Shown: positions 1 to 64,000 of the stretch, one piece after another
How the letters are laid out: each line of letters opens with the position of its first letter
Position numbering within the stretch: position 1 is the first letter of the stretch
NCBI RefSeq assembly: GCF_003863965.1
Contig: NZ_RRCN01000001.1
Coordinates: forward strand, 1,622,702-1,686,701
Direction of reading: 5' to 3'
DNA from: Paenibacillus oralis
GTDB lineage: Bacteria > Bacillota > Bacilli > Paenibacillales > Paenibacillaceae
DNA: 64,000 nt
Notes under the pieces: model-generated
What the model saw: the letters and a program-made list of their open reading frames with translations, nothing else
Databases searched by the model: none
What the model was told of the DNA's origin: nothing
Made by a program: the position numbers and the translations under genes

Positions 1-44
1 CTAACATTCTGCACGATAGGCGGATTGTGACGCGATGCAGAACG

Positions 45-80
45 AAACGGACTAGCGTAATGTCGAATGCTAGTCCGTTT
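45..80. terminator. Stem-loop at the 3' end of the HxlR gene
   Basis: A perfect 12-bp inverted repeat (AAACGGACTAGC at 45-56, GCTAGTCCGTTT at 69-80) with a 12-nt loop. It overlaps the last codons of the HxlR gene and could end transcription from either side. The T-run is short, so termination strength is uncertain. Confidence 0.55.
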
Positions 81-429
81 CTGTTTGTTCATTATTCGCC
101 ATTTTGAGCTGCTTTCGCTCGACATGGGCCGCTCCCCATTGATGTAAGGATTCCAAAATCGGAGAAAGGCTCTTGCCGTATTCCGTGATGGAGTATTCCA
201 CTTTCGGCGGGATTTGCGGATAAATGACTCGTTTAACGATCTCTTCCTCCTCCAATTCCCGTAGATGGAGCGTAAGCATCCTTTGAGTGATATCAGGCAG
301 CAATCTTCTTAGCTCATTAAACCGCAAAGGTTTACCTTGAAGCAAATGATAAAGGATCATCGGCTTCCATTTGCCGACGATCGAATCCAGCGCCGCAACG
401 AATTGACATTGGACAGGGTTCTTTTGCAT
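70..429 (-). CDS. HxlR-family transcriptional regulator
   Basis: A 119-residue winged-helix DNA-binding protein of the HxlR type, close to the family's usual size (100-130 residues). The N-terminus has the conserved Cys (NPVQCQF, about residue 8) found in redox- or quinone-sensing members, followed by the family's GKWKPMIL segment, FNELRRLLPDITQRMLT (recognition-helix region) and a VEYSITEYGKSL wing. It is divergent from the azoreductase at 564, with a 134-bp AT-rich intergenic region holding both promoters. HxlR proteins commonly regulate a divergent reductase, so it probably represses the azoreductase and is relieved by quinone or electrophile stress (inference). Confidence 0.9.
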   Translation of the reverse strand: MQKNPVQCQFVAALDSIVGKWKPMILYHLLQGKPLRFNELRRLLPDITQRMLTLHLRELEEEEIVKRVIYPQIPPKVEYSITEYGKSLSPILESLHQWGAAHVERKQLKMANNEQTETD

Positions 430-563
430 ACGTCCGCCTCCCTTACAGTACCTTTTTTAATACTATACCACATTATTGTGCGTACTTCACAAATAAAATA
501 TATATTATATGATTAACCCTAGAAAGGGTATTTAATATAATTACAGAAGGGAAGTTTTGATTC

Positions 564-1196
564 ATGGCAACAGTACTGTACATCACCGCACACCCCCTGG
601 ATTCCCAGTCATCTTTTAGTCTCGCGGTAGGGGAAGAATTTATAGAAGCATATCGTCAAGCAAATCCAGCCGACGAAGTGATTCATTTGGATCTGTACAA
701 AGAGAATATTCCGCAAATCGATGCCGATGTTTTACATGGTTGGGGAAAGATTCGGTCGGGTTCGTCTTTCGATCAACTGTCTGATGCGGAGAAATCAAAA
801 GTAGCTCGTCATGAGGCGATTGTTGATCAATTCGTGGCTGCTGATAAGTACGTATATGTTTCCCCCATGTGGAATTTCTCGATCCCACCGGTTTTGAAAG
901 CATACACGGATGCGACATCAGTTGCGGGTAAGACTTTCAGATATACCAAAAATGGTCCTGTAGGTCTGTTGTCCGGCAAGAAAGCCTTACACATTCAAGC
1001 TAGTGGTTCCGTTTATTCGGAAGGTCCGCTTGCTCCGGTTGAAATGGGATACAGCTATCTTAAAAAGGTTTTACAGTTCTATGGGATTCAATCTATTGAG
1101 GCGATTTTTGTTGAAGGAACGGCATCATTAGAGCAAGCTCCAGCTATTAAAGAAAAAGCAATTGCACATGCGAAGGAAGTTGCCAAACGTTTCTAA
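564..1196 (+). CDS. FMN-dependent NADH-azoreductase
   Basis: A 210-residue flavodoxin-fold NAD(P)H oxidoreductase of the AzoR family, full length. The start ATG follows AGAAGGGAAG. The N-terminal [13 protein letters not shown] segment matches the FMN phosphate-binding loop, and [18 protein letters not shown] (about residues 99-116) is the family hallmark beside the isoalloxazine ring. Family members reduce quinones and azo compounds with NADH by a ping-pong mechanism and protect against thiol-reactive quinones. The divergent HxlR gene is the likely regulator. Cytosolic. Confidence 0.92.
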
Positions 1197-1299
1197 TAAG
1201 GGGTTTGGCTGCAAGCTGAACGAGCGCCGCTTTTAGGAAAGAGCAGAGAGTGCAGTATCAGTCGTGGGGGCCAGATGGCTCTAACTTCTACTTTGGAGC

Positions 1300-1336
1300 G
1301 ATTGGAGGGATGGGTTCCCATCCCCTCTTCTGTTCT
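1300..1336 (+). terminator. Intrinsic terminator after the azoreductase
   Basis: GGAGGGATGGG, a 3-nt loop, then CCCATCCCCTC followed by T-rich sequence, about 105 bp downstream of the azoreductase stop codon. The stem is long and GC-rich. Confidence 0.7.
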
Positions 1337-1420
1337 TTGAGTAACCTTCCCCTTTTTTCATGAACAGTAGCGTTGAGCACCTCGGCCCTTTCCAATCTGT
1401 AGTCTACATCCAGTGGACGT

Positions 1421-1610
1421 TGCTCTAACGGACACCAGCGACCTTATCCGCCCATTTCCCGGGTATTTCCCAGGCTAACGGACACACATGACCCTATTCC
1501 TCTCTAAACTAGTTCATCCAGGCCGATTTGAGGTAAATAAGAGCATCTGTGTCCGTTACATTTTGCAAACCTCCGTTTTTCCCCAAATAACGGCTCTGGT
1601 GTCCCTTAGC
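1421..1610. repeat. Quadripartite inverted repeat, family A, copy 1
   Basis: A non-coding element with four copies of a 23-bp motif (TAACGGACAC ... CCTTATT). Two are forward, starting at 1426 and 1476, and two are reverse, starting at 1536 and 1586, so start-to-start spacing is 50, 60 and 50 bp. The outer pair and the inner pair are complementary and could form concentric hairpins. The same element with identical spacing occurs at 8060, 49980 and 63665. It lies between the azoreductase and the MmyB-like regulator, whose gene ends just beyond it. About 80 bp upstream there is also limited similarity to copies 2 and 3 (ACTTCTACTTTGGAG). Function unknown. Confidence 0.9.
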
Positions 1611-1632
1611 CCCCACGTCCCTCTTCTCCACA

Positions 1633-2520
1633 CTAAACTCTTTGAAAAGATTCAAAAGATCCCGGGCGCCGGCTCTGATAATCACTTACCAGCCGCTGCA
1701 TTTTTTCCACCGTGCCGTCTTGATGGGGAACATGGATGGAAACCGTCAGGTTTGAATCGTCCAAATACTGAAACGAAACAAGATCAAAATTCAAGGTCCC
1801 GAGATTCGGACACTGCAGTACCTTGGGAGCATCGATGGCATCGAGAACGTCATGGGTGTCCCAAAATTCCCGAAACTCGCTGCTAACTTGGCACAGCGCC
1901 TTGAACTGCTCAGACCACCAAGGGTCGTCAACGTGACGTGCATATCCGGCGTGGAATTTTGCGGCGATCCGCCGCGCATGCTGTTCCCATTGGTCCCCTT
2001 TGATGTAGCGAAAACGGGGAGATGTAAACGTCATCCAGACAAAATTCCGCTCCCTTTCAGACATAGCCGCGAGTTCCCCGTTCAACGCGCAATAGGCTGC
2101 ATTCCAGGCAATAATGTTCATTCGCGCATCCATAACATTCGACGGGGACAGGTTTTGGCTATCCAAAAAACGTTGAAGCGCAGGTGTTACCTTAGGGGGC
2201 TTCTCTGTTTCGATCAAGGGGAACTGCTTACGGGCAAGATGAAACAAGTGCCTGCGTTCCGACTCATCCAACCGAAGCACTCCCGCTATTCGCTCGAGGA
2301 CCTCGGCGGATACGTTGATATGACGCCCTTGTTCCAAGTAGGTATACCAATCCAATCCCACATCTGCCAACAGAGCGACCTCACCGCGGCGAAGTCCGGG
2401 TGTACGTCTGCGTCCGGACTCCGGCAATCCCGCTTGCTTAGGGGTTATTCGTTCCCGGCGCGTGCGCAAAAAACGGGACAACTCCGCGTAACGATCCAAT
2501 CCGTCCGACATGATCTCCAT
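1633..2520 (-). CDS. XRE-type regulator with MmyB-like ligand-binding domain
   Basis: A 295-residue protein with an N-terminal helix-turn-helix (about residues 10-75; TPGLRRGEVALLADVGLDWYTYLEQGR is the signature of this family) and a C-terminal MmyB-like domain (about 110-270) with PSNVMDARMNIIAWNAAYCAL, the PAS-like fold proposed to bind fatty acids or other small molecules. Length matches the family (260-300). It is transcribed alone. These regulators usually control an adjacent short-chain dehydrogenase or oxidoreductase, but none lies directly next to it here, so the target is unknown. Confidence 0.9.
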   Translation of the reverse strand: MEIMSDGLDRYAELSRFLRTRRERITPKQAGLPESGRRRTPGLRRGEVALLADVGLDWYTYLEQGRHINVSAEVLERIAGVLRLDESERRHLFHLARKQFPLIETEKPPKVTPALQRFLDSQNLSPSNVMDARMNIIAWNAAYCALNGELAAMSERERNFVWMTFTSPRFRYIKGDQWEQHARRIAAKFHAGYARHVDDPWWSEQFKALCQVSSEFREFWDTHDVLDAIDAPKVLQCPNLGTLNFDLVSFQYLDDSNLTVSIHVPHQDGTVEKMQRLVSDYQSRRPGSFESFQRV

Positions 2521-2731
2521 GCCTCCTATCCATTGATGAACGTAGGAGTCCCAATCCTACGATAACCAGATCTCTTCCTAGCCTCGTCAGGTCCATATAC
2601 ACTAGTCTATGTTCTCCTTAGGGAAAATAGCAAGAATGGATGAAGCAGCAATGATCGGCCCAACCTGTTCAATCCAGATTGAAGCAACTGCAAAGCGAAG
2701 TATAATTTCAAGAACCTTGGAGGAAAAAAAG

Positions 2732-3055
2732 ATGTTCGAGCATATTGTGCTATTGAAACTCAAACCCGATGTTTCTATTGACCAACAAGAAGATGCGGTG
2801 AAGCGCGTGCATGCCTTTAAAGGGAACATCCCGGGTATTGTCGATCTAAGCGCCGGGATTAACGTTACGGAGGAAACAGAGCACATGCAGGGCTTTACGC
2901 TGGGGATCAGAGTCACTTTTGAGAATCAGCAAGCTTGCCGGGATTATATTCAGCATCCCCTGCATCAACATTTTTTGCAATCCATTGGCCCATTTGCCGA
3001 AGGGATCGTAGTCATGGATTACCCGAATGAATCAGTGCATCAAAAAGGGAACTAG
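2732..3055 (+). CDS. Dabb-family (stress-responsive alpha/beta barrel) protein
   Basis: A 107-residue protein beginning MFEHIVLLKLK. The ATG at 2732 is chosen over an upstream in-frame ATG because TTGGAGGA precedes it and homologous proteins start at this residue. The pattern of a hydrophobic first strand, PGIVDLSAGINVT in the middle and YIQHPLHQHF near the end is typical of the dimeric ferredoxin-like Dabb fold. Most family members have no proven reaction; some plant members are cyclases or stress proteins. It stands alone between two opposing regulators. Confidence 0.85.
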   Translation: MFEHIVLLKLKPDVSIDQQEDAVKRVHAFKGNIPGIVDLSAGINVTEETEHMQGFTLGIRVTFENQQACRDYIQHPLHQHFLQSIGPFAEGIVVMDYPNESVHQKGN

Positions 3056-3248
3056 ACGCCCGCATTCTTTCATGTTGGCAAACCCTTTTTCCTCGCGTTC
3101 CCTTAGCGCGCATATAACCTGTTTTCGAACCCTCGCTCTCCAGGTCGAGGGTTCGATCGCGTTGCGTCAGGATGCCGCAGCTTATAGCGCTCATTCGCTG
3201 GTCCGCCATCGAAAGGCCACTCGTAGAAGAAGTGCCGAGCAATGCATT

Positions 3249-3935
3249 TTATTTCTCCTGCTCCTTTATCACCTGCTCAATCCCAAGCAGAATCAGCTTC
3301 AAGCCGAACTCAAACGCCCCGTCGGTCCCCATCAGCTCGTACAGCCCGTTCGTGAACATCCTCCGGAACAGTCCTGCTTCCGTCTCGCTCATGGAGTCCA
3401 GCAGGCGGAGCATCTCCTCGCCCGGAAGCGCTTCTGCTCCCTTTTCCTTAAGGATAGCGGAGACATTGCGCTCATGCTGATAAGCGTCCAGAACGAAGAA
3501 GTAGACATAGTTGACAAACGTAGTAATGACTTGCATTTTCTGCTCTTGCTCAAGCGGCGTCGATTCCACGCAGAGCAGCATCCGGTTGGTAAACCGGATA
3601 ATGTCCGGTTCATGGGGGAGCGTCATCATCATGAGCTGCGTGGAGCAGGGATACCGGCTGAGCACGCTCCGTACCGTTCCCGCAAGCCCTGTCAGCTGCT
3701 CCTTCCAGTCTCCCTCGGAGTGAAACTCCTCCAAAATGATTTTCGATACCTGATTAGCCAGCCGCTGGTAGAGGTTCTGCTTGCTCTTGAAGTACCAGTA
3801 CAGAGAGGGAGCCTGAATCCCCAGCCGGTCGGCCAGTCGTCTCATGCTGAATTTCTCGATCCCCCCCTCCCCCAGAAGCTCCCAAGAAGCTTCCAAAATC
3901 CTATCCTCCGAAATTTGAGGCTGCTGCTTTTTCAT
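3249..3935 (-). CDS. TetR-family repressor of the divergent MATE transporter
   Basis: A 228-residue TetR/AcrR regulator. The N-terminal HTH (about residues 9-55: RILEASWELLGEGGIEKFSMRR..., LGIQAPSLYWYFKSK) is followed by a TetR_C-type ligand domain. It is divergent from the MATE gene at 4071. Three near-palindromic CTAACA-type sites lie in the shared intergenic region, which fits a repressor controlling itself and the pump. Its ligand is probably a substrate of the pump (inference). Confidence 0.9.
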   Translation of the reverse strand: MKKQQPQISEDRILEASWELLGEGGIEKFSMRRLADRLGIQAPSLYWYFKSKQNLYQRLANQVSKIILEEFHSEGDWKEQLTGLAGTVRSVLSRYPCSTQLMMMTLPHEPDIIRFTNRMLLCVESTPLEQEQKMQVITTFVNYVYFFVLDAYQHERNVSAILKEKGAEALPGEEMLRLLDSMSETEAGLFRRMFTNGLYELMGTDGAFEFGLKLILLGIEQVIKEQEK

Positions 3936-3950
3936 CGTTATCCGCCCTTT

Positions 3951-4040
3951 TATCTAACAGTGTAAGTTTATGCTTTACAGGTCTATAGTTTCATGATATC
4001 ATCTAACACTGTAAGGTTCAAACTAACACTGTTAGATAAG
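3951..4040. promoter_or_regulatory. Three operator copies between tetR and MATE genes
   Basis: Three copies of a near-palindrome with core CTAACACTGTTAG: at about 3953-3966 (TCTAACAGTGTAAG), 4001-4015 (ATCTAACACTGTAAG) and 4023-4037 (CTAACACTGTTAGAT). They sit between the divergent starts at 3935 and 4071. The first is next to the tetR start and the last overlaps the likely MATE promoter/leader, as expected for TetR-type operators. Confidence 0.8.
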
Positions 4041-4070
4041 AACAAATATATAAAGAAAGTGGTGACCCGC

Positions 4071-5423
4071 ATGGATGCAGAAAACCTCCATTATTTTGAA
4101 AAAGCACCGATCGCTAAAGCCGTAGCTCACTTCGCTGTACCAATGATGTTAGGTACGTCAATGAGTGTCATCTATTCCATCTTGAATGCCTATTTCCTTG
4201 GTACGCTGGGCAATACCGCCATGTTAACCGCACTCGCATTAACTTTGCCGTTATTCGCGATCATCATGGCTCTAGGCAACTTGATTGGCATAGGCAGCGG
4301 TACCTTCATCTCCCGTTTGCTGGGTGAGAAAAAATATGAGGATGTAAAGCATGTGTCTTCATTCGCCTTTTACAGCAGTTTAGTTCTCGGTCTTATCTTA
4401 ATTGCCGTTGGCCTCCCGTTGATCGACCCAATTGTTCATGGCCTGGGGGCAACGCCTGACTCCTTCGGCTTCACGAAGGACTATGTCACGATTATGCTTA
4501 TGGGTTCACCATTCGTCGTGTTATTCTTCACGCTGGAGAATATCGTGCGTTCGGAGGGTGCGGCTGTCACGTCGATGATCGGTATGATTCTGAGTGTTGT
4601 CGTGAATATTATTCTCGATGCGCTGGCCATCTTCGTTTTCCATTGGGGCGTGATCGGCGTTGCGTCTGCTACGGTCATTTCTAACTTGGTTGCGAGTGTA
4701 TTCTACGCCTTCCATATGGGATATAAGAGCCAATTTTTAACCGTCTCCGTAAAATGGTTCAGGGCTACCAAGGATATTCTGAGCAATGTATTCAAAATCG
4801 GAGTTCCCGTCTTTATTATGAGTATCTTCTTGGGTGCAATGTCGCTTATCTTTAACCATTTTCTTGTCGAATATGGAGATCAGGCCGTAGCGGCTTACGG
4901 AATTTCATCGCGTTTATTGCAGTTTCCTGAGTTTATTCTGATGGGTTTATGCGAGGGAGTCGTGCCGCTCATTGCCTTCTCTTTTGCAGCGGATAAATTA
5001 CGCATGAAGCATACCATAGGATTCACGATCAAAACGATTGTGGCGTTAGCCGTCGTGTTCGGCGTCATCGTCTATCTGATTTCCGACCACTTGATTGGTT
5101 TATTTTCGAATGACCCGCAATTAATTGAAATGGGCAGCTACATTCTGCATGTGACGTTCTTATCCTTGTTCATTACTGGAATGACCACGTTGTTTACGGG
5201 GATCTTCCAAGCAACAGCGCAAGGAACCGCCGCGTTCATGATGTCCGTTATTCAGGGAATTACTCTGATTCCTGTGTTGTTTATTGCCAATCAAATGAGC
5301 GGCTTCCACGGGGTGGTCTGGTCGCTCGTCATTGCCGATGCAGTAGCGTTCCTTGTTGGAGCCATCATGCTGTATGCGCTGCGGAATAAATTGCAGCCGG
5401 ATTTGGAAATTTTAGCACAGTAG
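4071..5423 (+). CDS. MATE-family multidrug efflux transporter (MepA-like)
   Basis: A 450-residue, 12-helix membrane protein of the multidrug and toxic compound extrusion family, normal length. The ATG at 4071 is preferred because GTGGTGACC precedes it and the motif ENLHYFEKAPIAKAVAHFAVPMM is typical of MepA-like N-termini; the in-frame ATG at 3993 lies inside the operator region. Repeated half-structures (ALALTLPLFAIIMALGNLIGIGSGTFISR in the first half) are visible. It exports cationic drugs in exchange for Na+ or H+ across the cytoplasmic membrane. The adjacent TetR gene and operators indicate substrate-inducible expression. Confidence 0.92.
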   Translation: MDAENLHYFEKAPIAKAVAHFAVPMMLGTSMSVIYSILNAYFLGTLGNTAMLTALALTLPLFAIIMALGNLIGIGSGTFISRLLGEKKYEDVKHVSSFAFYSSLVLGLILIAVGLPLIDPIVHGLGATPDSFGFTKDYVTIMLMGSPFVVLFFTLENIVRSEGAAVTSMIGMILSVVVNIILDALAIFVFHWGVIGVASATVISNLVASVFYAFHMGYKSQFLTVSVKWFRATKDILSNVFKIGVPVFIMSIFLGAMSLIFNHFLVEYGDQAVAAYGISSRLLQFPEFILMGLCEGVVPLIAFSFAADKLRMKHTIGFTIKTIVALAVVFGVIVYLISDHLIGLFSNDPQLIEMGSYILHVTFLSLFITGMTTLFTGIFQATAQGTAAFMMSVIQGITLIPVLFIANQMSGFHGVVWSLVIADAVAFLVGAIMLYALRNKLQPDLEILAQ

Positions 5424-5442
5424 AAAACAAAACAAATAACAC

Positions 5443-5487
5443 GAAAGAAGGCAGGATCAGGGCACTCCCCGTTCCCGCCTTCTTAGG
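5443..5487 (+). terminator. Terminator after the MATE gene
   Basis: GAAAGAAGGC ... GCCTTCTTA inverted repeat beginning 20 bp after the MATE stop codon. It also lies close to the 3' end of the convergent padR gene and may serve both. Confidence 0.7.
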
Positions 5488-5509
5488 CACATTGGGGAAT
5501 AGGCTATTG

Positions 5510-6079
5510 TCAGATATGGTTCACCGTTCTACTCGCAAGCTTATGCTGCTTTAACACCTCCAGCATCCTATTACACCAGAGGATACTTGCCTCCTCGAAG
5601 TTTATCCCCATTTCTATAACGGAAATTGTAGAAAACAGAGGGTTATTGACGTCAGGGCTCTGTTCTTGAAAGGAAGAAATCCTCTCTCTATAATCCTCTA
5701 ACGTGCGTTCATGTTGTTCTTTATTCTTCTCTATCAGGTTAATTAGGTCTTCCGGTCTTACTAACCAAGCACTGTACTGCTTCAACAGAAAGGTATCCGT
5801 ATCACCTGCTTCAGGAAGCTCTAACACCCATGACTTTAAAGCATTAATACCATTAGGCGTAATTTTGTAAATTTTCCGGGGCGGACGATAAGAATCTTGT
5901 TCAATGGCTTGCAATTCAATAAGTTCGGCTTCCTCCAGTTTCGATAGAGATGGATAAAGCTGATTATTGTTAATTTTATAAAAATGAGTAATTCTGCTGT
6001 TGATTTGCTGCTTCATTTCATATCCACTTAATGGTTCCCTCGCCAATAGTCCAAGTAAAGTGTACTGGATATTATTCAT
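5510..6079 (-). CDS. PadR-family transcriptional regulator
   Basis: A 189-residue PadR regulator with an N-terminal winged helix (residues 1-80: YTLLGLLAREPLSGYEMKQQINS, LYPSLSKLEEAELI, PPRKIYKITPNG) and a C-terminal Vir_act_alpha_C-like dimerization region (about 95-175). It is divergent from the hydrolase at 6229, with a perfect palindrome in the shared promoter region. PadR proteins usually repress a divergent detoxification or transport gene, so the hydrolase is the likely target. Confidence 0.9.
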   Translation of the reverse strand: MNNIQYTLLGLLAREPLSGYEMKQQINSRITHFYKINNNQLYPSLSKLEEAELIELQAIEQDSYRPPRKIYKITPNGINALKSWVLELPEAGDTDTFLLKQYSAWLVRPEDLINLIEKNKEQHERTLEDYRERISSFQEQSPDVNNPLFSTISVIEMGINFEEASILWCNRMLEVLKQHKLASRTVNHI

Positions 6080-6155
6080 TAAGTTCTCCTCTCTCCAACT
6101 ATTAGTTCATATATTGTCATTCAGGCAATTAAGTTAATTATAACATAAAGCTATA

Positions 6156-6217
6156 TTGACATATATAATTACATGGAATAATATTAACACGTGTTAAGTT
6201 TAACATAATATAAGGAG
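6156..6217 (+). promoter_or_regulatory. Promoter, PadR-type operator and RBS of the hydrolase gene
   Basis: TTGACA at 6156-6161, a 17-bp spacer and TAATAT at 6179-6184 form a near-consensus sigma-A promoter. A perfect 14-bp palindrome (TTAACACGTGTTAA, 6184-6197) overlaps the end of the -10 and the start site, a good position for a repressor such as the divergent PadR. AAGGAG follows at 6212-6217. Confidence 0.75.
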
Positions 6218-6228
6218 TGTGAATAATT

Positions 6229-7431
6229 GTGAAAATTATTTTTAATGATCAGACTTTTTCATTCAAATTGCTTCGCACAATGGGTTACGCAGCTTTTGGC
6301 GGGGCGGATATTGGCGAATGCTTATCTACTGCCTACCGAATTAAAGAAGGTAATTTTGAAAGCTGGTATGAGGAATGGCTGAGAACAGCAAACAGGGTTC
6401 ATCGGGAAGCCGACGAAAGCAGCAAAAATGGCAATAAGATCAGCGCAAGAGACTTCTATTTGCGTGCATCAAATTATTATCGTACAGCCGAATTTTTTCT
6501 GCATGGCAATCCGTTGGATAAACGTATTCTCGAAACATGGGGGCTGAGCCGGAGCACATTCAGACAGGCTCTTACTTTACTTAATCTTCATTGGGAGATT
6601 GTTACTATTCCTTATGAAAATACTGAGCTGCCAGGTTACTTATATTTAGCCGGAAATCGACCAGGCCCTGTTTTGATTGTTCACGGAGGATATGATTCCA
6701 CTGCAGAAGAGCTTTATTTCCAAGTCGTTATCTCTGCTTTAGAAAGAGGTTATCATTGTTTGGTATTCGAGGGGCCAGGACAAGGAGCCGTTATACGCGA
6801 ACAGCAAATTCCATTCAGACATGACTGGGAGGCTGTTGTAACTCCTGTTGTCGATTATCTGGCCAAACGTCCGGAAGTCATTTCCGACAAAATCGCGTTA
6901 ATGGGTATTAGTTTAGGCGGGTATTTGGCTCCGCGCGCAGCTGCTTATGAACACAGGCTCGCTGCTTGCATAGCGAATGACGGTTTATTCTCCTTCCAAG
7001 TGGGGGCAATAGCTGCGGGGTTAGGCGGTAAAGCAGGCGGTGAATTCGATTTAAGCTCACCAGAGACGGAGGATTTTATCGCGTCGATTATGGCCCAAGA
7101 TACAGGCATTCGGTGGGGAATTGAAAATGGGGGTTTCACCTTTTCAGCAGCTAATCTGGAAGAACTTGTGCACAAAACGGAACCTTTTACTTTAGAAGGC
7201 GTTGCTGAACAAATCCAGTGTCCCGTGCTTGTTTGCGAAGCGGAACATGATCACGCCTTTGCAGGACAGCCCGAACGATTATACAAAGCTTTAAGGGGTC
7301 CCAAAACATATATGAAGTTTACTGCGGAAGATTCTGCTGAGGAACACTGCCATTTTGGAGCACTGAAATTGGCTAACCACCGTATATTCAACTGGTTGGA
7401 TCAAGTTTTGACAAATAAAGTGAGCGAGTGA
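6229..7431 (+). CDS. Alpha/beta hydrolase (FrsA / 2,6-dihydropseudooxynicotine hydrolase-like)
   Basis: A 400-residue hydrolase starting with GTG 11 nt after AAGGAG. The N-terminal third (1-130) is the helical cap typical of this subgroup. The core has HGG (oxyanion, GPVLIVHGGYDS), the nucleophile in GISLGG (Ser228), an acid in EAEHDHAF (about Asp341) and a base in EEHCHFG (His373 or His375). Related enzymes cleave C-C or ester bonds in nicotine intermediates and other ketones; the substrate here cannot be told. No signal peptide, so cytosolic. Probably repressed by the divergent PadR. Confidence 0.85.
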   Translation: MKIIFNDQTFSFKLLRTMGYAAFGGADIGECLSTAYRIKEGNFESWYEEWLRTANRVHREADESSKNGNKISARDFYLRASNYYRTAEFFLHGNPLDKRILETWGLSRSTFRQALTLLNLHWEIVTIPYENTELPGYLYLAGNRPGPVLIVHGGYDSTAEELYFQVVISALERGYHCLVFEGPGQGAVIREQQIPFRHDWEAVVTPVVDYLAKRPEVISDKIALMGISLGGYLAPRAAAYEHRLAACIANDGLFSFQVGAIAAGLGGKAGGEFDLSSPETEDFIASIMAQDTGIRWGIENGGFTFSAANLEELVHKTEPFTLEGVAEQIQCPVLVCEAEHDHAFAGQPERLYKALRGPKTYMKFTAEDSAEEHCHFGALKLANHRIFNWLDQVLTNKVSE

Positions 7432-7437
7432 TAGATT

Positions 7438-7975
7438 CTATTTATACGATCTGATTGAAGAAAGACATACCGCTGCTGAAGCCGTACTTCAAGCCGGGCA
7501 TATCCCTGCTGGGATCGAGCAATTTTTCAAGGAAAGTCCAATGAAAATTAGGAAGAGATGGATCGACGAGTCCGATGTCTATATCCTGATTCTCGGAGGA
7601 TTCTATGGTTTAACGCTTCCTGATGATGAATCCAAGAGCTATACGCAGTGGGAATACGAGTATGCCGGAGAAGCGGACAAACCCAGATTTGCTTTTGTGG
7701 TCACGGATGAAGCATTAAGACAAAAGCCATACGACTTCACAGCAATTGAATACTATCAGGAGTTTCAAGAGTTTAAGCAATCGGTCATGGAACAAGTCCC
7801 TATCTATTATGTTGAAGATGTACGGCACATTAAAATGGTACTTCGTGACCAATTGCCGGTGTATGCAGCAAGAGACGATTTGTATGGCTGGGTTTCCGGC
7901 AAGGATGTCCCGGACGTTCAATAGCTGTTGGAAGAGAATGCAAGATTAAAGGCGGAGTTGGAGAAAAAGAAATAA
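7438..7975 (+). pseudogene. Broken DUF4062-type gene
   Basis: The reading frame is open from about 7442 (DLIEERHTAAEAVLQAGH) with no start codon or ribosome binding site. It continues through MKIRKRWIDESDVYILILGG to a stop at 7922-7924. The same frame then resumes with LLEENARLKAELEKKK to about 7975. DUF4062 proteins (effector-associated, TIR-like fold) normally begin with a KKIFISST-type strand that is missing here. So the gene has lost its 5' end and gained a late stop. The longest ATG-started piece is 7541-7924 (127 residues). A family A repeat follows immediately. Confidence 0.75.
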
Positions 7976-7981
7976 GAAAAA

Positions 7982-8242
7982 CGCCTGACGGCGTCCTTTA
8001 GTGGCCCTGACTTCTACTTTGGAGTGTTGGAGGCTCTTCCTAAACTTTGAACGTTTCTCTAACGGACACCAGCGACCTTATCCGACCATTTCCCGGGTAT
8101 TTCCCAGTCTAACGGACACAAACGACCCTATTTCGCTCTAAACCCGTTCATCCAGGCCGATTTGAGGTAAATAAGGTCTTCTGTGTCCGTTACATTTTAC
8201 AAACCTCTGTTTTTCCTCAAATAACGGCTCTGGTGTCCCTTA
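7982..8242. repeat. Quadripartite inverted repeat, family A, copy 2, with 5' extension
   Basis: Motif copies start at 8060 and 8110 (forward) and 8170 and 8220 (reverse), spacing 50-60-50. About 75 bp upstream (from CGCCTGACGGCGTCC at 7983) are nearly identical to the stretch before copy 3 at 49902, so copies 2 and 3 form a unit of about 262 bp. It lies between the broken DUF4062 gene and a cluster of gene fragments. Confidence 0.9.
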
Positions 8243-8258
8243 AAAGAACGCGCCTAGA

Positions 8259-8705
8259 TCAACCGGTTGTTCGAACGGCAAGACCGAGCAGATTTTCCCT
8301 TTGTGGCAAAACCACTTTCACCAGCTCATTCAAATACTGATCCGGACTATTTAATACTAAAATATACTTAACGCCATGCAGGCCAAACGCCTTTAGCTGA
8401 GGTTCAAACGGTTGACGATGATCGATAACATTGATCGGCACCGTTTTCTTTTGTCCATTCAATCGATTCGGGACGCGAGGCTGTAGCGATAACCTGAAGT
8501 CCAGCAAGCTTGACTAGTTGCAAGCTTCTTCGATGGATTCCCATGCGCTCGACCAGATCGGTCATTGACGTCTTCTCGTAACCTTGTTCCCAAAAGAGTG
8601 AAGTAACCGGCTTCTTTCCGATTTCTCTTGACCATATAGCCAATTGACCGATGTGATGGATCTCGTGGGCGATCACGTGCCGCATCACTTCGCCCTGACT
8701 TCAAC
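8259..8705 (-). pseudogene. Mosaic of three gene fragments: DinB, TetR, Zn-type dehydrogenase
   Basis: Reading the minus strand from about 8700: a DinB-family C-terminal piece (EVMRHVIAHEIHHIGQLAIW, metal-binding His residues, to about 8605), then a TetR HTH piece (SLFWEQGYEKTSMTDLVERM, about 8604-8521), then an internal piece of a zinc-binding/quinone-type dehydrogenase (QLVKLAGLQVIATASRPES, about 8520-8420). The last piece continues in another frame as NVIDHRQPFEPQL to 8259. The first two joins are in frame and give a spurious 94-residue ORF (8404-8688). None of the three parents is complete. Confidence 0.75.
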
Positions 8706-8721
8706 CAAGTCAGGGCCGCTA

Positions 8722-11313
8722 TCATATATTCTCTTGCTTTAATGCATCAATAATATTTTCCTTTCTTACTTTCGCGCCGGAATAAACCATCGCGGAACCG
8801 ACAATGACAAATACGGCGACAATGACGGACAGAATGCTCATCCAAGGGAGGGTGAATCCGTAGCTGAATTTGTTCGCAAATGCTCTATAGATCGAATACA
8901 TCACGACGAAACTAACGGGAAGCCCGAACACCAGCGACTTGACCCCGTAAAAAATACTTTCATAGTTCATCATTTTCGCAAAGCCTTTTGGCGTCATGCC
9001 TACGGATTTCAGCATCGCAAACTCTCGTTTGCGAAGAGACAACCCCGTCGAGATCGTATTAAAAATGTTGGCAATGGAAATCGCAGAGATTAATACGATA
9101 AAACCGTAAGAAAATACGGACATCAAGAGAATCTGCCGTTCTTCGCTTTTTCTGGATTGATATACATTGTAGACATTCAGATTGGTCTCCTGCATCTCTT
9201 CAATTTCCTGCTGCGTTCTCATCGGTTCCGTGCTTTTCAAATAGAGATACGTCGAAGCGTTAGCTTGGTCCTCGTCGCCTGCCAGCCGATTCAGGACGCG
9301 TTCCGACACGATCATATTTAACCCGCCTAAGCCTATCGGATTCATCCCCATCGGGGCTTGATCCGTCAATGCGGCAACGATCACTTTGTCTGCTTTTGTT
9401 TCTTCCCCATTTTCTTGATAGAAGTTCGTCAGCTCGATACTTTGACCGACCTTCGTATACACGGCCTTCGTCTGCACATATTTCCCCGTGCCCATATCTT
9501 TGTAATGAATCGTATCCATCACGATCGCGGCGGGATGATCCGGATCCGTAAGCTGCTCGTAGTCTGCGCCAACCGCTTTGGCGTAGGCTTGCAGACTTGA
9601 ATCGTTTAAGGCAAGAATCTTAATATCGTAAGGGTATTTCCCGTCTTGCAGCATACTCTTATCCTGCTTAACCTTCTCTTGCAATTCATCGGCAATGATC
9701 GCTGCATCGACCCAAGCGTTCCCATATAACTCGTGAATCACGTTGTATTCCGTGACGCCATCCAGAGATACAATCGATTGTATCAACCGGTCATCTATTC
9801 TTTTTCCATGGCTGTACGACACTTCCATATCGTAATTGACGCCTTCCCGCGAAAGTTCCAGGGATTGTGTCATGCCGGCCGTAAAAAACGATACCGTCAA
9901 AAACAAAACAATGCTGATGACCAGCGAAAAAAGAATCGCATGATATCTCCGTTTGTTCCTTTTTAGGTTTTTCAGCCCGATTTCCGCTTCGATCCCGAAG
10001 AGCTTGCGAACGAACTTCGACGTCTTCACAGCTTTGGCCGTAAGCTTTACGTCGGTAGTTTGGCGAATCGCGTCCATAGCAGATACTTTGGAAGCTTTGA
10101 TCGCCGGGAGATACGCCGAAACGAAAATCGTCAGCATCGAAACAAGACAAGCCATCAAAAGCGATAACGGCGTGACGATGAGCCTCAGCTTTTCACTGGT
10201 CCATAATGCCTCTTCAATCATTGCATTCATGAACCAAAAGGTGATCCCGATCCCGGCAAGACCGCATAGGATGCCAATGGGAATGCTGATCAAGCCAATG
10301 ACGACACCTTCAAAAAGCACGGAATTTCGCTTCTGCCTTTTCGTAGCCCCCACGCTCGCGAGCATCCCTAAATGGCGGGAACGTTCCGAGACGGATATCG
10401 CAAAAGCGTTATAGATGAGCGAAACCGAGCCGATCATAATAACCGCCATAATGATCGCCGATAAGGAGAACATCATGCTGTACGAGGCTTCGCTTTTGGA
10501 CAAGCCGTAATAATGAAGCAAATCGTTATTGTATTGGACGGTTTCAATTTGGTTTTGCTTAGCCAAATCCTCCGCATGAGCGAACAAGGACGGATTGACA
10601 CGCTGCAAGACCACCGACGCATCGACTCGATCGTTTCCCCCGATGATATGATCATCGATATAGCTAATGATCGTATAACCCGGGGCCCACGCCGTTTCCC
10701 ATACGGGACGCTTGATGAAGCCTACCACCGTATAATCCCTTATCTTGATTTGCTGCAACGTTTCGGTCAATGTGCCGTCTTCCCTACGCAGCGATTCGGT
10801 CTGATCCAGGGGATGACCGCCCCCTTGTTCGAATCGTTCGCCGACGCGAAGGGTTAGACGATCGCCGATTTCGTACTTCACTTTGGCGTTCGTGGCAACG
10901 GGCTCGGAGATCACAACTTCCTTGTCCGTACGCGGAAGACGCCCCTTGCTTAGTTCAACCTGAAATTGCGCGAAACCCTGCGCATCATATTCCTTAATGA
11001 ACAAATACGGCTTATTGGGATTTTGCCCCCCTTCTAATGGGGCATAGCCAAGGTCTCTTGAGATCGCAACGGTTTTGGCTCTGTCATCGCCCCGTATCGC
11101 CGCCAGCTGTCCTTTGGTCACATCATGATATTGGACATGCCACTCCCCTGTATCCGCGATGGTCTGCCTAATCATTAAATCCGAAAAGGAAAAAACAAGC
11201 GTAGCGACAGCGGTCACCATGGCAACCGAAATGATGACGCCGATGATGGTTACAAGCGTTCGTCTCTTGTTCTGCTTCAGATGCCGGATGGTTAATGTAT
11301 TGACAATATTCAT
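8722..11313 (-). CDS. ABC transporter permease with two FtsX domains
   Basis: An 863-residue membrane protein with an N-terminal TM helix, a large extracellular domain, two FtsX/MacB-type TM blocks (about residues 280-420 and 760-860) and a TM segment near 460 beginning the second half. LKNLKRNKRRYHAILFSLVISIVLFLTVSF marks the duplicated start. The size fits BceB/SalY-like antimicrobial-peptide or MacB-like exporters. Its start overlaps the ATPase stop by 4 bp, and the operon begins with a two-component system, as in peptide-antibiotic sensing and resistance modules. Substrate unknown. A hairpin at about 8690-8715 (GCCCTGACTT/AAGTCAGGGC) probably ends the operon. Confidence 0.9.
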   Translation of the reverse strand: MNIVNTLTIRHLKQNKRRTLVTIIGVIISVAMVTAVATLVFSFSDLMIRQTIADTGEWHVQYHDVTKGQLAAIRGDDRAKTVAISRDLGYAPLEGGQNPNKPYLFIKEYDAQGFAQFQVELSKGRLPRTDKEVVISEPVATNAKVKYEIGDRLTLRVGERFEQGGGHPLDQTESLRREDGTLTETLQQIKIRDYTVVGFIKRPVWETAWAPGYTIISYIDDHIIGGNDRVDASVVLQRVNPSLFAHAEDLAKQNQIETVQYNNDLLHYYGLSKSEASYSMMFSLSAIIMAVIMIGSVSLIYNAFAISVSERSRHLGMLASVGATKRQKRNSVLFEGVVIGLISIPIGILCGLAGIGITFWFMNAMIEEALWTSEKLRLIVTPLSLLMACLVSMLTIFVSAYLPAIKASKVSAMDAIRQTTDVKLTAKAVKTSKFVRKLFGIEAEIGLKNLKRNKRRYHAILFSLVISIVLFLTVSFFTAGMTQSLELSREGVNYDMEVSYSHGKRIDDRLIQSIVSLDGVTEYNVIHELYGNAWVDAAIIADELQEKVKQDKSMLQDGKYPYDIKILALNDSSLQAYAKAVGADYEQLTDPDHPAAIVMDTIHYKDMGTGKYVQTKAVYTKVGQSIELTNFYQENGEETKADKVIVAALTDQAPMGMNPIGLGGLNMIVSERVLNRLAGDEDQANASTYLYLKSTEPMRTQQEIEEMQETNLNVYNVYQSRKSEERQILLMSVFSYGFIVLISAISIANIFNTISTGLSLRKREFAMLKSVGMTPKGFAKMMNYESIFYGVKSLVFGLPVSFVVMYSIYRAFANKFSYGFTLPWMSILSVIVAVFVIVGSAMVYSGAKVRKENIIDALKQENI

Positions 11314-11999
11314 CGCCTGATCACCTCGTCTTTGGCAATTCTCCCGTCTTCAATCGAAATGATCCTGTCGGCTTGCAAGGCGATCCGTTCGTCATGCGTG
11401 ATCACGATCAGCGTCTGATGATAGGTCTTATTCAGCATTTTTAATAAGTCGATGATCTCGCTGCTATTCTTGCTGTCCAGGTTCCCGGTCGGTTCGTCGG
11501 CCAGCATGATCGCAGGATTGCCGATGAGCGCTCGGCCGATTGAGACACGCTGCTGCTGTCCGCCGGATAGCTGATTCGGCAGGTGGTTTAATCGATGCTG
11601 CAAATTCAACGTACTCACAAGGCCAGCTAATTGCTTTTGATCTACCTTTTGTTTATCCAGCAAGAGCGGCAGCGTAATATTCTCTTCCACCGTCAGGACG
11701 GGAATCAGGTTGAAAAACTGATAGATCAGGCCGATTTGCCTGCGCCTGAAGATGGCTAGCTGCGTTTCGTTCAAGGCATACATGTCCGTATCCTGAACAT
11801 AAACTTTCCCGTCAGTCGGCCGATCCACACCGCCCAGCATATGAAGGAGCGTCGATTTCCCCGATCCGGACGGGCCGATAATCGCAACAAATTCGCCTTT
11901 TTGGACCGAAAAGGAAACATCGTCAAGCGCCTTCACCGCCGATTCGCCTGTGCCGTATACTTTAGACAGATGCTCGATTTTTAAAATTTCCATGGCCAT
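11310..11999 (-). CDS. ABC transporter ATP-binding protein (MacB/LolD type)
   Basis: About 229 residues from MAMEILKIEHLSKVYG. The Walker A motif is GPSGSGKST, the signature is LSGGQQQRVSIGRAL and Walker B is IMLADEPTGNLDS, all intact, with the D-loop and a switch His (VITHDE). An in-frame TTG at 12020 would add 7 residues and overlap the upstream stop codon; the ATG at 11999 behind AAGGGAAGAGG fits homologs better. It is the energy-coupling partner of the FtsX permease that follows with a 4-bp overlap. Confidence 0.92.
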   Translation of the reverse strand: MAMEILKIEHLSKVYGTGESAVKALDDVSFSVQKGEFVAIIGPSGSGKSTLLHMLGGVDRPTDGKVYVQDTDMYALNETQLAIFRRRQIGLIYQFFNLIPVLTVEENITLPLLLDKQKVDQKQLAGLVSTLNLQHRLNHLPNQLSGGQQQRVSIGRALIGNPAIMLADEPTGNLDSKNSSEIIDLLKMLNKTYHQTLIVITHDERIALQADRIISIEDGRIAKDEVIRR

Positions 12000-12016
12000 A
12001 CCTCTTCCCTTGTTGT

Positions 12017-12976
12017 TCAATTCCAGATATATACCATCTCTCTAAATCCAACATCCCATAGGGTTTCATTCCCCTCAATGGTTATCGTAAGCTCATTTGC
12101 CTGGGGGAGAAAAATTTCGACCCTATCCGGCTCATGGCGCTGATCTTTTGCAGATACGGACAGGAACTCATGTCCATCGATGGTAAGCTTGATGCTGCCT
12201 TGGAAATCCTTTTGATCGGGAATTCCATAATTCAAGAAGAAATACAACTCCTCCTTATTGCCTAACGTATACGTGTACGTTTCCTTCTTTTTACCTTCGA
12301 TGTTATACACATTATATTGGGGTTCCACGTCTTGACCGCCAACCTTAAGACTGGACGGTTTGGTTCCCGTTAATGTGTTCCCGGTACTATCCTTCAAATC
12401 GTTTATCGCCACAAAGGGGCCCATTTCTTTGGTGAACACTTGGTCAAGCACTCCGAAGACTCCCCACACCCCGAGCATCAAGACAACACTGGAAATACCC
12501 GCAGCGGCAATATTTCTCCAGTTGTTTTTTGTACGAAAGCCAAGTTTGTACGCCCCGAATCCTACAGCTGCGCCCGAAGAGTTCTGTATGACGTCGTTAA
12601 TATCAAAGCTGCCGAGGAAAGTTAGCGCCTGAATCGTCTCCACCACGAGAATGGACAGGATGAACAAAGTCATGAAGCGAACAAAGCTAGTCCGATATAA
12701 CAACGGAATCAATATGCCAAAAGGGATGAAGGCGGCGATGTTCCCGAAATCCACAAAATCCATCAGCGCAGGATGCAGAAGATCGGATAGACCTGGCAGC
12801 TTAAAAAAACTGTCCGGTAAAAAAATAAAGGTGTACTCGGTAATTTGATCTACCTTACCTGCTCTGCCGAAAGCGAAAAACAAAAAATAAAGAATCAAAA
12901 GGGTATAGAATATCGTGATTGCAAAAATAATTTTACGCTGCTGCTTCGAATGCATGGTCTTACCTCCACCGTTCAT
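12017..12976 (-). CDS. VanZ-like membrane protein
   Basis: A 319-residue protein with about five TM helices in the N-terminal half (VanZ-like domain: PFGILIPLLYRTSF, VETIQALTFLGSFDINDVIQNSSGAAVG) and a C-terminal extracellular beta-rich domain from about 185. The motif FDINDVIQNSSGAAVG is the VanZ hallmark. VanZ proteins give low-level teicoplanin and lipoglycopeptide tolerance in some hosts. It sits between the kinase (80 bp upstream) and the ABC ATPase, which suggests a joint cell-envelope defence role. Confidence 0.85.
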   Translation of the reverse strand: MNGGGKTMHSKQQRKIIFAITIFYTLLILYFLFFAFGRAGKVDQITEYTFIFLPDSFFKLPGLSDLLHPALMDFVDFGNIAAFIPFGILIPLLYRTSFVRFMTLFILSILVVETIQALTFLGSFDINDVIQNSSGAAVGFGAYKLGFRTKNNWRNIAAAGISSVVLMLGVWGVFGVLDQVFTKEMGPFVAINDLKDSTGNTLTGTKPSSLKVGGQDVEPQYNVYNIEGKKKETYTYTLGNKEELYFFLNYGIPDQKDFQGSIKLTIDGHEFLSVSAKDQRHEPDRVEIFLPQANELTITIEGNETLWDVGFREMVYIWN

Positions 12977-13056
12977 CTGATGAATATCATTTTATCTGCC
13001 TAAAATGACTTTCCCGTGACGATGGAGGTGACAATTCAGTCACTTACGGAGTGCCG

Positions 13057-14058
13057 TTAAATCACATGCTTATAAAATTTAATCCGAAACTGCGTCCCCT
13101 TCCCGCTGTCGCTCGTCACATCGATCACGCCGTTCTGGCTGGCAATGATGCTGTGAGCCATCGCAAGCCCTATACCGATGCTCCCTTCGCTAGCGTTCTT
13201 TCCTTTGTAAAAACGTTTGAAAATATAAGGCAAATCTTCTTTCGGAATGCCTTTTCCGGTGTCAGCAATGACGAGTTCCGTAAATAACGCGTTTTCGGAA
13301 AATGTGATGGCGATCGCTCCGCCTTCAGGCGTATGCTCCACACCGTTTTTCAAAATATTGATGACCGCTTCGGCCGTCCAATTGAAATCGCCGACAAAAG
13401 AGACCTCGTCATCGCCCGCGACGGAAACCGTCTGTCCCTTAATATCCATCGGAATCATAACCGGCTCTAATACCTTTTGGATAAGGTTTTTCATGAGTAT
13501 TCGATCTTTTTTGAATGGGATGGTCTTCGCATCCATTTTCGATAGCTTTAACAGGGAAGAAACCAGCCAATCGATGCGTTCAAGCTGGAGGCGAATATGA
13601 TGGGTGAACTCCGTTCTTTTGGCCGGAGGCAGGTCAGGGGCGCTTAACAAATCAGCCATCACCGTCATGGAGGTGAGCGGCGTTTTGAGCTGATGTGAAA
13701 TATCGGAGATGGCATCCGTCAGTTGAATTTTATCCCGCTGCAATAGCGACCGGTGCTCCGATAGCATGAGCGTTACTTTGTAAATATCATTTTTTAAAAT
13801 ACTTAGCTCGCCTTCTTGGTTATCACGAACGTCAAGGGAATCATTACCGTTGCTGATTTCCCGCAAATAGTAGGACAGCTTCGCTAATTCGCGGTATCTC
13901 CAGCTCGTAAATAACAAACTCGTGCCCATAAGCAGCATGGATACAATAAAAATCAATGCCGCAGCGACGGACGAAAAGAAAGCAGCAACCACGGTCGCCG
14001 TTATGCTGATCGAGCCCATGACGAGTAACAACATTTGAATTTCCCGATTGCGCAGCAT
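13057..14058 (-). CDS. Sensor histidine kinase, two TM helices
   Basis: A 333-residue kinase with two adjacent N-terminal TM helices (about 8-55) and almost no extracellular loop, then HAMP-like and DHp regions with the H-box DISHQLKTPLTSM (phosphoacceptor His about 127). The N-box is INILKNGVEHTP, G1 is DTGKGIP and G2 is GIGLAMA. The short-loop intramembrane-sensing layout is typical of kinases that detect antimicrobial peptides through a partner ABC transporter. It follows the response regulator gene without a gap (14059/14058). Confidence 0.92.
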   Translation of the reverse strand: MLRNREIQMLLLVMGSISITATVVAAFFSSVAAALIFIVSMLLMGTSLLFTSWRYRELAKLSYYLREISNGNDSLDVRDNQEGELSILKNDIYKVTLMLSEHRSLLQRDKIQLTDAISDISHQLKTPLTSMTVMADLLSAPDLPPAKRTEFTHHIRLQLERIDWLVSSLLKLSKMDAKTIPFKKDRILMKNLIQKVLEPVMIPMDIKGQTVSVAGDDEVSFVGDFNWTAEAVINILKNGVEHTPEGGAIAITFSENALFTELVIADTGKGIPKEDLPYIFKRFYKGKNASEGSIGIGLAMAHSIIASQNGVIDVTSDSGKGTQFRIKFYKHVI

Positions 14059-14742
14059 CTAATCACCAGCCTTATAGCCTAAACCGCGTACCGTTTTGAT
14101 CAATACCGGCTGCTCTGGATCATCCTCCAGCTTTTCCCTCAGCCTTTTGATATAGACCGTTAACGTATTGTCATTCACGAAGTCGCCAGCCACGTCCCAG
14201 ATTTGCTCTAAAAGCTGATTCCTTGTGAGGACCTGCCCAACGTGGTTGCCAAAGATCAGCAATAAGCGATATTCCAAGGCGGTTAGCGGAATTTCGGCAC
14301 CGTTCTTATGCACTTTGCCTTCCAGTGTATGGATTCGAACATGGCCGATGTCGATGATCGCTCTGGCGTGGGACGGCTTCTGATATCTCCGCAAGACGGA
14401 CTTGATCCGGGAGAGAAGCTCACGAACTCGAAAAGGCTTGGTAATGTAATCATCGGCTCCCATGTCGAGTCCCATCACGACATTGACCTCATCGTCGATC
14501 ACCGTTAAGAAGATAACCGGAATGTCTCGCCGCTCCTTCACCATCTTGCACAATTCATAGCCGTTTCCGTCCGGAAGCTGTAAATCGAACAAGCATAAAG
14601 CGAACTGATCGATGTCTTCGGCGAGCACTTTTTTGGCTGTAGCGGCATCATGGCAGAGAACGGTTTGATAACCATCTTGCTGCAGCGAATATTCCAGTCC
14701 CGACGCGATCGTCTTATCATCTTCGACTAATAAAATTTTCAA
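14059..14742 (-). CDS. OmpR-family response regulator
   Basis: A 227-residue regulator with a receiver domain (acidic pocket EDD at 7-9, phosphoacceptor Asp53 in LFDLQLPDG, Lys in TKPFR) and a C-terminal winged helix (about 125-225: EIPLTALEYRLLLIFGNHVGQVLTRNQLLEQIWD...VRGLGYKAG). It is the first gene of the five-gene operon running down to 8722 and probably activates the VanZ/ABC genes. Confidence 0.93.
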   Translation of the reverse strand: MKILLVEDDKTIASGLEYSLQQDGYQTVLCHDAATAKKVLAEDIDQFALCLFDLQLPDGNGYELCKMVKERRDIPVIFLTVIDDEVNVVMGLDMGADDYITKPFRVRELLSRIKSVLRRYQKPSHARAIIDIGHVRIHTLEGKVHKNGAEIPLTALEYRLLLIFGNHVGQVLTRNQLLEQIWDVAGDFVNDNTLTVYIKRLREKLEDDPEQPVLIKTVRGLGYKAGD

Positions 14743-14856
14743 TGCGGATCATCCTTACGTTAGAGTAAATTCACTCCTCATCTTAGTTTCGATATTATAA
14801 CAGATTTTCTGGGCAGGTTTCACGGTTACTTATGGTAGGGTTCAACCGTATCGAGA

Positions 14857-15528
14857 CTAACGTAACTTTGCGGAAGCTTGCGTATGCAGATTAAATCCCT
14901 TCACCATGAGCCAAACCGGTAAAGCAATTTCGAATATCGCTCCAGGGATGTAAAGTATCTCTCCGCCATCCAGGCCGGCCATGGACAGAGAACTGCTTGC
15001 TAACAGGCCCGTATACCCAATTAAGCCGATCATGGACAACCATCGTGGAACCAATCTCGATCGATAGAGAATATAACAAAATAACAAGCTGCCTAAACTC
15101 AGCACAAGCATGGCCATATCAAATAACAAATAGTGGGTTTGCACCACAGAATTTCCTAACGTTTGCAAGTATGAATCACCGGAAGTTCCTGCGGATATAG
15201 GCTGCTTACTTAACGCGAGAAGGATAAGCGGACCGATTATACTTATCATCAGCAATGCCGACTCCATGATTCGAGAAGCAAAGTAGCCAAAGGCAAACGC
15301 TTCATGATATTTCTTTAACGTCGGCTGCAGTAACATGGCAATCCCCACAACCGCTATGGCGTTAATTAGCTCCAGGAACACTCCTGTAAGCACGCTCGTT
15401 CGATTGGAATTCACACTGACCAGCAAGTCAGTTCGATGCAAGATAGGATCCAACATCCCGCTTCCCACCAAGAATGTGCCCGTCGACAATAAAAATAATG
15501 CTCCCACCACTCTCTCCACCTTTTTCAT
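14857..15528 (-). CDS. DUF4386-family membrane protein
   Basis: A 223-residue integral membrane protein with about six predicted TM helices and a GSLLFCYILYRSRLVPRWLSMIGLIGY segment that is characteristic of the DUF4386 family. No biochemical function is established. It lies 66 bp downstream of the LuxR-type regulator on the same strand, and such pairs are common, so it may be that regulator's target. Confidence 0.85.
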   Translation of the reverse strand: MKKVERVVGALFLLSTGTFLVGSGMLDPILHRTDLLVSVNSNRTSVLTGVFLELINAIAVVGIAMLLQPTLKKYHEAFAFGYFASRIMESALLMISIIGPLILLALSKQPISAGTSGDSYLQTLGNSVVQTHYLLFDMAMLVLSLGSLLFCYILYRSRLVPRWLSMIGLIGYTGLLASSSLSMAGLDGGEILYIPGAIFEIALPVWLMVKGFNLHTQASAKLR

Positions 15529-15594
15529 GCTTCATCTCCTCTCCTAGCTAATTAATAGCAGTATAGCTCGAAGAGGATGGAGCCTGTAGACACT

Positions 15595-17739
15595 TTAGTG
15601 TGGTTTTGGAGTGTTTATTAACAATTTAAGTTCGCGGGCGCGAGCGATCGCTTCCGTGCGTCGTTGTACGTGGAGCTTCTCAAAAATCCTTCGATTGTGG
15701 CCTTTCACCGTATCCAATGCCAAGAAGAGCTTCTCGGCGATTTCCCGATTGGAGAGTCCCTGGGCGATGAGCTGCAGTACTTCGATTTCGCGTTGGCTAA
15801 GCGGCTCGATCCGGCTATCCTTCATTCCGAATTCGGTGACGGAGCGCATTCGCTCCAGCCCCATTTGGGCTTCTTTAATAGCCGGGTGCGGCAAACCGTC
15901 AGCAAGCCTTAGAGCCTCCCGGTAACACTCTGCTGCCAGATCCGGCCGCCCTTCTGCTTCTCTAATCTGAGCGATTCCGATGATGGCCGTTACAGCCATC
16001 AGCTGATGATCGATCATTCGGCAATTTGCGATGACTTCGTTATAAGCTTCGCAAGCCTCGGCATAATCTCCCCGCCGCTGGCAGGCAACGCCCAGCATCC
16101 AAGCGGACGCCGTCCGGGCAGGTAGATGATCCGGTCGCAAATAGGCAAGCGCACGGCGTGATTGGACAATAACTTGGTCTACTCCGTCCGTTTCCCTTTT
16201 CCCCGCATTCCAAGCAGGTGTAATTAATCCGACAAGTTCATTCGTCTTGTCCTCGGTCTCCGAGACTTGCATAGCCGCTTGGGCCGCACGTAGATTGGGT
16301 TGCGCAGCATCGCGATGATCGGTCAATAGTAAGGAGGCCAATGTAGCGCGGGTAGCTGCAATCCATCCGATCAGGTCCATGACGCCGGCGTCTTGTTCCA
16401 TGCCTTCCAATGCAGCTTCTGCCGCTAGAAGCTTGCGTTCGACCCCCGTCGGTTTACCGGCAATCAATAGAGCGGAACCATAATACACCCATAACTCCGG
16501 TCTCGCATCCAATTCGATGGCAGGCAAAGACTCTAGCCAGTCGATCGTCATTCTTGCAGCCCCTCGCAGATGCAGCGGCATCCCATCGCCTTTAAGCAGT
16601 CGTGAGCTTCGCCCGATGTCCCGGGCTTCAACGGCATGATGGAACGCCTCAATCTCGAAGCCGTGGCCTTCATACCAGATGCTCGCGCGTTGGTGCAATT
16701 CGGAGATATCGCTCCCATCCATACTTTCCAACAGCCGTCTACGAAGGATATCGGTGAACAAATGGTGATAACGATACCAACGTCGTTCTTGATCCAGAGG
16801 AATAACAAACAAATTTTTACGATCAAACTCGATTAACATTTCATTACCGGAAACCTCAGGATTGGACATCATGTCATCACATAACGATCCGCACATTCGG
16901 TCGAGGAGGGAGGTTCGCAGTAGAAAATCCTGTACGGCTTGGGGCTGCCGTTGCAGAACTTCTTCTACCAAATAATCCAGCACAAAATGGTGATTGCCCG
17001 TGAAAGACTGAAGGAGCCGATCGGCATCTTGGTCTTCCTGCATAGAGATTGCAGCCAAGCGCAGGCCCGCAGCCCATCCCTCGGTACGTGCTTGGAACTC
17101 GGTTATATGGTCCGCGGAGAGATTAAGTTCCATGACATGATTAAAGAGGGCTTCAGCTTCGGTAAGTGTAAATCTCATATCTGCAGCGTGCAGCTCGGTT
17201 AATTGGTCCCGAGCCCGCAATCGCGGCAGAGAAATGGCAGGGGTCTCACGGGACGTTAGGACAAGGTGCATCTGTGTGGGAAGGTGGTCCAGCAGGAAGC
17301 CTACCGCCTCGTCGACCTCTCTCGAACTGGCCGCATGGTAATCGTCAAGGACAAGGAGGAACGGAGACGGAGTTGCCGCAATTTCATTAAGAAGCGCCGT
17401 CAGGATCGACTCGGTCGGTGTAGGTTGAGGTGATTGAAGCACGGAAAGCACGCCTTCTCCGATATTCTCCCCTATAGTCTGAAGAGCGGAGATCATATAC
17501 GTCAAAAAGCGCGTAAGTTCGCTATCTCCTTGTTCAAGCGAAAGCCACGCCGCCGGTCGCCCACAATTGGCTAACCATTCGCAGACTAACGTCGTTTTGC
17601 CATAGCCCGCCGGTGCAGAGATAAGGGTCAATTTGCGGTGCAGACCCTTGTTTAATTTTTCAGTTAACCGTCGGCGTATCACCGTTTTCGACCGAGCCGC
17701 GGGGATATATAATTTGGTGGCGTTTATTGGGTTTGACAT
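15595..17739 (-). CDS. MalT-like LuxR-family ATP-dependent regulator
   Basis: A 714-residue STAND-type regulator. Walker A is SAPAGYGKTTL (about 39-50), Walker B is FLLVLDDYH (about 130), followed by winged-helix and TPR-like repeats. A LuxR HTH lies at about 645-705 (LSQREIEVLQLIAQGLSNRE, TVKGHNRRIFEKL). Family members are usually about 850-900 residues. The TPR array here passes abruptly from EALRLADG to the linker before the HTH, so it is shortened, though the frame is intact. It probably activates promoters in response to a small molecule, perhaps the DUF4386 gene downstream. Confidence 0.9.
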   Translation of the reverse strand: MSNPINATKLYIPAARSKTVIRRRLTEKLNKGLHRKLTLISAPAGYGKTTLVCEWLANCGRPAAWLSLEQGDSELTRFLTYMISALQTIGENIGEGVLSVLQSPQPTPTESILTALLNEIAATPSPFLLVLDDYHAASSREVDEAVGFLLDHLPTQMHLVLTSRETPAISLPRLRARDQLTELHAADMRFTLTEAEALFNHVMELNLSADHITEFQARTEGWAAGLRLAAISMQEDQDADRLLQSFTGNHHFVLDYLVEEVLQRQPQAVQDFLLRTSLLDRMCGSLCDDMMSNPEVSGNEMLIEFDRKNLFVIPLDQERRWYRYHHLFTDILRRRLLESMDGSDISELHQRASIWYEGHGFEIEAFHHAVEARDIGRSSRLLKGDGMPLHLRGAARMTIDWLESLPAIELDARPELWVYYGSALLIAGKPTGVERKLLAAEAALEGMEQDAGVMDLIGWIAATRATLASLLLTDHRDAAQPNLRAAQAAMQVSETEDKTNELVGLITPAWNAGKRETDGVDQVIVQSRRALAYLRPDHLPARTASAWMLGVACQRRGDYAEACEAYNEVIANCRMIDHQLMAVTAIIGIAQIREAEGRPDLAAECYREALRLADGLPHPAIKEAQMGLERMRSVTEFGMKDSRIEPLSQREIEVLQLIAQGLSNREIAEKLFLALDTVKGHNRRIFEKLHVQRRTEAIARARELKLLINTPKPH

Positions 17740-17813
17740 ATATCTATTTTATCAGCACCCATTGTCCATCATCAATATGACGCTGCGGGCGCCAAATAAA
17801 GGCAGGGACAAAA

Positions 17814-17984
17814 GATAAACGAGTAACCCTCGTATCCCTCACCCAAGCAGGGCGTGAAATTGAATCCAGAGTCACTCAGGCCTGGAGCAAGGTGGAAGAG
17901 ATTACAACGGAACATCTTAATGATGAAGAAAAAGTACAGTTTGTAGCCTTGGCCAAAAAAATAGCCGCTACACTAGAAAAGTAA
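17814..17984 (+). pseudogene. C-terminal fragment of a MarR-family regulator
   Basis: The frame from 17814 reads DKRVTLVSLTQAGREIES, the wing and following strand of a MarR DNA-binding domain, then the C-terminal dimerization helix (EHLNDEEKVQFVALAKKIAATLEK) and stop at 17982-17984. There is no start codon and the HTH is absent. Its stop lies 110 bp before the quinone-oxidoreductase remnant, suggesting a former marR-oxidoreductase pair in which both genes decayed. Confidence 0.75.
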
Positions 17985-18094
17985 ATAGAAGTAAACCAAA
18001 CAATGAGTGATATAGACCATGCTTCCGAAGTGAGTTTTGTTCGAAGCCAATTCAGGAAGTTACGCTCACAAAACTTTGAGGAGGAGAGATAAGT

Positions 18095-18834
18095 ATGTCT
18101 AACAAGTCGATGCAAGCTGTTTTGGTCAATGAATATGGTGGTCCAAACGTTTTGAAGATAGCAACCGTTGAACGCCCTCAACCGCAAGCGGATGAAGTGC
18201 TCATTCGCATCGCATATGCTACGGTCATTCCGCTTGACTATAAAATTCGTAACGGTTGGCTTCAAAATGTTTTTCCTGTAACATTGCCCTATATCCCTGA
18301 TTTTTACGCTTCCGGAGTTGTCGAAGAGATCGGGCAAAGTGTAACGGAGTTCAAGCCCGGTGATCGTATTTTCGGCAGTATCAGAGGAGCTTACGCAGAA
18401 TATGGCATTGCAACCATTCAGGAACTGGTTAAAATGCCCGACAATCTCACGTTTCATTGGGTGCGGATCAAGTCATCGATTATACAACGACAAATTTCGA
18501 AGACGTCGCCAAGGAAGTAGATCTAGTCGTCGATGCTGTTGGAGGCGAGACGGAGACCCGGTCCTGGTCCGTTCTGAAGAAAGGCGGCATCCTCGTCTCT
18601 TTGACCCAGAATCCATCCCAAGAGAACGCTCAGAAGCATGGCGTTACAGCTAAATTCAATACTAAATTCCCAACCCGCGAAGACTTGCAGAGCTTAACGG
18701 AATTAATGGCCGCAGGCTCGATTAAAGCAGAGATTGATTCTATATTCCCGTTAAGCCAAGCGGATAAGGCGCTGGAGAAAAGCGAAGCAAGACATGGACG
18801 GGGAAGAATTTTGCTGAACGCAAATTCCATCTAA
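18095..18834 (+). pseudogene. Zinc-type NADPH:quinone oxidoreductase with internal deletion
   Basis: The N-terminal GroES-like half is intact (ATG at 18095, RBS GAGGAGGAGA; to KMPDNLTF near 18453). The sequence then jumps, in a different frame, to GADQVIDYTTTNFEDV (18457 on) and continues to the stop at 18834. The piece missing between PDNLTF and GADQVIDY (about 100 residues) should hold the GxGxxG NADPH site, so neither half can be functional. The apparent ORFs are 18095-18520 and 18457-18834. Confidence 0.85.
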
Positions 18835-18842
18835 CAATGAAA

Positions 18843-18877
18843 CAACACGGGTGCATAGCGCACTACGTGTTGTTTTC
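18843..18877 (+). terminator. Terminator after the oxidoreductase remnant
   Basis: AACAACACG ... CGTGTTGTT followed by TTCTTT, just after the stop codon at 18834. A well-formed intrinsic terminator that has outlived its gene. Confidence 0.75.
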
Positions 18878-19063
18878 TTTATTCACATCGAACCACCCTG
18901 ACCGATCGTATGGTTAGGCATTCCCCCTAGCCTTATCTCCATACACTTATTGAAAGTTCTTACTTTCTGACAAGGGAGGGGAATTAAGGGATAATGTGGT
19001 ATTATTACTAAGAGGTGATACATTTGAATAAAATTTTATTACCCCATGGGAGGAAGTATCAGA

Positions 19064-20557
19064 ATGGCTGATTTAAACAAACAAAGAATTGTTGAGAGTG
19101 TTCCGCAACGGGGATTTTTTGGACATCCCAAAGGGTTGTTTACTCTGTTCTTTACAGAGTTTTGGGAGCGATTTTCCTACTATGGAATGAAAGCTATCCT
19201 TGTTTATTATATGTATTACGAACTGAGTCAAGGCGGACTCGGCATGGATGAGAGCACAGCTCTTGCCATTATGTCTATCTATGGTTCACTTGTCTATATG
19301 TCTGGGATTATTGGTGGCTGGTTAGCGGATCGAATATTCGGAGCGTCAAAAGCTGTATTCTATGGCGGCATATTAATCATGCTGGGGCATATCGCCTTGG
19401 CCATCCCGGGAAGTATTTCATTATTTTTTGTTTCCATGGTTCTGATCGTGCTGGGTACAGGCTTGCTGAAGCCTAATGTATCCAGTGTTGTGGGGGAAAT
19501 TTACAGTGAAAGTGACCAACGCCGGGATGCAGGATTCAGTATATTCTATATGGGTATCAACCTGGGGGGATTCATTGCTCCGCTTATTGTAGGAACCGTC
19601 GGCATGAATTACAACTTTCACCTGGGCTTCAGCATTGCAGCCGTCGGTATGTTTCTGGGATTAATCATCTTTATCTTTACCAAGAAGAAAAACCTCGGCC
19701 TTGCAGGCACTTTGGTAGCAAGCCCGTTATCACAGGCGGAACGGAAAAAAGTATTCCCTATAGTCGGTCTCGGCGCAGTGCTTCTCGCTGGTATCGTCGC
19801 TATTACGATTACGTTAGGTCTGTTAACGTTTAAATCCTTTATCGCGATCGTAGGTATTCTGGGAATTTTGATTCCAACCCTGTATTTTATTGTCATGTTT
19901 CGTAGTCCACGAACAACAAGCGTTGAACGCTCAAGACTCATTGCTTATATTCCGATGTTTATTGCAGCGATTATGTTCTGGGCTATTCAAGAACAAGGGT
20001 CAACTATCCTTGCCAATTATGCAGATAAACGTACGCAATTGGATTTTGCCGGACTTCATATATCGCCAGCCTGGTTTCAGTCTTTAAATCCTTTATTTAT
20101 TATTGCTTTAGCTCCCCTATTTGCCTGGTTATGGATAAAGCTTGGAAAACGGCAGCCCACGATACCGAAGAAATTCGCCTTGGGCTTATTGTTTGCCGGA
20201 TTATCCTTTCTTGTGATCCTCTTGCCGGCTTACTTTGGAGGTGAGCATTCCTTGGTTAATCCTTTATGGCTCGTTCTCAGCTATTTCATCGTTGTGCTGG
20301 GGGAATTATGCCTGTCTCCCGTAGGACTATCGGCAACGACAAAATTAGCACCCTCGGCCTTCTCAGCCCAGACCATGAGTTTATGGTTCTTATCCAATGC
20401 GGCTGCCCAAGCGATTAATGCGCAGATTGTTAGATTTTATTCGCCTGCCAACGAGATGGTATACTTTGGAGTCATTGGAGGAGCGGCAATCCTCCTCAGT
20501 ATTCTGCTCTTTTCGTTCTCCTCGAAAATTCAGGGGTATATGAAAGGGATACAGTAA
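19064..20557 (+). CDS. POT-family proton-dependent oligopeptide transporter (DtpT-like)
   Basis: A 497-residue, 14-TM transporter. The ATG at 19064 is preceded by GGGAGGAAG and is preferred over the in-frame ATG at 19046. PTR2 signatures are visible: FFTEFWERFSYYGMKAIL (ExxER motif, helix 1) and GGWLADRIFGA, with FYMGINLGGFIAPL in helix 5. It imports di- and tripeptides with protons across the cytoplasmic membrane. Single-gene unit. Confidence 0.92.
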   Translation: MADLNKQRIVESVPQRGFFGHPKGLFTLFFTEFWERFSYYGMKAILVYYMYYELSQGGLGMDESTALAIMSIYGSLVYMSGIIGGWLADRIFGASKAVFYGGILIMLGHIALAIPGSISLFFVSMVLIVLGTGLLKPNVSSVVGEIYSESDQRRDAGFSIFYMGINLGGFIAPLIVGTVGMNYNFHLGFSIAAVGMFLGLIIFIFTKKKNLGLAGTLVASPLSQAERKKVFPIVGLGAVLLAGIVAITITLGLLTFKSFIAIVGILGILIPTLYFIVMFRSPRTTSVERSRLIAYIPMFIAAIMFWAIQEQGSTILANYADKRTQLDFAGLHISPAWFQSLNPLFIIALAPLFAWLWIKLGKRQPTIPKKFALGLLFAGLSFLVILLPAYFGGEHSLVNPLWLVLSYFIVVLGELCLSPVGLSATTKLAPSAFSAQTMSLWFLSNAAAQAINAQIVRFYSPANEMVYFGVIGGAAILLSILLFSFSSKIQGYMKGIQ

Positions 20558-20640
20558 AAGAACTCTTGTCCAGAATAGCAGTGTAGGGGGTAGCTCTATA
20601 TCATTTGTGAAATGTCTGATTCCCCCCCTGAGAATAACGC

Positions 20641-20724
20641 TTTTCGCCCTACTTGTGGTGCGGTTCAACTTAACGGGTCTATCGGCGAAAAATACGAAAG
20701 GAGCATGCTACGGCCGCTCCTTCG
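20641..20724. repeat. rlmH-3'-end-like repeat with hairpin (att-like b)
   Basis: The minus strand reads GAACCGCACCACAAGTAGGG, a close match to the end of rlmH at 35113 (GAACCGTATCATAAGTAGGG). It is flanked by an inverted GGCGA/TCGCC pair (to about 20689). On the rlmH-proximal side lies a hairpin CGAAAGGAGC ... GCTCCTTCG (20694-20722). The site at 25921 has the same two parts in the same order, so these are probably homologous ends of integrated cassettes. Confidence 0.65.
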
Positions 20725-20782
20725 CAAAGGTGATGTGGTCAAAGATCGGGGCATTCCACTCCAATAACAAATTAATGCCTTA

Positions 20783-20992
20783 TCAAAGAGGACCCATGGC
20801 CAGAAACCCTCCAGTGTATGGATCAAGTAACATGGGAATTCTACGAACCCCACTGGGACAGCCATTCACTTGTTGGTACCATAGGCATTCATCTCCTGAA
20901 AATAGACTCGGCACCAGGCCTTTATCCGTGTAAAAACGCACGGCGTGCTCAGTGAGTCCCGTGATCTGGGCAGCTTCTTTGACCGTATGCAT
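20783..20992 (-). pseudogene. MerR-family N-terminal remnant
   Basis: The first 30 residues, starting MHTVKEAAQITGLTEHAVRF and continuing YTDKGLVPS, are a clear MerR DNA-binding helix pair. The sequence then departs from the family after about residue 32 and stops at 20783 without a wing or effector domain. It lies between two rlmH-like repeats. Probably truncated by rearrangement. Confidence 0.65.
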
Positions 20993-21163
20993 TTGGAATC
21001 CTCCTTGGAAAATAAATTAAGATAGCCACTTGACTTCGTGTAACACGAAGGTTCTAAGGTACCGCGATCCGGAAGTCGCCAAGATGATGGGCAACTGGAA
21101 AGTCGATCTGTAAATACCTTGATTGAACCGAAACTCACGCGCCTATCCTCATCTAATAAGAAG

Positions 21164-21185
21164 GGACAGGGCGAGTGCCCTGTCC
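21164..21185. other. Perfect stem-loop
   Basis: GGACAGGGC and GCCCTGTCC flank a 4-nt loop. There is no T-run on either side. It lies 57 bp from the third rlmH-like repeat. The region 20993-21314 holds no convincing gene. Confidence 0.5.
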
Positions 21186-21241
21186 TCTACTATCCTGCAC
21201 ATATATTCAAATCCCTGCGCCGCAAGGAATTCCGCAAAAAA

Positions 21242-21287
21242 CTTGCCGTCACTTATGATACGGTTCTCCGCGCTGTCTGTAACGGCA
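21242..21287. repeat. rlmH-3'-end-like repeat (att-like d)
   Basis: The minus strand reads GAGAACCGTATCATAAGT (16-bp identity with the rlmH end) inside GCCGT/ACGGC inverted ends about 40 bp apart. It lacks the hairpin found beside sites b and c. It could be a partial or solitary junction. The bases on either side do not encode RlmH. Confidence 0.55.
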
Positions 21288-21314
21288 AGTTTGAAGGCCA
21301 TTATTTACTGCCCG

Positions 21315-21719
21315 TCAATGTCTACCTCTAAACCGTTTAATCGCATCCTCGGTCACCGGCTCGAAGAGGTTAAGAAGGTTGCCATCGGGATCGCGGAACA
21401 GCATAGAACGGTTCCCCCACGGCATCATGGTCGGTTCCATTACCCAATTATCGACAAATGGCTTCAAGCGCACAAATTCGGCTTCGACATCGTCGACCCG
21501 GAACTCAATAATGACAGTGCGATTATTGGCACCTACTACGGAATCGGCGCCGAATAGCTGCGTCGTCTGGGAGTGGCCGATTGCAAGGGTGCAAGATGGC
21601 ACAACGAGTTCGGCAAATACGGGCGCGGGTCGCTCCGCCGAAACCCCCATGACTTTCTCATAGAACTCGACGAGACGATCCACGTCGTCAGTAATAATGC
21701 GTACAGAAGCGAAATTCAC
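21315..21719 (-). CDS. VOC-family (glyoxalase/bleomycin-resistance-like) protein
   Basis: A 134-residue protein made of two beta-alpha-beta-beta-beta modules: MNFASVRIITDDVDRLVEFYEKVMG at the start and FRDPDGNLLNLFEPV near the end, the usual last metal-ligand strand. The family includes metal-dependent dioxygenases, isomerases and binding proteins; the exact role cannot be told. It lies alone, inside the segment bounded by rlmH-like repeats. Confidence 0.88.
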   Translation of the reverse strand: MNFASVRIITDDVDRLVEFYEKVMGVSAERPAPVFAELVVPSCTLAIGHSQTTQLFGADSVVGANNRTVIIEFRVDDVEAEFVRLKPFVDNWVMEPTMMPWGNRSMLFRDPDGNLLNLFEPVTEDAIKRFRGRH

Positions 21720-21938
21720 AAGATATCATCCTTCCTAATAATAGGTTTGGCCGTGTCCCACAGCCGTTGTAAAACATACTTTTTTACTTATCTATTCTCC
21801 TTTACATTTACATGTCCAATTATAAAAAAACGCTACTGACAACGTTATGTCAGTAGCTTGCAATTCCTTGCGCGTCAGACTGGCTCTATTTCATGATTCA
21901 GTTCCATGGACAATCGTGCCTTTTCCGTTAGTTGAAGT

Positions 21939-22823
21939 TTATTTTCCTACAATATCATCGACCAGGGTAGGACCTGCCGGTTTCCAGCCAAGCCTCTCCC
22001 GTGTCAAAGAATTGGACGTCGGATTGTCCATTAATACGAATGGTGTAAGCCATCCAAAATGCTCTGCTGCTGCTTCTGGAGAAATGCTGATCACAGGCAG
22101 GTTCAGACTTAGGCCGATTGCCTCAGCGATATCCCTAAAAGGTATGCCTTCCTCACCAGCACCGTGAAGCCTTGACCCGGCTGGAGCAGATTCCAGGGCC
22201 AATCGAAATAGCTTTGCAGCATCGAGCCTATGTATGGCCGGCCATCTGTTCCATCCATCGCCAACGTATGCTGAAACACCTTTTTCACGAGCAATGTCAG
22301 CTAGACCTGTAGCAAAGCCATGCCTAGTGGCGTCATGCACACATGGAGAGAGCCTCACAGCAGCTGACCTTACATTACGTTCAGCCAGTGCTAGTGCCAT
22401 CTTTTCAGCTGCACTTCGCGGCATTCCCGGTGACCCATCCTGTGGCTGATCTTCCTCTGTAGCTGGTCGCCCTAATGACGGAACCATTGTAGTTACAGAG
22501 GTAATAACAAAGGGTTTGCCAGAGCCAACTAGGGTATCTCCCATTGCTTCAATGGCATGAAGATCGTCTGTAATTGCTCCGCCAAAGTCAGTGAAACTAT
22601 TGTCAAAGGCCAAATGAATGACACCGTCCGCTGCTGCGGCTCCACTTCTGAGACTGTTGATGTCATTAAGGCTGCCGCTATGCACTTGGGCCCCCATTGC
22701 ATTGAGCGCTGCAGCAGACTTATCTGAACGAGCAAGCCCAATAACTTGGTGACCGGCGTTTATAAGCTCCTTTACAACAGCAGATCCGATAAAACCAGTA
22801 GCCCCTGTAACAAAAATACGCAT
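21939..22823 (-). CDS. NAD(P)-dependent atypical SDR / epimerase-family protein
   Basis: A 294-residue extended/atypical short-chain dehydrogenase. The N-terminal dinucleotide motif is GATGFIGSAVVKELINAGHQV (TGATGFIG), with later segments DGVIHLAFD and RLSPCVHDATRHG. The canonical YxxxK is not obvious, as in many atypical SDRs acting on small ketones or flavonoid-like substrates. The AraC gene lies 98 bp upstream on the same strand and may control it. Confidence 0.87.
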   Translation of the reverse strand: MRIFVTGATGFIGSAVVKELINAGHQVIGLARSDKSAAALNAMGAQVHSGSLNDINSLRSGAAAADGVIHLAFDNSFTDFGGAITDDLHAIEAMGDTLVGSGKPFVITSVTTMVPSLGRPATEEDQPQDGSPGMPRSAAEKMALALAERNVRSAAVRLSPCVHDATRHGFATGLADIAREKGVSAYVGDGWNRWPAIHRLDAAKLFRLALESAPAGSRLHGAGEEGIPFRDIAEAIGLSLNLPVISISPEAAAEHFGWLTPFVLMDNPTSNSLTRERLGWKPAGPTLVDDIVGK

Positions 22824-22921
22824 AATAATATCCTCCTAAGCACTTCATAATAGGGTTAAGCCATCTCTTGCACATATTACAAACCCATTATGATTTAAGT
22901 CTTAAAAAGATGGTTGCCTGT

Positions 22922-23866
22922 TTAACTTGACTTATTGCCTGATTCTCCTGAGGTGAAAGTAATATCATTTGATGCATTTAACCGCTGTTCCAATTTAGCA
23001 ATATCTCTTTTAGGGGGATTTCCAAAATAGCTGCTATAATCCCGGCTGAATTGTGAGGCGCTTGCATACCCTACCAGCTGAGAAGCTGTAACTGCATCCA
23101 TTTGCCTAGATAACATAAGGTTCCTTGCCTCCTGCAGCCGCAGTTCTTTTTGATATTTCAATGGGCTCATCGAGGTAACTTCCTTAAAATGTTTATGAAA
23201 AACAGAAACACTCATATGAGCAAGCCTTGCCAGCTCTGAAACCTTCATTGGCTCATTAAAGTTGTTGCGAAGCCACTCGATTGCCTTTGCCACCTGCCGT
23301 ACACCTGTATCTGCAAAGCCCATTTCGGCGATGTGAATACCAATCTGGCTTCGCAGCAGCCGCACTAAAATCTCATCCTTAACAATTGGGGCAAGTAATT
23401 CTGTATCACTTGGATTATGCAGGCATTCCATTAACCTCGTCACCGCATTAATAATACCTATGTCAGTCTCAGTGACATAACCTACACTCCGGGTTTGCAC
23501 AGCGGGCAGTCCCTGTGGGTAAATTTTCGGAATAAACTCCGCAATTTTTTCCGGTTCTAAGGTCAACCCTACGGCGAGAAATGGCTGCTGAGAATTCGCC
23601 TCTATTGTTTTCAGAGCAACTGGTACGGCAACTGGAATCATAAGCATATGGGACCTGCCAATCTGAAAGATTTCCTTTCCCATCCTGACAGCCTTTACTC
23701 CCTGAGCAACAATTATGATGGAGGGCATGTAAAAAGATTTTTCCCAGTCCGTACTTATTTTGGAGTAGCGCCTAGTATACAGACCGGAAATGCTCTGGCT
23801 AAAGGTACCATCCTTCTTAGAATGATTGTAAATCAGCTGTGCCAGTTGACTCATTTCGTCTGCCAT
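22922..23866 (-). CDS. AraC-family transcriptional regulator
   Basis: A 314-residue regulator with an N-terminal AraC_N domain (about 20-170; PSIIIVAQGVKAVRMGKEIF, the cupin-like strand region) and a C-terminal double HTH (about 200-295: VSELARLAHMSVSVFHKHFK, QLVGYASASQFSRDYSSYFG). Such AraC_N regulators usually activate a neighbouring oxidoreductase gene; here the SDR at 21939 is immediately downstream. Confidence 0.92.
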   Translation of the reverse strand: MADEMSQLAQLIYNHSKKDGTFSQSISGLYTRRYSKISTDWEKSFYMPSIIIVAQGVKAVRMGKEIFQIGRSHMLMIPVAVPVALKTIEANSQQPFLAVGLTLEPEKIAEFIPKIYPQGLPAVQTRSVGYVTETDIGIINAVTRLMECLHNPSDTELLAPIVKDEILVRLLRSQIGIHIAEMGFADTGVRQVAKAIEWLRNNFNEPMKVSELARLAHMSVSVFHKHFKEVTSMSPLKYQKELRLQEARNLMLSRQMDAVTASQLVGYASASQFSRDYSSYFGNPPKRDIAKLEQRLNASNDITFTSGESGNKSS

Positions 23867-24045
23867 TTTATATATCTCCTTTCCGAATACTCTGGACAGA
23901 ATAGTGTACCCGATTTCGTCACGATCGACCAGTCCATGTTGAAATATATAAACGAATCAATGATCCATTTCTTTCGTTCTTCCGCTATCTGCGCACTTGC
24001 CTTCGCGGTACAGTTCTTCCATCGAGCTTGATCGTGATGAAAGCC

Positions 24046-24080
24046 TTGACGTAGAGTGCACTCTAGATGATACGCTATAA
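24046..24080 (+). promoter_or_regulatory. MerR-type promoter/operator
   Basis: TTGACG at 24046-24051 is followed by a perfect palindrome TAGAGTGCACTCTA (24052-24065), then a GATACGCTATAAT -10 region. A dyad inside an over-long -35/-10 spacer is the typical MerR-family arrangement, and this is the promoter of the merR-SDR pair at 24139. Confidence 0.75.
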
Positions 24081-24138
24081 TTAATTTCGTGGTGAAAGGA
24101 GGAATGTCCAATGTTCAAAAGAACGGACGAAATCTTCT

Positions 24139-24501
24139 ATGGCCCTTCAAATTAGTCAGCTTGTGAGCGTGACCGGATTGTCTATTCACACTCTTCGTTA
24201 CTATGAAAAGGAAGGGATTCTTCCACCCGCCAAACGTAATGAAAGCGGTATTCGCATATATGATTCGGAAGACATTGAATGGATCAAATTCGCATGCTGC
24301 CTTCGTGATTCGGGAATGAGTATTGCCGAAATGAAGCAGTTTGTGCAACTGGTCCTAAAGGGAGATGAAACGAAAACTGAACGTATCCAAATGCTTCAAT
24401 TACAAATTGAACGTATCGAAGCCCAATTCGAACAATTAACTCGCTTCAAGGAAAACATTCAATACAAAATCGATTTATATTCCTCTCAGGTAGGAGATTA
24501 A
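24139..24501 (+). CDS. MerR-family transcriptional regulator
   Basis: A 120-residue regulator with an N-terminal HTH and wing (ISQLVSVTGLSIHTLRYYEK, ...RIYDSEDIEWIKFACCLRDSGMS) and a C-terminal dimerization helix. No Cys cluster for metals is seen, placing it with the aldehyde/stress-sensing group. It lies 15 bp before a former SDR gene in one unit, and the MerR-type operator lies upstream. The start codon context is weak; no clear RBS precedes 24139. Confidence 0.88.
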   Translation: MALQISQLVSVTGLSIHTLRYYEKEGILPPAKRNESGIRIYDSEDIEWIKFACCLRDSGMSIAEMKQFVQLVLKGDETKTERIQMLQLQIERIEAQFEQLTRFKENIQYKIDLYSSQVGD

Positions 24502-24516
24502 AGGAGGCGCCAGTCC

Positions 24517-25335
24517 ATGAAAACAATCATGATCACCGGTACATCAGCAGGAATCGGAAGAGCTGCAGCCTTACATTTCGCAAATAAGGGATGGAACGTT
24601 ATCGCTACTATGCGTTCTCCTGAAAAAGAAATGGAGTTGACCCAGGTTCAGAACGTGTGAGTTACCCATCTCGACGTTGAAAACAAGGAATCTATCCAAA
24701 ATGTAATCGAGCAAGGGATATCAAAATTCGGGGAAATCGACGTCGTTGTAAACAATGCAGGTTACGGTGCATTCGGTATCTTTGAGGCTGCAACGGAAGA
24801 ACAAATTCAAAGACAGTTTGATGTCAATGTTTTTGGCCTGATGCGGGTAACCAAAGCGATTCTGCCTCATTTCAGAAAGAACCGTAAGGGAGTTATTATC
24901 AACGTTACCTCTGAGGGAGGCAGAGTCACCTATCCGTTGTTTTCGCTTTATCATGCTTCCAAATATGCCGTAAACGGATTCACTGAGTCTCTACTTTATG
25001 AACTGTCTCCATTTAATATCCGGGTAAAGATTGTGGAGCCGGGACCCACCAAAACCGAGTTCACGGGCAGATCTAGGGATGCTATTCAGGATACCCGGTT
25101 AACAGATTATAGTGAATTCGAGCAAAAAATCAATTTAATGTATCAAAGCCTGTTCGACCCTGAACAAATCGCTTCTCCGGAACTTGTTGCTGAAGTTATC
25201 TACAAGGCGGCAATCGATCCTTCCCGCCAACTGAGATATCATACCGGCTCTGACTTGATGATTGAACGTGAAGAACTAAACGATAATGAATTTATCGGCA
25301 AAATGGCTCAAAGATTTGATATAGATATCGAATAA
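24517..25335 (+). pseudogene. Short-chain dehydrogenase with an in-frame stop
   Basis: ATG at 24517 follows AAGGAGG and the frame is continuous over 273 codons except for TGA at 24658-24660 (codon 48). The cofactor motif TGTSAGIG, NNAGYGAFG, YHASKYAV (catalytic YxxxK) and an EPGPTKTEF segment are all present, so one nonsense change separates this from a normal 272-residue classical SDR. Restart at 24841 would lack the Rossmann motif. It is paired with merR upstream. Either a recent pseudogene or a sequencing error. Confidence 0.85.
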
Positions 25336-25356
25336 TCTTCAGCATTCCATGTGCAG

Positions 25357-25397
25357 AGACGAACAGCCTTCTGGTAAATGGGTTGCTGTTCGTCTTT
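25357..25397 (+). terminator. Terminator after the SDR gene
   Basis: AGACGAACAGC ... GCTGTTCGTCT, an 11-bp perfect stem followed by TTG, 21 bp after the SDR stop codon. Confidence 0.7.
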
Positions 25398-25744
25398 GTA
25401 ATTGACTGAGGAAAAACAAATCTTTCCGTCCATCACCCAACACAGTCCTCGCAGCGGAATTGTGGCAGTACGGTCGGATCTCCATCATCGGGCAATTTGC
25501 CAATAAAGGCACCGCCGTTTGTCGCGCCAATAGCGTCGGAGCCGAAGAAACTGAAAGCCAAGATCAATGAGCTATCGGAGATTGGGCAGCGATTAGAGCA
25601 GCGGCAAGCAGACCGGATTGAGCTGCGATTCAAAAGTCAGCAACTGCTCGTGAATGAAGAACACGGTGCATGCGAACAAAGTTTGACCCTGTAACGGGTC
25701 TGCGGCCAATTGGACATGTCTTGCACGGCCAAGGCATGTCCTTT

Positions 25745-25918
25745 TTATTCCTCTTTATCTGCGGCAACTTCGAGCTGCCATTGGATCAATTCTTGCATAC
25801 CGCCGTCATCAGGCTCGCTCTTATCCCAATCGCTCCCATAAAACTTCTGGGATTCTACTACAAGCGCAAACTCTGCCCACCTCTCCTGCCTATTTAAGAA
25901 ATTTTGTCCTCTTGACAA
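25745..25918 (-). other. Small open frame abutting an rlmH-like repeat
   Basis: An open frame of 57 codons from a possible TTG at 25918 to TAA at 25745. It contains ERWAEFALVVESQKFYGSDW and a Trp/Gln-rich acidic tail, which looks like real protein composition. It has no ATG and no RBS, and its 5' end coincides with the rlmH-like repeat at 25921. It may be a gene cut at the junction. I do not recognise the family. The rest of 25398-25744 and 26007-26293 shows no convincing gene. Confidence 0.35.
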
Positions 25919-25920
25919 TT

Positions 25921-26006
25921 TTTTTCGCCGTCACTTATGGTACGGCTCAGCCTAACGGATCTAACGGCGAAATTGCTAAAGGAGCTGCCGCCGACAGCTC
26001 CTTCGT
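25921..26006. repeat. rlmH-3'-end-like repeat with hairpin (att-like c)
   Basis: The minus strand reads GAGCCGTACCATAAGTGACG, matching the rlmH 3' end and encoding EPYHK-stop in the same register as RlmH's own C-terminus, though not preceded by RlmH coding sequence. The ends CGCCGT/ACGGCG form an inverted pair about 44 bp apart. A perfect hairpin AAGGAGCTG/CAGCTCCTT (about 25979-26003) lies on the rlmH-proximal side, as at 20641. Confidence 0.7.
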
Positions 26007-26293
26007 TATATTGTAGCGTTCCTTTTCGGATATGTTGCCAACGGGAAAGCTAAGGTTCTTCACTTTGTTATTCGGATATGTTTTCGCAGGGTACGCCCCT
26101 ATTAGGTAATCCCATTATACCTTTGCATCCAGGATCTTGAATTCTGATGGCAATCTGGTTACCGTAGCTGTAAAAACTACCAAGTGTATTATAAAATCAA
26201 ACGCTTACATTTGATAGAAAAGTATGAGTATAGCTTCTGCCTGATAGACTTACTTAATAGTTACAGAAACATCTTTTTAGAGTTGAACGCATA

Positions 26294-27577
26294 CTAGTTT
26301 ACCTCGTTAGTCGCTTTATTTGTATCTGTAAATTCCCCAATTTCCGGCAAAGGTTTGACACAAAACATGCTGATTATCAGGAAGATTCCAAATGTCAGAA
26401 AATAAGATGGCCAACCAACAACACCTATAATTAAAGGAGCAAGTGCCGGAACAATAGATTGTGGTAAAGTATTGGCAACATTCATAATCCCGAAATCTTT
26501 TGCAGCATCTTCTTTACGTGGAAGAATTCTAGCTACAAGTGCTGTATCAACGGCTGAGAAACAGCCTGCGCCCAGACCCAAAATAATTGCTGCTACAACG
26601 ATTGCTGGAAAAAGCGGGAAGAATGCAAAGACCAGAATCCCCATAATCATAATAGCCGCAGAAGTATACAAAAAAGGCTTTTGTTTGCGGACCTTATCTG
26701 ACCATGCTCCCCCAACAACGCTCATAAGTGCCATTGCTAGTATCATAGCAATGTTTATTACTCCCAGTCCTTGAGTGGCTTCTTCTTGCGTATAATTCAT
26801 ACGGCTAACCAGCATAACAGTCAGGTAACTGGCACTTCCATAACCCAGCATTAAAAAGAATTTAGCAATAATCGCATAGCTAAAAGAAGGAAACTTTCGA
26901 GGACTAGGATATATTCTACTAACCCGCTCTATAAAATTCACTTTAGTTTTGGGAGCAGATATAATGTTAACTTTACCATCTTTGATAAGAAATAAACTAA
27001 TAACAGGTCCCACTAAACCCAGTATGATAAGCATACTCCACTTTATATCAGCGCTAACAGAAGTCATCACCATCATGAGCACCATCCCAACAGATGCAGC
27101 GGCGGGTCCCACAAGTCCTATTATTCCGGATATAGTTCCTTGTTTTTCTGCCTTTACTTGTTCAGGAATTAAAGCCATATACGACGCCATAGCAAAATTG
27201 AAGAAAAACTGTGCGGCAGACCAACCAACAATGATTTGCCATATAGCAGTGCCGAATCCAACCAAAATGAGCCCTGCGCTGCCGAGCAGTGCACCGAACA
27301 GAATCCATGTCCGACGTCTCCCAAATGATACATTTGTCCGGTCACTTACTGCACCGCCTATTGGATTACCAATGAGTGCAAAGAAGGCTCCAATACCTGC
27401 CACTAGACCATAAGAGTTTAAATAACCGTCCGGATCAATATCCATCATGCGGAACGTAAGTAGAAGGATTCCCGGTGTCAGTAATGCTAGCATCATTAAT
27501 CCGAAGCCAATAATTATTCCCGTGGTCAATCTGCCTAATGGTGTGGTGACCTGTCCGATAATGTTTGTCTCGCTCAT
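26294..27577 (-). CDS. MFS sugar transporter, GPH-like
   Basis: About 427 residues and 12 TM helices. Start at MSETNIIGQ (27577) because TGGGGGAAAC precedes it; an upstream in-frame ATG at 27610 lacks an RBS. GNPIGGAVSDRTNVSFGRRRTWIL in the loop between helices 2 and 3 is the MFS/GPH signature. Last gene of the low-GC operon, 36 bp after the GH13 gene, so it probably imports that enzyme's sugar (inference). Confidence 0.88.
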   Translation of the reverse strand: MSETNIIGQVTTPLGRLTTGIIIGFGLMMLALLTPGILLLTFRMMDIDPDGYLNSYGLVAGIGAFFALIGNPIGGAVSDRTNVSFGRRRTWILFGALLGSAGLILVGFGTAIWQIIVGWSAAQFFFNFAMASYMALIPEQVKAEKQGTISGIIGLVGPAAASVGMVLMMVMTSVSADIKWSMLIILGLVGPVISLFLIKDGKVNIISAPKTKVNFIERVSRIYPSPRKFPSFSYAIIAKFFLMLGYGSASYLTVMLVSRMNYTQEEATQGLGVINIAMILAMALMSVVGGAWSDKVRKQKPFLYTSAAIMIMGILVFAFFPLFPAIVVAAIILGLGAGCFSAVDTALVARILPRKEDAAKDFGIMNVANTLPQSIVPALAPLIIGVVGWPSYFLTFGIFLIISMFCVKPLPEIGEFTDTNKATNEVN

Positions 27578-27612
27578 TTCAGTTTCCCCCAAATATAAAG
27601 TAAAAGGCAAGG

Positions 27613-29073
27613 TTATAAAACGATTCCCTCTTTATTGTGATCCAAATACGTAATTTCATATTCTTTCGTCCGAAAATCAGCACGGAGTGTTGTTCTGTAT
27701 TCTTGATTTATCCAGGTAATGCCCAGTTTCCCGTTCTCCAATTCTTCGTCTATTTCTATAGTTCCATCAAAAGCCGGATAGGTATTGCGAAAACGCATAA
27801 TCTCATACAAGCGCTGGAGCATAGGAAGTTTTACTCGATCTTCAATTTCTGCTCTTGTATAGTTGTGACGGTTAATACTTCTTGGTTCACCTATACGCTT
27901 GAGGCTTTCTATATCATTCTCGCCTGCCAAGAGACCTACATAGTAAACCTGAGGAATACCTGGAGCAAAAAGTTGTACAATTCGCGCAAGCATGTATGCT
28001 TCCTCATTTTCATCAAGTGCAGAATAATAAGTTGACATCAACTGATATTGTTTCATTTTGGAACCTGACATCTTAACCATTCCAGCAGGCTTCTGAATAT
28101 ACTTTTGGGTTACCTCCAACTTCTGGTTTATTCTTTCTCTTACCAGATCAATTTCATTCTCATCCAGTAAACCAGCAACATCAACTACTCCGATTCCATC
28201 ATGGGTATCAAGTGTGGTGAATTGCTTGCGTGGGCAAGTCTTGAGCCAGTGAATCAATCTGTCCGTCCTCCCTGTCATTAAACCGTGAAGCATTAGCATC
28301 GGTAATGCAAAATCGTACACCCAATGTCCCTTTTCTGCCATTTTGAGCTGTACTTTGTAATTCTCATGTATTTCTGGCAACATCTCAGTACCGTGCGCTC
28401 GAAGTGGCTCCATTCCGATATCCAGTACATCCCACACTTCTGGTTCAACAAAGAAACAACTGGTGCCTGGTTTCTTCGATGCGTACGCAAAGGCATCAAA
28501 TCGAATAAGTGGAACATATTGGGCTAAATGCTCCAGGTTTCGCTTAAAATAATCCTTAGTAGCCTGTGCCCATGGATTCACATCTACTTGTTCTTCGAAG
28601 AAGGTGTTCCACAGTTTTACAACCTTGCCATCCTGTCTGGTGAATTCCTTATAAGGACCTTGTAATTTTCGCCGGTAAAGGGCTTCCAATTCTTCTTCAG
28701 TTGGCTCGCCGTTTGGCCAAAATTCGTTCCAGTGAATGAACATTTCCCTGTATGGAGAAGAATCACCATTTTTCATGTAATCTTTGAATTCTTCACTACG
28801 TATAGACACATGGTTAATCATAAAGTCTGCCATCAAATAATATTTTTCGGAAAATTTACGAATGTCATCCCAGTCACCGAAAGCCGGATCTACTATATCA
28901 TAGTTGATTACTGCAAACCCACGATCGCCCGAAGAAGGATAAAAAGGCAAGATGTGGACACCGCCGATAATACCTTGAAAATGCTTATCCAGTACTTCGT
29001 ACAGCTCCTTGAGGTTTCCCCCCATACTATCGGAATAAGTAATTAGCATAATTTCGTTCTGTATCTTCTTCAT
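27613..29073 (-). CDS. GH13 sucrose-phosphorylase-family enzyme
   Basis: A 486-residue cytosolic (beta/alpha)8 enzyme without signal peptide. It resembles sucrose phosphorylases (GH13_18): GGVHILPFYPSSGDRGF near the N-terminus, the nucleophile in RFDAFAYASKKPGTSCFF, acid/base region LPEIHEN and stabiliser in TLDTHDGIGVVD. The family splits sucrose, sucrose 6F-phosphate or glucosylglycerol with phosphate, giving glucose 1-phosphate. Exact specificity cannot be assigned from sequence alone. It overlaps the esterase stop by 1 bp and sits between two esterase and two MFS genes. Confidence 0.85.
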   Translation of the reverse strand: MKKIQNEIMLITYSDSMGGNLKELYEVLDKHFQGIIGGVHILPFYPSSGDRGFAVINYDIVDPAFGDWDDIRKFSEKYYLMADFMINHVSIRSEEFKDYMKNGDSSPYREMFIHWNEFWPNGEPTEEELEALYRRKLQGPYKEFTRQDGKVVKLWNTFFEEQVDVNPWAQATKDYFKRNLEHLAQYVPLIRFDAFAYASKKPGTSCFFVEPEVWDVLDIGMEPLRAHGTEMLPEIHENYKVQLKMAEKGHWVYDFALPMLMLHGLMTGRTDRLIHWLKTCPRKQFTTLDTHDGIGVVDVAGLLDENEIDLVRERINQKLEVTQKYIQKPAGMVKMSGSKMKQYQLMSTYYSALDENEEAYMLARIVQLFAPGIPQVYYVGLLAGENDIESLKRIGEPRSINRHNYTRAEIEDRVKLPMLQRLYEIMRFRNTYPAFDGTIEIDEELENGKLGITWINQEYRTTLRADFRTKEYEITYLDHNKEGIVL

Positions 29074-30563
29074 TAATGTTCCTCCTCTAATATTTCATCC
29101 CGAATAAGGCGAGCCATATTCAGAGACAACTCAGCATAATGATCAGTGATATAAAGCACCTCATCACAATATGAGACGTGGTGATTGAAGAGTCGTTGGC
29201 AAATCCACTGTATAGGAATGTAGACTTCACCATCTTTATATACAGATTCACAAAACATGGAGTAGATTCGATTTTCCATGATACAACCGATACTTCCACG
29301 GGCAAATTGCAGCATTCTTCCATCTTTTAGCACTATTTCAACGGAATGGCCCTGATTGAAATAACGACACTGCTTGTCGCCAAAAACGTCAGCTACAAAT
29401 GAGGCAGGTACTAAAAAATATTCCCCTCTACTGATAGCGCTTCCATTTAGTCCGTGATACTTTAACTTTTTATGTCTGATTACCGGACCCTGCATCTTGA
29501 CCAATTGGTTGTTGACAAATGCCTTAGTTCTCCCTAACGCAAGAGCTATTCCATATTTATCGCCCTTTCTCGGGGATATTGGTTCTGTATTGACAATATG
29601 TCCTTGTTCATCACGCCTGATTCCAGAGAACAGATAATCCCATACCAACTCCGCATCATCAAAAGTCTGTCCATGGTCACGGTTCTTTACGTCCCTGAAT
29701 ACCAGATCGGCCAATTCCCCCTTGTAAAAAGCAAAGTTATCCTCACCTACGATTCTAATTTCCGGCAAAGTACGGCAATGATTGATTCTCTTCCAATACT
29801 CTCGATTCCGTTTAATTACATAATCAGCGTCGCCCAGGTAATGTGGCGGTACATCATCAAGCTCAAGCCGGGTTTGCCAGACAGCTAGCGCTCCTCCCCG
29901 ATTGATTACTCCATCATTTTCGTCAAATAAAAGGCGCGGGTCCGATGGACCGCCAGATCCAGCCTTCCCTGCAAACACTTGTCCGTAATATCGTGCCATT
30001 TGGCTTGTCATCAGGTTGCCCATTGACATCCCTTGAATAAATACTCTGCCCTCATCAATGTTATATTTGCACTTCATTAGCTCAATAAGTTGAAGCACAA
30101 AGTTCATATCATGGTTATTCTCTGGTTGATCCGAAGGAGGGTTTAAATATATTCCTTCTTCATTTGGGGCTGTTGCCACCACTATTTGCTCAGGATCACA
30201 TTCCACGTTCCAAAACCGTCTATCACTAGCATTCGGGAAAAGGACAATAAAACCTTCACGATCAGCAACCAGTGTCCACGAGCTGTAAACAGCCTGCCCC
30301 CACCCCGTCATTAAACCACCATGCATGGACACAACCAAGGGTACTTTTTGGGTTCCATCGTATGCAACTGGTACATATTCATACCAAGTGTTGTTAACCT
30401 CTCCCACAACATGACCGGTATGTTCGATCAATCTTGCAGGGTACACTTGTGAGTTGTTTCCATTCTCATTTACGACCATGTCGGAATCTTTTATTGCTTC
30501 CGGAAGATATTCCCGATTATCATCATTTGGTGTTCCCGGAAGAATCACAATTTTCTTCTCCAT
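29073..30563 (-). CDS. PHB-depolymerase-like esterase fused to a copper-amine-oxidase-like domain
   Basis: About 496 residues from MEKKIVILPG (30563; AAAGGGG RBS). An in-frame ATG at 30704 would overlap the previous gene and is unlikely. The N-terminal 330 residues are an alpha/beta hydrolase: VVSMHGGLMTGWG (oxyanion), the nucleophile in IQGMSMGNL and His in NRDHGQTF. The C-terminal 130 residues match the copper-amine-oxidase N-terminal-like domain (KAFVNNQLVKM, YFLVPASFVADVFG, VYIPIQWICQRLF), normally found on secreted Paenibacillus proteins. No signal peptide is visible, which is odd for that domain. Probably removes acyl groups from an imported sugar ester. Confidence 0.8.
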   Translation of the reverse strand: MEKKIVILPGTPNDDNREYLPEAIKDSDMVVNENGNNSQVYPARLIEHTGHVVGEVNNTWYEYVPVAYDGTQKVPLVVSMHGGLMTGWGQAVYSSWTLVADREGFIVLFPNASDRRFWNVECDPEQIVVATAPNEEGIYLNPPSDQPENNHDMNFVLQLIELMKCKYNIDEGRVFIQGMSMGNLMTSQMARYYGQVFAGKAGSGGPSDPRLLFDENDGVINRGGALAVWQTRLELDDVPPHYLGDADYVIKRNREYWKRINHCRTLPEIRIVGEDNFAFYKGELADLVFRDVKNRDHGQTFDDAELVWDYLFSGIRRDEQGHIVNTEPISPRKGDKYGIALALGRTKAFVNNQLVKMQGPVIRHKKLKYHGLNGSAISRGEYFLVPASFVADVFGDKQCRYFNQGHSVEIVLKDGRMLQFARGSIGCIMENRIYSMFCESVYKDGEVYIPIQWICQRLFNHHVSYCDEVLYITDHYAELSLNMARLIRDEILEEEH

Positions 30564-30625
30564 AGAAATCAACCCCTTTTTTAGTTTATTCCTTCTGTAT
30601 GGTCGGTTAATTTTACAACCGAAAG

Positions 30626-31468
30626 TCAGAATCGACTCTGCCCCGTATCGCTCAGACCAAAGAATTCCAAGGCGTGTTGTATCGCCAGATCCCAGAATCT
30701 CCACTCATGACCATATCCCTCAAGTGTCCAGAACTCTGCATCAAGTCCAATCTTCTTGGCATGTTCTTGGAAAACAGTGAAGTTCTCATAAATTAGTTTA
30801 TCCTTACTACCACACGCAAATAATAACCTTGGAAGTTTACGGCTATCTGCAAGAGAGTTTATAATATTCCATACGTTCTCGTTGGAATGAACAAACTTTT
30901 CCAAACCTCCCGCATTATCTACCATTCCCCGCAAACGTTGATAAAAAGGGTCGTCTTTTTGCAGATCCTGTTCGGTCAGATTATTAAAGTCTACAGGTAC
31001 TGCAGACAAGACAGCCGCAGCTGCGAATTTCTCAGGATAATTCACTGCAAATTTTATGGTTCCCCGTCCACCCATTGAAAGGCCTGCTATAAAGTTATCC
31101 TTGCGTTTTTCTGATGCGGGAAACCAGTTATAAATCATTGGCATTAATTCATCGATTAAATAATCGTACATATTGAACCCCAACATGCAACGGCTCCAAT
31201 TTGAATAGTTACTATTTAAAGCACTAGGCATTACCACTATGAGATCCTTTTCACACGCATACAATTCGATATTTGTTTTTCTCAACCAATCCGAATGATC
31301 GCCAAATGTACCGTGAAGCAGCCATAACACCTTGTACTTCTTTTGGTTTTGGTAATATTCTTTGGCAGAAATATGATGTGGTTTGTCAGGTAAAATAATG
31401 GATATCTCATGATTAGAATGCAAAAACTGACTTTCAAAATTCATGGTCACGATGGACACACTCTTCAC
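30626..31468 (-). CDS. Esterase D / tributyrin-esterase-like alpha/beta hydrolase
   Basis: A 280-residue esterase of the EstA/S-formylglutathione-hydrolase fold. WLLHGTFGDHSDWLR gives the oxyanion loop, NFIAGLSMGGRG the nucleophile (GLSMGG), and the C-terminal GYGHEWRFWD the catalytic His. The start is GTG at 31468 or ATG at 31444. It lacks a signal peptide. Family members cleave short-chain acyl esters and some feruloyl or acetyl esters of sugars. It lies 15 bp after the MFS gene in the operon. Confidence 0.85.
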   Translation of the reverse strand: MKSVSIVTMNFESQFLHSNHEISIILPDKPHHISAKEYYQNQKKYKVLWLLHGTFGDHSDWLRKTNIELYACEKDLIVVMPSALNSNYSNWSRCMLGFNMYDYLIDELMPMIYNWFPASEKRKDNFIAGLSMGGRGTIKFAVNYPEKFAAAAVLSAVPVDFNNLTEQDLQKDDPFYQRLRGMVDNAGGLEKFVHSNENVWNIINSLADSRKLPRLLFACGSKDKLIYENFTVFQEHAKKIGLDAEFWTLEGYGHEWRFWDLAIQHALEFFGLSDTGQSRF

Positions 31469-31483
31469 TCCAATCGTTCAGAA

Positions 31484-32698
31484 TTAATCTGCATATGTTT
31501 TGTTCCTAGTCAAAGATTTTCTATTGAACAAGAAGATCACTAGGGCAATTAAAATTGGAATAATCATCAACCTATACATGATTGCATATCCATCCACCTC
31601 GCTTCCTCCATAACCCTGAACAATAGTTACAATTAATCCTGCCAAAGATGGTGTAATCAAGTATCCGGTATCTACACCTATATAATTTGTATTACCAGCG
31701 ACTCCACGTCTTTCATTAGGTACAAGTTTCATGCAAAGCGTCTGGATTGAAGGCTGACAAATGCCATAACCGCAAGCCGAGAGTGCACCTGAAACTATAA
31801 ACATGGGAAGAGACTTGGAAAAACTGATCACAATGAACGACAAAGCAAAAATTACAATACCAGGAATTATTGTTGTGCTTACGCCATATTTTTCAGTAAG
31901 TTTTCCACTAATAGGTCGGGTAAATAATAAACATACTGCATAAGATGTAAAAAATAGCCCAATGTCATCAACCCCAGTAGCGCCCCCGTATATCAAAATA
32001 AAAGAATTTATACAGGAGAAGGCTCCTGCAAGAAAAAACATTATAATCGTTGGTACAATCACTTCAAGTGCGATTATGTTGTCTAGGGAAATCTTAAATC
32101 TTTTATTTGGGCTTGGCGCTTCACTCTTCAGCCTCAGGATCAGCAGTAGTACCGTTCCCATCGCAACAGCACTTATTATGAACGTCGAGTTATAGCCATA
32201 GACCTTAACTAATTCCAATCCAAGTGTTGGGCCTATAGCTGTAGCAATAGCCTGACCTAAGGAGAAAATGCCTATTCCGGATGCAATTCTATTCTCTGGC
32301 AGGGCATCACTGGCTAAAGCTAAACTAAGAGGGGCAAGAAATCCCATTCCTATTCCATGAAGCAAGCGGCCTACTAGGATCATGTTGATATCGGCTGCTA
32401 TTCCATAGCAGATAAATGCCAGAATAATGACACCTGTAGACACTGCTAATAATCGATTTTTTCTGAAATAACCCGTTGCAGGCCCAACGATTGGCCTTAC
32501 ACCCAGTGCAGTTATAGCAAACATACTCGTTACCATCCCTACAATAGTAGCGGTTCCCCCCAGGTGAGCGGCGAACTTGGGAATCAAGGCACCCGTCATA
32601 AATTGGCCCAAATTCAATATAATATTTATAATAAAAATACTTATAAAAGATTGAGTCCAAATCGTTTCCTTAGTTTTGCTTTTGTTATACTTTCTCAT
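31484..32698 (-). CDS. MFS transporter
   Basis: About 404 residues and 12 TM helices. The ATG at 32698 (MRKYNKSK) has a good GAGGAAG RBS; 32713 is an alternative. GRLLHGIGMGFLAPLSLALASDALPENR and RPISGKLTEKYG are typical MFS signatures of the multidrug/sugar-efflux-type branch. First transporter of the operon, 49 bp after the tetR stop. Import or export direction is uncertain. Confidence 0.85.
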   Translation of the reverse strand: MRKYNKSKTKETIWTQSFISIFIINIILNLGQFMTGALIPKFAAHLGGTATIVGMVTSMFAITALGVRPIVGPATGYFRKNRLLAVSTGVIILAFICYGIAADINMILVGRLLHGIGMGFLAPLSLALASDALPENRIASGIGIFSLGQAIATAIGPTLGLELVKVYGYNSTFIISAVAMGTVLLLILRLKSEAPSPNKRFKISLDNIIALEVIVPTIIMFFLAGAFSCINSFILIYGGATGVDDIGLFFTSYAVCLLFTRPISGKLTEKYGVSTTIIPGIVIFALSFIVISFSKSLPMFIVSGALSACGYGICQPSIQTLCMKLVPNERRGVAGNTNYIGVDTGYLITPSLAGLIVTIVQGYGGSEVDGYAIMYRLMIIPILIALVIFLFNRKSLTRNKTYAD

Positions 32699-32747
32699 TT
32701 TCAACTTCCTCATAACTAAACTCCATTGTTTTTATTCCTTGAATGCC

Positions 32748-33329
32748 CTAGAATTCAATACCGCCCCTCAAACTATCGACGAATAACTTTACAACCAGTA
32801 TAAAGCTCTCATCAATAGACACATTCGACAGTTCAAAGTACCCTGTAATTTCTAATGACACAAAACCGTGTATCATGCTTCTATATGCTCTTAAGAGATT
32901 TATATTGTCATAACCATCCTTTGAAAACTTTTTTAATGCATCAGCCATTGGATCGAGAATCATCCGAAGATGCTCTTTACCATGAACTGAAGGCATGTTG
33001 ATCATTACTTTGTATAGCTCTGGATGTTGAAGGGCAAACTTTCGATAAACAACAGCAAACTCCATTAACAAATAACGGCTATCTGTAATGCCTCCCGTTG
33101 CCATAGTCATAGACTCATAAAGTTGTGATATTGCTACTTTGCCAATTTCAACACTTAAGTGAGTAGCGCTTTCAATGAAGTTATACAACGATGTAGTTGT
33201 AACTCCTAATTTTTTGGCCAAAGTATGCAGAGAGAAATTCTCAAAACCCTTTTCCTCAATCAATGATACCGCTGTCATAATAATCTTTTCCTTGCTTAAT
33301 CCTTTTCTCCCTATGACAAACACCCCCAA
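32748..33329 (-). CDS. TetR-family regulator (WHG-type C-terminus)
   Basis: A 193-residue regulator. The N-terminal HTH is LSKEKIIMTAVSLIEEKGFE followed by LAKKLGVTTTSLYNFIESAT. The C-terminal domain has the WHG-like pattern (YRSMIHGFVSLEITGYFELS). It is the first gene of the operon running to 26294 and probably its repressor. The 200 bp upstream are very AT-rich, with several near-palindromes but no clear operator that I can single out. Confidence 0.88.
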   Translation of the reverse strand: MGVFVIGRKGLSKEKIIMTAVSLIEEKGFENFSLHTLAKKLGVTTTSLYNFIESATHLSVEIGKVAISQLYESMTMATGGITDSRYLLMEFAVVYRKFALQHPELYKVMINMPSVHGKEHLRMILDPMADALKKFSKDGYDNINLLRAYRSMIHGFVSLEITGYFELSNVSIDESFILVVKLFVDSLRGGIEF

Positions 33330-33533
33330 AAGTTAATGCAATTATCTTTTATTTAATATAAAAATACACAATAAAATAAGGATATTTAGTAATGAATAAA
33401 AAAATTAATTCCACAAAAGTTAATAGTGTTAACATCAAGATAAATTAATATTGTCATGTTGTCAAGAAATAATTTGTGAAAATGTCATTATAACTGTGCT
33501 ATGTAAATGTCACTTTTCTGTTGAGCCTCCCGT

Positions 33534-34110
33534 TTACAAAGAGGTCCCTGCATAGCTATTACGCTGTGAATACATAACATCTGGAATTAATTGTTTTGTG
33601 ATACGCTTGGGTAAGTGGGTGCCGAACGTGGATTTCCAAAGATGGTCTTGAGCGGGCTTGTGTGGTTGCAAAGAAGTCGCCTTGTTTGCTGCCTTGGTCT
33701 TGCGTTCAGGTTTCTCTGTCACTTGCAGCGAGAACGCTTGGCCTTAATATGATTGATATGCGGGCTGTCATGGCCTGCCAAAGTGGAAAAGAGGCTTCTT
33801 CTCCCCGGGGCAAGTTCCTGTTCTACCGTAAGCTTTTCATTTGCCGATCGGAAGATGTTGTGCCGATCACTGTACAAGACTAAGCGGAACACCATAATTC
33901 CGAATGCCCTGTAGAATAACAAGAGATTAACCTTCCCGACATTAGTTGCGGAACACGGCACTGACAACGATCCCCGTTACGTCGTCAATGACAGCATGCA
34001 GTGCAAAAGCGGGAGCACGCTCCTCTAGCCAAGCACGTCTCTGCTTAGCTTGCTTGTTTCCTTGATATCCAGTAAAATTCTCCGCATACTCACAACAATA
34101 ATCGCGTTTT
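33534..34110 (-). pseudogene. Relic of a DDE transposase (ISNCY/IS1202-like)
   Basis: Three disconnected minus-strand pieces in different frames run in order. RRAWLEERAPAFALHAVIDD (about 34045-33985) contains the first catalytic Asp region. LVLYSDRHNIFRS and EKLTVEQELA (33967-33719) contain the second catalytic Asp region. The Lys/Pro-rich tail PHKPAQDHLWKS (33722-33534) follows. This order and wording match IS1202/ISNCY-type transposases. About 100-150 residues between the second and third pieces, and all of the N-terminal HTH, are gone. No terminal inverted repeats were found. Confidence 0.7.
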
Positions 34111-34191
34111 ATGAAGGTTGAAGGTTGACATGAAATTCAAAGGAAATATGAAATAACAATGCAAGTAACCACTTGTATTAAAAGGTGACCT

Positions 34192-34275
34192 ATGAACGAC
34201 ACTCACAGCACTAGCGATAAAGTATTGATGACTGCCATCGATCTCATGTCTGAAAAAGGTTATGACGGGGTGTAA
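34192..34275 (+). pseudogene. TetR N-terminal stub
   Basis: ATG at 34192 with AAGGTGA upstream, then 27 residues ending DLMSEKGYDGV and stop. This is the first helix of a TetR HTH, cut where the serine-recombinase remnant begins. A regulator truncated by insertion or deletion. Confidence 0.65.
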
Positions 34276-34603
34276 GCCAGATAAACAAAGAGCCCGACAC
34301 TGAACTCACTCGCCAGTCGAAGCTGCAGCTGAAGCTTCGAGACGACCAGTCCAAGCCCTGGTGAGCCGGTTCGACGCCCTGCTCCGCCGCTCTTCGTTCC
34401 CGCCGTAGTGCAAGACCCTGCTGCACTTGATCGTGAGGATCACGTTGGACGATAGGAAGCGCGTCGGCAGCATCGAGTTCGCCTTTAATGAGGAGAAAGA
34501 GAAGCATTTTTTAAGCGCAGCCCCTTCTGAAACTCTGTTGAACCAAAATCAATATCACCACGTACGGTCCTTCTCTTGGTTGTACTTTTGGCACCATTTA
34601 TGA
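34276..34603 (+). pseudogene. C-terminal remnant of a large serine recombinase
   Basis: Frame-shifted sequence with SQINKEPDTELTRQSK, then RPVQALVSRFDALLRRSSFP, an in-frame TAG, then KTLLHLIVRITLDD and GSIEFAFNEEKEKHFLSAAP. This coiled-coil/beta pattern ending in an hFLS-A-PS segment is what I know from the C-termini of large serine recombinases in Paenibacillus-like genomes. The catalytic domain is absent. It lies about 0.5 kb from the rlmH 3' end, the target of serine recombinases (Ccr) in staphylococci. Its end runs into the convergent MltR-like relic. Confidence 0.55.
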
Positions 34604-35069
34604 CTCCTGCAACGCCAAAAGCTAACCGATTAAACGCCATTCTAGGAGGTAGTTGATCTTTAAAAACATTGTAGTGTAACTCTCTACAGCGAGAAGCAAT
34701 CGGAGGATGATTAAAATCAATTATCTTCATTGAGTGTGCGAAATCGTTTCTTATCTTTCTGATAATATGTAAGTCTCTGCGAAGACGAAGGGGATTAGCC
34801 CCAAAAGATAAATCAACTCAATTCTCGAAGAGAATATCGCGAGCCCACCTGTCCCGTAGAAAAGATCCATAAAACTTTCTGAGTCATCCACAAATGTATT
34901 CTGCAATAGTTCCTTCAATAACTCATCTAAAAACGCTGCGGCCATCAAAGCACAACCACGATCAGTCTCCTTATCAAGATGGAGACGAAACTCGAGTACC
35001 TCCTCCGTCCCCATCTCCTCAAACAGCTTAATGACATCTTCAGCAGCTCTTATTTATTTCTGGTTTCAT
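34485..35069 (-). pseudogene. Frameshifted MltR-like (mannitol-repressor-family) gene
   Basis: ATG at 35069 follows GAAGGAGGG. After MKPEINK one frameshift leads to AAEDVIKLFEEMGTEEVLEF, which continues through FYGTGGLAIFSSRIELIYLLG. A second frameshift near 34765 leads to RKIRNDFAHSMKIIDFNHPP and IASRCREL. The segments FSSRIELIYLLGLI, RKIRNDFAH and SRCREL are diagnostic of the family. Two one-base changes would restore one frame. MltR proteins lack proven DNA binding; their role is unclear. Confidence 0.75.
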
Positions 35070-35105
35070 GGAAATTCCCTCCTTCATCTCTCATAATATT
35101 CAAAA

Positions 35106-35150
35106 TTTCGCCCTACTTATGATACGGTTCCCCCCGATTAATCTTCACCG
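35106..35150. other. rlmH 3'-end integration-site candidate (attB-like)
   Basis: The last 14 codons of rlmH plus 7 bp form a CGCGGTG ... AGGGCG-bounded stretch whose core (GAACCGTATCATAAGTAGGG on the minus strand) recurs at 21242, 25921 and, more diverged, 20641, all in the same orientation. The position matches the SCCmec attB at the rlmH 3' end in staphylococci. Confidence 0.6.
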
Positions 35151-35592
35151 CGCGATAAATCTGCTCGGTGAGGACAAGGCGCATAAGCTGATGCGGCAGC
35201 GTCATGCGCCCGAACGACAGCCGCTGCTGCGCGCGGCTGAGCACACCATCAGCGAGCCCGTGGCTGCCGCCGATGACAAAAGCGACATGGCTCGTCCCGT
35301 ACGTGCCGAGCCGGTCGAGTTCGGCGGCCAGTTCCTCCGAGCTCCAGAGCTGGCCGCCGATGGCGAGCGCGATGACATGCGCGTCGCTCTTGATCTGCGC
35401 GAGGATCCGTTCGCCCTCGCGCTCCTTCACCTGAAGCACTTCCGCCTCGCTCATCGTCTCCGGCGCCTTCTCGTCGGGCACCTCGACGATCTGAAACTTC
35501 ACATATGGCGTCAGCCGCTTCGTATATTCGGCGATCCCTTGCACCAGGTACTTTTCCTTCAACTTGCCGACGGCAATGATTTGTATGTACAT
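35113..35592 (-). CDS. rlmH: 23S rRNA (pseudouridine-1915-N3) methyltransferase RlmH
   Basis: A 159-residue SPOUT methyltransferase, normal length, ending RGEPYHK. The SAM-binding knot is visible ([29 protein letters not shown]). It methylates pseudouridine 1915 in helix 69 of 23S rRNA, acting on the 70S ribosome. It is the last gene of the conserved yyc/wal-htrA-rlmH block. Its 3' end is the predicted integration site; integration preserves the C-terminus. Confidence 0.97.
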
Positions 35593-35761
35593 TATTCAAC
35601 CCCCTTTAAGCTTCGTAAATATATCAGCGGATAAAGTCGCCCCAATCCAGGAGCAGCAGCGCGGCAGCGTGCATTTCCGGTTCATTGGCCTCACTCCTCC
35701 GGGAATCTTTTTACTTGTTAGATTGCTCCGGAGATCGCATATTTAGGCGGCTCTACCCAAC

Positions 35762-35799
35762 AAAAAAGGCCGCTTTCCCCCGTGGAGAAAACCGCCCCG
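35762..35799 (-). terminator. Terminator after the CxxH/CxxC gene
   Basis: On the minus strand GGCGGTTTTCTCC pairs approximately with GGGGAAAGCGGCC, followed by TTTTTTG, just beyond the stop at 35805. It separates the CxxH/CxxC gene from rlmH. Confidence 0.6.
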
Positions 35800-35804
35800 C
35801 TTCC

Positions 35805-35972
35805 TCATACCACCAAAAACCGCGCCTCTTGCTCGCATTCCTGGCACTTCACCGGCGGCTCCCAGTCGATGAACTTCGTGTGCTCCAAATCAACCACATC
35901 GGGCGCCTCTTCGAATTCGTCCACGAACATATCAATCGCCAGTTCCACATGATCCTTGCATACGACATACAT
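35805..35972 (-). CDS. CxxH/CxxC small metal-binding-like protein
   Basis: A 55-residue protein starting MYVVCKDHVELAIDMFVDEF (ATG 35972, RBS AAAGGATG). It carries the paired motifs CKDH and CQEC that define this small Bacillales family, probably a single zinc site. It is typically encoded next to rlmH, as here. Function unknown. An in-frame upstream ATG at 36089 would add 39 residues not seen in the family and is rejected. Confidence 0.88.
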   Translation of the reverse strand: MYVVCKDHVELAIDMFVDEFEEAPDVVDLEHTKFIDWEPPVKCQECEQEARFLVV

Positions 35973-36130
35973 AAATTCAAAGCATCCTTTCTCTTCCCGC
36001 CGCCACCCGGCGGAATCTTCCGTAATTACAGGGTGTCCTTTATCCTTTCTACCATACTCCGCGAAAAAAAGGAACCGCCCAAGCCGCAAGCAATCGCACG
36101 GCGCCGGGTGATTCCTTGATCTTTTTTACA

Positions 36131-37570
36131 TTAAGGCTTACTAAAAAGCAGCGTATAATACATCGGATAATCGCTGTTACCGGTTCCTTCCGCAGCCCCG
36201 ACCCCGAGCATCGTAAACTTGCCGCTCAGCATTTCCGCCCCGCTGCTCTTTTTGTTGACCCATTCGTAATAGACAGCAATCGCGTCGGCATTACCTACCC
36301 GAATGTTTTCGCCCCGGTTCCGATAGTCCCCCAAACCTTGGGCGATTAACCGCTCTTCGAGCGTTTGTCCGTCCGGAGTTTCGACCCCTACGTAATTCCG
36401 CTTGGCCATATCCTGACTGTGCAGTCTGGCTGCGGCTGCAAACTCTTCATTCCATACCAAGGGGCCTAGAACTCCTCTTTTGACTCGGGCCGTATTCGCC
36501 AAATCAAACATCTCACGCTCCAGAGCATCCAGCGGCACCGAAAATAAAGCGGTTTTGGCCGTTAACGCGTCAACGTAGCTCCGATCCATCCATAACGCCC
36601 CATCGACAAACTCTTTACCGATAGATTCCCCACGTTCGTTATTCTTGTATAAGTGCAGGTAGCTCCCATTAGGTCGGTAAACCAGTTCATAATCCGATAC
36701 ATGCTCCGGCTCCCCCCACAGATCACCCGCCCGGTCCAGCAAGCCATCAAGCCCATTCGCATTCCCGTCACCGAACTGCCACTCTCCACCATTGGAAAAT
36801 AACGCAACAACCCGGTTATCCGTGAGGCCGATTTGTTTGTAACACTGATAATTCCGGTTGTAGACGTACCACTCCATGCCGGAAGAAGCAGCGTCTTTGC
36901 GATCCGGTTTGCCGAGCAACTCCGTTACCTTTGATTCCGCATCGCCTAGTCCAAGGCCGTTCAAACTTATTCCCGATGCCGTTCCTTCGGGGCCGCTCAA
37001 AACCGCGCAGGGCTGTGCTTTTTCCAATCGATATAGAAACGTGACAGCCTCTGCCCGGGTCAGTTTATCACCGAAAGCAAACGCCGCCTCTTCACCAGAC
37101 TTGCCTTCGGCGATCTCTTGGGTAAACATCCATAGGACCGCTCTTTGTTCCGGCAAAGATTGTCCGGCAAGGGCAGCTAACAAACGGGCGGCTTGACCGC
37201 GGGTAACAGGAGCGTCTGGCTGATGTTCCACCGGCCAATCTGCCTTGGTGGCATAAGCGTAATAAGGAGCGTATTCAGGTTCGCCCTCCTCAAGTTCATC
37301 CAAGGGCAGCTCCGGATAAGCGCGAAATATCATCCCCAGAAATTCCGCTTCCGACACAAACTGGGAGGGACGAAACGAACCATCGGAAAACCCTGTAGCC
37401 ACCCCGTTAATTTTAGACCACCGAACAGCCTGGAAAGCCCAATGGGACCTTGGTATATCGGTATAGTCATCACTTCTTGCTCCTTCCGCCTGCCTCGGTC
37501 CCATCGTCGCCGCCCCTGCCGCTACGACGATCACTAAACAAAACACCAATCGCATCATCCGTCTAAACAC
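36131..37570 (-). CDS. Secreted SLH- and CAP-domain protein
   Basis: A 479-residue exported protein. The signal peptide (residues 1-30, MRLVFCLVIVVAAGAA, AEGA cleavage) is followed by about three SLH motifs (about 35-185; DIPRSHWAFQAVRWSKINGVATGFSDGSFRP and APVTRGQAARLLAAL), which bind secondary cell-wall polymer. A CAP-associated domain spans about 200-335 and a C-terminal CAP/SCP domain about 350-475 (FDLANTARVKRGVLGPLVWN, AAARLHSQDMAKRNYV, RGENI). This resembles the CwlO-linked/YlbC-type CAP proteins of sporeformers. It lies between htrA and the CxxH/CxxC gene, places normally adjacent. Confidence 0.88.
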   Translation of the reverse strand: MFRRMMRLVFCLVIVVAAGAATMGPRQAEGARSDDYTDIPRSHWAFQAVRWSKINGVATGFSDGSFRPSQFVSEAEFLGMIFRAYPELPLDELEEGEPEYAPYYAYATKADWPVEHQPDAPVTRGQAARLLAALAGQSLPEQRAVLWMFTQEIAEGKSGEEAAFAFGDKLTRAEAVTFLYRLEKAQPCAVLSGPEGTASGISLNGLGLGDAESKVTELLGKPDRKDAASSGMEWYVYNRNYQCYKQIGLTDNRVVALFSNGGEWQFGDGNANGLDGLLDRAGDLWGEPEHVSDYELVYRPNGSYLHLYKNNERGESIGKEFVDGALWMDRSYVDALTAKTALFSVPLDALEREMFDLANTARVKRGVLGPLVWNEEFAAAARLHSQDMAKRNYVGVETPDGQTLEERLIAQGLGDYRNRGENIRVGNADAIAVYYEWVNKKSSGAEMLSGKFTMLGVGAAEGTGNSDYPMYYTLLFSKP

Positions 37571-37753
37571 AGCTTACAGTTCACCCTCATTCCATAGAAT
37601 TACATCCACACCTATATTCTAATGGAATTAGAGGATTCCTCTGTATCTCTTGTCACTTATCTGCATCGCTTGTCAACCCATTGATCTGCTACGGCTTTCC
37701 TGATGTAACGGAATCTTCATCGTTCCTGCGGCTATAAGCCTTGGGAAATTCAA

Positions 37754-39007
37754 TTATTTATCTTCAAGCCCTGCATCAATCTCCGCGTCCGACGGCTTGT
37801 CGGAGAGCTTCATCGTAACGCTCTGCAGCTTGCCGTCCCGGTAGTAGCTCACCTGCAAATCGTCGCTGATCTTCTTATTTTCATAGAGATAACGGCGCAG
37901 TTCCATCGTCGATTGGATCGGCTGCTTATCGAGCTGAATGATCACGTCGTTCAACTTCAGCCCCGCTTCCAGCGCCGGCCCATGGGCCTCCAGTACAATG
38001 ACGCCCTCGGTGACGTGGCTCGGCAGCTTCAAATCTTGACGCTGCTCGTCAGTGATCGGCGAATACGGATTATCCAGATCGAGCGTATACACGCCTATAT
38101 AAGGACGGACGACTTTGCCGTGCAGCAGCAGATCATCAACCGTCTTCATCACATCGTTCACCGGAATGGCAAAACCCAGCCCCTCCACACCGGTGTCGGC
38201 GATTTTCATCGTATTGATCCCGATCAGCCGCCCGTCCAGATCCACCAGCGCCCCGCCGCTATTGCCCTCATTGATGGCCGCGTCGGTCTGGATCACTTCC
38301 TGCTCCCAATCGTAAACCCCGTCTTGATTCAGCGAGACCGGAATCATCCGGTTCGTATAACTTACGATGCCGGACGTCAGCGTGCCCCCCAGCCCGAGCG
38401 GATTGCCGACAGCAATGACCGTCTCCCCGGCGCGAAGCTTGTTGGAATCGCCGATGTCGATCACCGTATGGATTCCTTTATCGTCAATCTCCAGCACCGC
38501 GATATCATTAATCGAGTCCTGGCCGGTAACTTTGGCCTTGTGCGAAATTCCGTCGCTCGTCACCACTTCCAGGTCCTCGGAACCGCTAATGACATGCGTA
38601 TTGGTTATAATGTAAGCCTTGCCTTTCTCTTTCTTGAAAATCACGCCCGAACCGAGCGCCGCCCGCTCGGGTTCCTCGTGCGACAGCTCGCTGTGGTTCA
38701 GGATACTGACCACCGCCGGAGCCGCCTTGCCCGCGGCCCAGCTGATCCGATCGAACGGATCTGTAGGTTTCGGGGCCGCCCCTGTTGAAGCGTCACCCCT
38801 GGAGGTAGAGGAATGAAGACCCACAATAAAGCTAAACAACAAAACGGCGACAACCGCGCTCAACACGGAAGAGATCAATGAGATTTGCAGCGTGGACAAC
38901 CCTTGCCCGCGCCGTATCTCCAGCCAACGTCGTTTACCGCCCTCGGACATGCGCAAGCGTCGACCCGGCACTTTCGTTGAATAAAAATCATCGTCAAACA
39001 ATCCCAT
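37754..39007 (-). CDS. HtrA/DegP-like membrane serine protease (S1C)
   Basis: 417 residues from MGLFDDDFY (39007; GGAGGGAGAG RBS). The upstream in-frame ATG at 39025 lies within that RBS stretch. It has a cytosolic N-terminus, one TM helix (about 43-65), a trypsin-like domain with His in NTHVISG, Asp in NDIAVLEI and Ser in NEGNSGGAL, and one PDZ domain (about 310-400). It degrades misfolded envelope proteins under secretion or heat stress. It normally follows yycJ directly; here about 23 kb separate them. Confidence 0.93.
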   Translation of the reverse strand: MGLFDDDFYSTKVPGRRLRMSEGGKRRWLEIRRGQGLSTLQISLISSVLSAVVAVLLFSFIVGLHSSTSRGDASTGAAPKPTDPFDRISWAAGKAAPAVVSILNHSELSHEEPERAALGSGVIFKKEKGKAYIITNTHVISGSEDLEVVTSDGISHKAKVTGQDSINDIAVLEIDDKGIHTVIDIGDSNKLRAGETVIAVGNPLGLGGTLTSGIVSYTNRMIPVSLNQDGVYDWEQEVIQTDAAINEGNSGGALVDLDGRLIGINTMKIADTGVEGLGFAIPVNDVMKTVDDLLLHGKVVRPYIGVYTLDLDNPYSPITDEQRQDLKLPSHVTEGVIVLEAHGPALEAGLKLNDVIIQLDKQPIQSTMELRRYLYENKKISDDLQVSYYRDGKLQSVTMKLSDKPSDAEIDAGLEDK

Positions 39008-39351
39008 CGTACTCTCTCCCTCCATACTCTATCCCTGATCTCGCCGCCATGTTCTTTGATCTGTTTTACGCAAAACAAAGGTCCCCTTCAACTGTATGCC
39101 GGTACGGCAAAACCATATGTCAGGCATGCATCATTTACTCTGACGCCGCGCTGAGCTTATGAGTTGCTGCCATCACGGGATGTTTGGCAATTTTTTCTTT
39201 AAATTAGGAATGTTTGACTGCGTTACGGACTACACTATAGTAAAGCGATAGATTGATAGATTTATTTTACCATATTTTGATGGCACGGAAGCCTTTTTCT
39301 ATCAGGTAATTTTCGGATTTTCGCCTTAACTTAAAACTTGAGGAGGTACCT

Positions 39352-39561
39352 ATGGATTCCTATTATTCTTCGCCCATGAACGAAGTGAACGTTTTGGCCA
39401 AACTCGCCGACATGAAGGAGGATCATTACCACCAGCTGGTGACTCTCAGCGCGATTATCGAACTGTTGACGGAAAAAGGGATTTTAACGCGCGAAGAAAT
39501 CGAGAAAAAAGCGCTGGAAATCGACGAGTTTATGACCCCTCCGCCCTATCCCTCCGTTTAG
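39352..39561 (+). CDS. Small acidic protein of unknown function
   Basis: A 69-residue protein with a perfect RBS (GAGGAGGTACC) before ATG. It is mostly helical, with NVLAKLADMKEDHYHQLVTL and LLTEKGILTREEIEKKALEI, the latter like the short helical hairpin at the end of nitrile hydratase alpha/SHOCT-type peptides. It ends in a Pro-rich tail. It is divergent from htrA across a 344-bp gap with AT-rich promoter-like sequence and no other gene. Probably real, role unknown. Confidence 0.7.
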   Translation: MDSYYSSPMNEVNVLAKLADMKEDHYHQLVTLSAIIELLTEKGILTREEIEKKALEIDEFMTPPPYPSV

Positions 39562-39702
39562 GCGGCTCCCTGGTAGGGGGCTTCTGTTCCTCTTTTATAA
39601 TATAAGCCTTTTGTTTTTGGCGGACGTTCCGCAGGGCTTGTTATACTAATGTTAACAAAAAAATTCCAGGGAATGGAAAATCCGCCGCAAGGAGAAATCG
39701 AA

Positions 39703-40746
39703 ATGAAGGTTAGTATTTTTGACGTGGCCAAAAAATCGGGGCTTTCGGTCGTTACCGTATCCCGCGTGCTGAACGGGGTGGAAACCGTGCGGGAGAAAAA
39801 CCGGCAGAAGGTGCTCGAAGCGATAAAGGAGCTGGATTACCGCCCGAATGCGGCCGCCCGCAGCCTCGCCAGCGGTAAAACCGGCATAATCGGCGTAATC
39901 GTGACGACGCTGCACGACCCTTTTTTCGATGCGGTGGTCAAAGAGTTGAATGAAGTGCTGGCACTGCACGGGTACTATTTAGCCGTCTCGGTTTCGACCG
40001 GGATCGGCGAAGGCGGCAATCATTACCTGATTCAGGAGGACCGGGTTGACGGCCTGATCCTCCTCTCGCCGGTAGAGGAAGACAATTTTATTTTGGAGCT
40101 GAAGCGGCGCGGCATCCCGTATGTACTGATCGATCATCAAAAGCCGGAAAACGACGCTTTTTCCGTGACGGTCGACAATTTCAAAGGCGGATATGCGGCG
40201 ACCCGGCATCTACTCGAGCTTGGCCGCACCTCCATCGCCCATCTGTGCGGTCAGGAGGTGTTCCGCAGCACGCGGGAGCGGCGCGGCGGCTTTATGCTGG
40301 CGCTGGAAGAGCAAGGGCTTGAGCCGTTCGACGTCGTGTACGGCGATTTCGATATCGCCTTCGGTTACAAGACGTGCCAGCGCTGGCTGCGCGAAGGCAA
40401 GCTGCCTGGGGCCGTGTTTGCCGGCGACGACAACATCGCCCTCGGCGTCGTGAACGCCCTGATGGAGGCCGGCGTTTCCGTGCCGGAGCAGGTCGCGGTC
40501 GTCGGCTACGACGATCACTACATCGCTTCCCGGCTCCGCCCTCACATGACCAGCGTCCGCCAGCCCGCCGACAAAATCGCGCTGGCCGCCGCCGACATGC
40601 TGCTGAAACGCATCGACGGCAAAATAAAACGCGGCGCCAGCCAGCGGATCGACCCGGAGTTGATCGTCCGTGAGACGACAGCCAACAAGGAGTTCCTGCC
40701 GAGCTTTTTCCGGAAGGAAGCGGCAGCAACGAAGGAAGTTGACTAA
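39703..40746 (+). CDS. LacI-family transcriptional regulator
   Basis: 347 residues from MKVSIFDVAKKSGLSVVTVS (39703, AAGGAGAAATC RBS; the ATG at 39649 is rejected). HTH at 2-25 and hinge to 60 (YRPNAAARSLASGKT), then a periplasmic-binding-protein-like sensor domain (GIIGVIVTTLHDPFF; GYDDHYIASRLRPHMTSVRQP). A typical sugar-responsive repressor. No transporter is adjacent, so the regulon is unknown; the GH4 gene 1.4 kb downstream on the same strand is one candidate. Confidence 0.92.
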   Translation: MKVSIFDVAKKSGLSVVTVSRVLNGVETVREKNRQKVLEAIKELDYRPNAAARSLASGKTGIIGVIVTTLHDPFFDAVVKELNEVLALHGYYLAVSVSTGIGEGGNHYLIQEDRVDGLILLSPVEEDNFILELKRRGIPYVLIDHQKPENDAFSVTVDNFKGGYAATRHLLELGRTSIAHLCGQEVFRSTRERRGGFMLALEEQGLEPFDVVYGDFDIAFGYKTCQRWLREGKLPGAVFAGDDNIALGVVNALMEAGVSVPEQVAVVGYDDHYIASRLRPHMTSVRQPADKIALAAADMLLKRIDGKIKRGASQRIDPELIVRETTANKEFLPSFFRKEAAATKEVD

Positions 40747-40808
40747 TACTTAAAGCATGATGCGATCACCCTTTAAATGTGCATTGGTTCATTTCCCCCA
40801 AATGCACA

Positions 40809-41002
40809 TAAAGGAAAAAAATGTCGTTATTCCTGCGATTCCCCTATTCAAAGAGAAATAGAGGAATTTTATGTCGTTATTTACTCAAAGCGCTAGGATA
40901 TCCCCGTGTTCTAGTCCATTCCTAGGATAATAAGGACAAAAAATTCCGCTAATGGGGATGAACATGCTCATTTCCGGATAATAAGAACATAATATTCCGC
41001 TA
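40809..41002. repeat. Quadripartite inverted repeat, family B
   Basis: Four 27-bp motif copies (TAGCGGAA ... TGTCSTTATT): forward at 40809 and 40859, reverse at 40925 and 40976, giving spacings 50, 66 and 51. The motif is unrelated to family A but the layout of two forward plus two reverse units at about 50 bp is the same. It lies between lacI and the convergent araC gene, just before a hairpin at 41064. No coding potential. Confidence 0.8.
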
Positions 41003-41063
41003 TTTTTAAAGGCCACAGTTGGTTGGTTCCAGTACCCGGCCTTGCAAACACCGTTTCTAGAGT

Positions 41064-41088
41064 GGGATCCCGCTTCGGGGCCCTTTTT
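41064..41088. terminator. Bidirectional terminator between lacI and araC
   Basis: GGGATCCCG, loop CTTC, GGGGCCC then TTTTTG on the plus strand. The convergent araC stop is 53 bp away. Confidence 0.6.
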
Positions 41089-41140
41089 GCATGGCTCACT
41101 TAAATAAGCGAGCTCCTTCCCACGTCCTTCCCCGCCTCCT

Positions 41141-42004
41141 TCACCCCAACATCCCCTGCTCCCTTCGATACCCCTGCGGTGAGATGCCCTTGACCTTCTT
41201 GAACACGCGGCCGAAATGCGTTCCGCTCTGGTAGCCGACGCGGTAGGCGATCTCCGTCACCGGAAGCTCCGTCTCCCGCAGCAGCCTGCAAGCCTGCTCG
41301 ATCCGGACGCGATTAATATAGGCGACCAGCGTCATCCCCGTCACCCGGGGAAATATGTGGCTAAGGTAATACGGGCTAAGGTGGAACCGGCCGGCAAGCC
41401 CGCTTAGGCTAAGGTTCTCCTCGTAATGAGCGGTGATGTACTTGGCCACCTCGGCGATTTCGCGGTAAGGCCGCTTCCCCGCCTCCGCTTCCCCATCATC
41501 AACGGGACGGTTTTCCGCCAAGCGTACCAGGTTTAGCAACAGTTCCGACAAAAGAAGCCGGCAATAATCCTCGTACCCGGTCTCCCTCCGGCTTTGTTCG
41601 GCAAGCATCCGGGAGAACAGAGGCTGCATGAAATTTTGTTCTTCCGCGGTTAGCCGCACCACGGGATAATCCTCGAACAGGCGGTTGATCTCCCCTTCCC
41701 TGCCCGGCAGATAACCGGCGAACGCTTCCGTGCGAAAATTGATCAGAATCCGCTCATGAGGCTGCGACAGCCTGCCGGAGGGCGAAGTTTTGTGCAGCAC
41801 GTCCATCGGGATCAGCACCACATCGCCGCCGCGGATATGATACGTTTGATTTTTGATAAAATAGCAGCGTTCCCCGGACACCAAATAGTAGATTTCCCAG
41901 GCATCGTGAAAATGCTCCCCGACCATGGTAAACCGGCCCGGCTGCCTGACCGCTTCGATCGTGAAATGACGCTCGATGGGCTCGAGCTGTCCTTCGATAT
42001 TCAT
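41141..42004 (-). CDS. AraC-family regulator with cupin sensor
   Basis: 287 residues from MNIEGQLEPIERHF (42004; GGGGGAG RBS); the longer in-frame start at 42112 lies in the promoter region of the divergent GH4 gene. The N-terminal cupin (about 20-130; GEHFHDAWEIYYLVSGERCYF) is followed by a C-terminal double HTH (about 185-280; LSGLAGRFHLSPYYLSHIF, EIAYRVGYQSGTHFGRVFK). It is divergent from the GH4 gene, so it probably activates it in response to a sugar acid. Confidence 0.92.
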   Translation of the reverse strand: MNIEGQLEPIERHFTIEAVRQPGRFTMVGEHFHDAWEIYYLVSGERCYFIKNQTYHIRGGDVVLIPMDVLHKTSPSGRLSQPHERILINFRTEAFAGYLPGREGEINRLFEDYPVVRLTAEEQNFMQPLFSRMLAEQSRRETGYEDYCRLLLSELLLNLVRLAENRPVDDGEAEAGKRPYREIAEVAKYITAHYEENLSLSGLAGRFHLSPYYLSHIFPRVTGMTLVAYINRVRIEQACRLLRETELPVTEIAYRVGYQSGTHFGRVFKKVKGISPQGYRREQGMLG

Positions 42005-42159
42005 CCCGGTTCTCCCCCTGCCGCAGGTGAATTTACTTCCCCAGTCCATTTCAGCAAAAAATGTAGAATCCGGCGACCAATTCAGCAATAATCGTGCTGT
42101 AATCGCTCTCATTTTGTTCTATCGTAATTGTAACACAACACGAAGGAGTGAATAAATCA

Positions 42160-43554
42160 ATGGATTTGAAAATCGCTTATATCGGGGGCGGATCGCGCGG
42201 CTGGGCCTGGGGTTTGATGAGCGACCTGGCTTTGGAGCCGGCGCTTTCGGGGACCGTTGCTTTGTACGATATCAACTTGGCGGCCGCCAAAGCCAATGAG
42301 CAAATCGGCAACCAGCTGCTGGAGCATCCCGAGGCCGTCGGCCGCTGGCGCTACGAAGCGGTAGAGACGCTGCCGGAAGCGCTGAAAGGAGCCGATTTCG
42401 TCATCATCTCGATTTTGCCCGGCACCTTCGCCGAGATGCAGTCGGACGTTCATGCGCCTGAAGCTTACGGCGTATATCAGTCCGTCGGCGACACCGTCGG
42501 CCCGGGCGGCGCCATCCGCGCGCTGCGCAGCATCCCGATGTACGCCGAAATCGCCGCCGCCATCCGCGACCACGCACCAAGCGCCTGGGTCATCAACTAC
42601 ACCAACCCGATGAGCGTGCTGACCCGCACGTTGTATGAAGTGTTCCCGGGCATCAAAGCGTTCGGCTGCTGCCATGAGGTGTTCGGCACCCAGTCCCTGC
42701 TCGCCGAAATGCTTAAGAATATGCAAGGCATCGAAGACGTACGGCGTCAGGACATCGAGGTGAATGTGCTCGGCATCAACCACTTCACCTGGCTCGATCG
42801 CGCTTCTTACCGGGGCACCAACCTATTCCCGCTTTATCGTGAATTTGCGGTGAAATACGCCGCGGAAGGGTTCAGCGGCCACGCCGATAAAGACCACTGG
42901 ATCAACAACAGCTTCTCCTCCGCCAACCGGATCCATTTCGATTTGTTCCTCCGGTTTGGCCTGATCGCCGCCGCCGGGGACCGCCATCTCGCCGAATTCC
43001 TGCCAAACACCTGGTACTTGCGCGATCCCGAACACGTCAAACGCTGGAAGTTCGGCTTAACCACCGTCTCCTGGCGGACCGATAACCAGAAAAAACTATT
43101 GGATCGCAGCAGCCGCCTCGTCTCCGGTGAAGAGGCATTTACGCTGAAAAACAGCGGTGAAGAGGGCATCGCCATGCTGCGCAGCCTGACCGGGGCCAGC
43201 GGGCCGATAGTGACCAACGTCAACCTGCCGAACCGCGGCCAAGTGGCTTCGCTGCCGCTGGGGGCCGTCGTCGAGACCAACGCCGTGTTCAGCGCGGACA
43301 GCGTGCAGCCGGTATTGGCCGGCAGCCTGCCGGACGACATCAACAACCTGGTCATCCGCCACGTTTACAACCAGGAAGCGCTGGTCAAAGCCTCGCTGAA
43401 CCATAACCGGGAGCTGGCGCTGCGGGCGTTCACGAACGATCCCCTGCTCTCCGCCCTAACGCCGGAGCAAGCGGAGGAGCTTTTCGTGACCATGCTGAAC
43501 AACACCAAGGCCTATTTGCCGGATTGGCTGTTGGAACCGTACGTAAAGGCCTGA
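42160..43554 (+). CDS. GH4 glycosidase, probable alpha-galacturonidase (LplD-like)
   Basis: 464 residues from MDLKIAYIGGGSRGW (42160, GAAGGAGTG RBS). The N-terminal Rossmann fold binds NAD+; the metal site is CHEV at 171-174 with N207-H208 in GINHFTW. GH4 enzymes use NAD+ and Mn2+ in a redox-elimination mechanism. The residues after the metal-binding Cys track substrate, and CHEV is the motif described for alpha-galacturonidases such as B. subtilis LplD, against CHSV in alpha-galactosidases. So it probably cleaves galacturonide oligomers from pectin. Cytosolic; no transporter lies next to it. The divergent AraC gene is the likely regulator. Confidence 0.88.
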   Translation: MDLKIAYIGGGSRGWAWGLMSDLALEPALSGTVALYDINLAAAKANEQIGNQLLEHPEAVGRWRYEAVETLPEALKGADFVIISILPGTFAEMQSDVHAPEAYGVYQSVGDTVGPGGAIRALRSIPMYAEIAAAIRDHAPSAWVINYTNPMSVLTRTLYEVFPGIKAFGCCHEVFGTQSLLAEMLKNMQGIEDVRRQDIEVNVLGINHFTWLDRASYRGTNLFPLYREFAVKYAAEGFSGHADKDHWINNSFSSANRIHFDLFLRFGLIAAAGDRHLAEFLPNTWYLRDPEHVKRWKFGLTTVSWRTDNQKKLLDRSSRLVSGEEAFTLKNSGEEGIAMLRSLTGASGPIVTNVNLPNRGQVASLPLGAVVETNAVFSADSVQPVLAGSLPDDINNLVIRHVYNQEALVKASLNHNRELALRAFTNDPLLSALTPEQAEELFVTMLNNTKAYLPDWLLEPYVKA

Positions 43555-43761
43555 TGATCGCTCATTAATCGTAAAATAGGTGCACCTGCGGCTCCCGTGT
43601 TATTGCTTTTCCATGCATCCTATTCGGCTGCCTTTCTCCCATATAAAAGAGATTCCCAACCCTCTGCACTTTCTGTACAATCACAGATAGCGCTGGCAGC
43701 GAATCGCGAAATTTCTCGGGTGATTCCGAATATGGAGAACAATAACCGATGGGAGCCCAAT

Positions 43762-44674
43762 TAACGTATATATTACGCTTGTCGCCACCTCCGGCGTACT
43801 GTCCTTGTTTCTGGGCATTTACGCGTTCATCAACCGCAAAAACATACCATTCGCGCGGACCTTCCGCGATGTTCATTATTCCCCTCATCACGCTGCTTAT
43901 GGTGGCCACCAACGATGCGCTTCGAAAGCATGCGGGAAGGTGTCATTGTCCTGGACAGCGCCCAGCGGATCGTTGACTTCAATCAGGCTTGACCGGAATG
44001 ATGCCGGAGATCGGAAGCCGGTCGATTGGCCAGCCGCTGAGGAAAGCGTGGCTTGCCTTAACGGGTTCGGACTTCCCTGCGGTAGAAAATATCGACGGTA
44101 TGGGGAAGGAGCTGGGGTGGAAGGTTGGCGGGTTCATGCGGTTTTTTCTCGTGCGGTCCTCCTCCGTTCTCGGCAAAGGAGGCGAAACGCTGGGCACGCT
44201 GCTTCTACTGATCGACGTGACCGAGCAAAAAGCGCTTCAGGACGAGCTCGAGCGGCTCGCCTATGCCGACGGTTTGACCGGCATTGGCAACCGGGCGGAT
44301 TTTTTCAGACAGGGTCTGGCCCTGTTGGAGGAAGCGGCAGCGGCTGGAACGTGCTGCTCGTTCATTCTGTTTGATATCGATTTTTTCAAAAAAATCAACG
44401 ACACCTACGGCCATGAATCCGTGGACCACGCTCTGATGCATGTTGCCGAGGTGTGCAAGACTATTCTTCTGCCGGAGGCCTTGTTTGCCAGGTATGGCGG
44501 CGAGGAATTTATCATCGGCCTGCCGGGAGTTTCCATCCGGGAAGCCGGGGAAGTCGCGGAACGGCTCCGAACTGCTTTGGAAGGCGAACCGTTCGATACT
44601 GCTGGCGAGCGCCCTGAGCCCTTGGTTTATACATCGGCTCTTTTCTTTGCGGAAACCAAAATGCCGAACCTGTA
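43762..44674 (+). pseudogene. Broken membrane-bound diguanylate cyclase
   Basis: Pieces in order: one TM helix (INVYITLVATSGVLSLFLGIY, 43762 on); a shift to the last TM segment (MFIIPLITLLMVATND, about 43870); a shift to a PAS start (SMREGVIVLDSAQRIVDFNQ) ending in a stop at 43990; then 43989-44675 with TGMMPEIGSRSIGQ, the rest of the PAS domain and a GGDEF domain (FDIDFFKKINDTYGHESVD; RYGGEEF). The GGDEF site is intact (GGEEF) but the N-terminal 7TM sensor is mostly deleted and at least three frameshifts are present. The C-terminal frame could be translated from 44007, but no RBS is evident. Confidence 0.75.
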
Positions 44675-44812
44675 GTACTGATTAATGAGCTCGTCCAACC
44701 GCACGGATTGTTTCAAGACCAGAGCGTGACCGAGCCCGTAGATCATCTCTAATTGGACAAGCCTCTTTCGGGCTAATTCAATCCTTATTTTTAGTTTTTC
44801 GGGGCTTTCCAT
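44627..44812 (-). CDS. Spo0E-like aspartyl-phosphate phosphatase
   Basis: A 61-residue protein from ATG 44812 with TAGGAGGGAAA RBS. It is two helices, with the family motif VLKQSVRLDELINQYYR, the S-x-x-L-D signature loop of Spo0E phosphatases. Family members dephosphorylate Spo0A~P and delay sporulation. Its 3' end overlaps the end of the diguanylate-cyclase remnant on the other strand by 48 bp. Confidence 0.8.
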   Translation of the reverse strand: MESPEKLKIRIELARKRLVQLEMIYGLGHALVLKQSVRLDELINQYYRFGILVSAKKRADV

Positions 44813-44954
44813 CAACGATTTCCCTCCTACCGCCATCATTCTAATTTATGATGGTAAACTCCAAGGTATGGCCCGTTTGTCAGCAGTGAAACTTTCTTAC
44901 AGAGGGAGGAGGGAGTGAAAGAACATCGATCCGGAACTTGTTAAGCAATCCACG

Positions 44955-45137
44955 AAATGCAAAAGTGCATCTTATTTTCGCCCAAACACCCCGATCATAG
45001 CCCGCCAAATGCAAATGTGCAGTTCATTTCCGCTCAAAATTCTCTTTTTTATCAAATAGCCCCTTTTCAAATGTAGTTTTGCATTTCAATCGCCCTAGAG
45101 CGGTAATTTAGGGAAGATTGAATGCACTTTTGCAGTT
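44955..45137. repeat. Quadripartite inverted repeat, family C
   Basis: Four copies of a roughly 32-bp motif (AAATGCAAAAGTGCAT ... ATTT): forward at 44955 and 45007, reverse with 5' ends at 45086 and 45137, so within-pair spacings are 52 and 51 bp. The motif differs from families A and B but the layout is the same. It lies between the spo0E-like gene and the RRNPP peptide gene. No coding potential in 44813-45190. Confidence 0.75.
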
Positions 45138-45193
45138 GAATAAGTCAAGTTGGTGTTGTTCTTGCGAGTATAGAACTGCTAGGTTTCATTCAG

Positions 45194-45238
45194 ATAAAAA
45201 AAAGCTCCCCGGATTAAAAAATCCAAGAGCGCTTTTTC
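45194..45238 (-). terminator. Terminator of the RRNPP receptor-peptide operon
   Basis: On the minus strand AAAAGCGCTCTTGGATT pairs with AATCCGGGGAGCTTTT, then T-rich sequence, just after the peptide gene's stop at 45248. Confidence 0.75.
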
Positions 45239-45247
45239 CGTCTGAAA

Positions 45248-45385
45248 TTAAGCTCCCAAGCCGTGGCCATTTATTGTGATGCCTGGATTGAGCTGTTTTC
45301 CGATAGGGAGGATTGAAATAACCGGTGCCGTTACGACTGCCGCCAGACTACATGCAGCTATTAATAAAGTCAATTTTCTTTTCAT
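45248..45385 (-). CDS. RRNPP-type signalling propeptide
   Basis: A 45-residue secreted peptide precursor: basic start (MKRK), a hydrophobic core (LTLLIAACSLAAVVTAPV), a possible signal-peptidase site near residues 18-22, and a short polar tail ending NGHGLGA. Its ATG at 45385 lies inside the receptor gene, so the two overlap by 38 bp in different frames, with GAGGTG upstream as RBS. Size, layout and overlap are those of Phr/AimP/AloP-type peptides, which are exported, trimmed to 5-10 residues, re-imported by Opp and bound by the receptor. The Gly-His-Gly-rich C-terminus is the likely mature signal (inference). No homolog search was done. Confidence 0.75.
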   Translation of the reverse strand: MKRKLTLLIAACSLAAVVTAPVISILPIGKQLNPGITINGHGLGA

Positions 45386-46730
45386 TCAGTTCTTGCACCT
45401 CGCCAATTAAAATTTTGTACCGCCGGTTAGCCTCTTCAGTTGCTAAATCCCTGTTTTGTTCAAATAGTCCTATACTTTTAAGCATACTGATGACGCTGTA
45501 AATTTCAATAGCGAATGCTAAACTGTCAAGAACATACGTTAGTCCTCGGTCAAACTCATTTTTGTTTAAATAATACTTACCTAAACCAGCTAATAAGTTT
45601 GCATACCGATCATCGGTATATTGCACGCTAATTTTCCCGAATCGGTAATGCTGTTCTTGATATGTTAGATAGGGTTGAAACCTTTCAAGTACAAAATCAA
45701 TATTTATATCAAACTTGTTTGCCGCAATTACGATCTCGCAAAGTGCCGGAAAGATTTCATTTTCCCTCGTGGAAATATACTCTACATAATCCTGCATAAC
45801 CTCTACTTTGCCAGTCATCAATTGATATAAGTAACGATTGCCTTCGGCCCATTCTTGAAATTGAAGGATCACAACAATTTCATCTTCATCGGGGTGCTTC
45901 ACCCAACTACAATCCGTGTAGAAAGAAACGTAATTCAATGCATTCTCATAGTCAGCCAAATAAAAATGAGCTTCACCCAACACTAAATAGGCATACAAAA
46001 TGTAAAAAATGGTCTGCTTTTTGGTTTCTGCTGATTTTTTGCTCCCGCTTAACTCATAATGAATGGTTGCTTTTATTTTTAGTTTTTCTGCTAATTCTAT
46101 TAACTTATCCCAACGACGCAGAGAAGCAAACACATTAATTAAATCATTAAGCGCATCCAACTGATAAGATTCATCAAGCCGATCCACAAAATGTTCAAAT
46201 TGCAAAGCCAGCAACAAATTTCGATTCTGATCCTTGGACAACCCTAACGTAAACAACCGGTATTGGCATAGCGCCAGCCGCTCAGAATGCTGCTTCTGCT
46301 CACTCTCCGCAATTGATTCATAAAGTATGGCAGCCGCTTTCCATTTGTTCTCGTGAAAAAACTGCTCGGCCAAGTTAAACAACAACGGTATGTAAGCAAG
46401 GTTATCCATCATTAACCGAACCGATTGCTCAATACAGTCGAGCTTATTCAGCTCGGCGCACCGCTGCAGAAATGGTCCCAACCTACGCCAGTCCGGCGCG
46501 GCCTGGAAAAAGCATTCATCAATATACAATTCATAAAAATGTCCTTCGGGCAGTCCCATCCCCGCCGTAATCCGGTCAAGCTGCTGCATGGCAATAGGCC
46601 GATGCCCATTGATAATGCCGCTTAACGTTCCGGAATTGATCTGCGTAAGTTCGGAGAATTGATTGAGCGTGATACTCTTGTTTTTTAAATAAGCCTCCAA
46701 CTGGGAGCGAATCGTCGTTGCCGCTTTCAA
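45348..46730 (-). CDS. RRNPP-type peptide receptor (HTH + TPR), copy 1
   Basis: A 460-residue cytosolic regulator starting with TTG after AAGGAGGTG. The N-terminal XRE-type HTH (about 5-60: LNQFSELTQINSGTLSGIIN) is followed by a long TPR-like helical superhelix (about 90-440) that in this superfamily holds the signal peptide. The architecture resembles PlcR/AimR and especially the AloR receptors described in Paenibacillus polymyxa. It overlaps the propeptide gene downstream. DNA target unknown. About 60-65% of positions look identical to the second receptor at 46899. Confidence 0.85.
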   Translation of the reverse strand: MKAATTIRSQLEAYLKNKSITLNQFSELTQINSGTLSGIINGHRPIAMQQLDRITAGMGLPEGHFYELYIDECFFQAAPDWRRLGPFLQRCAELNKLDCIEQSVRLMMDNLAYIPLLFNLAEQFFHENKWKAAAILYESIAESEQKQHSERLALCQYRLFTLGLSKDQNRNLLLALQFEHFVDRLDESYQLDALNDLINVFASLRRWDKLIELAEKLKIKATIHYELSGSKKSAETKKQTIFYILYAYLVLGEAHFYLADYENALNYVSFYTDCSWVKHPDEDEIVVILQFQEWAEGNRYLYQLMTGKVEVMQDYVEYISTRENEIFPALCEIVIAANKFDINIDFVLERFQPYLTYQEQHYRFGKISVQYTDDRYANLLAGLGKYYLNKNEFDRGLTYVLDSLAFAIEIYSVISMLKSIGLFEQNRDLATEEANRRYKILIGEVQELNEKKIDFINSCM

Positions 46731-46859
46731 GTGAACACCTCCTTTTGCACAATAATGGAATAAACAACCATATATGACTAATAGTATAGGCTAATATAAC
46801 ATCGGTCAATAAGGAACAGGAGGAAAATGTTACAAAATTAACTTTTTTCTAAAAAAAGA

Positions 46860-46895
46860 AAACCTCGACGGTGCGGAACCGATCAAGGTAATCTT
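46860..46895 (-). terminator. Terminator of receptor copy 2
   Basis: The minus strand runs ACCTTGATCGGTTCC ... GTCGAGGT then TTTTCTTTTTTT, immediately after the stop at 46899. This leaves no room for a peptide gene. Nearly the same sequence occurs at 48550-48605. Confidence 0.65.
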
Positions 46896-46898
46896 ATT

Positions 46899-48257
46899 TT
46901 ATACACTAATATCCGCAAAACTCATTTTCTCATATAACTGTTTGTACTCCCGGTTTACTTCATCAGAGGCATAGCTTCGATATTGTCCAAACAATTCCAC
47001 ACTTTTCAGCATTCCGTGCCCACTACGGGTGTCAATAGCGTACGCCAAACTATCTAAAACAAACCTAAATTCCCGCCCTAAGTCACTTTTCCTTAAATAA
47101 TACTCCCCCAAACCCGTTATTAAATTTAGGTACTGGTCGTTAGTACACTGTTCGCTAATCTTTCCGATGCGGTTACGTTGCTCTCGGTAGTTCAAATAAG
47201 ACTTGTACTTCTCAAGTATAAAATCGATATTAAAACCATACCGGTTAGCCGCAATAACAATTTCGCATAGAGCGGTAAAAACTTCGTTTTCCCGGGTAGA
47301 AATATACCTCTCGTACTCCGGCAAAACCTCCACTTTCCCGGACATTAATTGATACAGATAACGATTGCCCTCAGCACACTCCTGAAACTGGTGAATCACG
47401 ACCATCTCATCTTCATTTGGATTTTTCACCCAATCGCAGTCCGTATACAGGGAAACATACTGCAACGCATTTTCATAGTCTTCTAAATTGAAAAGTGCGT
47501 CACCTAATTCTAAATAGGCATATAAAACATAAAAAATATTCTGCTTCTTAGTTTCCGACGACTTTCTACCGCCGTTCAGTTTATAGTAAATAGTTGCCCT
47601 TACTTTTAATTTTTCCGCCAATTCTTTGACCTTATTCCATCTGCGCAGTGAAAGAAACACATTGAGTAAATCATTTAACCCATCCAATTGATAAGGTTCA
47701 TCCAGCCGGTCCACATAAGGTTCAAAACGGGCGGCCAGCAATAAGTTCTTGTTTTGGTCCTTGGACAAACCCAGTGTAAATAAACGATACCGGCAGAGCG
47801 CCAGCCGCTCGGAGTGCTGCATCCGTTCACCCTCCGAGACCGCTTCGTATAGTAGTACGGCCGCCTCCCGCTTGCCTTCATGAAAAAACTGTTCGGCCAA
47901 GTCAAAAAGCAATGGTATATAGGAGAGGTTGTCCATCAATAACCGAACCATTCGCTCAATACATTCCAGCTTGTTCAGCTCGGCGCATCTCTTCAAAAAA
48001 GGGCCCAACCTACGCCAATCCGGCGCAGCATGAAAAAAGCACTCCTCAATATACGCCTCATAGAAAAAACCTTCGGGCAATCCCATCCCCGCCGTGATCC
48101 GGTCCAGCTGCTGCATGGCGATGGGGCGATGGCCGTTGATAATCCCGCTTAACGTCCCTGAGTTAATTCCCGTCTTCTCGGAGAACTGATTCAGCGTCAT
48201 CCGGTTGCTTTTCAAATATTCCTCCAATTGCGTGCGAATCGTAGCCACGGATTTCAA
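46899..48257 (-). CDS. RRNPP-type peptide receptor (HTH + TPR), copy 2
   Basis: A 452-residue paralog of copy 1, TTG start after GAAGGAGGGAC. The HTH is nearly identical (LNQFSEKTGINSGTLSGIIN, GHRPIAMQQLDRITAGMGLPEG), so both may bind related DNA sites, while the C-terminal peptide-binding half is more diverged. It has its own terminator and no peptide gene follows it. It could sense the peptide of copy 1 or a distant one. The pair arose by tandem duplication. Confidence 0.85.
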   Translation of the reverse strand: MKSVATIRTQLEEYLKSNRMTLNQFSEKTGINSGTLSGIINGHRPIAMQQLDRITAGMGLPEGFFYEAYIEECFFHAAPDWRRLGPFLKRCAELNKLECIERMVRLLMDNLSYIPLLFDLAEQFFHEGKREAAVLLYEAVSEGERMQHSERLALCRYRLFTLGLSKDQNKNLLLAARFEPYVDRLDEPYQLDGLNDLLNVFLSLRRWNKVKELAEKLKVRATIYYKLNGGRKSSETKKQNIFYVLYAYLELGDALFNLEDYENALQYVSLYTDCDWVKNPNEDEMVVIHQFQECAEGNRYLYQLMSGKVEVLPEYERYISTRENEVFTALCEIVIAANRYGFNIDFILEKYKSYLNYREQRNRIGKISEQCTNDQYLNLITGLGEYYLRKSDLGREFRFVLDSLAYAIDTRSGHGMLKSVELFGQYRSYASDEVNREYKQLYEKMSFADISV

Positions 48258-48549
48258 GCAAGTCCCTCCTTCACCAAATAAACCGGAACAATAAAATACA
48301 CTAATTTTATAATACGGCTAGCTGCATTATGGAGCAATAAGGAAGAAATGTGCATGATTGGGCTATGATAAAATAAGCTGATAAGGATGAAATGGTAAAA
48401 GTTATACCAATAGAATCAGGGAAATAGAACAATGCTCCCCAAACAGTAGACAGGTTAAATGTTTCTGTAATGGGGTATGTTCATGTTTAACGCCCTTGTC
48501 TGGATCGCGCTCTGGCAGTTGGAGCGACTGCCTCGTATCGATTGATCAA

Positions 48550-48605
48550 TAATAAAAAAGAAAACCTCGATAGGTACGAGACCGATCAAGGTAATCTTTA
48601 TACGC
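48550..48605 (-). other. Orphan copy of a receptor-gene 3' end and terminator
   Basis: The stretch GAAAACCTCGA ... CCGATCAAGGTAATCTT (plus strand) matches the terminator region of receptor copy 2 at 46860-46895. Just upstream on the minus strand the frame ends VIFIEISV-stop, similar to the copy 2 ending MSFADISV-stop. This suggests the residue of a third receptor gene deleted from the array. The remaining 48258-48549 holds the copy 2 promoter region and no other gene I can support. Confidence 0.5.
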
Positions 48606-48683
48606 TGATTTCAATAAAAATAACATTGCTTCTCCATGATGATCGATGATATAGTTTACATATACAAAATAAAATGAAAAGTG

Positions 48684-48736
48684 AAGCACACTTGCTGGGC
48701 GCCTAAGGGGCGCTGTGGCGGTGTGCTTTTTTTGTT
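48684..48736 (+). terminator. Strong stem-loop upstream of the rpn gene
   Basis: AAGCACAC ... GTGTGCTTTTTTTG with an inner GGGCGCC/GGGGCGC stem: a long hairpin with T-run on the plus strand, 45 bp before the Rpn start. Either the terminator of a short upstream transcript or an attenuator of the Rpn gene. Confidence 0.7.
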
Positions 48737-48780
48737 GCAAAATTGTTGGATTATGGTAGAGGAAGGGGAAGGGATTAATC

Positions 48781-49746
48781 ATGAGTGCTTATGAACTAGC
48801 GGTAAAAGAAGAGAAAGCAAGATGGCCGAAAGGCAGGGCGTTCACCCCACATGACGAAGCGTTCAAGAAGCTGCTGCAAACCTTTTTTGCGGAGTTCATC
48901 GAACTGTTCTTTCCTGAGCTGGACAAGCTGCTCGATCATCGTCATACCCGTTTTTTGATGCAGGAGCTGCTTGTGGATATCGTTGGAGAGGAAAAGCGGA
49001 CGCTGGATCTGCTGCTGGAGACGAGATACTTGGAGCTGGATGCGTACATATTGATCCACATCGAGCCGCAGTCCTACCTGGAGAACGACTTCCATGAGCG
49101 GATGTTCATCTATTTCAGCCGTTTGTTTGAGCGGCATCGGAAGGAGTATAAACTGATTATTCCCATCGCCGTTTTTACAGCGGACGAGGCTAAGGAGGAG
49201 AAAAATACGCTGGTAATGAGCACGCCGCAGCAGGCGATTTTGCAGTTTGAGTTTATGAAGGTGGAACTGCGGAAGCAACCTTGGCGGCAATTTATCGATT
49301 CCAGCAATCCGATTGCTGCTGCGCTGCTGGTGAAAATGGGATATACTAAGGGAGAAGAGAGAGAAATACGCCTGGCGTATTTGCGGATGATTTTACGGCT
49401 ACAAGGAAAGCTGGATGATGCGCGAATGTCCCTGATCATGTCAGTGGCGGATCAGTATTTCAATGCCGATCCCGAGCAAGACAAGCGGTTGCTGGAAGAG
49501 TTGAAAGAACAATACCCGGAGGAAGGTGAGTCTATTATGAAACTGATGCCCGCGTGGAGTCGTTTGGGGTACGAGGAAGGTTTGAAGGAAGGTAGGGAGG
49601 AAGGTTTGGAGCAAGGGATAGAAAAGGCGGCGCTCAATATGCTTCGCGAGGGAATGGAAACATCGCTGGTTGCCAAAGTTACGGGGTTGTCCGAAGAGCA
49701 GGTAGCGAAGCTGAAGAAAACAAGCAAGCTATTTAAGACAAATTAA
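48781..49746 (+). CDS. Rpn-family recombination-promoting nuclease / PD-(D/E)XK protein
   Basis: A 321-residue protein with FTPHDEAFKKLLQTFFAEFIELFFPELDKLL near the N-terminus and the nuclease core in RTLDLLLETRYLELDAYILIHIEPQSYLEND (D-x-n-E-x-Q form of PD-(D/E)XK), plus a C-terminal charged helix (GLKEGREEGLEQGIEKAALNML). Often annotated as transposase, these proteins are DNA endonucleases that raise recombination in E. coli (RpnA). The start ATG has GGAAGGGGAAGGG upstream. Single gene, followed by a family A repeat. Confidence 0.88.
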   Translation: MSAYELAVKEEKARWPKGRAFTPHDEAFKKLLQTFFAEFIELFFPELDKLLDHRHTRFLMQELLVDIVGEEKRTLDLLLETRYLELDAYILIHIEPQSYLENDFHERMFIYFSRLFERHRKEYKLIIPIAVFTADEAKEEKNTLVMSTPQQAILQFEFMKVELRKQPWRQFIDSSNPIAAALLVKMGYTKGEEREIRLAYLRMILRLQGKLDDARMSLIMSVADQYFNADPEQDKRLLEELKEQYPEEGESIMKLMPAWSRLGYEEGLKEGREEGLEQGIEKAALNMLREGMETSLVAKVTGLSEEQVAKLKKTSKLFKTN

Positions 49747-49901
49747 ATAAAAGATAATACTCACACAATCTTACATGGAAACTTCGAGCCATATTTTGTG
49801 AGTCTTCGTGGTATCGAAGAAAATTTATTGGTTCTCCAGCAGTATGAATTAAATAGTATTTCAGTTCACACGCTGGTGGCGCTTAAAAAAATTCAATCCA
49901 C

Positions 49902-50165
49902 CGCCTGACGGCGTCCTTAATGGCTCTGACTTCTACTTTGGAGCGGTTGGAGGCTCTTCCTAAACTTTGGACGCTGCTCTAACGGACACCAGCGACCTTA
50001 TCCACCCATTTCCCGGGTATTTCCCAGTCTAACGGACACAGGCGACCCTATCTCGCTCTAAACCCGTTCATCCAGGACGATTTGAGGTAAATAAGGTCGT
50101 CTGTGTCCGTTACATTTTGCAAACCTCCGTTTTTCCCAAAATAACGGCTCTGCTGTCCCTTAGCC
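49902..50165. repeat. Quadripartite inverted repeat, family A, copy 3, with 5' extension
   Basis: Motif copies start at 49980, 50030 (forward), 50090 and 50140 (reverse); spacing 50-60-50. It shares its 75-bp 5' extension (GCCTGACGGCGTCCTTAATG) with copy 2. It lies between the Rpn gene and the ABC operon's 3' end, near the operon's probable terminator at about 50255-50287. Copies 2 and 3 are over 90% identical by eye. Confidence 0.9.
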
Positions 50166-50300
50166 CCCCGATTCCTCTTCTCCTCCCCTCTCTACCTGCG
50201 CATCACCCTCTACCATGACCGATATTTTATAAATTCTATAATGTCAAAAAAAGAAACCGTCTCCCCTCCGGGATCCGGTCTCCAGTGAAAACTACCTGCT

Positions 50301-51038
50301 TTATCCATTTTGAAAATTTTTAAGAAACTGCTTCGTCCGATCCTTTTGCGGATGGTTGAAAAATTGATCGGGCGGGCCTTGCTCGACGATGTGGCCGCCC
50401 TCGACAAACACGATATGGTCCGATACCTCGCGGGCAAATGCCATTTCGTGCGTCACGATGATCATGGTCGTGTCCATCTCCGCGATCGATTTGATAACTT
50501 GCAGCACTTCGGCTACCAGCTCCGGATCGAGCGATGAGGTCGGTTCATCGAATAAAATGGCATGCGGACGCATGGCGAGCGCACGAGCAATGCTGACGCG
50601 CTGCTGCTGGCCCCCCGACAGCGTCGCGGGGTAGTTGTCCTTTTTCTCGGCCAGCCCGACCTGCTTCAGCAACTCCATGCCAAGCTCGTCCGCTTCCTTT
50701 TTCGGCATTTTTTTCACGACGATCAAAGATTCGGTCACGTTTTGCAATGCCGTTTTATTTTTGTACAAATTATAGTTTTGGAAGACCATGGCGGTTTGCG
50801 AGCGCAATTGCTGAATTTCCTTACGCGTGCAGTTTTTCGCGTCCAGTTTGGCATTTCCGATTTCAATGATCCCGGTGTCGGGCTTCTCCAGAAAGTTCAA
50901 ACAGCGGATCAGCGTCGATTTTCCCGACCCGGAAGGGCCGATAATCGAGAGCACCTCCCCGTCCTTAATCTCGAGATCGATGCCTTTGAGGACCTCCAGG
51001 CCTTTAAAGCTTTTGGTTAAATTCGCGACTCTAATCAT
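50301..51038 (-). CDS. Amino-acid ABC transporter ATP-binding protein
   Basis: A 245-residue polar-amino-acid-type ATPase, full length. Walker A GPSGSGKST, signature LSGGQQQRVSIARAL, Walker B HAILFDEPTSSLDPE, H-loop IIVTHEMAFAREV. Most like TcyN/YxeO-type importers of cystine-like compounds. Last gene of the seven-gene operon; it follows the permease by 14 bp. Confidence 0.93.
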   Translation of the reverse strand: MIRVANLTKSFKGLEVLKGIDLEIKDGEVLSIIGPSGSGKSTLIRCLNFLEKPDTGIIEIGNAKLDAKNCTRKEIQQLRSQTAMVFQNYNLYKNKTALQNVTESLIVVKKMPKKEADELGMELLKQVGLAEKKDNYPATLSGGQQQRVSIARALAMRPHAILFDEPTSSLDPELVAEVLQVIKSIAEMDTTMIIVTHEMAFAREVSDHIVFVEGGHIVEQGPPDQFFNHPQKDRTKQFLKNFQNG

Positions 51039-51052
51039 ATCCCATTCAACCT

Positions 51053-51745
51053 TTACGTCCGGTATGGACGCTCCAAGTATTTTTCCAGCAGTTGTTGCAA
51101 ATAAGTGTACACGATAATCATCGCCCAGTAGATCAAGGCCACGGCCAAGTAAGCCTCAAAGAACCGGAACGACTCGGCGGCTTGCATTTTCGCTTCCGCA
51201 AAGATTTCCACGACCCCCAAAGTGAAGGCGAGCGAGGTTTCTTTGAGCAGCGAAATAAACACATTGCCCGTACCCGGAAGGGCATTGCGCGCCGCCTGGG
51301 GCAAGATGATGCGCCGATACGCCTGTACCTTCGTCATTCCTCCGGTTAAACAAGCCTCCATCTGCCCTTTGTCCACCGACAGAAGCGCAGCACGAAAGAT
51401 TTCCGCAAGGAAAGCGGCCTGCTTGATCCCAAGCCCGATAATCGCCGCGGTGACCGCATCCATTTTCGTAAAAAAAGGAAACAACTGCGGCAAACCGTAG
51501 TAGATCAGGAACAACTGCACCAGCATCGGGATGGAGCGGAAAAATGAAATATATACGCTGGCCAGCCCCCGCAGCCCCCGGTTGGAGCTGTTCCGCAGGA
51601 ACGCCAGCACAAGCCCGACCACCACGGCGATGACCATCGCTACGACAGCCATAAGCATGGCAATCGGAATGTACTTCATCGCACCCGCCATCGCCACTAA
51701 AATATAAGAAGGATCAAAATTCATATCGAATCGCCTGCTCTCCAT
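51053..51745 (-). CDS. Amino-acid ABC transporter permease
   Basis: About 230 residues and 5 TM helices, HisM/GlnP type. The EAA loop is visible (EACLTGGMTKVQAYRRIILPQAARNALPGTGN). ATG at 51745 or MNFDPSY at 51724 are both possible starts; RBS evidence does not decide. Operates as a homodimer with the ATPase and the binding protein encoded on either side. Confidence 0.92.
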   Translation of the reverse strand: MESRRFDMNFDPSYILVAMAGAMKYIPIAMLMAVVAMVIAVVVGLVLAFLRNSSNRGLRGLASVYISFFRSIPMLVQLFLIYYGLPQLFPFFTKMDAVTAAIIGLGIKQAAFLAEIFRAALLSVDKGQMEACLTGGMTKVQAYRRIILPQAARNALPGTGNVFISLLKETSLAFTLGVVEIFAEAKMQAAESFRFFEAYLAVALIYWAMIIVYTYLQQLLEKYLERPYRT

Positions 51746-51757
51746 TCACCTGAGCCA

Positions 51758-52552
51758 TTACTCCGGTTTTACCGTAATATCTTCTCCGAAGTATTTATCA
51801 GAAATTTGCTTGAGCGTCCCGTCGTCTCTCAACTTTTGAATCTCGGCGTTGATTTGCTCGATCAAAGCGGCATTTTCTTCATTCTTGACAAACGGGAACG
51901 CGACATCCTCGTAATGGAACGGCTCACCGACAAATTTCAACGGCAAGTCCTGCTTCTTGATTTCGGCCAGCAGGGACGCCTTGGAGTTCACGTAGCCGTC
52001 CACGCGCTTGTTCAGCGCATCGTTTTGCGCGCCGTCGCGGGTTTCGTATGTCCGGACCTTGATTTCGCCTTTCGTATCGAACTTCTCCAGGTTTTTCACG
52101 TTTTGCGAACCAAATACACCGGCTACAGTTTTGCCTTTCAGGTCGTCCAACGTGTTAATATTCGTGTTGTCTTTATGCGTAACAATCGTCACCCCGGCGT
52201 AGGAATACGGAGTCGTGAAATCGTATTTGGCCTTCCGCTCATCCGTCACCGCAACCGCGTTGGCGATCGTGTCGATTTTGCCCGTCTCCAATTGTCCCGT
52301 TAAACCGCTGAAATCCGAATTGGTCCACTCGACGGTGTAACCAAGATTGGCGGCCACTTTTTCGATAACTTCTACATCGAAGCCAACCAGTTTGTCCCCA
52401 TCTTTATAGCTGTTAGGATAAGATTGTCCTGTCGCCCCTACGCGAAGCACCTTTTTCCCGTCTGCCCCTCCGGAATTCGCACCAGAGCAAGCGGTAGCGA
52501 GCAGGCCGATCAAAAGTATAGAGATTAAAGTAAAGAAATATCTTTTTTTCAT
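51758..52552 (-). CDS. Amino-acid ABC transporter substrate-binding lipoprotein
   Basis: 264 residues from MKKRYFFTLI (52552, GAGGGGGAAA RBS). The lipoprotein signal is LLATACSG, Cys about 22. It has a two-lobed SBP_bac_3 fold (LRVGATGQSYPNSYKDGDKLVGFDVEVIEKVA; KIDTIANAVAVTDERKAKYDF). YxeM-like. It probably captures the sulfur-containing substrate of the operon (inference). Confidence 0.92.
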   Translation of the reverse strand: MKKRYFFTLISILLIGLLATACSGANSGGADGKKVLRVGATGQSYPNSYKDGDKLVGFDVEVIEKVAANLGYTVEWTNSDFSGLTGQLETGKIDTIANAVAVTDERKAKYDFTTPYSYAGVTIVTHKDNTNINTLDDLKGKTVAGVFGSQNVKNLEKFDTKGEIKVRTYETRDGAQNDALNKRVDGYVNSKASLLAEIKKQDLPLKFVGEPFHYEDVAFPFVKNEENAALIEQINAEIQKLRDDGTLKQISDKYFGEDITVKPE

Positions 52553-52652
52553 TTTTGTTTTTTCCCCCTCATTCATGATGTTATTCTCTTACTTCGACAA
52601 ATTCGACAATTTAATGAGTTTCATTATATATATTCCTATCAGACTAGTCAAC

Positions 52653-53174
52653 TTAATGTCGTTTTTCGCCGTCTTGCTTTAGCATACCCGGAATGAGGAT
52701 TTTTTTCATGTAAATCGTAATATGGCCTTTACCCAGATCCTTGGAGCCTTCAATTTCGTACCCGCGCCGCTTGTACATTTCGATCAGCCATGGATGCTTG
52801 TCCGCCGTGCCCAGCGAAACGGCCGGAGATTTCAAGGTATCGCGGACGATCGTTTCCTCGCACCAGGAGATCATCTCCCGGCCGATCCCTTTCCGCCCTG
52901 CATCCGGTTCGCTGGCAAACCACCACAGATGAGGCACGCCGAACGGTCCCGGGGACGGGCCCCATGGCATTCTGGCCGAGATCGTGGACACGATTTTTCC
53001 GTCCTCTTCCATCACGAAACAGAGGTTTTCCCGGATATTTTTTTCCACCAGGGCGAGGTCCGCCGTGGCGGCGGCAAAGTTGATGCCGAGCTGGCGGATC
53101 GGTTCATAAGCGCGCAGCGATAAATCGAGCAAAGCAGGCGCGTCGTTCAAGGTTGCCATACGAAAATTAGCCAT
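52653..53174 (-). CDS. GNAT-family N-acetyltransferase
   Basis: A 173-residue acetyltransferase, ATG at 53174 with GAGGGAGAAC RBS. The acetyl-CoA loop is in DAGRKGIGREMISWCEE; the C-terminal strand is MYKRRGYEIEG. By position it corresponds to YxeL of B. subtilis, which N-acetylates S-(2-succino)cysteine. It lies 36 bp after the lyase gene in the same operon. Confidence 0.88.
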   Translation of the reverse strand: MANFRMATLNDAPALLDLSLRAYEPIRQLGINFAAATADLALVEKNIRENLCFVMEEDGKIVSTISARMPWGPSPGPFGVPHLWWFASEPDAGRKGIGREMISWCEETIVRDTLKSPAVSLGTADKHPWLIEMYKRRGYEIEGSKDLGKGHITIYMKKILIPGMLKQDGEKRH

Positions 53175-53210
53175 GTTGTTCTCCCTCCATTGATGCCGCG
53201 GTTCCCCCGC

Positions 53211-54587
53211 TTACGCTTCTTCCTCCTGCAGCCACCCGCTCGCCTCGGCGGCGGCCAGCACCCGGTCTACCGTTTGCGGAGCCGAACCCAAATACGTTGA
53301 CGGGTCCATCAACCGCTCCAGTTCTTCCACTTCGACCGCTTGCCGGATGCGGGCATCGGTCATCAAAATATCGCGGAAAGGAATGTCCTCCTCGACGCTC
53401 TTCATACACAGCTCATAAACGACCTCATGTGCGGTCTGCTTGCCCATCGGCTTCGCCAGAGCAAACATAACGCGCTCGGAAAGCAACAGTCCACCGAGTT
53501 TGTTCAAATTGCGCAGCATATGGTCGGGCTTGACGACCAGTCCGGTTAGAACCGCTTTCGTGGACGCCAGTTGGGCCGCCAAATAAATGCAGCTTTCCGG
53601 CAGCGCGATCCATTCCCCGCGCCAGGACATCGCGTCCCGCTCATGCTCGACGATCATCGACTCCTGCACGAGCGCGGCATTGTAGCGGATCGGCTTGGTG
53701 AGGCTTGCGATCCCTTCCAGCGCCGCCGGGTTCCGTTTATGCGGCATCGTCGAGGAGCCGATTTTGCCGGATGTAAACGGCTCTTCCACTTCATCCAGCT
53801 CGGTGCGCATCAAATTGTAAAATTCGTTGCCCATTTTGCCGAGCGTGCCGCTGATCATGCCGAGCAGACCGGCGTACTCCGCCGAACGGTCCCGGGACGA
53901 GTGCCAGCTAATATTCGGCGATTGCAGGCCAAGCCGCTCCATCGTCAGCCGCTCCACATCCGGGCCTTGCGGACCAAAGGAGGCGTAAGTGCCAACGCCG
54001 CCGCCCAGCACGCCGGTGAATACCCGGGCTTCCGCTTCGCGAAGCCGGTCCAGATGGCGGATTGTCTCGTCGAGCAAAACGGCGATTTTGAAGCCGAACG
54101 TGGTCGGCAGACCCTGCATGCCGTGGGAACGCCCCGCCATCGGCGTTTCCCGATGCTCGCGCGCCAGCCGCGCCAGCTCGCGGGCGACCGCGCGCAGATC
54201 GCGGACGATAATCCGGTGGGCTTCCTTAAGCTGCAGCATCATCCCGGTGTCGACGATGTCCTGCGTGGTCGCGCCATAGTGAATCCATTCCCCGTGTTCG
54301 GGGCCGCACAGATTTTGCAGAGCCTTCAGCGTCGGCATCAGCGAATGCTTAACCTTCAGCACTTCCTGCGCGATTTCCTCTATATTCATAAGCTCTACCT
54401 TCGCCTTGTCGGCAATGACGGCTGCCGATTCGGCCGGGATGAGCGCAAGTTCCGCTTCCGCAAGCGCCAGAGCCGCTTCCACGTCCAGGTGCTTCTGCAG
54501 CCGGTTCTCGTCCGACCAAACCTGGCGCATTTCCGCGGTTCCGAAATTGTTTTGCAGCATAATCATATCGATAACATGTGACGGCAT
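53211..54587 (-). CDS. Fumarase/aspartase-superfamily lyase (adenylosuccinate-lyase/CMLE-like)
   Basis: A 458-residue enzyme, ATG at 54587 with AGGAGGTACAC RBS. Superfamily signature GSSTMPHKRNPAALEG (about 275-290), with TTQDIVDTG and MAGRSHGMQG as the other active-site stretches. Such enzymes eliminate fumarate from succinylated substrates. The genome's own purB would be elsewhere. Inside an operon with an N-acyl amidohydrolase, a GNAT and a cystine-type transporter, it is a candidate S-(2-succino) lyase that releases fumarate and a thiol. 76 bp separate it from the MmgE/PrpD gene. Confidence 0.85.
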   Translation of the reverse strand: MPSHVIDMIMLQNNFGTAEMRQVWSDENRLQKHLDVEAALALAEAELALIPAESAAVIADKAKVELMNIEEIAQEVLKVKHSLMPTLKALQNLCGPEHGEWIHYGATTQDIVDTGMMLQLKEAHRIIVRDLRAVARELARLAREHRETPMAGRSHGMQGLPTTFGFKIAVLLDETIRHLDRLREAEARVFTGVLGGGVGTYASFGPQGPDVERLTMERLGLQSPNISWHSSRDRSAEYAGLLGMISGTLGKMGNEFYNLMRTELDEVEEPFTSGKIGSSTMPHKRNPAALEGIASLTKPIRYNAALVQESMIVEHERDAMSWRGEWIALPESCIYLAAQLASTKAVLTGLVVKPDHMLRNLNKLGGLLLSERVMFALAKPMGKQTAHEVVYELCMKSVEEDIPFRDILMTDARIRQAVEVEELERLMDPSTYLGSAPQTVDRVLAAAEASGWLQEEEA

Positions 54588-54663
54588 GGTGTGTACCTCC
54601 TAAGTGTGCGTGCTCATAAGTGCGTGTTCAAAAGTGTTCCAAAAGTCGGCTTTTGAACTGCAT

Positions 54664-56031
54664 CTAAATGTCGGGAATCAGTGTATGCATATCGGTCAGC
54701 TGCTCCAGTCGCCCAACCTTGCCGGGCAGTTCCTGCCAAGCGGCGGAAAGGCCGCGGGCGGCGTCCGCGTACTTGTCCATTCGTTCCTCCGGAGTCAGCG
54801 GGCGCCCTGGCGCTCCGCGCGGGCAATCCACCCGCTCCGTATGCGTCGATCCATCGGCGTATGTTACGCTGACGATCGTAAACCGCCCTTTGGGCATCGC
54901 GTTTGGCGCGGGAACGATATCGGCGTCGTAACGCCGCTCCACCTTGGCGGCAAGAGCCAGCAAATCGGGGCGGATGGGCTCATCGGCAAACGTGCCGATG
55001 CCAAGCTCCCCGTCCGCCAGCGCCGCCGCAATCACGTATTCGACGCTGAAGCGCCCTTCCACGCCCGTTTTCGGTTCGCGGACGATGAGAGCGGCGTCTC
55101 CCCCGGGCGGAAAAGTGACGGTCACCCGGTCGATAACCGAGATATCCGCCCCGCGGGCGGCACGAACCGCCAGCGCGGCATCCGCAGCATGGTGAGACGC
55201 CGAGCAGCACGGATACCGTTTGAACCATAGGCCGGGTTCGGCGATTTGCCACGGCTCGCCCCAGCCTTCCGTCGTCTTCTCCGGTTTCGCTTCGTCCCCG
55301 CCGAGGGCCGCAAAAAAACCAAGCGGCCCCTCCAGCGGCTCCTCCGCACCGGCGATCCCCGCTTCCGCGAGCCGCGCCGCCAGCAAGCCCGAGCGCGCGG
55401 CCAAACCTGCGTGCAGAGGCTTAACCTGTGTGCCGAAATGCACTCTTAGCCCGCCGGCTTGCGTGGCCGCTAATCCTAACGCGCGGGCGGCCACGCTGGC
55501 GTCGAGACCGGCAAGCCGGGCGCACGCGGCGGCGGCCCCCAGCGCGCCGAGAACGGCGGTGCTGTGCCAGCCGGCCGCGTAGGGCTTGGGACCAAGCGCC
55601 AGACCGAGCCTGCACATCGTCTCAACCCCGACGACATAGGCCGCCAGGAACTCGGCGCCGGTCGCGCCCCGCTCCTCCGCTTCCGCCAGCAGGGCAGGCA
55701 AAATAACGGCACTCGGGTGACCCCTGACGCTTTCGTGGACGTCATCGTAATCGAGCGCATGGCTCAAGTAGCCATTGACCAGCGCGGCATCAAGCGCCGC
55801 AAGCCGTTCCGGCCTTCCGGGCACGGACGAGCGGCCGTTGCCTGTCCCGCCCGCGCCGGTCCCAAGCGCCGCGGCGATGCTGTCCGCTCCCGCATCGTCC
55901 CTTGCGGCCAGCGTTGACGCCAGCCAGTCCAGCACCCCAGCGCGGGCGGCCTCCAGGGCCCGCGTATCCTTCAGCGGATCAGAGCTGGCGATTCGTTCCG
56001 CAAGCTGCCGGGTAAGCGAACCCGGACTCAT
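54664..56031 (-). CDS. MmgE/PrpD-family protein (YxeQ-like)
   Basis: A 455-residue member of the family that includes 2-methylcitrate dehydratase and cis-aconitate decarboxylase. The all-helical part has SHALDYDDVHESVRGHPS, the family's substrate-site stretch. The position corresponds to yxeQ in the B. subtilis yxe operon, whose role is unresolved. Its start overlaps the M20 gene by 4 bp. The local GC content is high. Confidence 0.88.
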   Translation of the reverse strand: MSPGSLTRQLAERIASSDPLKDTRALEAARAGVLDWLASTLAARDDAGADSIAAALGTGAGGTGNGRSSVPGRPERLAALDAALVNGYLSHALDYDDVHESVRGHPSAVILPALLAEAEERGATGAEFLAAYVVGVETMCRLGLALGPKPYAAGWHSTAVLGALGAAAACARLAGLDASVAARALGLAATQAGGLRVHFGTQVKPLHAGLAARSGLLAARLAEAGIAGAEEPLEGPLGFFAALGGDEAKPEKTTEGWGEPWQIAEPGLWFKRYPCCSASHHAADAALAVRAARGADISVIDRVTVTFPPGGDAALIVREPKTGVEGRFSVEYVIAAALADGELGIGTFADEPIRPDLLALAAKVERRYDADIVPAPNAMPKGRFTIVSVTYADGSTHTERVDCPRGAPGRPLTPEERMDKYADAARGLSAAWQELPGKVGRLEQLTDMHTLIPDI

Positions 56032-57194
56032 CCGAGAGTTTTCAGCGCCTGCACGGCCGTTTCCGCGAACAAGGCCGCGCTAATCGCCAGCGCCTCTTCT
56101 TTTAAAGTAAATTTCGGATGATGCCATTGTTCCGTCCCGCCGGTTCCCATCCATATAAAACAACCCGGCACATGCTCCTGGTACAGGGCAAAATCCTCGC
56201 CCCCCATCGTCGGCTCCGCCTCCACCACTTGTAGCCCCTGCGCTTCGGCGGCCACGCGCATGATTTCCGCCATATTCGCCTCGTTGTTCACCGCGGGCAG
56301 CATCCCCATCCAGTTCAGCACCGCCTCGGCCCCGTATCCGGCGGCCACGCCTTCGACAACCCGTTTCATCTGGTCGGGGATTCGGACGCGCGCTTCCGGC
56401 TCAAACGTTCTCACCGTACCTTCCAGAACTCCCGTGTCCGGGATCACGTTCCAGGTCGATCCGGCTTGCAGCTTGCATACGCTGACCACGGCGGAATGCT
56501 TCGGGCTGGCATTGCGGCTGATCAGGGTCTGAAGCGCGCCCACGATGGCGCTGCTGACCACCACCGGATCGATCGCCGCTTCCGGCATCCCCGCATGGCC
56601 TCCCTTGCCTTTGACTTCGATTTCGAAGCGATCCACCGACGCCATCAAAGGACCTGTCCGAATCCCAACCGTACCGATGGGCAGGTCAGGTTTGTTGTGC
56701 ATGCCGAAAATCGCCGTAACGCCGTCCAAAGCCCCCGCTTCGATCACCGCGCGGGCGCCGACCGCCAGTTCCTCCGCCGGCTGGAACAGAATGCGCACCG
56801 TGCCGCGAAGCTCATCGGCCCGCTCCTTAAGCAGCGCCGCCGCTCCGATCATCGAAGCCGTATGAAAATCGTGGCCGCAGGCGTGCATTTTCCCGGTAAC
56901 CGTCGAAGCGAACGGCAATCCCGTCTCCTCCTTGACCGGCAACGCGTCGATATCGGCCCGCAGCATAATCGTCGGTCCCGGAAGCGCCCCCTTCACCTCG
57001 GCCAGCACGCCGGTCGGCAAATTCAGATCGAGTTGACGAATGCCCAGTTCCGTAAGCCAGGCACGAATCCGCTTCGTCGTTTCGTGTTCTTCATTAGAGA
57101 GCTCAGGATGCCGGTGCAGTTCCCGCCGCATGTCGACAAGCTTCGGCTGAAGCGATGCGGCTTCTTCCTTAAAGAAGTTCGATATCGTTGTCAT
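56028..57194 (-). CDS. M20D amidohydrolase (YxeP-like N-acyl-amino-acid deacylase)
   Basis: 388 residues from ATG 57194 (AAAGGGAGA RBS). Metal-binding motifs of the M20D group: RADIDALPVKEETGLPF, HACGHDFHTASMIG, QPAEE, and near the end GGEDFALYQE. YxeP/SndA removes the acetyl group from N-acetyl-cysteine species in the B. subtilis pathway. First gene of the operon, transcribed from the promoter near 57550. Confidence 0.92.
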   Translation of the reverse strand: MTTISNFFKEEAASLQPKLVDMRRELHRHPELSNEEHETTKRIRAWLTELGIRQLDLNLPTGVLAEVKGALPGPTIMLRADIDALPVKEETGLPFASTVTGKMHACGHDFHTASMIGAAALLKERADELRGTVRILFQPAEELAVGARAVIEAGALDGVTAIFGMHNKPDLPIGTVGIRTGPLMASVDRFEIEVKGKGGHAGMPEAAIDPVVVSSAIVGALQTLISRNASPKHSAVVSVCKLQAGSTWNVIPDTGVLEGTVRTFEPEARVRIPDQMKRVVEGVAAGYGAEAVLNWMGMLPAVNNEANMAEIMRVAAEAQGLQVVEAEPTMGGEDFALYQEHVPGCFIWMGTGGTEQWHHPKFTLKEEALAISAALFAETAVQALKTLG

Positions 57195-57200
57195 GTGCAC

Positions 57201-57558
57201 ATCTCCCTTTGCAATTAATAGCTATCCGCCGGCTCGAATGGAAAGTATTTCTTATCATCGTAAGCAACCGCGCAAAATGAATAATGGGCCGAGATTGTCC
57301 CTCCCGGCCACCACGGCTCACCTTCCATTAATATAGCCGGGCGTGACCCCCTTAAATCATGAAGGCGCTAAGGTTCTTGCGCTTGTCACATTGCCGCGCT
57401 AACACACAAAAGAACCAGCCCGAAGAGCAACGTTCTCTGTAAACCCCATTGCCTGCGATCTTGCTTCACTCTCGCCAAACTGGTTTCAAATAGTACATCG
57501 GAATAGTCCGTTTTGAGATTAATTTTAAATTATAACCCGCCTGCTTGTATACTGTCAA
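57201..57558 (-). promoter_or_regulatory. Promoter and long 5' leader of the M20-lyase-ABC operon
   Basis: TTGACA (57553-57558) and TATAAT (57529-57534), spacer 18 bp, form a consensus promoter. About 320 nt separate it from the first gene. The leader contains a stem GGCCGGGA/TCTCGGCC (about 57280-57305), and an ATTCCGAT half-site lies soon after the start. It is long enough for an attenuator or riboswitch, but I could not match it to SAM, T-box or another known class. Confidence 0.6.
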
Positions 57559-57570
57559 CCAACGTACAAA

Positions 57571-58626
57571 TCAAGTCATTTCCTTTTCCGTGGAGCGCCG
57601 CACGGCAAGCTTGGGCTCCACCCATCGGCGCCTGCTGACCGGAGCCGCCTCCGCCTCGTTGATTTGCGCCATCAGCATTTCGCCGGCCGCGGCTCCCAGC
57701 GCAAAGGTGTCCATGTCCAGGCAGGTAAGCGGCGGAGTGGTGAAGGGGGCGAGCGGCCTATTGTCAAAAGTGGCGACGCCCATCTCGTCCGGGATGGACA
57801 CCCCCCGCCCGCGAAGCTCCTCCAGGGCCCCGAAAGCAACCAAATTGCTCATGCAGATGATCGCGTCGGGGACGTTTGGCAGGGCAAGCAGTTCGCGCAC
57901 CAGCCTGCGCCCGTTGGCTTCGTTGGCATAGCCGGGCAGCACGATACCGGACGGCACGAGAGGGCCTGCTTCCGCCGCCTTTTTCCCCCGTATCTCATCA
58001 GTGGCAAGCGCATCCCGATACCCCGCCACTCTTGCTTCAAACATCGGATCGCCCCGCTCCCCGCCAATAAACGCGGGGTTGCTGTATCCGCGGGCTAACA
58101 AATGGCTGGTCAGCATTGCCGCCCCGCGGCGATTGTTGATGTCCACCCAACACAGCGAGGCCATGCCGGGGATTTCGCCGATAGAGACATAAGGAAATTT
58201 CAAGCCGTTTAACTCCCCGGCCAGCTCCGGAGTCAGGATGGAATTGTCCATAATCAGCCCGTCCACTTTGCGCCCCAGCACAAAACGGCTGACAAACCGC
58301 TCCCGCCCGACATGTTCGATATTGCAGATCGTTAGTTCGTAATCAAGCGGCCCGATGACGCTTTCCACGCCGCCGATAATATCGTAGAAGGAAGCATTCA
58401 AAAAATCGCTTTGGCGCGACAGATCGATAACCAGTCCAACATTGTAACCTTTTTGTTTCGCTAATCGCGTGGCCAAGCTGCTTGGTTCATAATTCATCTC
58501 GCGCATAACGGCCCTAACCTTTTCCTTGGTTGCTTCCGAAATGCTCGGCGCATCGTTCAGCACTTTCGATACGGTTGACTTGGCCACATTGGCGGCTTTG
58601 GCAATGTCGTTAATCGTGATTTTCAT
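57571..58626 (-). CDS. LacI-family transcriptional regulator
   Basis: 351 residues from MKITINDIAKAANVAKSTVS (58626); an in-frame start at 58725 is rejected because homologs begin with the HTH. Sensor domain with YNVGLVIDLSRQSDFLNASF and GVATFDNRPLAPFTTPPL. It lies 241 bp downstream of the CGTase on the same strand behind a terminator, so it may be the regulator of the GAAACCGGTTTC operator upstream of CGTase (inference). Confidence 0.9.
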   Translation of the reverse strand: MKITINDIAKAANVAKSTVSKVLNDAPSISEATKEKVRAVMREMNYEPSSLATRLAKQKGYNVGLVIDLSRQSDFLNASFYDIIGGVESVIGPLDYELTICNIEHVGRERFVSRFVLGRKVDGLIMDNSILTPELAGELNGLKFPYVSIGEIPGMASLCWVDINNRRGAAMLTSHLLARGYSNPAFIGGERGDPMFEARVAGYRDALATDEIRGKKAAEAGPLVPSGIVLPGYANEANGRRLVRELLALPNVPDAIICMSNLVAFGALEELRGRGVSIPDEMGVATFDNRPLAPFTTPPLTCLDMDTFALGAAAGEMLMAQINEAEAAPVSRRRWVEPKLAVRRSTEKEMT

Positions 58627-58726
58627 CGTATTGGACCCTCTCAAAAAAATACAATGATTTACATTAATTATACTGGTTTCTCCTCCTTCACAAAAGCAGG
58701 AAATTAAGCGCATACAAAAAAACACG

Positions 58727-58775
58727 GAATCCCCGCTTGCCCTGACCGGCAGCAGAGATCCCGTGCCACTACTTC
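58727..58775 (-). terminator. Terminator after the CGTase gene
   Basis: On the minus strand GCACGGGATC ... GGGGATTCCGTG followed by TTTTTTTG, about 95 nt after the CGTase stop at 58868. Confidence 0.75.
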
Positions 58776-58867
58776 ACACCCCTCCCAACCACGTTTTACA
58801 TGCTGGGTTTAACTGGCAGCCGCCGCTTCTTTTTCCGGATGCAACTCGCTCCGGCTGCTTAGGCCGC

Positions 58868-61012
58868 TTAATTTTGCCAGTCCACCGTCACCGTCCCTAC
58901 GCCGCTGGCCGGCGTCGTGTACGTATGATTGCCCCCGCCTTCCCAAGTAACCGTGCTGCCGTTCGACTTAATAAACTTAAATTCCAGCTTTTTCCCCGCC
59001 GGTACGCTGACATCGTAATACCAGGTCGGGTACTTCGCGATCACCTGATTGTACATCGGTCCAACCGCTTCGTCCGGATCCCAGGAGCCGAGTTCGGCGA
59101 CGTTGCCGACAAGATAAACGTTTGTTCCGTAATCGGTGGCGGCCTGGTTGACCAGGAAACGCACCGTGACCTGATCGTCCGTCAGAACATTAAAGCTAGT
59201 GAATGTATTGCTGGCGGTGCCGGACGATGTTTTGACCGAAACGCCCGGTTTACCGGCCGTGACGTTCGGTACGAGCACCTTAATCTGTGTGTCTTCCCAG
59301 CTTACGATGCCGGATCCGGCCACCGCTGTCGTGCCGAAATAGACCGTGCCCGCCGTGCCTCCAAAACCGCGGCCGTCAATCGTCACCGTGTTCCCCGGTT
59401 GGCCCATGGTGGGACCCACATTGCCGATCGCCGGCGACGTTTCGGACGCTGTGTACTCCCATACCGCCGTTCCGCCGGCCGCCAGCGTAAAGTTGGTGAC
59501 GGCACCGCTGCTGCCAACCGTGATGGAATTGCCGTTTAAGAGTCCGCCTAGCTCATCCGAATAAGTCCCCGCCGGCAGCGAACTCAACAGGCCCGAAATT
59601 GGATAAGATGCGGATGTGCTCCGATTGATCGCAACCAAAGCGACGCTGCTGCCGAACTTGCGCTCAAAAATCAGCACATCGTTGTTGACCCAGCGCTCCG
59701 TCGTCGTCCCGTAAGCGATGGCCGGATTCGATTTACGCAGCGGCGCCAAAGTCTGGATCACCTTATAAGCCGTTGTCCCGGTATTAAACGAAGTCATCAT
59801 CGCCCGGTTGTTGGGGTCCCCATCGCCGGTCATGTACTGCTCCGTGCCGTAGTAGATGGCAGGCACCCCGCGGGAAGTCAGCGTCAGCGTAAGCGCTTGT
59901 TCAGTCGCCCGCGTACCGGCGCCGGCAACCTGGAACCGGTCCATATCATGGTTGTCGATGAAGGTCACCATATTGTTGATGTGATCGTATTGCGACTCCG
60001 TGCTGGCCAGCACCGTGTAGAGGTCCTTCATCGTTTCCGTTTTGTCCCGGAACACTTCGCGCACTTCCTGCGCGTATTCAAAGTCCAGCAGGTTCATGCC
60101 GCTTTCGTTGGCAAATTTAATGTTGTCCCCGTCGATTTGATCCGTGCCAAGATACCATTCCCCAAACGTAAATACCGGATGATCACCGCCGTAAATCGAG
60201 GAAACGAAGCTTTTTTGCCAGCCGAAGGGCATATGCTTCACCGCGTCAAAGCGAATCCCGTCCACGCCCATGTCGAGCCAGAGATCAATGGCGGTTTTAA
60301 AATAAGCGTCAATCGTATTGTTGTTATGGTTGATATCCGCTAAGTCATAGAGGTTTTTGTAGATGCCGTCTTCAATCGTGGAAAAATCGGTGCCCCCGTT
60401 ATGATGAAATAGGCCGGCCGAATCATTGCTGTAAGTGCCGAGCAGCGCACCGTTATCGTACAACGCACCGTTCTCCGCAAAGCCGGGATTGTCCCTGTCG
60501 GCCGGAGACGTATGGTTGGGCGCGAAGTCGATCACGACCTTGATGTTATTGGCGTGAGCCGTATCAATCAGATTTTGAAAATCGACAAAATCCCCGAAAG
60601 CGTCGTTCGTTTGCTTAAAATCCCTTGCCCAGTAGCCGTGATAAGACGTATTGTTAACGCCGGAATACTTGATGACGGAGGTGATATTCTCCACAGGCTG
60701 GGATATCCAAAGGGCGGTAACGCCCATCCCGGTCAGATAGCCGTCATTAATCTTGTCGATAATCCCCTGCCAGTCTCCCCCAAAATAGAGCTTCAAATTG
60801 GATCGGTCGCCGCTGAACGCATCCCCCGCCGGATTGTTGGCCTGGTCCCCGTCCGCAAAGCGGTCGGTCACAATCTGATAAATGACGTCCGTACTGAAGT
60901 TGACCTTGTTGTCCACACTGGTATCGGATGACGCCCATGCGGGCAGCGATATCCCCAACGCCAGACTCAGCGAAAGCGCCAGGGAGGTCAAACGTTTGAA
61001 CTGCGATTTCAT
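58868..61012 (-). CDS. cgt: Cyclodextrin glucanotransferase (GH13, CBM20)
   Basis: 714 residues from [10 protein letters not shown] (61012), normal CGTase length. Signal peptide to about 27 (ISLPAWA). Domains A/B (about 28-430), C (about 430-520), D IPT/TIG-like (about 523-605, [21 protein letters not shown]) and E starch-binding CBM20 (about 610-714, [21 protein letters not shown]). Catalytic Asp256 ([10 protein letters not shown]), Glu285 (FGEWYLG), Asp356 (NHDMDRF). The central subsite Tyr lies in [13 protein letters not shown]. It converts starch to cyclodextrins outside the cell by intramolecular transglycosylation. No cyclodextrin importer is seen nearby. Confidence 0.93.
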
Positions 61013-61122
61013 TGTCCTATCTCTCCTCTCAAATGTTCTGCCGATCTTTGGGAGCCGAGCCTGCCTAGAGCCTGCATAAAGCGGGTGCACAGCCGCCAGA
61101 GGCAGTATGGCAGACAAACAAT

Positions 61123-61192
61123 AAAACGCTTACATAATTCAGGGAAACCGGTTTCTTTCCTAAAAATACCATCCCTAATCAGGACAAGTCAA
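61123..61192 (-). promoter_or_regulatory. CGTase promoter with LacI-type operator and cre-like site
   Basis: -35 TTGACT (61187-61192) and -10 TATTTT (61163-61168), spacer 18 bp. A perfect palindrome GAAACCGGTTTC (61144-61155) overlaps the expected start site. TGTAAGCGTTTTAT (61123-61136) resembles a CcpA cre site. Together these suggest sugar-specific repression plus catabolite control. Confidence 0.7.
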
Positions 61193-61431
61193 TACCTGAA
61201 TTGGAATTTTCTACATTTCAAGCATCTTTGCAAAAAATAGCCGGATTTTTGAGGTTCAAAACCGAAATCGCGTTTGAGTGCGAAAATCTAACGGTTCTGA
61301 GCGGCGCTATTTGGGTAAATACGGAGATTTCCAAGCTGTAACGGTTGCCATCGGCCTTATTCCAACCGTTAGCACAGAAGCCAAAAAGGCCCCCCTGTCA
61401 TTTTCAATGACGTACGGGAGGCCTTCTCTTT

Positions 61432-61728
61432 CTATTTTTCCGGATAAAATAACACCTTGTCCTTACGTATACTCTCCAATAAGTACTCGTTGTCGACGAA
61501 CGGTAATTCGACGATATCTATTTTCAGAAAACCTGCCGCATCATCAAAAGCGCTTTTTACATGGGGAGGAAGCTCTTGTTCCACCATCAAGTCGATATCC
61601 GAACTGGCCGTACTATCGCCTCTGGCCCTGGAACCGAAAATATAAACGTTCGATAATCCGCTGGACTTACAAACCTCCAGTAATCTGCGATAAATCCGAT
61701 CAGGAATATCAAAGGGCATTTTCCACAT
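61432..61728 (-). CDS. MNT-family minimal nucleotidyltransferase
   Basis: 98 residues (start 61728, or ATG 61719). It has the pol-beta motif GSRARGDSTASSDIDLMV (GS-x10-DxD) and a later acidic IDIVELP strand. In HEPN-MNT toxin-antitoxin modules this protein AMPylates and neutralises the HEPN RNase. Its start overlaps the HEPN gene by up to 20 bp, as in those modules. Confidence 0.88.
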   Translation of the reverse strand: MWKMPFDIPDRIYRRLLEVCKSSGLSNVYIFGSRARGDSTASSDIDLMVEQELPPHVKSAFDDAAGFLKIDIVELPFVDNEYLLESIRKDKVLFYPEK

Positions 61729-61939
61729 ACTCCTTCAGTACTTGCCGCAAATTTTTAAATTCTTCAAGATATCTTTTGATAATGCGTACATACACGGAAT
61801 CGGCTTTTGCTTCAAAATATTGATGAGTAGTCGTATTGCGGTCGTATACTATATCTTCCCATAAAACGGTATCCTCAATCCAGCCCCTGGACAGAGCTTC
61901 ACGAAAAATATCCTTCGGGTAAGGCGGAATATTGGCCAC
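61709..61939 (-). CDS. HEPN-domain protein (HI0074-like), short
   Basis: 76 residues from GTG 61939 (GAGAGGGGA RBS). It matches the C-terminal half of HI0074-type HEPN proteins: PKDIFREALSRGWIEDTVLW and the RNase motif R-x4-H in DRNTTTHQYFE. Usual members are about 125-135 residues; the first helices (about 55 residues) are missing although a plausible start remains. Either N-terminally truncated or a compact form. Partner of the MNT gene. Confidence 0.75.
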   Translation of the reverse strand: MANIPPYPKDIFREALSRGWIEDTVLWEDIVYDRNTTTHQYFEAKADSVYVRIIKRYLEEFKNLRQVLKEYVENAL

Positions 61940-61968
61940 AATCCCCTCTCAATATAAAAAATAGACAA

Positions 61969-62775
61969 TCACCGCTCCTTCAGCACATCCCAGGGCGTCG
62001 GGCGGTCGTAATACGTGTCGCAGAGTTTGAACTCGCTGTCCTTGTAGAAGCAGCCGCGGTCCTCCATGGCGCCGCGCACGGACATTTTGGCCAGGTCGAG
62101 CATATTATGCTCGCGGCTTAAGTGAGCCAGATACACCCGCTTCAAGCGGCCGTTCAGGATTTCGCTCATCAGCTCGCCGGTCGCGTCGTTGGACAAATGC
62201 CCGAGATCGCCAAGAATCCGCCGCTTAATGTTCCACGGGTAACGCCCCATCCGCAGCATCTCAATGTCGTGGTTTGCTTCGAGCACCAGCACGTCGGCGT
62301 CGCAGATCGCTTCCTTCACCTTGTCGCTGGCATACCCGAGGTCGGTGCACACGCTCAGCTTCTCCTTGCCGTCGTAAAAGCTGTAGCCCACCGGTTCGGC
62401 GGCGTCATGCGAAATCGCAAACGACTCCACCCGCAGCGAGCCGAAGTCGCGCGTTTCCCCCGTGCCCAGCACGCAGCGCTGCTCATCCGGGATCGCCCCG
62501 ATCGCTTTGTCCATGGCGGCCCACGTCTTTTCGTTGGCGTAAACCGGGAGATTGTACTTCCGGGCTACCGCGCCCAAGCCCTTGATATGATCGGAATGCT
62601 CATGCGTAACCAAAATGCCGGACAGCTCCTGCCCGGTCACTCCCCGCTCCATCATCAGCTCGTCGACCCGCTTCGCGCTGAAGCCCGCGTCGATCATCAG
62701 CGTGACTTCCCCATTCGCGACCAGCGTTGCATTGCCTGTCGAACCGCTCGACAGCACCGAAAAACGTATCCCCAT
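61969..62775 (-). CDS. yycJ: YycJ/WalJ MBL-fold nuclease-like protein
   Basis: A 268-residue metallo-beta-lactamase-fold protein with THEHSDHIKG (HxHxDH), FAISHDAAEPVGY and a C-terminal LAHLSREHN segment, full length. YycJ has 5'-3' exonuclease-like activity and affects mutation and wall-related phenotypes in Bacillales. It follows yycI by 9 bp, the conserved order of the walRK operon. The usual htrA neighbour is 23 kb away. Confidence 0.95.
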   Translation of the reverse strand: MGIRFSVLSSGSTGNATLVANGEVTLMIDAGFSAKRVDELMMERGVTGQELSGILVTHEHSDHIKGLGAVARKYNLPVYANEKTWAAMDKAIGAIPDEQRCVLGTGETRDFGSLRVESFAISHDAAEPVGYSFYDGKEKLSVCTDLGYASDKVKEAICDADVLVLEANHDIEMLRMGRYPWNIKRRILGDLGHLSNDATGELMSEILNGRLKRVYLAHLSREHNMLDLAKMSVRGAMEDRGCFYKDSEFKLCDTYYDRPTPWDVLKER

Positions 62776-62784
62776 GATCTCCCA

Positions 62785-63534
62785 TTACTCCTTTGTCTTC
62801 TCTGTGTTCGGACTGATAACGTCCCCGCTGATGCCCTGCACGTAATACTCTTTGCCGCTCTCCAGCATAAACCGCCAGGCCGGGGCGGCCGGCAGATGCG
62901 CGTCCGAATCGAACACTTCCCCATAGTATCCCAGCTCGATTTCCGTCACGACCGACCCTTCCGGCAGGAAGTTCTCAATCAGATTGCCCAACGCCTTCGA
63001 CGCCGACAGCACCCGCTGCGGCTTCTCCTCCTCGGGATAGCTGATTTCGATCGCCTGGCGCTGGTACGAAATGATCTTCTGGTTGCTGCCCAACAGCTTC
63101 ATCTCGATTTTAAAAAGCGGCCACTTGCCATCGACGAGCGGATGCAGAACAAACACGTCCGCGCTGCTCGCCACCTCGTCATACCGGTATTGGTCGATAT
63201 CCGGCAGCGTGTTCTTTAACGCCGAGGCCAGCTCGCGCGGCGAAAAAATCAGCTTGCTGTCCACCGGCGCGGGCAAATCCACGGTTTTGCCCCGCTGATC
63301 CCCATCCACGAAGCGGTAGGCGATTTTGGCCAGCTCCGGCGTCTCCGTCGGAATTTTCGCCAGCACGCGGATTTGCTTCTCATCCATCATTCTTTGCGTG
63401 TTGTTCTCCAGGGAGGTGATATCCAGATTGGAGTCCCTCTGTTCCCGCACACCGTTCCACAACTGATAGCCAAGCACCAGATTCAGCAGCAAAAACGCGT
63501 AAATCAGCACATTTTTCGCCCGGCCCCAATCCAT
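62785..63534 (-). CDS. yycI: YycI-family regulator of the WalRK system
   Basis: 249 residues. One N-terminal TM helix (VLIYAFLLLNLVLGYQLW) and an extracellular YycI domain (GNLIENFLPEGSVV; PAAPAWRFMLESGKEYYVQGISGDVI near the end). With YycH it modulates the WalK sensor kinase at the membrane. yycH should lie upstream; the 466 bp visible hold a family A repeat and no coding sequence I can assign. Confidence 0.92.
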   Translation of the reverse strand: MDWGRAKNVLIYAFLLLNLVLGYQLWNGVREQRDSNLDITSLENNTQRMMDEKQIRVLAKIPTETPELAKIAYRFVDGDQRGKTVDLPAPVDSKLIFSPRELASALKNTLPDIDQYRYDEVASSADVFVLHPLVDGKWPLFKIEMKLLGSNQKIISYQRQAIEISYPEEEKPQRVLSASKALGNLIENFLPEGSVVTEIELGYYGEVFDSDAHLPAAPAWRFMLESGKEYYVQGISGDVISPNTEKTKE

Positions 63535-63664
63535 GATTCATCCCCCCTTTCGTTAAAGTCGCAAATCTAATCTAGTAGAACCATTCGAAAAAAACGTGTA
63601 CAGGTGCGTTCATGCAAACCATTCGTGCAACCGTAACACCAGCCGGCGTACATGCTGAGTTATC

Positions 63665-63847
63665 TAACGGACACCAGCGCCCCTATTTCGGTGAAATCAG
63701 CATTTTTCAAGGTGTAACGGACACCACAGACCTTATTCGGCGTAAATGTGCCCAAAACCGGCCTATTTCGAGCAAATAAGGGCTCTCCTGTCCGTTAGGA
63801 ATGGAAACGGCGTTTTTTCAGGCAAATAAGGTCGCCCAGGTCCGTTA
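63665..63847. repeat. Quadripartite inverted repeat, family A, copy 4
   Basis: Forward motif copies at 63665 and 63715, reverse at 63775 and 63825: spacing again 50-60-50. The sequence between the motifs is unrelated to copies 1-3 (which are near-identical to each other), and the 5' extension is absent, so the motif and its spacing are conserved while the spacers are not. It lies directly upstream of yycI, in a normally compact operon. Confidence 0.9.
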
Positions 63848-63887
63848 GCCTCCATGCGATCAGACCCGCCGGCTAGCAACGTTCATT

Positions 63888-63980
63888 CCGGGCGTTCCGG
63901 CATTTAGGTACTCCGGCGCTCCGGCATTCAGGCGCTCCGGCATCCAGATTCTCCGGCATTCGCGCTGTCCGGGCGTTCCC
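63888..63980. repeat. Degenerate tandem repeat
   Basis: A run of 5-6 imperfect 15-17 bp units of the type GGCGCTCCGGCATTCAG. It adjoins the family A repeat, near the window edge. No gene or function can be assigned. Confidence 0.6.
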
Positions 63981-64000
63981 GCCCCACGACTCAAGCCACA

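Follow-up and report, generated by a model that had tools for sequence, protein, structure and literature searches.

A probable composite SCC-like cassette island at the 3′ end of rlmH in Paenibacillus oralis

The window, a 64,000-nucleotide stretch of Paenibacillus oralis DNA, carries rlmH on the minus strand and, downstream of it, accessory genes divided by repeats of the rlmH 3′ end, with the following features:

35113..35592, minus strand: rlmH (23S rRNA methyltransferase), the target gene (Pfam SPOUT_MTase PF02590, E 1e-57)
35113..35130, minus strand: site 1, core in the rlmH 3′ end, a half site; the right end of element A is next to it
25949..35112: element A, 9.2 kb
34272..34534, plus strand: C-terminal remnant, in element A, of a gene for a Ccr-like large serine recombinase, stop-interrupted
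25980..26003, minus strand: distal-end hairpin of element A (fold -19.4 kcal/mol)
25931..25948, minus strand: site 2 core, in a quasi-palindromic full site at about 25920-25975
25475..25561, plus strand: second possible Ccr-like remnant, short and weak, covering the zinc-ribbon region and lying some 0.4 kb from site 2
21267..25930: element B, composite by Pfam content and end types
21249..21266, minus strand: site 3 core, full palindromic site
20699..20722, minus strand: hairpin beside site 4, on its rlmH side (fold -17.5 kcal/mol)
20667..21248: element C, 0.6 kb, decayed
20649..20666, minus strand: site 4 core, the most diverged of the four in the first-pass annotation
14844..20648: element D, composite
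14826..14843, minus strand: site 5 core, weak palindrome, absent from the first-pass annotation
8692..14825, minus strand: segment E, a two-component system, VanZ-family protein, ABC ATPase and FtsX-type permease (Pfam)

In the window the core is 18 bp long and consists of the final five codons and the stop codon of rlmH, whose 3′ end reads GAACCGTATCATAAGTAG. Five cores lie in the same orientation on the minus strand, starting at 35130, 25948, 21266, 20666 and 14843; the downstream repeats of the rlmH end reported in the first-pass annotation were confirmed at 25948, 21266 and 20666, and the core at 14843 was added as a fifth. Exact matches to GARCCNYAYCAYAARTRR number six in the 8.1 Mb genome (reversed-pattern control, 0), and a looser 24-mer search allowing 3 mismatches gave five genome matches, all in the window region (control, 1). 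Wide occurrence of the repeat away from rlmH, which would have spoken against the proposed insertions, is not seen in this genome, five of the six exact cores being in the window array; some relatives have isolated exact cores away from the cluster, e.g. G011 at 3.03 and 4.21 Mb. The sixth exact core (C1:1503409-1503426) has no inverted arms recognisable by eye. Fold energies over 54 nt were -20.9, -23.9, -9.3 and -6.2 kcal/mol at 25948, 21266, 20666 and 14843, respectively. The quasi-palindrome earlier ascribed to every repeat is present at 25948, 21266 and 20666, and the copy within rlmH is a half site only, its rlmH side being coding sequence. Core position 10 is C at 119 of 122 sites and at all five in the window. 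The adjacent hairpins described at two sites were confirmed, and each forms part of the upstream element's distal end; with mononucleotide shuffles (20 per stretch), a fold z below -2 was found on that side at 44% of 122 sites, on the opposite side at 16%, and in 8% of control stretches (n = 122).

Element A encodes, by Pfam, a TetR regulator, two MFS permeases, two esterase-like proteins and an amylase-domain protein, has a GC content of 31-49% in bins of 500 bp between 26.0 and 34.5 kb, and has no homologues of its genes in 80 rlmH loci (E 1e-15, half coverage). Element B joins a MerR regulator and an apparently broken short-chain dehydrogenase (24.1-25.3 kb) to a part with an AraC regulator, NAD epimerase and glyoxalase, which is 94% identical in DNA to a stretch right behind rlmH in P. 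phocaensis (L070). From the site 3 core onward, 76 bp align at 86-89% with the rlmH-proximal ends of elements in L068 (P. timonensis), L101 and L076, the first two of which carry a recombinase and the third a remnant. Element D combines a POT-family transporter, extending to about 18965 and 96% identical to G012:C2:152696-154400, with a LuxR/TPR regulator and a DUF4386 protein, the latter part having 71% DNA identity in L084, where the matching stretch is flanked by a two-mismatch site (+2851) and an exact site (+6358). End types, read from the sequence, agree in A, disagree in B and C, and are unclassifiable in D; disagreement in B is expected if B is a fusion. Of the two segments originally proposed, of about 9 and 5 kb, the first stands as element A and the second, of 4.7 kb, is a fusion, and the variable region is wider than noted, reaching at least to about 14.8 kb. 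Segment E is 91% identical in G011 from window position 14823 on, with flanks that do not match (rlmH, 82%), and 94% identical in P. macerans; it is probably one more cassette, the alternative being ancestral backbone. Among the window genes scanned with Pfam, which were part of the open reading frames, no SCC replication or helicase genes were found.

Comparison with relatives places the breaks in homology at the core. In P. macerans the DNA matches as far as rlmH and resumes from 14.8 kb leftward, the interval holding unrelated content with only 67-79 bp in common around two sites, and the cassettes are not syntenic there. In the sister genome G012, BLAST homology stops at the last base of the rlmH core; the first 13 kb differ, some cassettes further on are in common, and homology resumes exactly at the site 4 core and continues into the POT cassette, the DNA before that core being unrelated. 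In both relatives the rlmH-side break lies at the core or no more than 9 bp from it.

The same organisation extends across the genus. Extra cores with at most one mismatch at 79 rlmH loci (L082, with no core by the rule applied, was left out) comprise 78 downstream on the rlmH strand, one on the opposite strand and none upstream over a similar length; at two mismatches the counts are 87, 7 and 3. In a set of elements from the relatives and the window (those below 150 bp dropped; the first listed site in G024 is not rlmH, whose end lies outside the stretch used), the two end types are alike in 50 of 60 classifiable elements out of 115 (Fisher p 7e-6), 10 disagreeing and 55 being unclassed, and are alike across the junction at 32 of 50 classifiable junctions out of 122 (p 0.33). 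Agreement within elements and not across junctions indicates that the units are cassettes stacked one after another. A mutual-information scan, in which the left classes overlap in part with the tested positions, found no significant link between core positions and either arm class, and positions outside the core were linked to their own side only; the scan distinguishes the halves but did not place the crossover point. At least 13 of 39 genus genomes have five or more exact cores (maximum 23), and some have arrays of 12 to 23 sites in which no recombinase was detected, the largest with 23 sites over 126 kb. In a class-wide scan of 121 genomes, genomes outside the genus had 0-4 matches to a pattern that also matches rlmH ends themselves, except G134 (8) and G049 (7).

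Searches of this 8.1 Mb genome for large serine recombinases and matching sites, as had been proposed, gave six exact sites and no intact Ccr-like gene. The remnant in element A has 58-70% tblastn identity to the G019 recombinase, and 63% over 70 positions in a second search. The weaker candidate at 25475..25561 gave 44-61% identity (E 2e-4 to 2e-3) and, in a later search whose query loci included L202-L206, 58-75% over 20-24 residues with two queries (E 5e-4 to 8e-4). The genome's sole PF00239 match (C1:1120920) was rejected as the agent. Situated about 0.5 Mb from the region and next to a repressor-like gene, it scores best as XisF, not Ccr, and therefore probably belongs to a prophage. Of 39 genus genomes, 10 have CcrB-like recombinases of at least 433 bits, in every case no more than 25 kb from a core of the same contig; no match at that level was found in the other 29. 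Scores of the Paenibacillus recombinases against CcrB, the best-scoring model, are 307-438 bits and do not reach its cut-off of 900. Recombinases were also found in relatives by a further search, in which one query ORF was antisense to rlmH and matches at the rlmH position were disregarded. Locus L104 (P. pinistramenti) holds both recombinases and a P4-type primase. Recombinase homologues are also present in viral contigs. Mean exact cores were 2.7 in the 10 Ccr-positive genomes and 5.3 in the 29 others (Mann-Whitney p 0.03), a difference that is only suggestive, as cores were counted anywhere and the genomes are partly drafts.

Support for the proposal of repeated SCC-like insertion at the rlmH 3′ end comes from the modular layout, the breaks in homology at the core, the matching element ends, the remnant in A and the intact recombinases of relatives, and the region is very probably a composite SCC-like island built by a Ccr-type large serine recombinase. 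That enzyme would carry out the exchange, recombining circular cassettes, the presumed intermediates, into the core formed by the final codons of rlmH. Every insertion would leave a core copy at either end, so that later cassettes stack in one orientation, giving the order rlmH-core-element-core-element-core-chromosome, with each element bounded by its own pair of inverted arms and often by a hairpin at its distal end. Element A would formerly have carried a recombinase gene directed toward its rlmH-side end, since degraded; element B may also have had one, likewise degraded, and loss of cores between some elements would account for the fusions in B and D. Cassettes that lack a recombinase would have been moved by one acting in trans. 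Counting against this reading are the failure to find an intact Ccr-like gene in the genome, the sub-threshold CcrB scores of the Paenibacillus recombinases, the large share of elements with no recombinase match, the elements whose end types disagree or could not be classified, the weakness of the second remnant and the isolated exact cores elsewhere in some relatives.

It is possible, if rather unlikely, that the elements were all autonomous and SCC-like, and that their recombinase and mobility genes decayed in place with no movement in trans. Recombinase remnants in nine of 121 elements, and the one or two in the window, accord with such decay, as do the fusions and lost cores; against it, 109 of the 121 gave no hit to a recombinase at E 1e-4, and element length has a median of 3.5 kb. 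This set includes duplicates, and a flank of at most 10 kb at named loci disfavours large elements; the element and genome sets also overlap the named loci (L036/L104 and L038/L068 have identical recombinases, L048/L079 look alike, and G013 is L066). Furthermore, the recombinase-less stretches 94-96% identical in the L070 and G012 arrays suggest that some elements are mobile without a gene of their own.

Homologous recombination, for example after natural transformation, acting through rlmH, conserved flanks or the repeated ends, is an improbable main cause of reshuffling in an array of site-specific origin. In its favour, many sites share end sequences of about 40-90 bp, and the fused elements suggest deletions, but the breakpoints examined coincide with the boundary of the 18-bp core, which is too short for efficient homologous recombination. 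The notion that the repeats are terminators or dispersed palindromes merely resembling the rlmH end can be dismissed as scarcely credible in spite of the hairpins, given the strand and position counts above and the unrelated DNA that adjoins the core in different species.

Returning to insertion by a Ccr-type enzyme, a broader reading is offered tentatively and may hold: with a serine recombinase as its motor, the Paenibacillus rlmH 3′ end could capture cassettes much as integrons do. Long same-orientation arrays of small cassettes, mostly without a recombinase, would be kept in Ccr-less genomes, and cassettes would be gained and exchanged between species when an incoming element briefly brings the enzyme. 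Methicillin resistance is what cassette chromosomes are chiefly known for carrying. Across Paenibacillus, accessory genes are arranged around this docking site too, often with no enzyme detected, and movement of cassettes by Ccr proteins in trans, array growth, and the role of environmental Bacilli as a reservoir of cassettes and recombinase diversity are now testable. The island itself is of a known, SCC-like kind; the novelty is the large arrays without a recombinase, which exceed those given for Enterococcus in one report (PMC6222049).

The SCC and SCCmec elements and composite or pseudo-SCC islands, described in part in PMC8407400, likewise integrate at the core in the 3′ end of rlmH. They too have direct repeats of its final codons, inverted end repeats, composite arrangements and Ccr-type large serine recombinases (here intact only in relatives), and cassettes without described ccr genes have been reported. 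The SCC core is GAAGCATATCATAAATGA, whereas that of Paenibacillus is GAACCGTATCATAAGTAG-like; moreover, in the present case no intact ccr was found in the genome, the recombinases of relatives fall under the CcrB cut-off, arrays extend to 23 sites over 126 kb, and the window cargo consists of transporters, regulators and enzymes. The Enterococcus cassette chromosome (PMC6222049) also uses rlmH, with sites of about 50 bp, inverted repeats, variable cargo and a TATCATAA motif whose C is essential; Paenibacillus cores carry a motif of this type, including that C. The search reported there gave fewer than five site matches per genome, in contrast to the Paenibacillus counts, and most Paenibacillus genomes (29/39) lack a Ccr-like match at 433 bits. 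The P. pinistramenti island (PMC10061031), the same record as L104, is again at rlmH, with two large serine recombinases and tandem islands noted; it is a single case found through polymerase-SSB genes, and the excerpted text does not describe recombinase-less arrays.

Integron cassette arrays offer an analogy only: they too form long same-orientation rows of small recombinase-less cassettes bounded by imperfect palindromes, but in the Paenibacillus arrays no resident recombinase platform was seen, the site is a different one, and the recombinase is presumed to be of the serine rather than the tyrosine family.

The stretch downstream of rlmH is a decayed composite SCC-like island, and the first-pass annotation, which had proposed SCC-like insertion at the rlmH 3' end, was right in substance. 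The features referred to are as follows.

35113-35592, minus strand: rlmH
34272-34534, oriented toward the rlmH-side end of its element: clear recombinase remnant
25475-25561, oriented toward the rlmH-side end of its element: weak recombinase remnant
8692-14825: segment E (two-component, VanZ, ABC, FtsX-type permease)

The last codons and stop of rlmH form GAACCGTATCATAAGTAG, and same-strand copies of this end have cores starting at 25948, 21266, 20666 and 14843 (sites 2 to 5, rlmH being site 1). The three same-orientation repeats reported earlier away from rlmH were thereby confirmed, but that set was incomplete, lacking the core at 14843. Exact matches to the 18-bp degenerate core number six in the 8.1 Mb genome: five lie in the window and the sixth has no recognisable arms. 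The reversed pattern, used as a control, had none. Sites away from rlmH consist of the upstream element's left arm, the core and the downstream element's right arm; the quasi-palindrome described for every repeat is present at these sites (weakly at 14843), but rlmH itself carries a half site. The adjacent rlmH-side hairpin was found at sites 2 and 4 as described, and hairpin-like structure (z below -2) is enriched at distal element ends, at 44 % of 122 sites, compared with 16 % at the opposite side and 8 % in control stretches.

The proposed comparison of rlmH downstream regions revealed a break at the core in the sister genome G012, and matching flanks around a different interior in P. macerans. 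DNA identity to G012 is 85-95 % over most aligned flank pieces; colinearity on the rlmH side stops at the last base of the core, the next 13 kb differs, pieces at 21876-20907 and the POT cassette (20667-18965) are shared beyond that, and gapped colinearity resumes leftward from about 14.78 kb. At site 4 the POT cassette is 96 % identical from the core onward and the DNA before the core is unrelated. In P. macerans the rlmH-side match (94-97 %) extends to 35104, nine bases beyond the core, and there the two sequences share a common right-arm start; the far-side match (94 %) spans 14810 to 8718. Between these flanks only 67 and 79 bp are shared, around sites 4 and 2 (E 1e-8, at least 60 bp).

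The unlike ends of element B (sites 2 to 3) suggest a fusion, which fits the location of its AraC-epimerase pair directly behind rlmH in P. phocaensis (94 % DNA identity). In element C, at 20907-21194, two stretches meet that are separated by ~0.9 kb in G012 and by about 1 kb in G028 and G009, suggesting an internal deletion. In locus L084 the LuxR/DUF4386 pair of element D falls in the interval bounded by a site with two mismatches (+2851) and an exact one (+6358). Segment E, beyond site 5, is probably a further cassette, although it acts as the far flank in P. macerans and G012. No core (up to 4 mismatches, window 9000-1) or armed site was found at its far end. It is 91 % identical (14823-8692) in the far part of the G011 array compared with 82 % for rlmH, so horizontal exchange is likely.

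Among 80 named rlmH loci of relatives (79 usable, flanks up to 10 kb), cores with at most one mismatch numbered 78 downstream on the rlmH strand, one downstream on the other strand and none upstream (87, 7 and 3 at two mismatches), and 50 of the 79 loci had at least one downstream core. End types were set by hand after inspection of the sites, and junctions therefore serve as the control: types were alike within 36 of 40 classifiable elements (78 in all; p 6e-7) and across 19 of 30 classifiable junctions (of 78; p 0.43). A second set, enlarged by four arrays and cleared of near-duplicates, gave 50/60 (115 elements; p 7e-6) and 32/50 (122 junctions; p 0.33). Mean complementarity was 7.43 within elements, 6.98 at junctions and 7.03 under random pairing (maximum 7.34 over 300 permutations). 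In several species (L086, L095, L113, L123 and G011, the last at 6376428) the core is followed by a recurring right-end type, GCACAAA..., that lacks the usual palindromic arm and perhaps marks a separate recombinase lineage.

The suggested search for large serine recombinases gave a single PF00239 match in the genome, probably a prophage gene, leaving the clear and weak remnants in the window. Large serine recombinases near rlmH in relatives best match CcrB (307-438 bits, under the cut-off of 900). A profile built from six of these matched at 433 bits or more in 10 of 39 genus genomes (next score 322, after a gap), all ten with a core on the same contig no more than 25 kb away. Of the 80 loci, 16 had an intact or partial match (E 1e-20) in the flank covered; 121 bounded elements, not deduplicated and skewed against large elements by the limited flanks, included 3 with an intact recombinase, 9 with a remnant and 109 with none (E 1e-4). 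In L048, L079 (downstream end of rlmH) and L086, the first two probably the same genome, the recombinase frame crosses its own attachment core into rlmH-antisense sequence, so integration would alter the C-terminal tail. L040 and L052, where the pattern found no core, are possibly similar.

Two arrays comprise 23 sites over 126 kb in G011 (G011:C1:6300076-6426453) and 12 over 75 kb in G030 (at most one mismatch, rlmH counted). G030 has no PF00239 match; the sole match in G011 is partial and lies about 1.8 Mb from the array, and no Ccr-like gene was detected in the G011 genome. The Pfam scan covered 83 proteins from most of the G011 array (L172-L177, stopping short of its far end in L171); families of two-component systems, of solute-binding proteins and of GyrI-like or AraC regulators were the most frequent. 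Matches to 12 PADLOC models were found, each in one or two proteins. One aminoglycoside acetyltransferase and one beta-lactamase family match were also observed.

Literature searches, with subscription journals mostly outside their scope, found no further rlmH-island reports for Paenibacillus, passages of PMC8407400 and PMC12033364 included, beyond one described case (PMC10061031). SCC is known in staphylococci (PMC8407400) and ECC in enterococci (PMC6222049); the new aspect here is the genus-wide occurrence of arrays, often recombinase-less.
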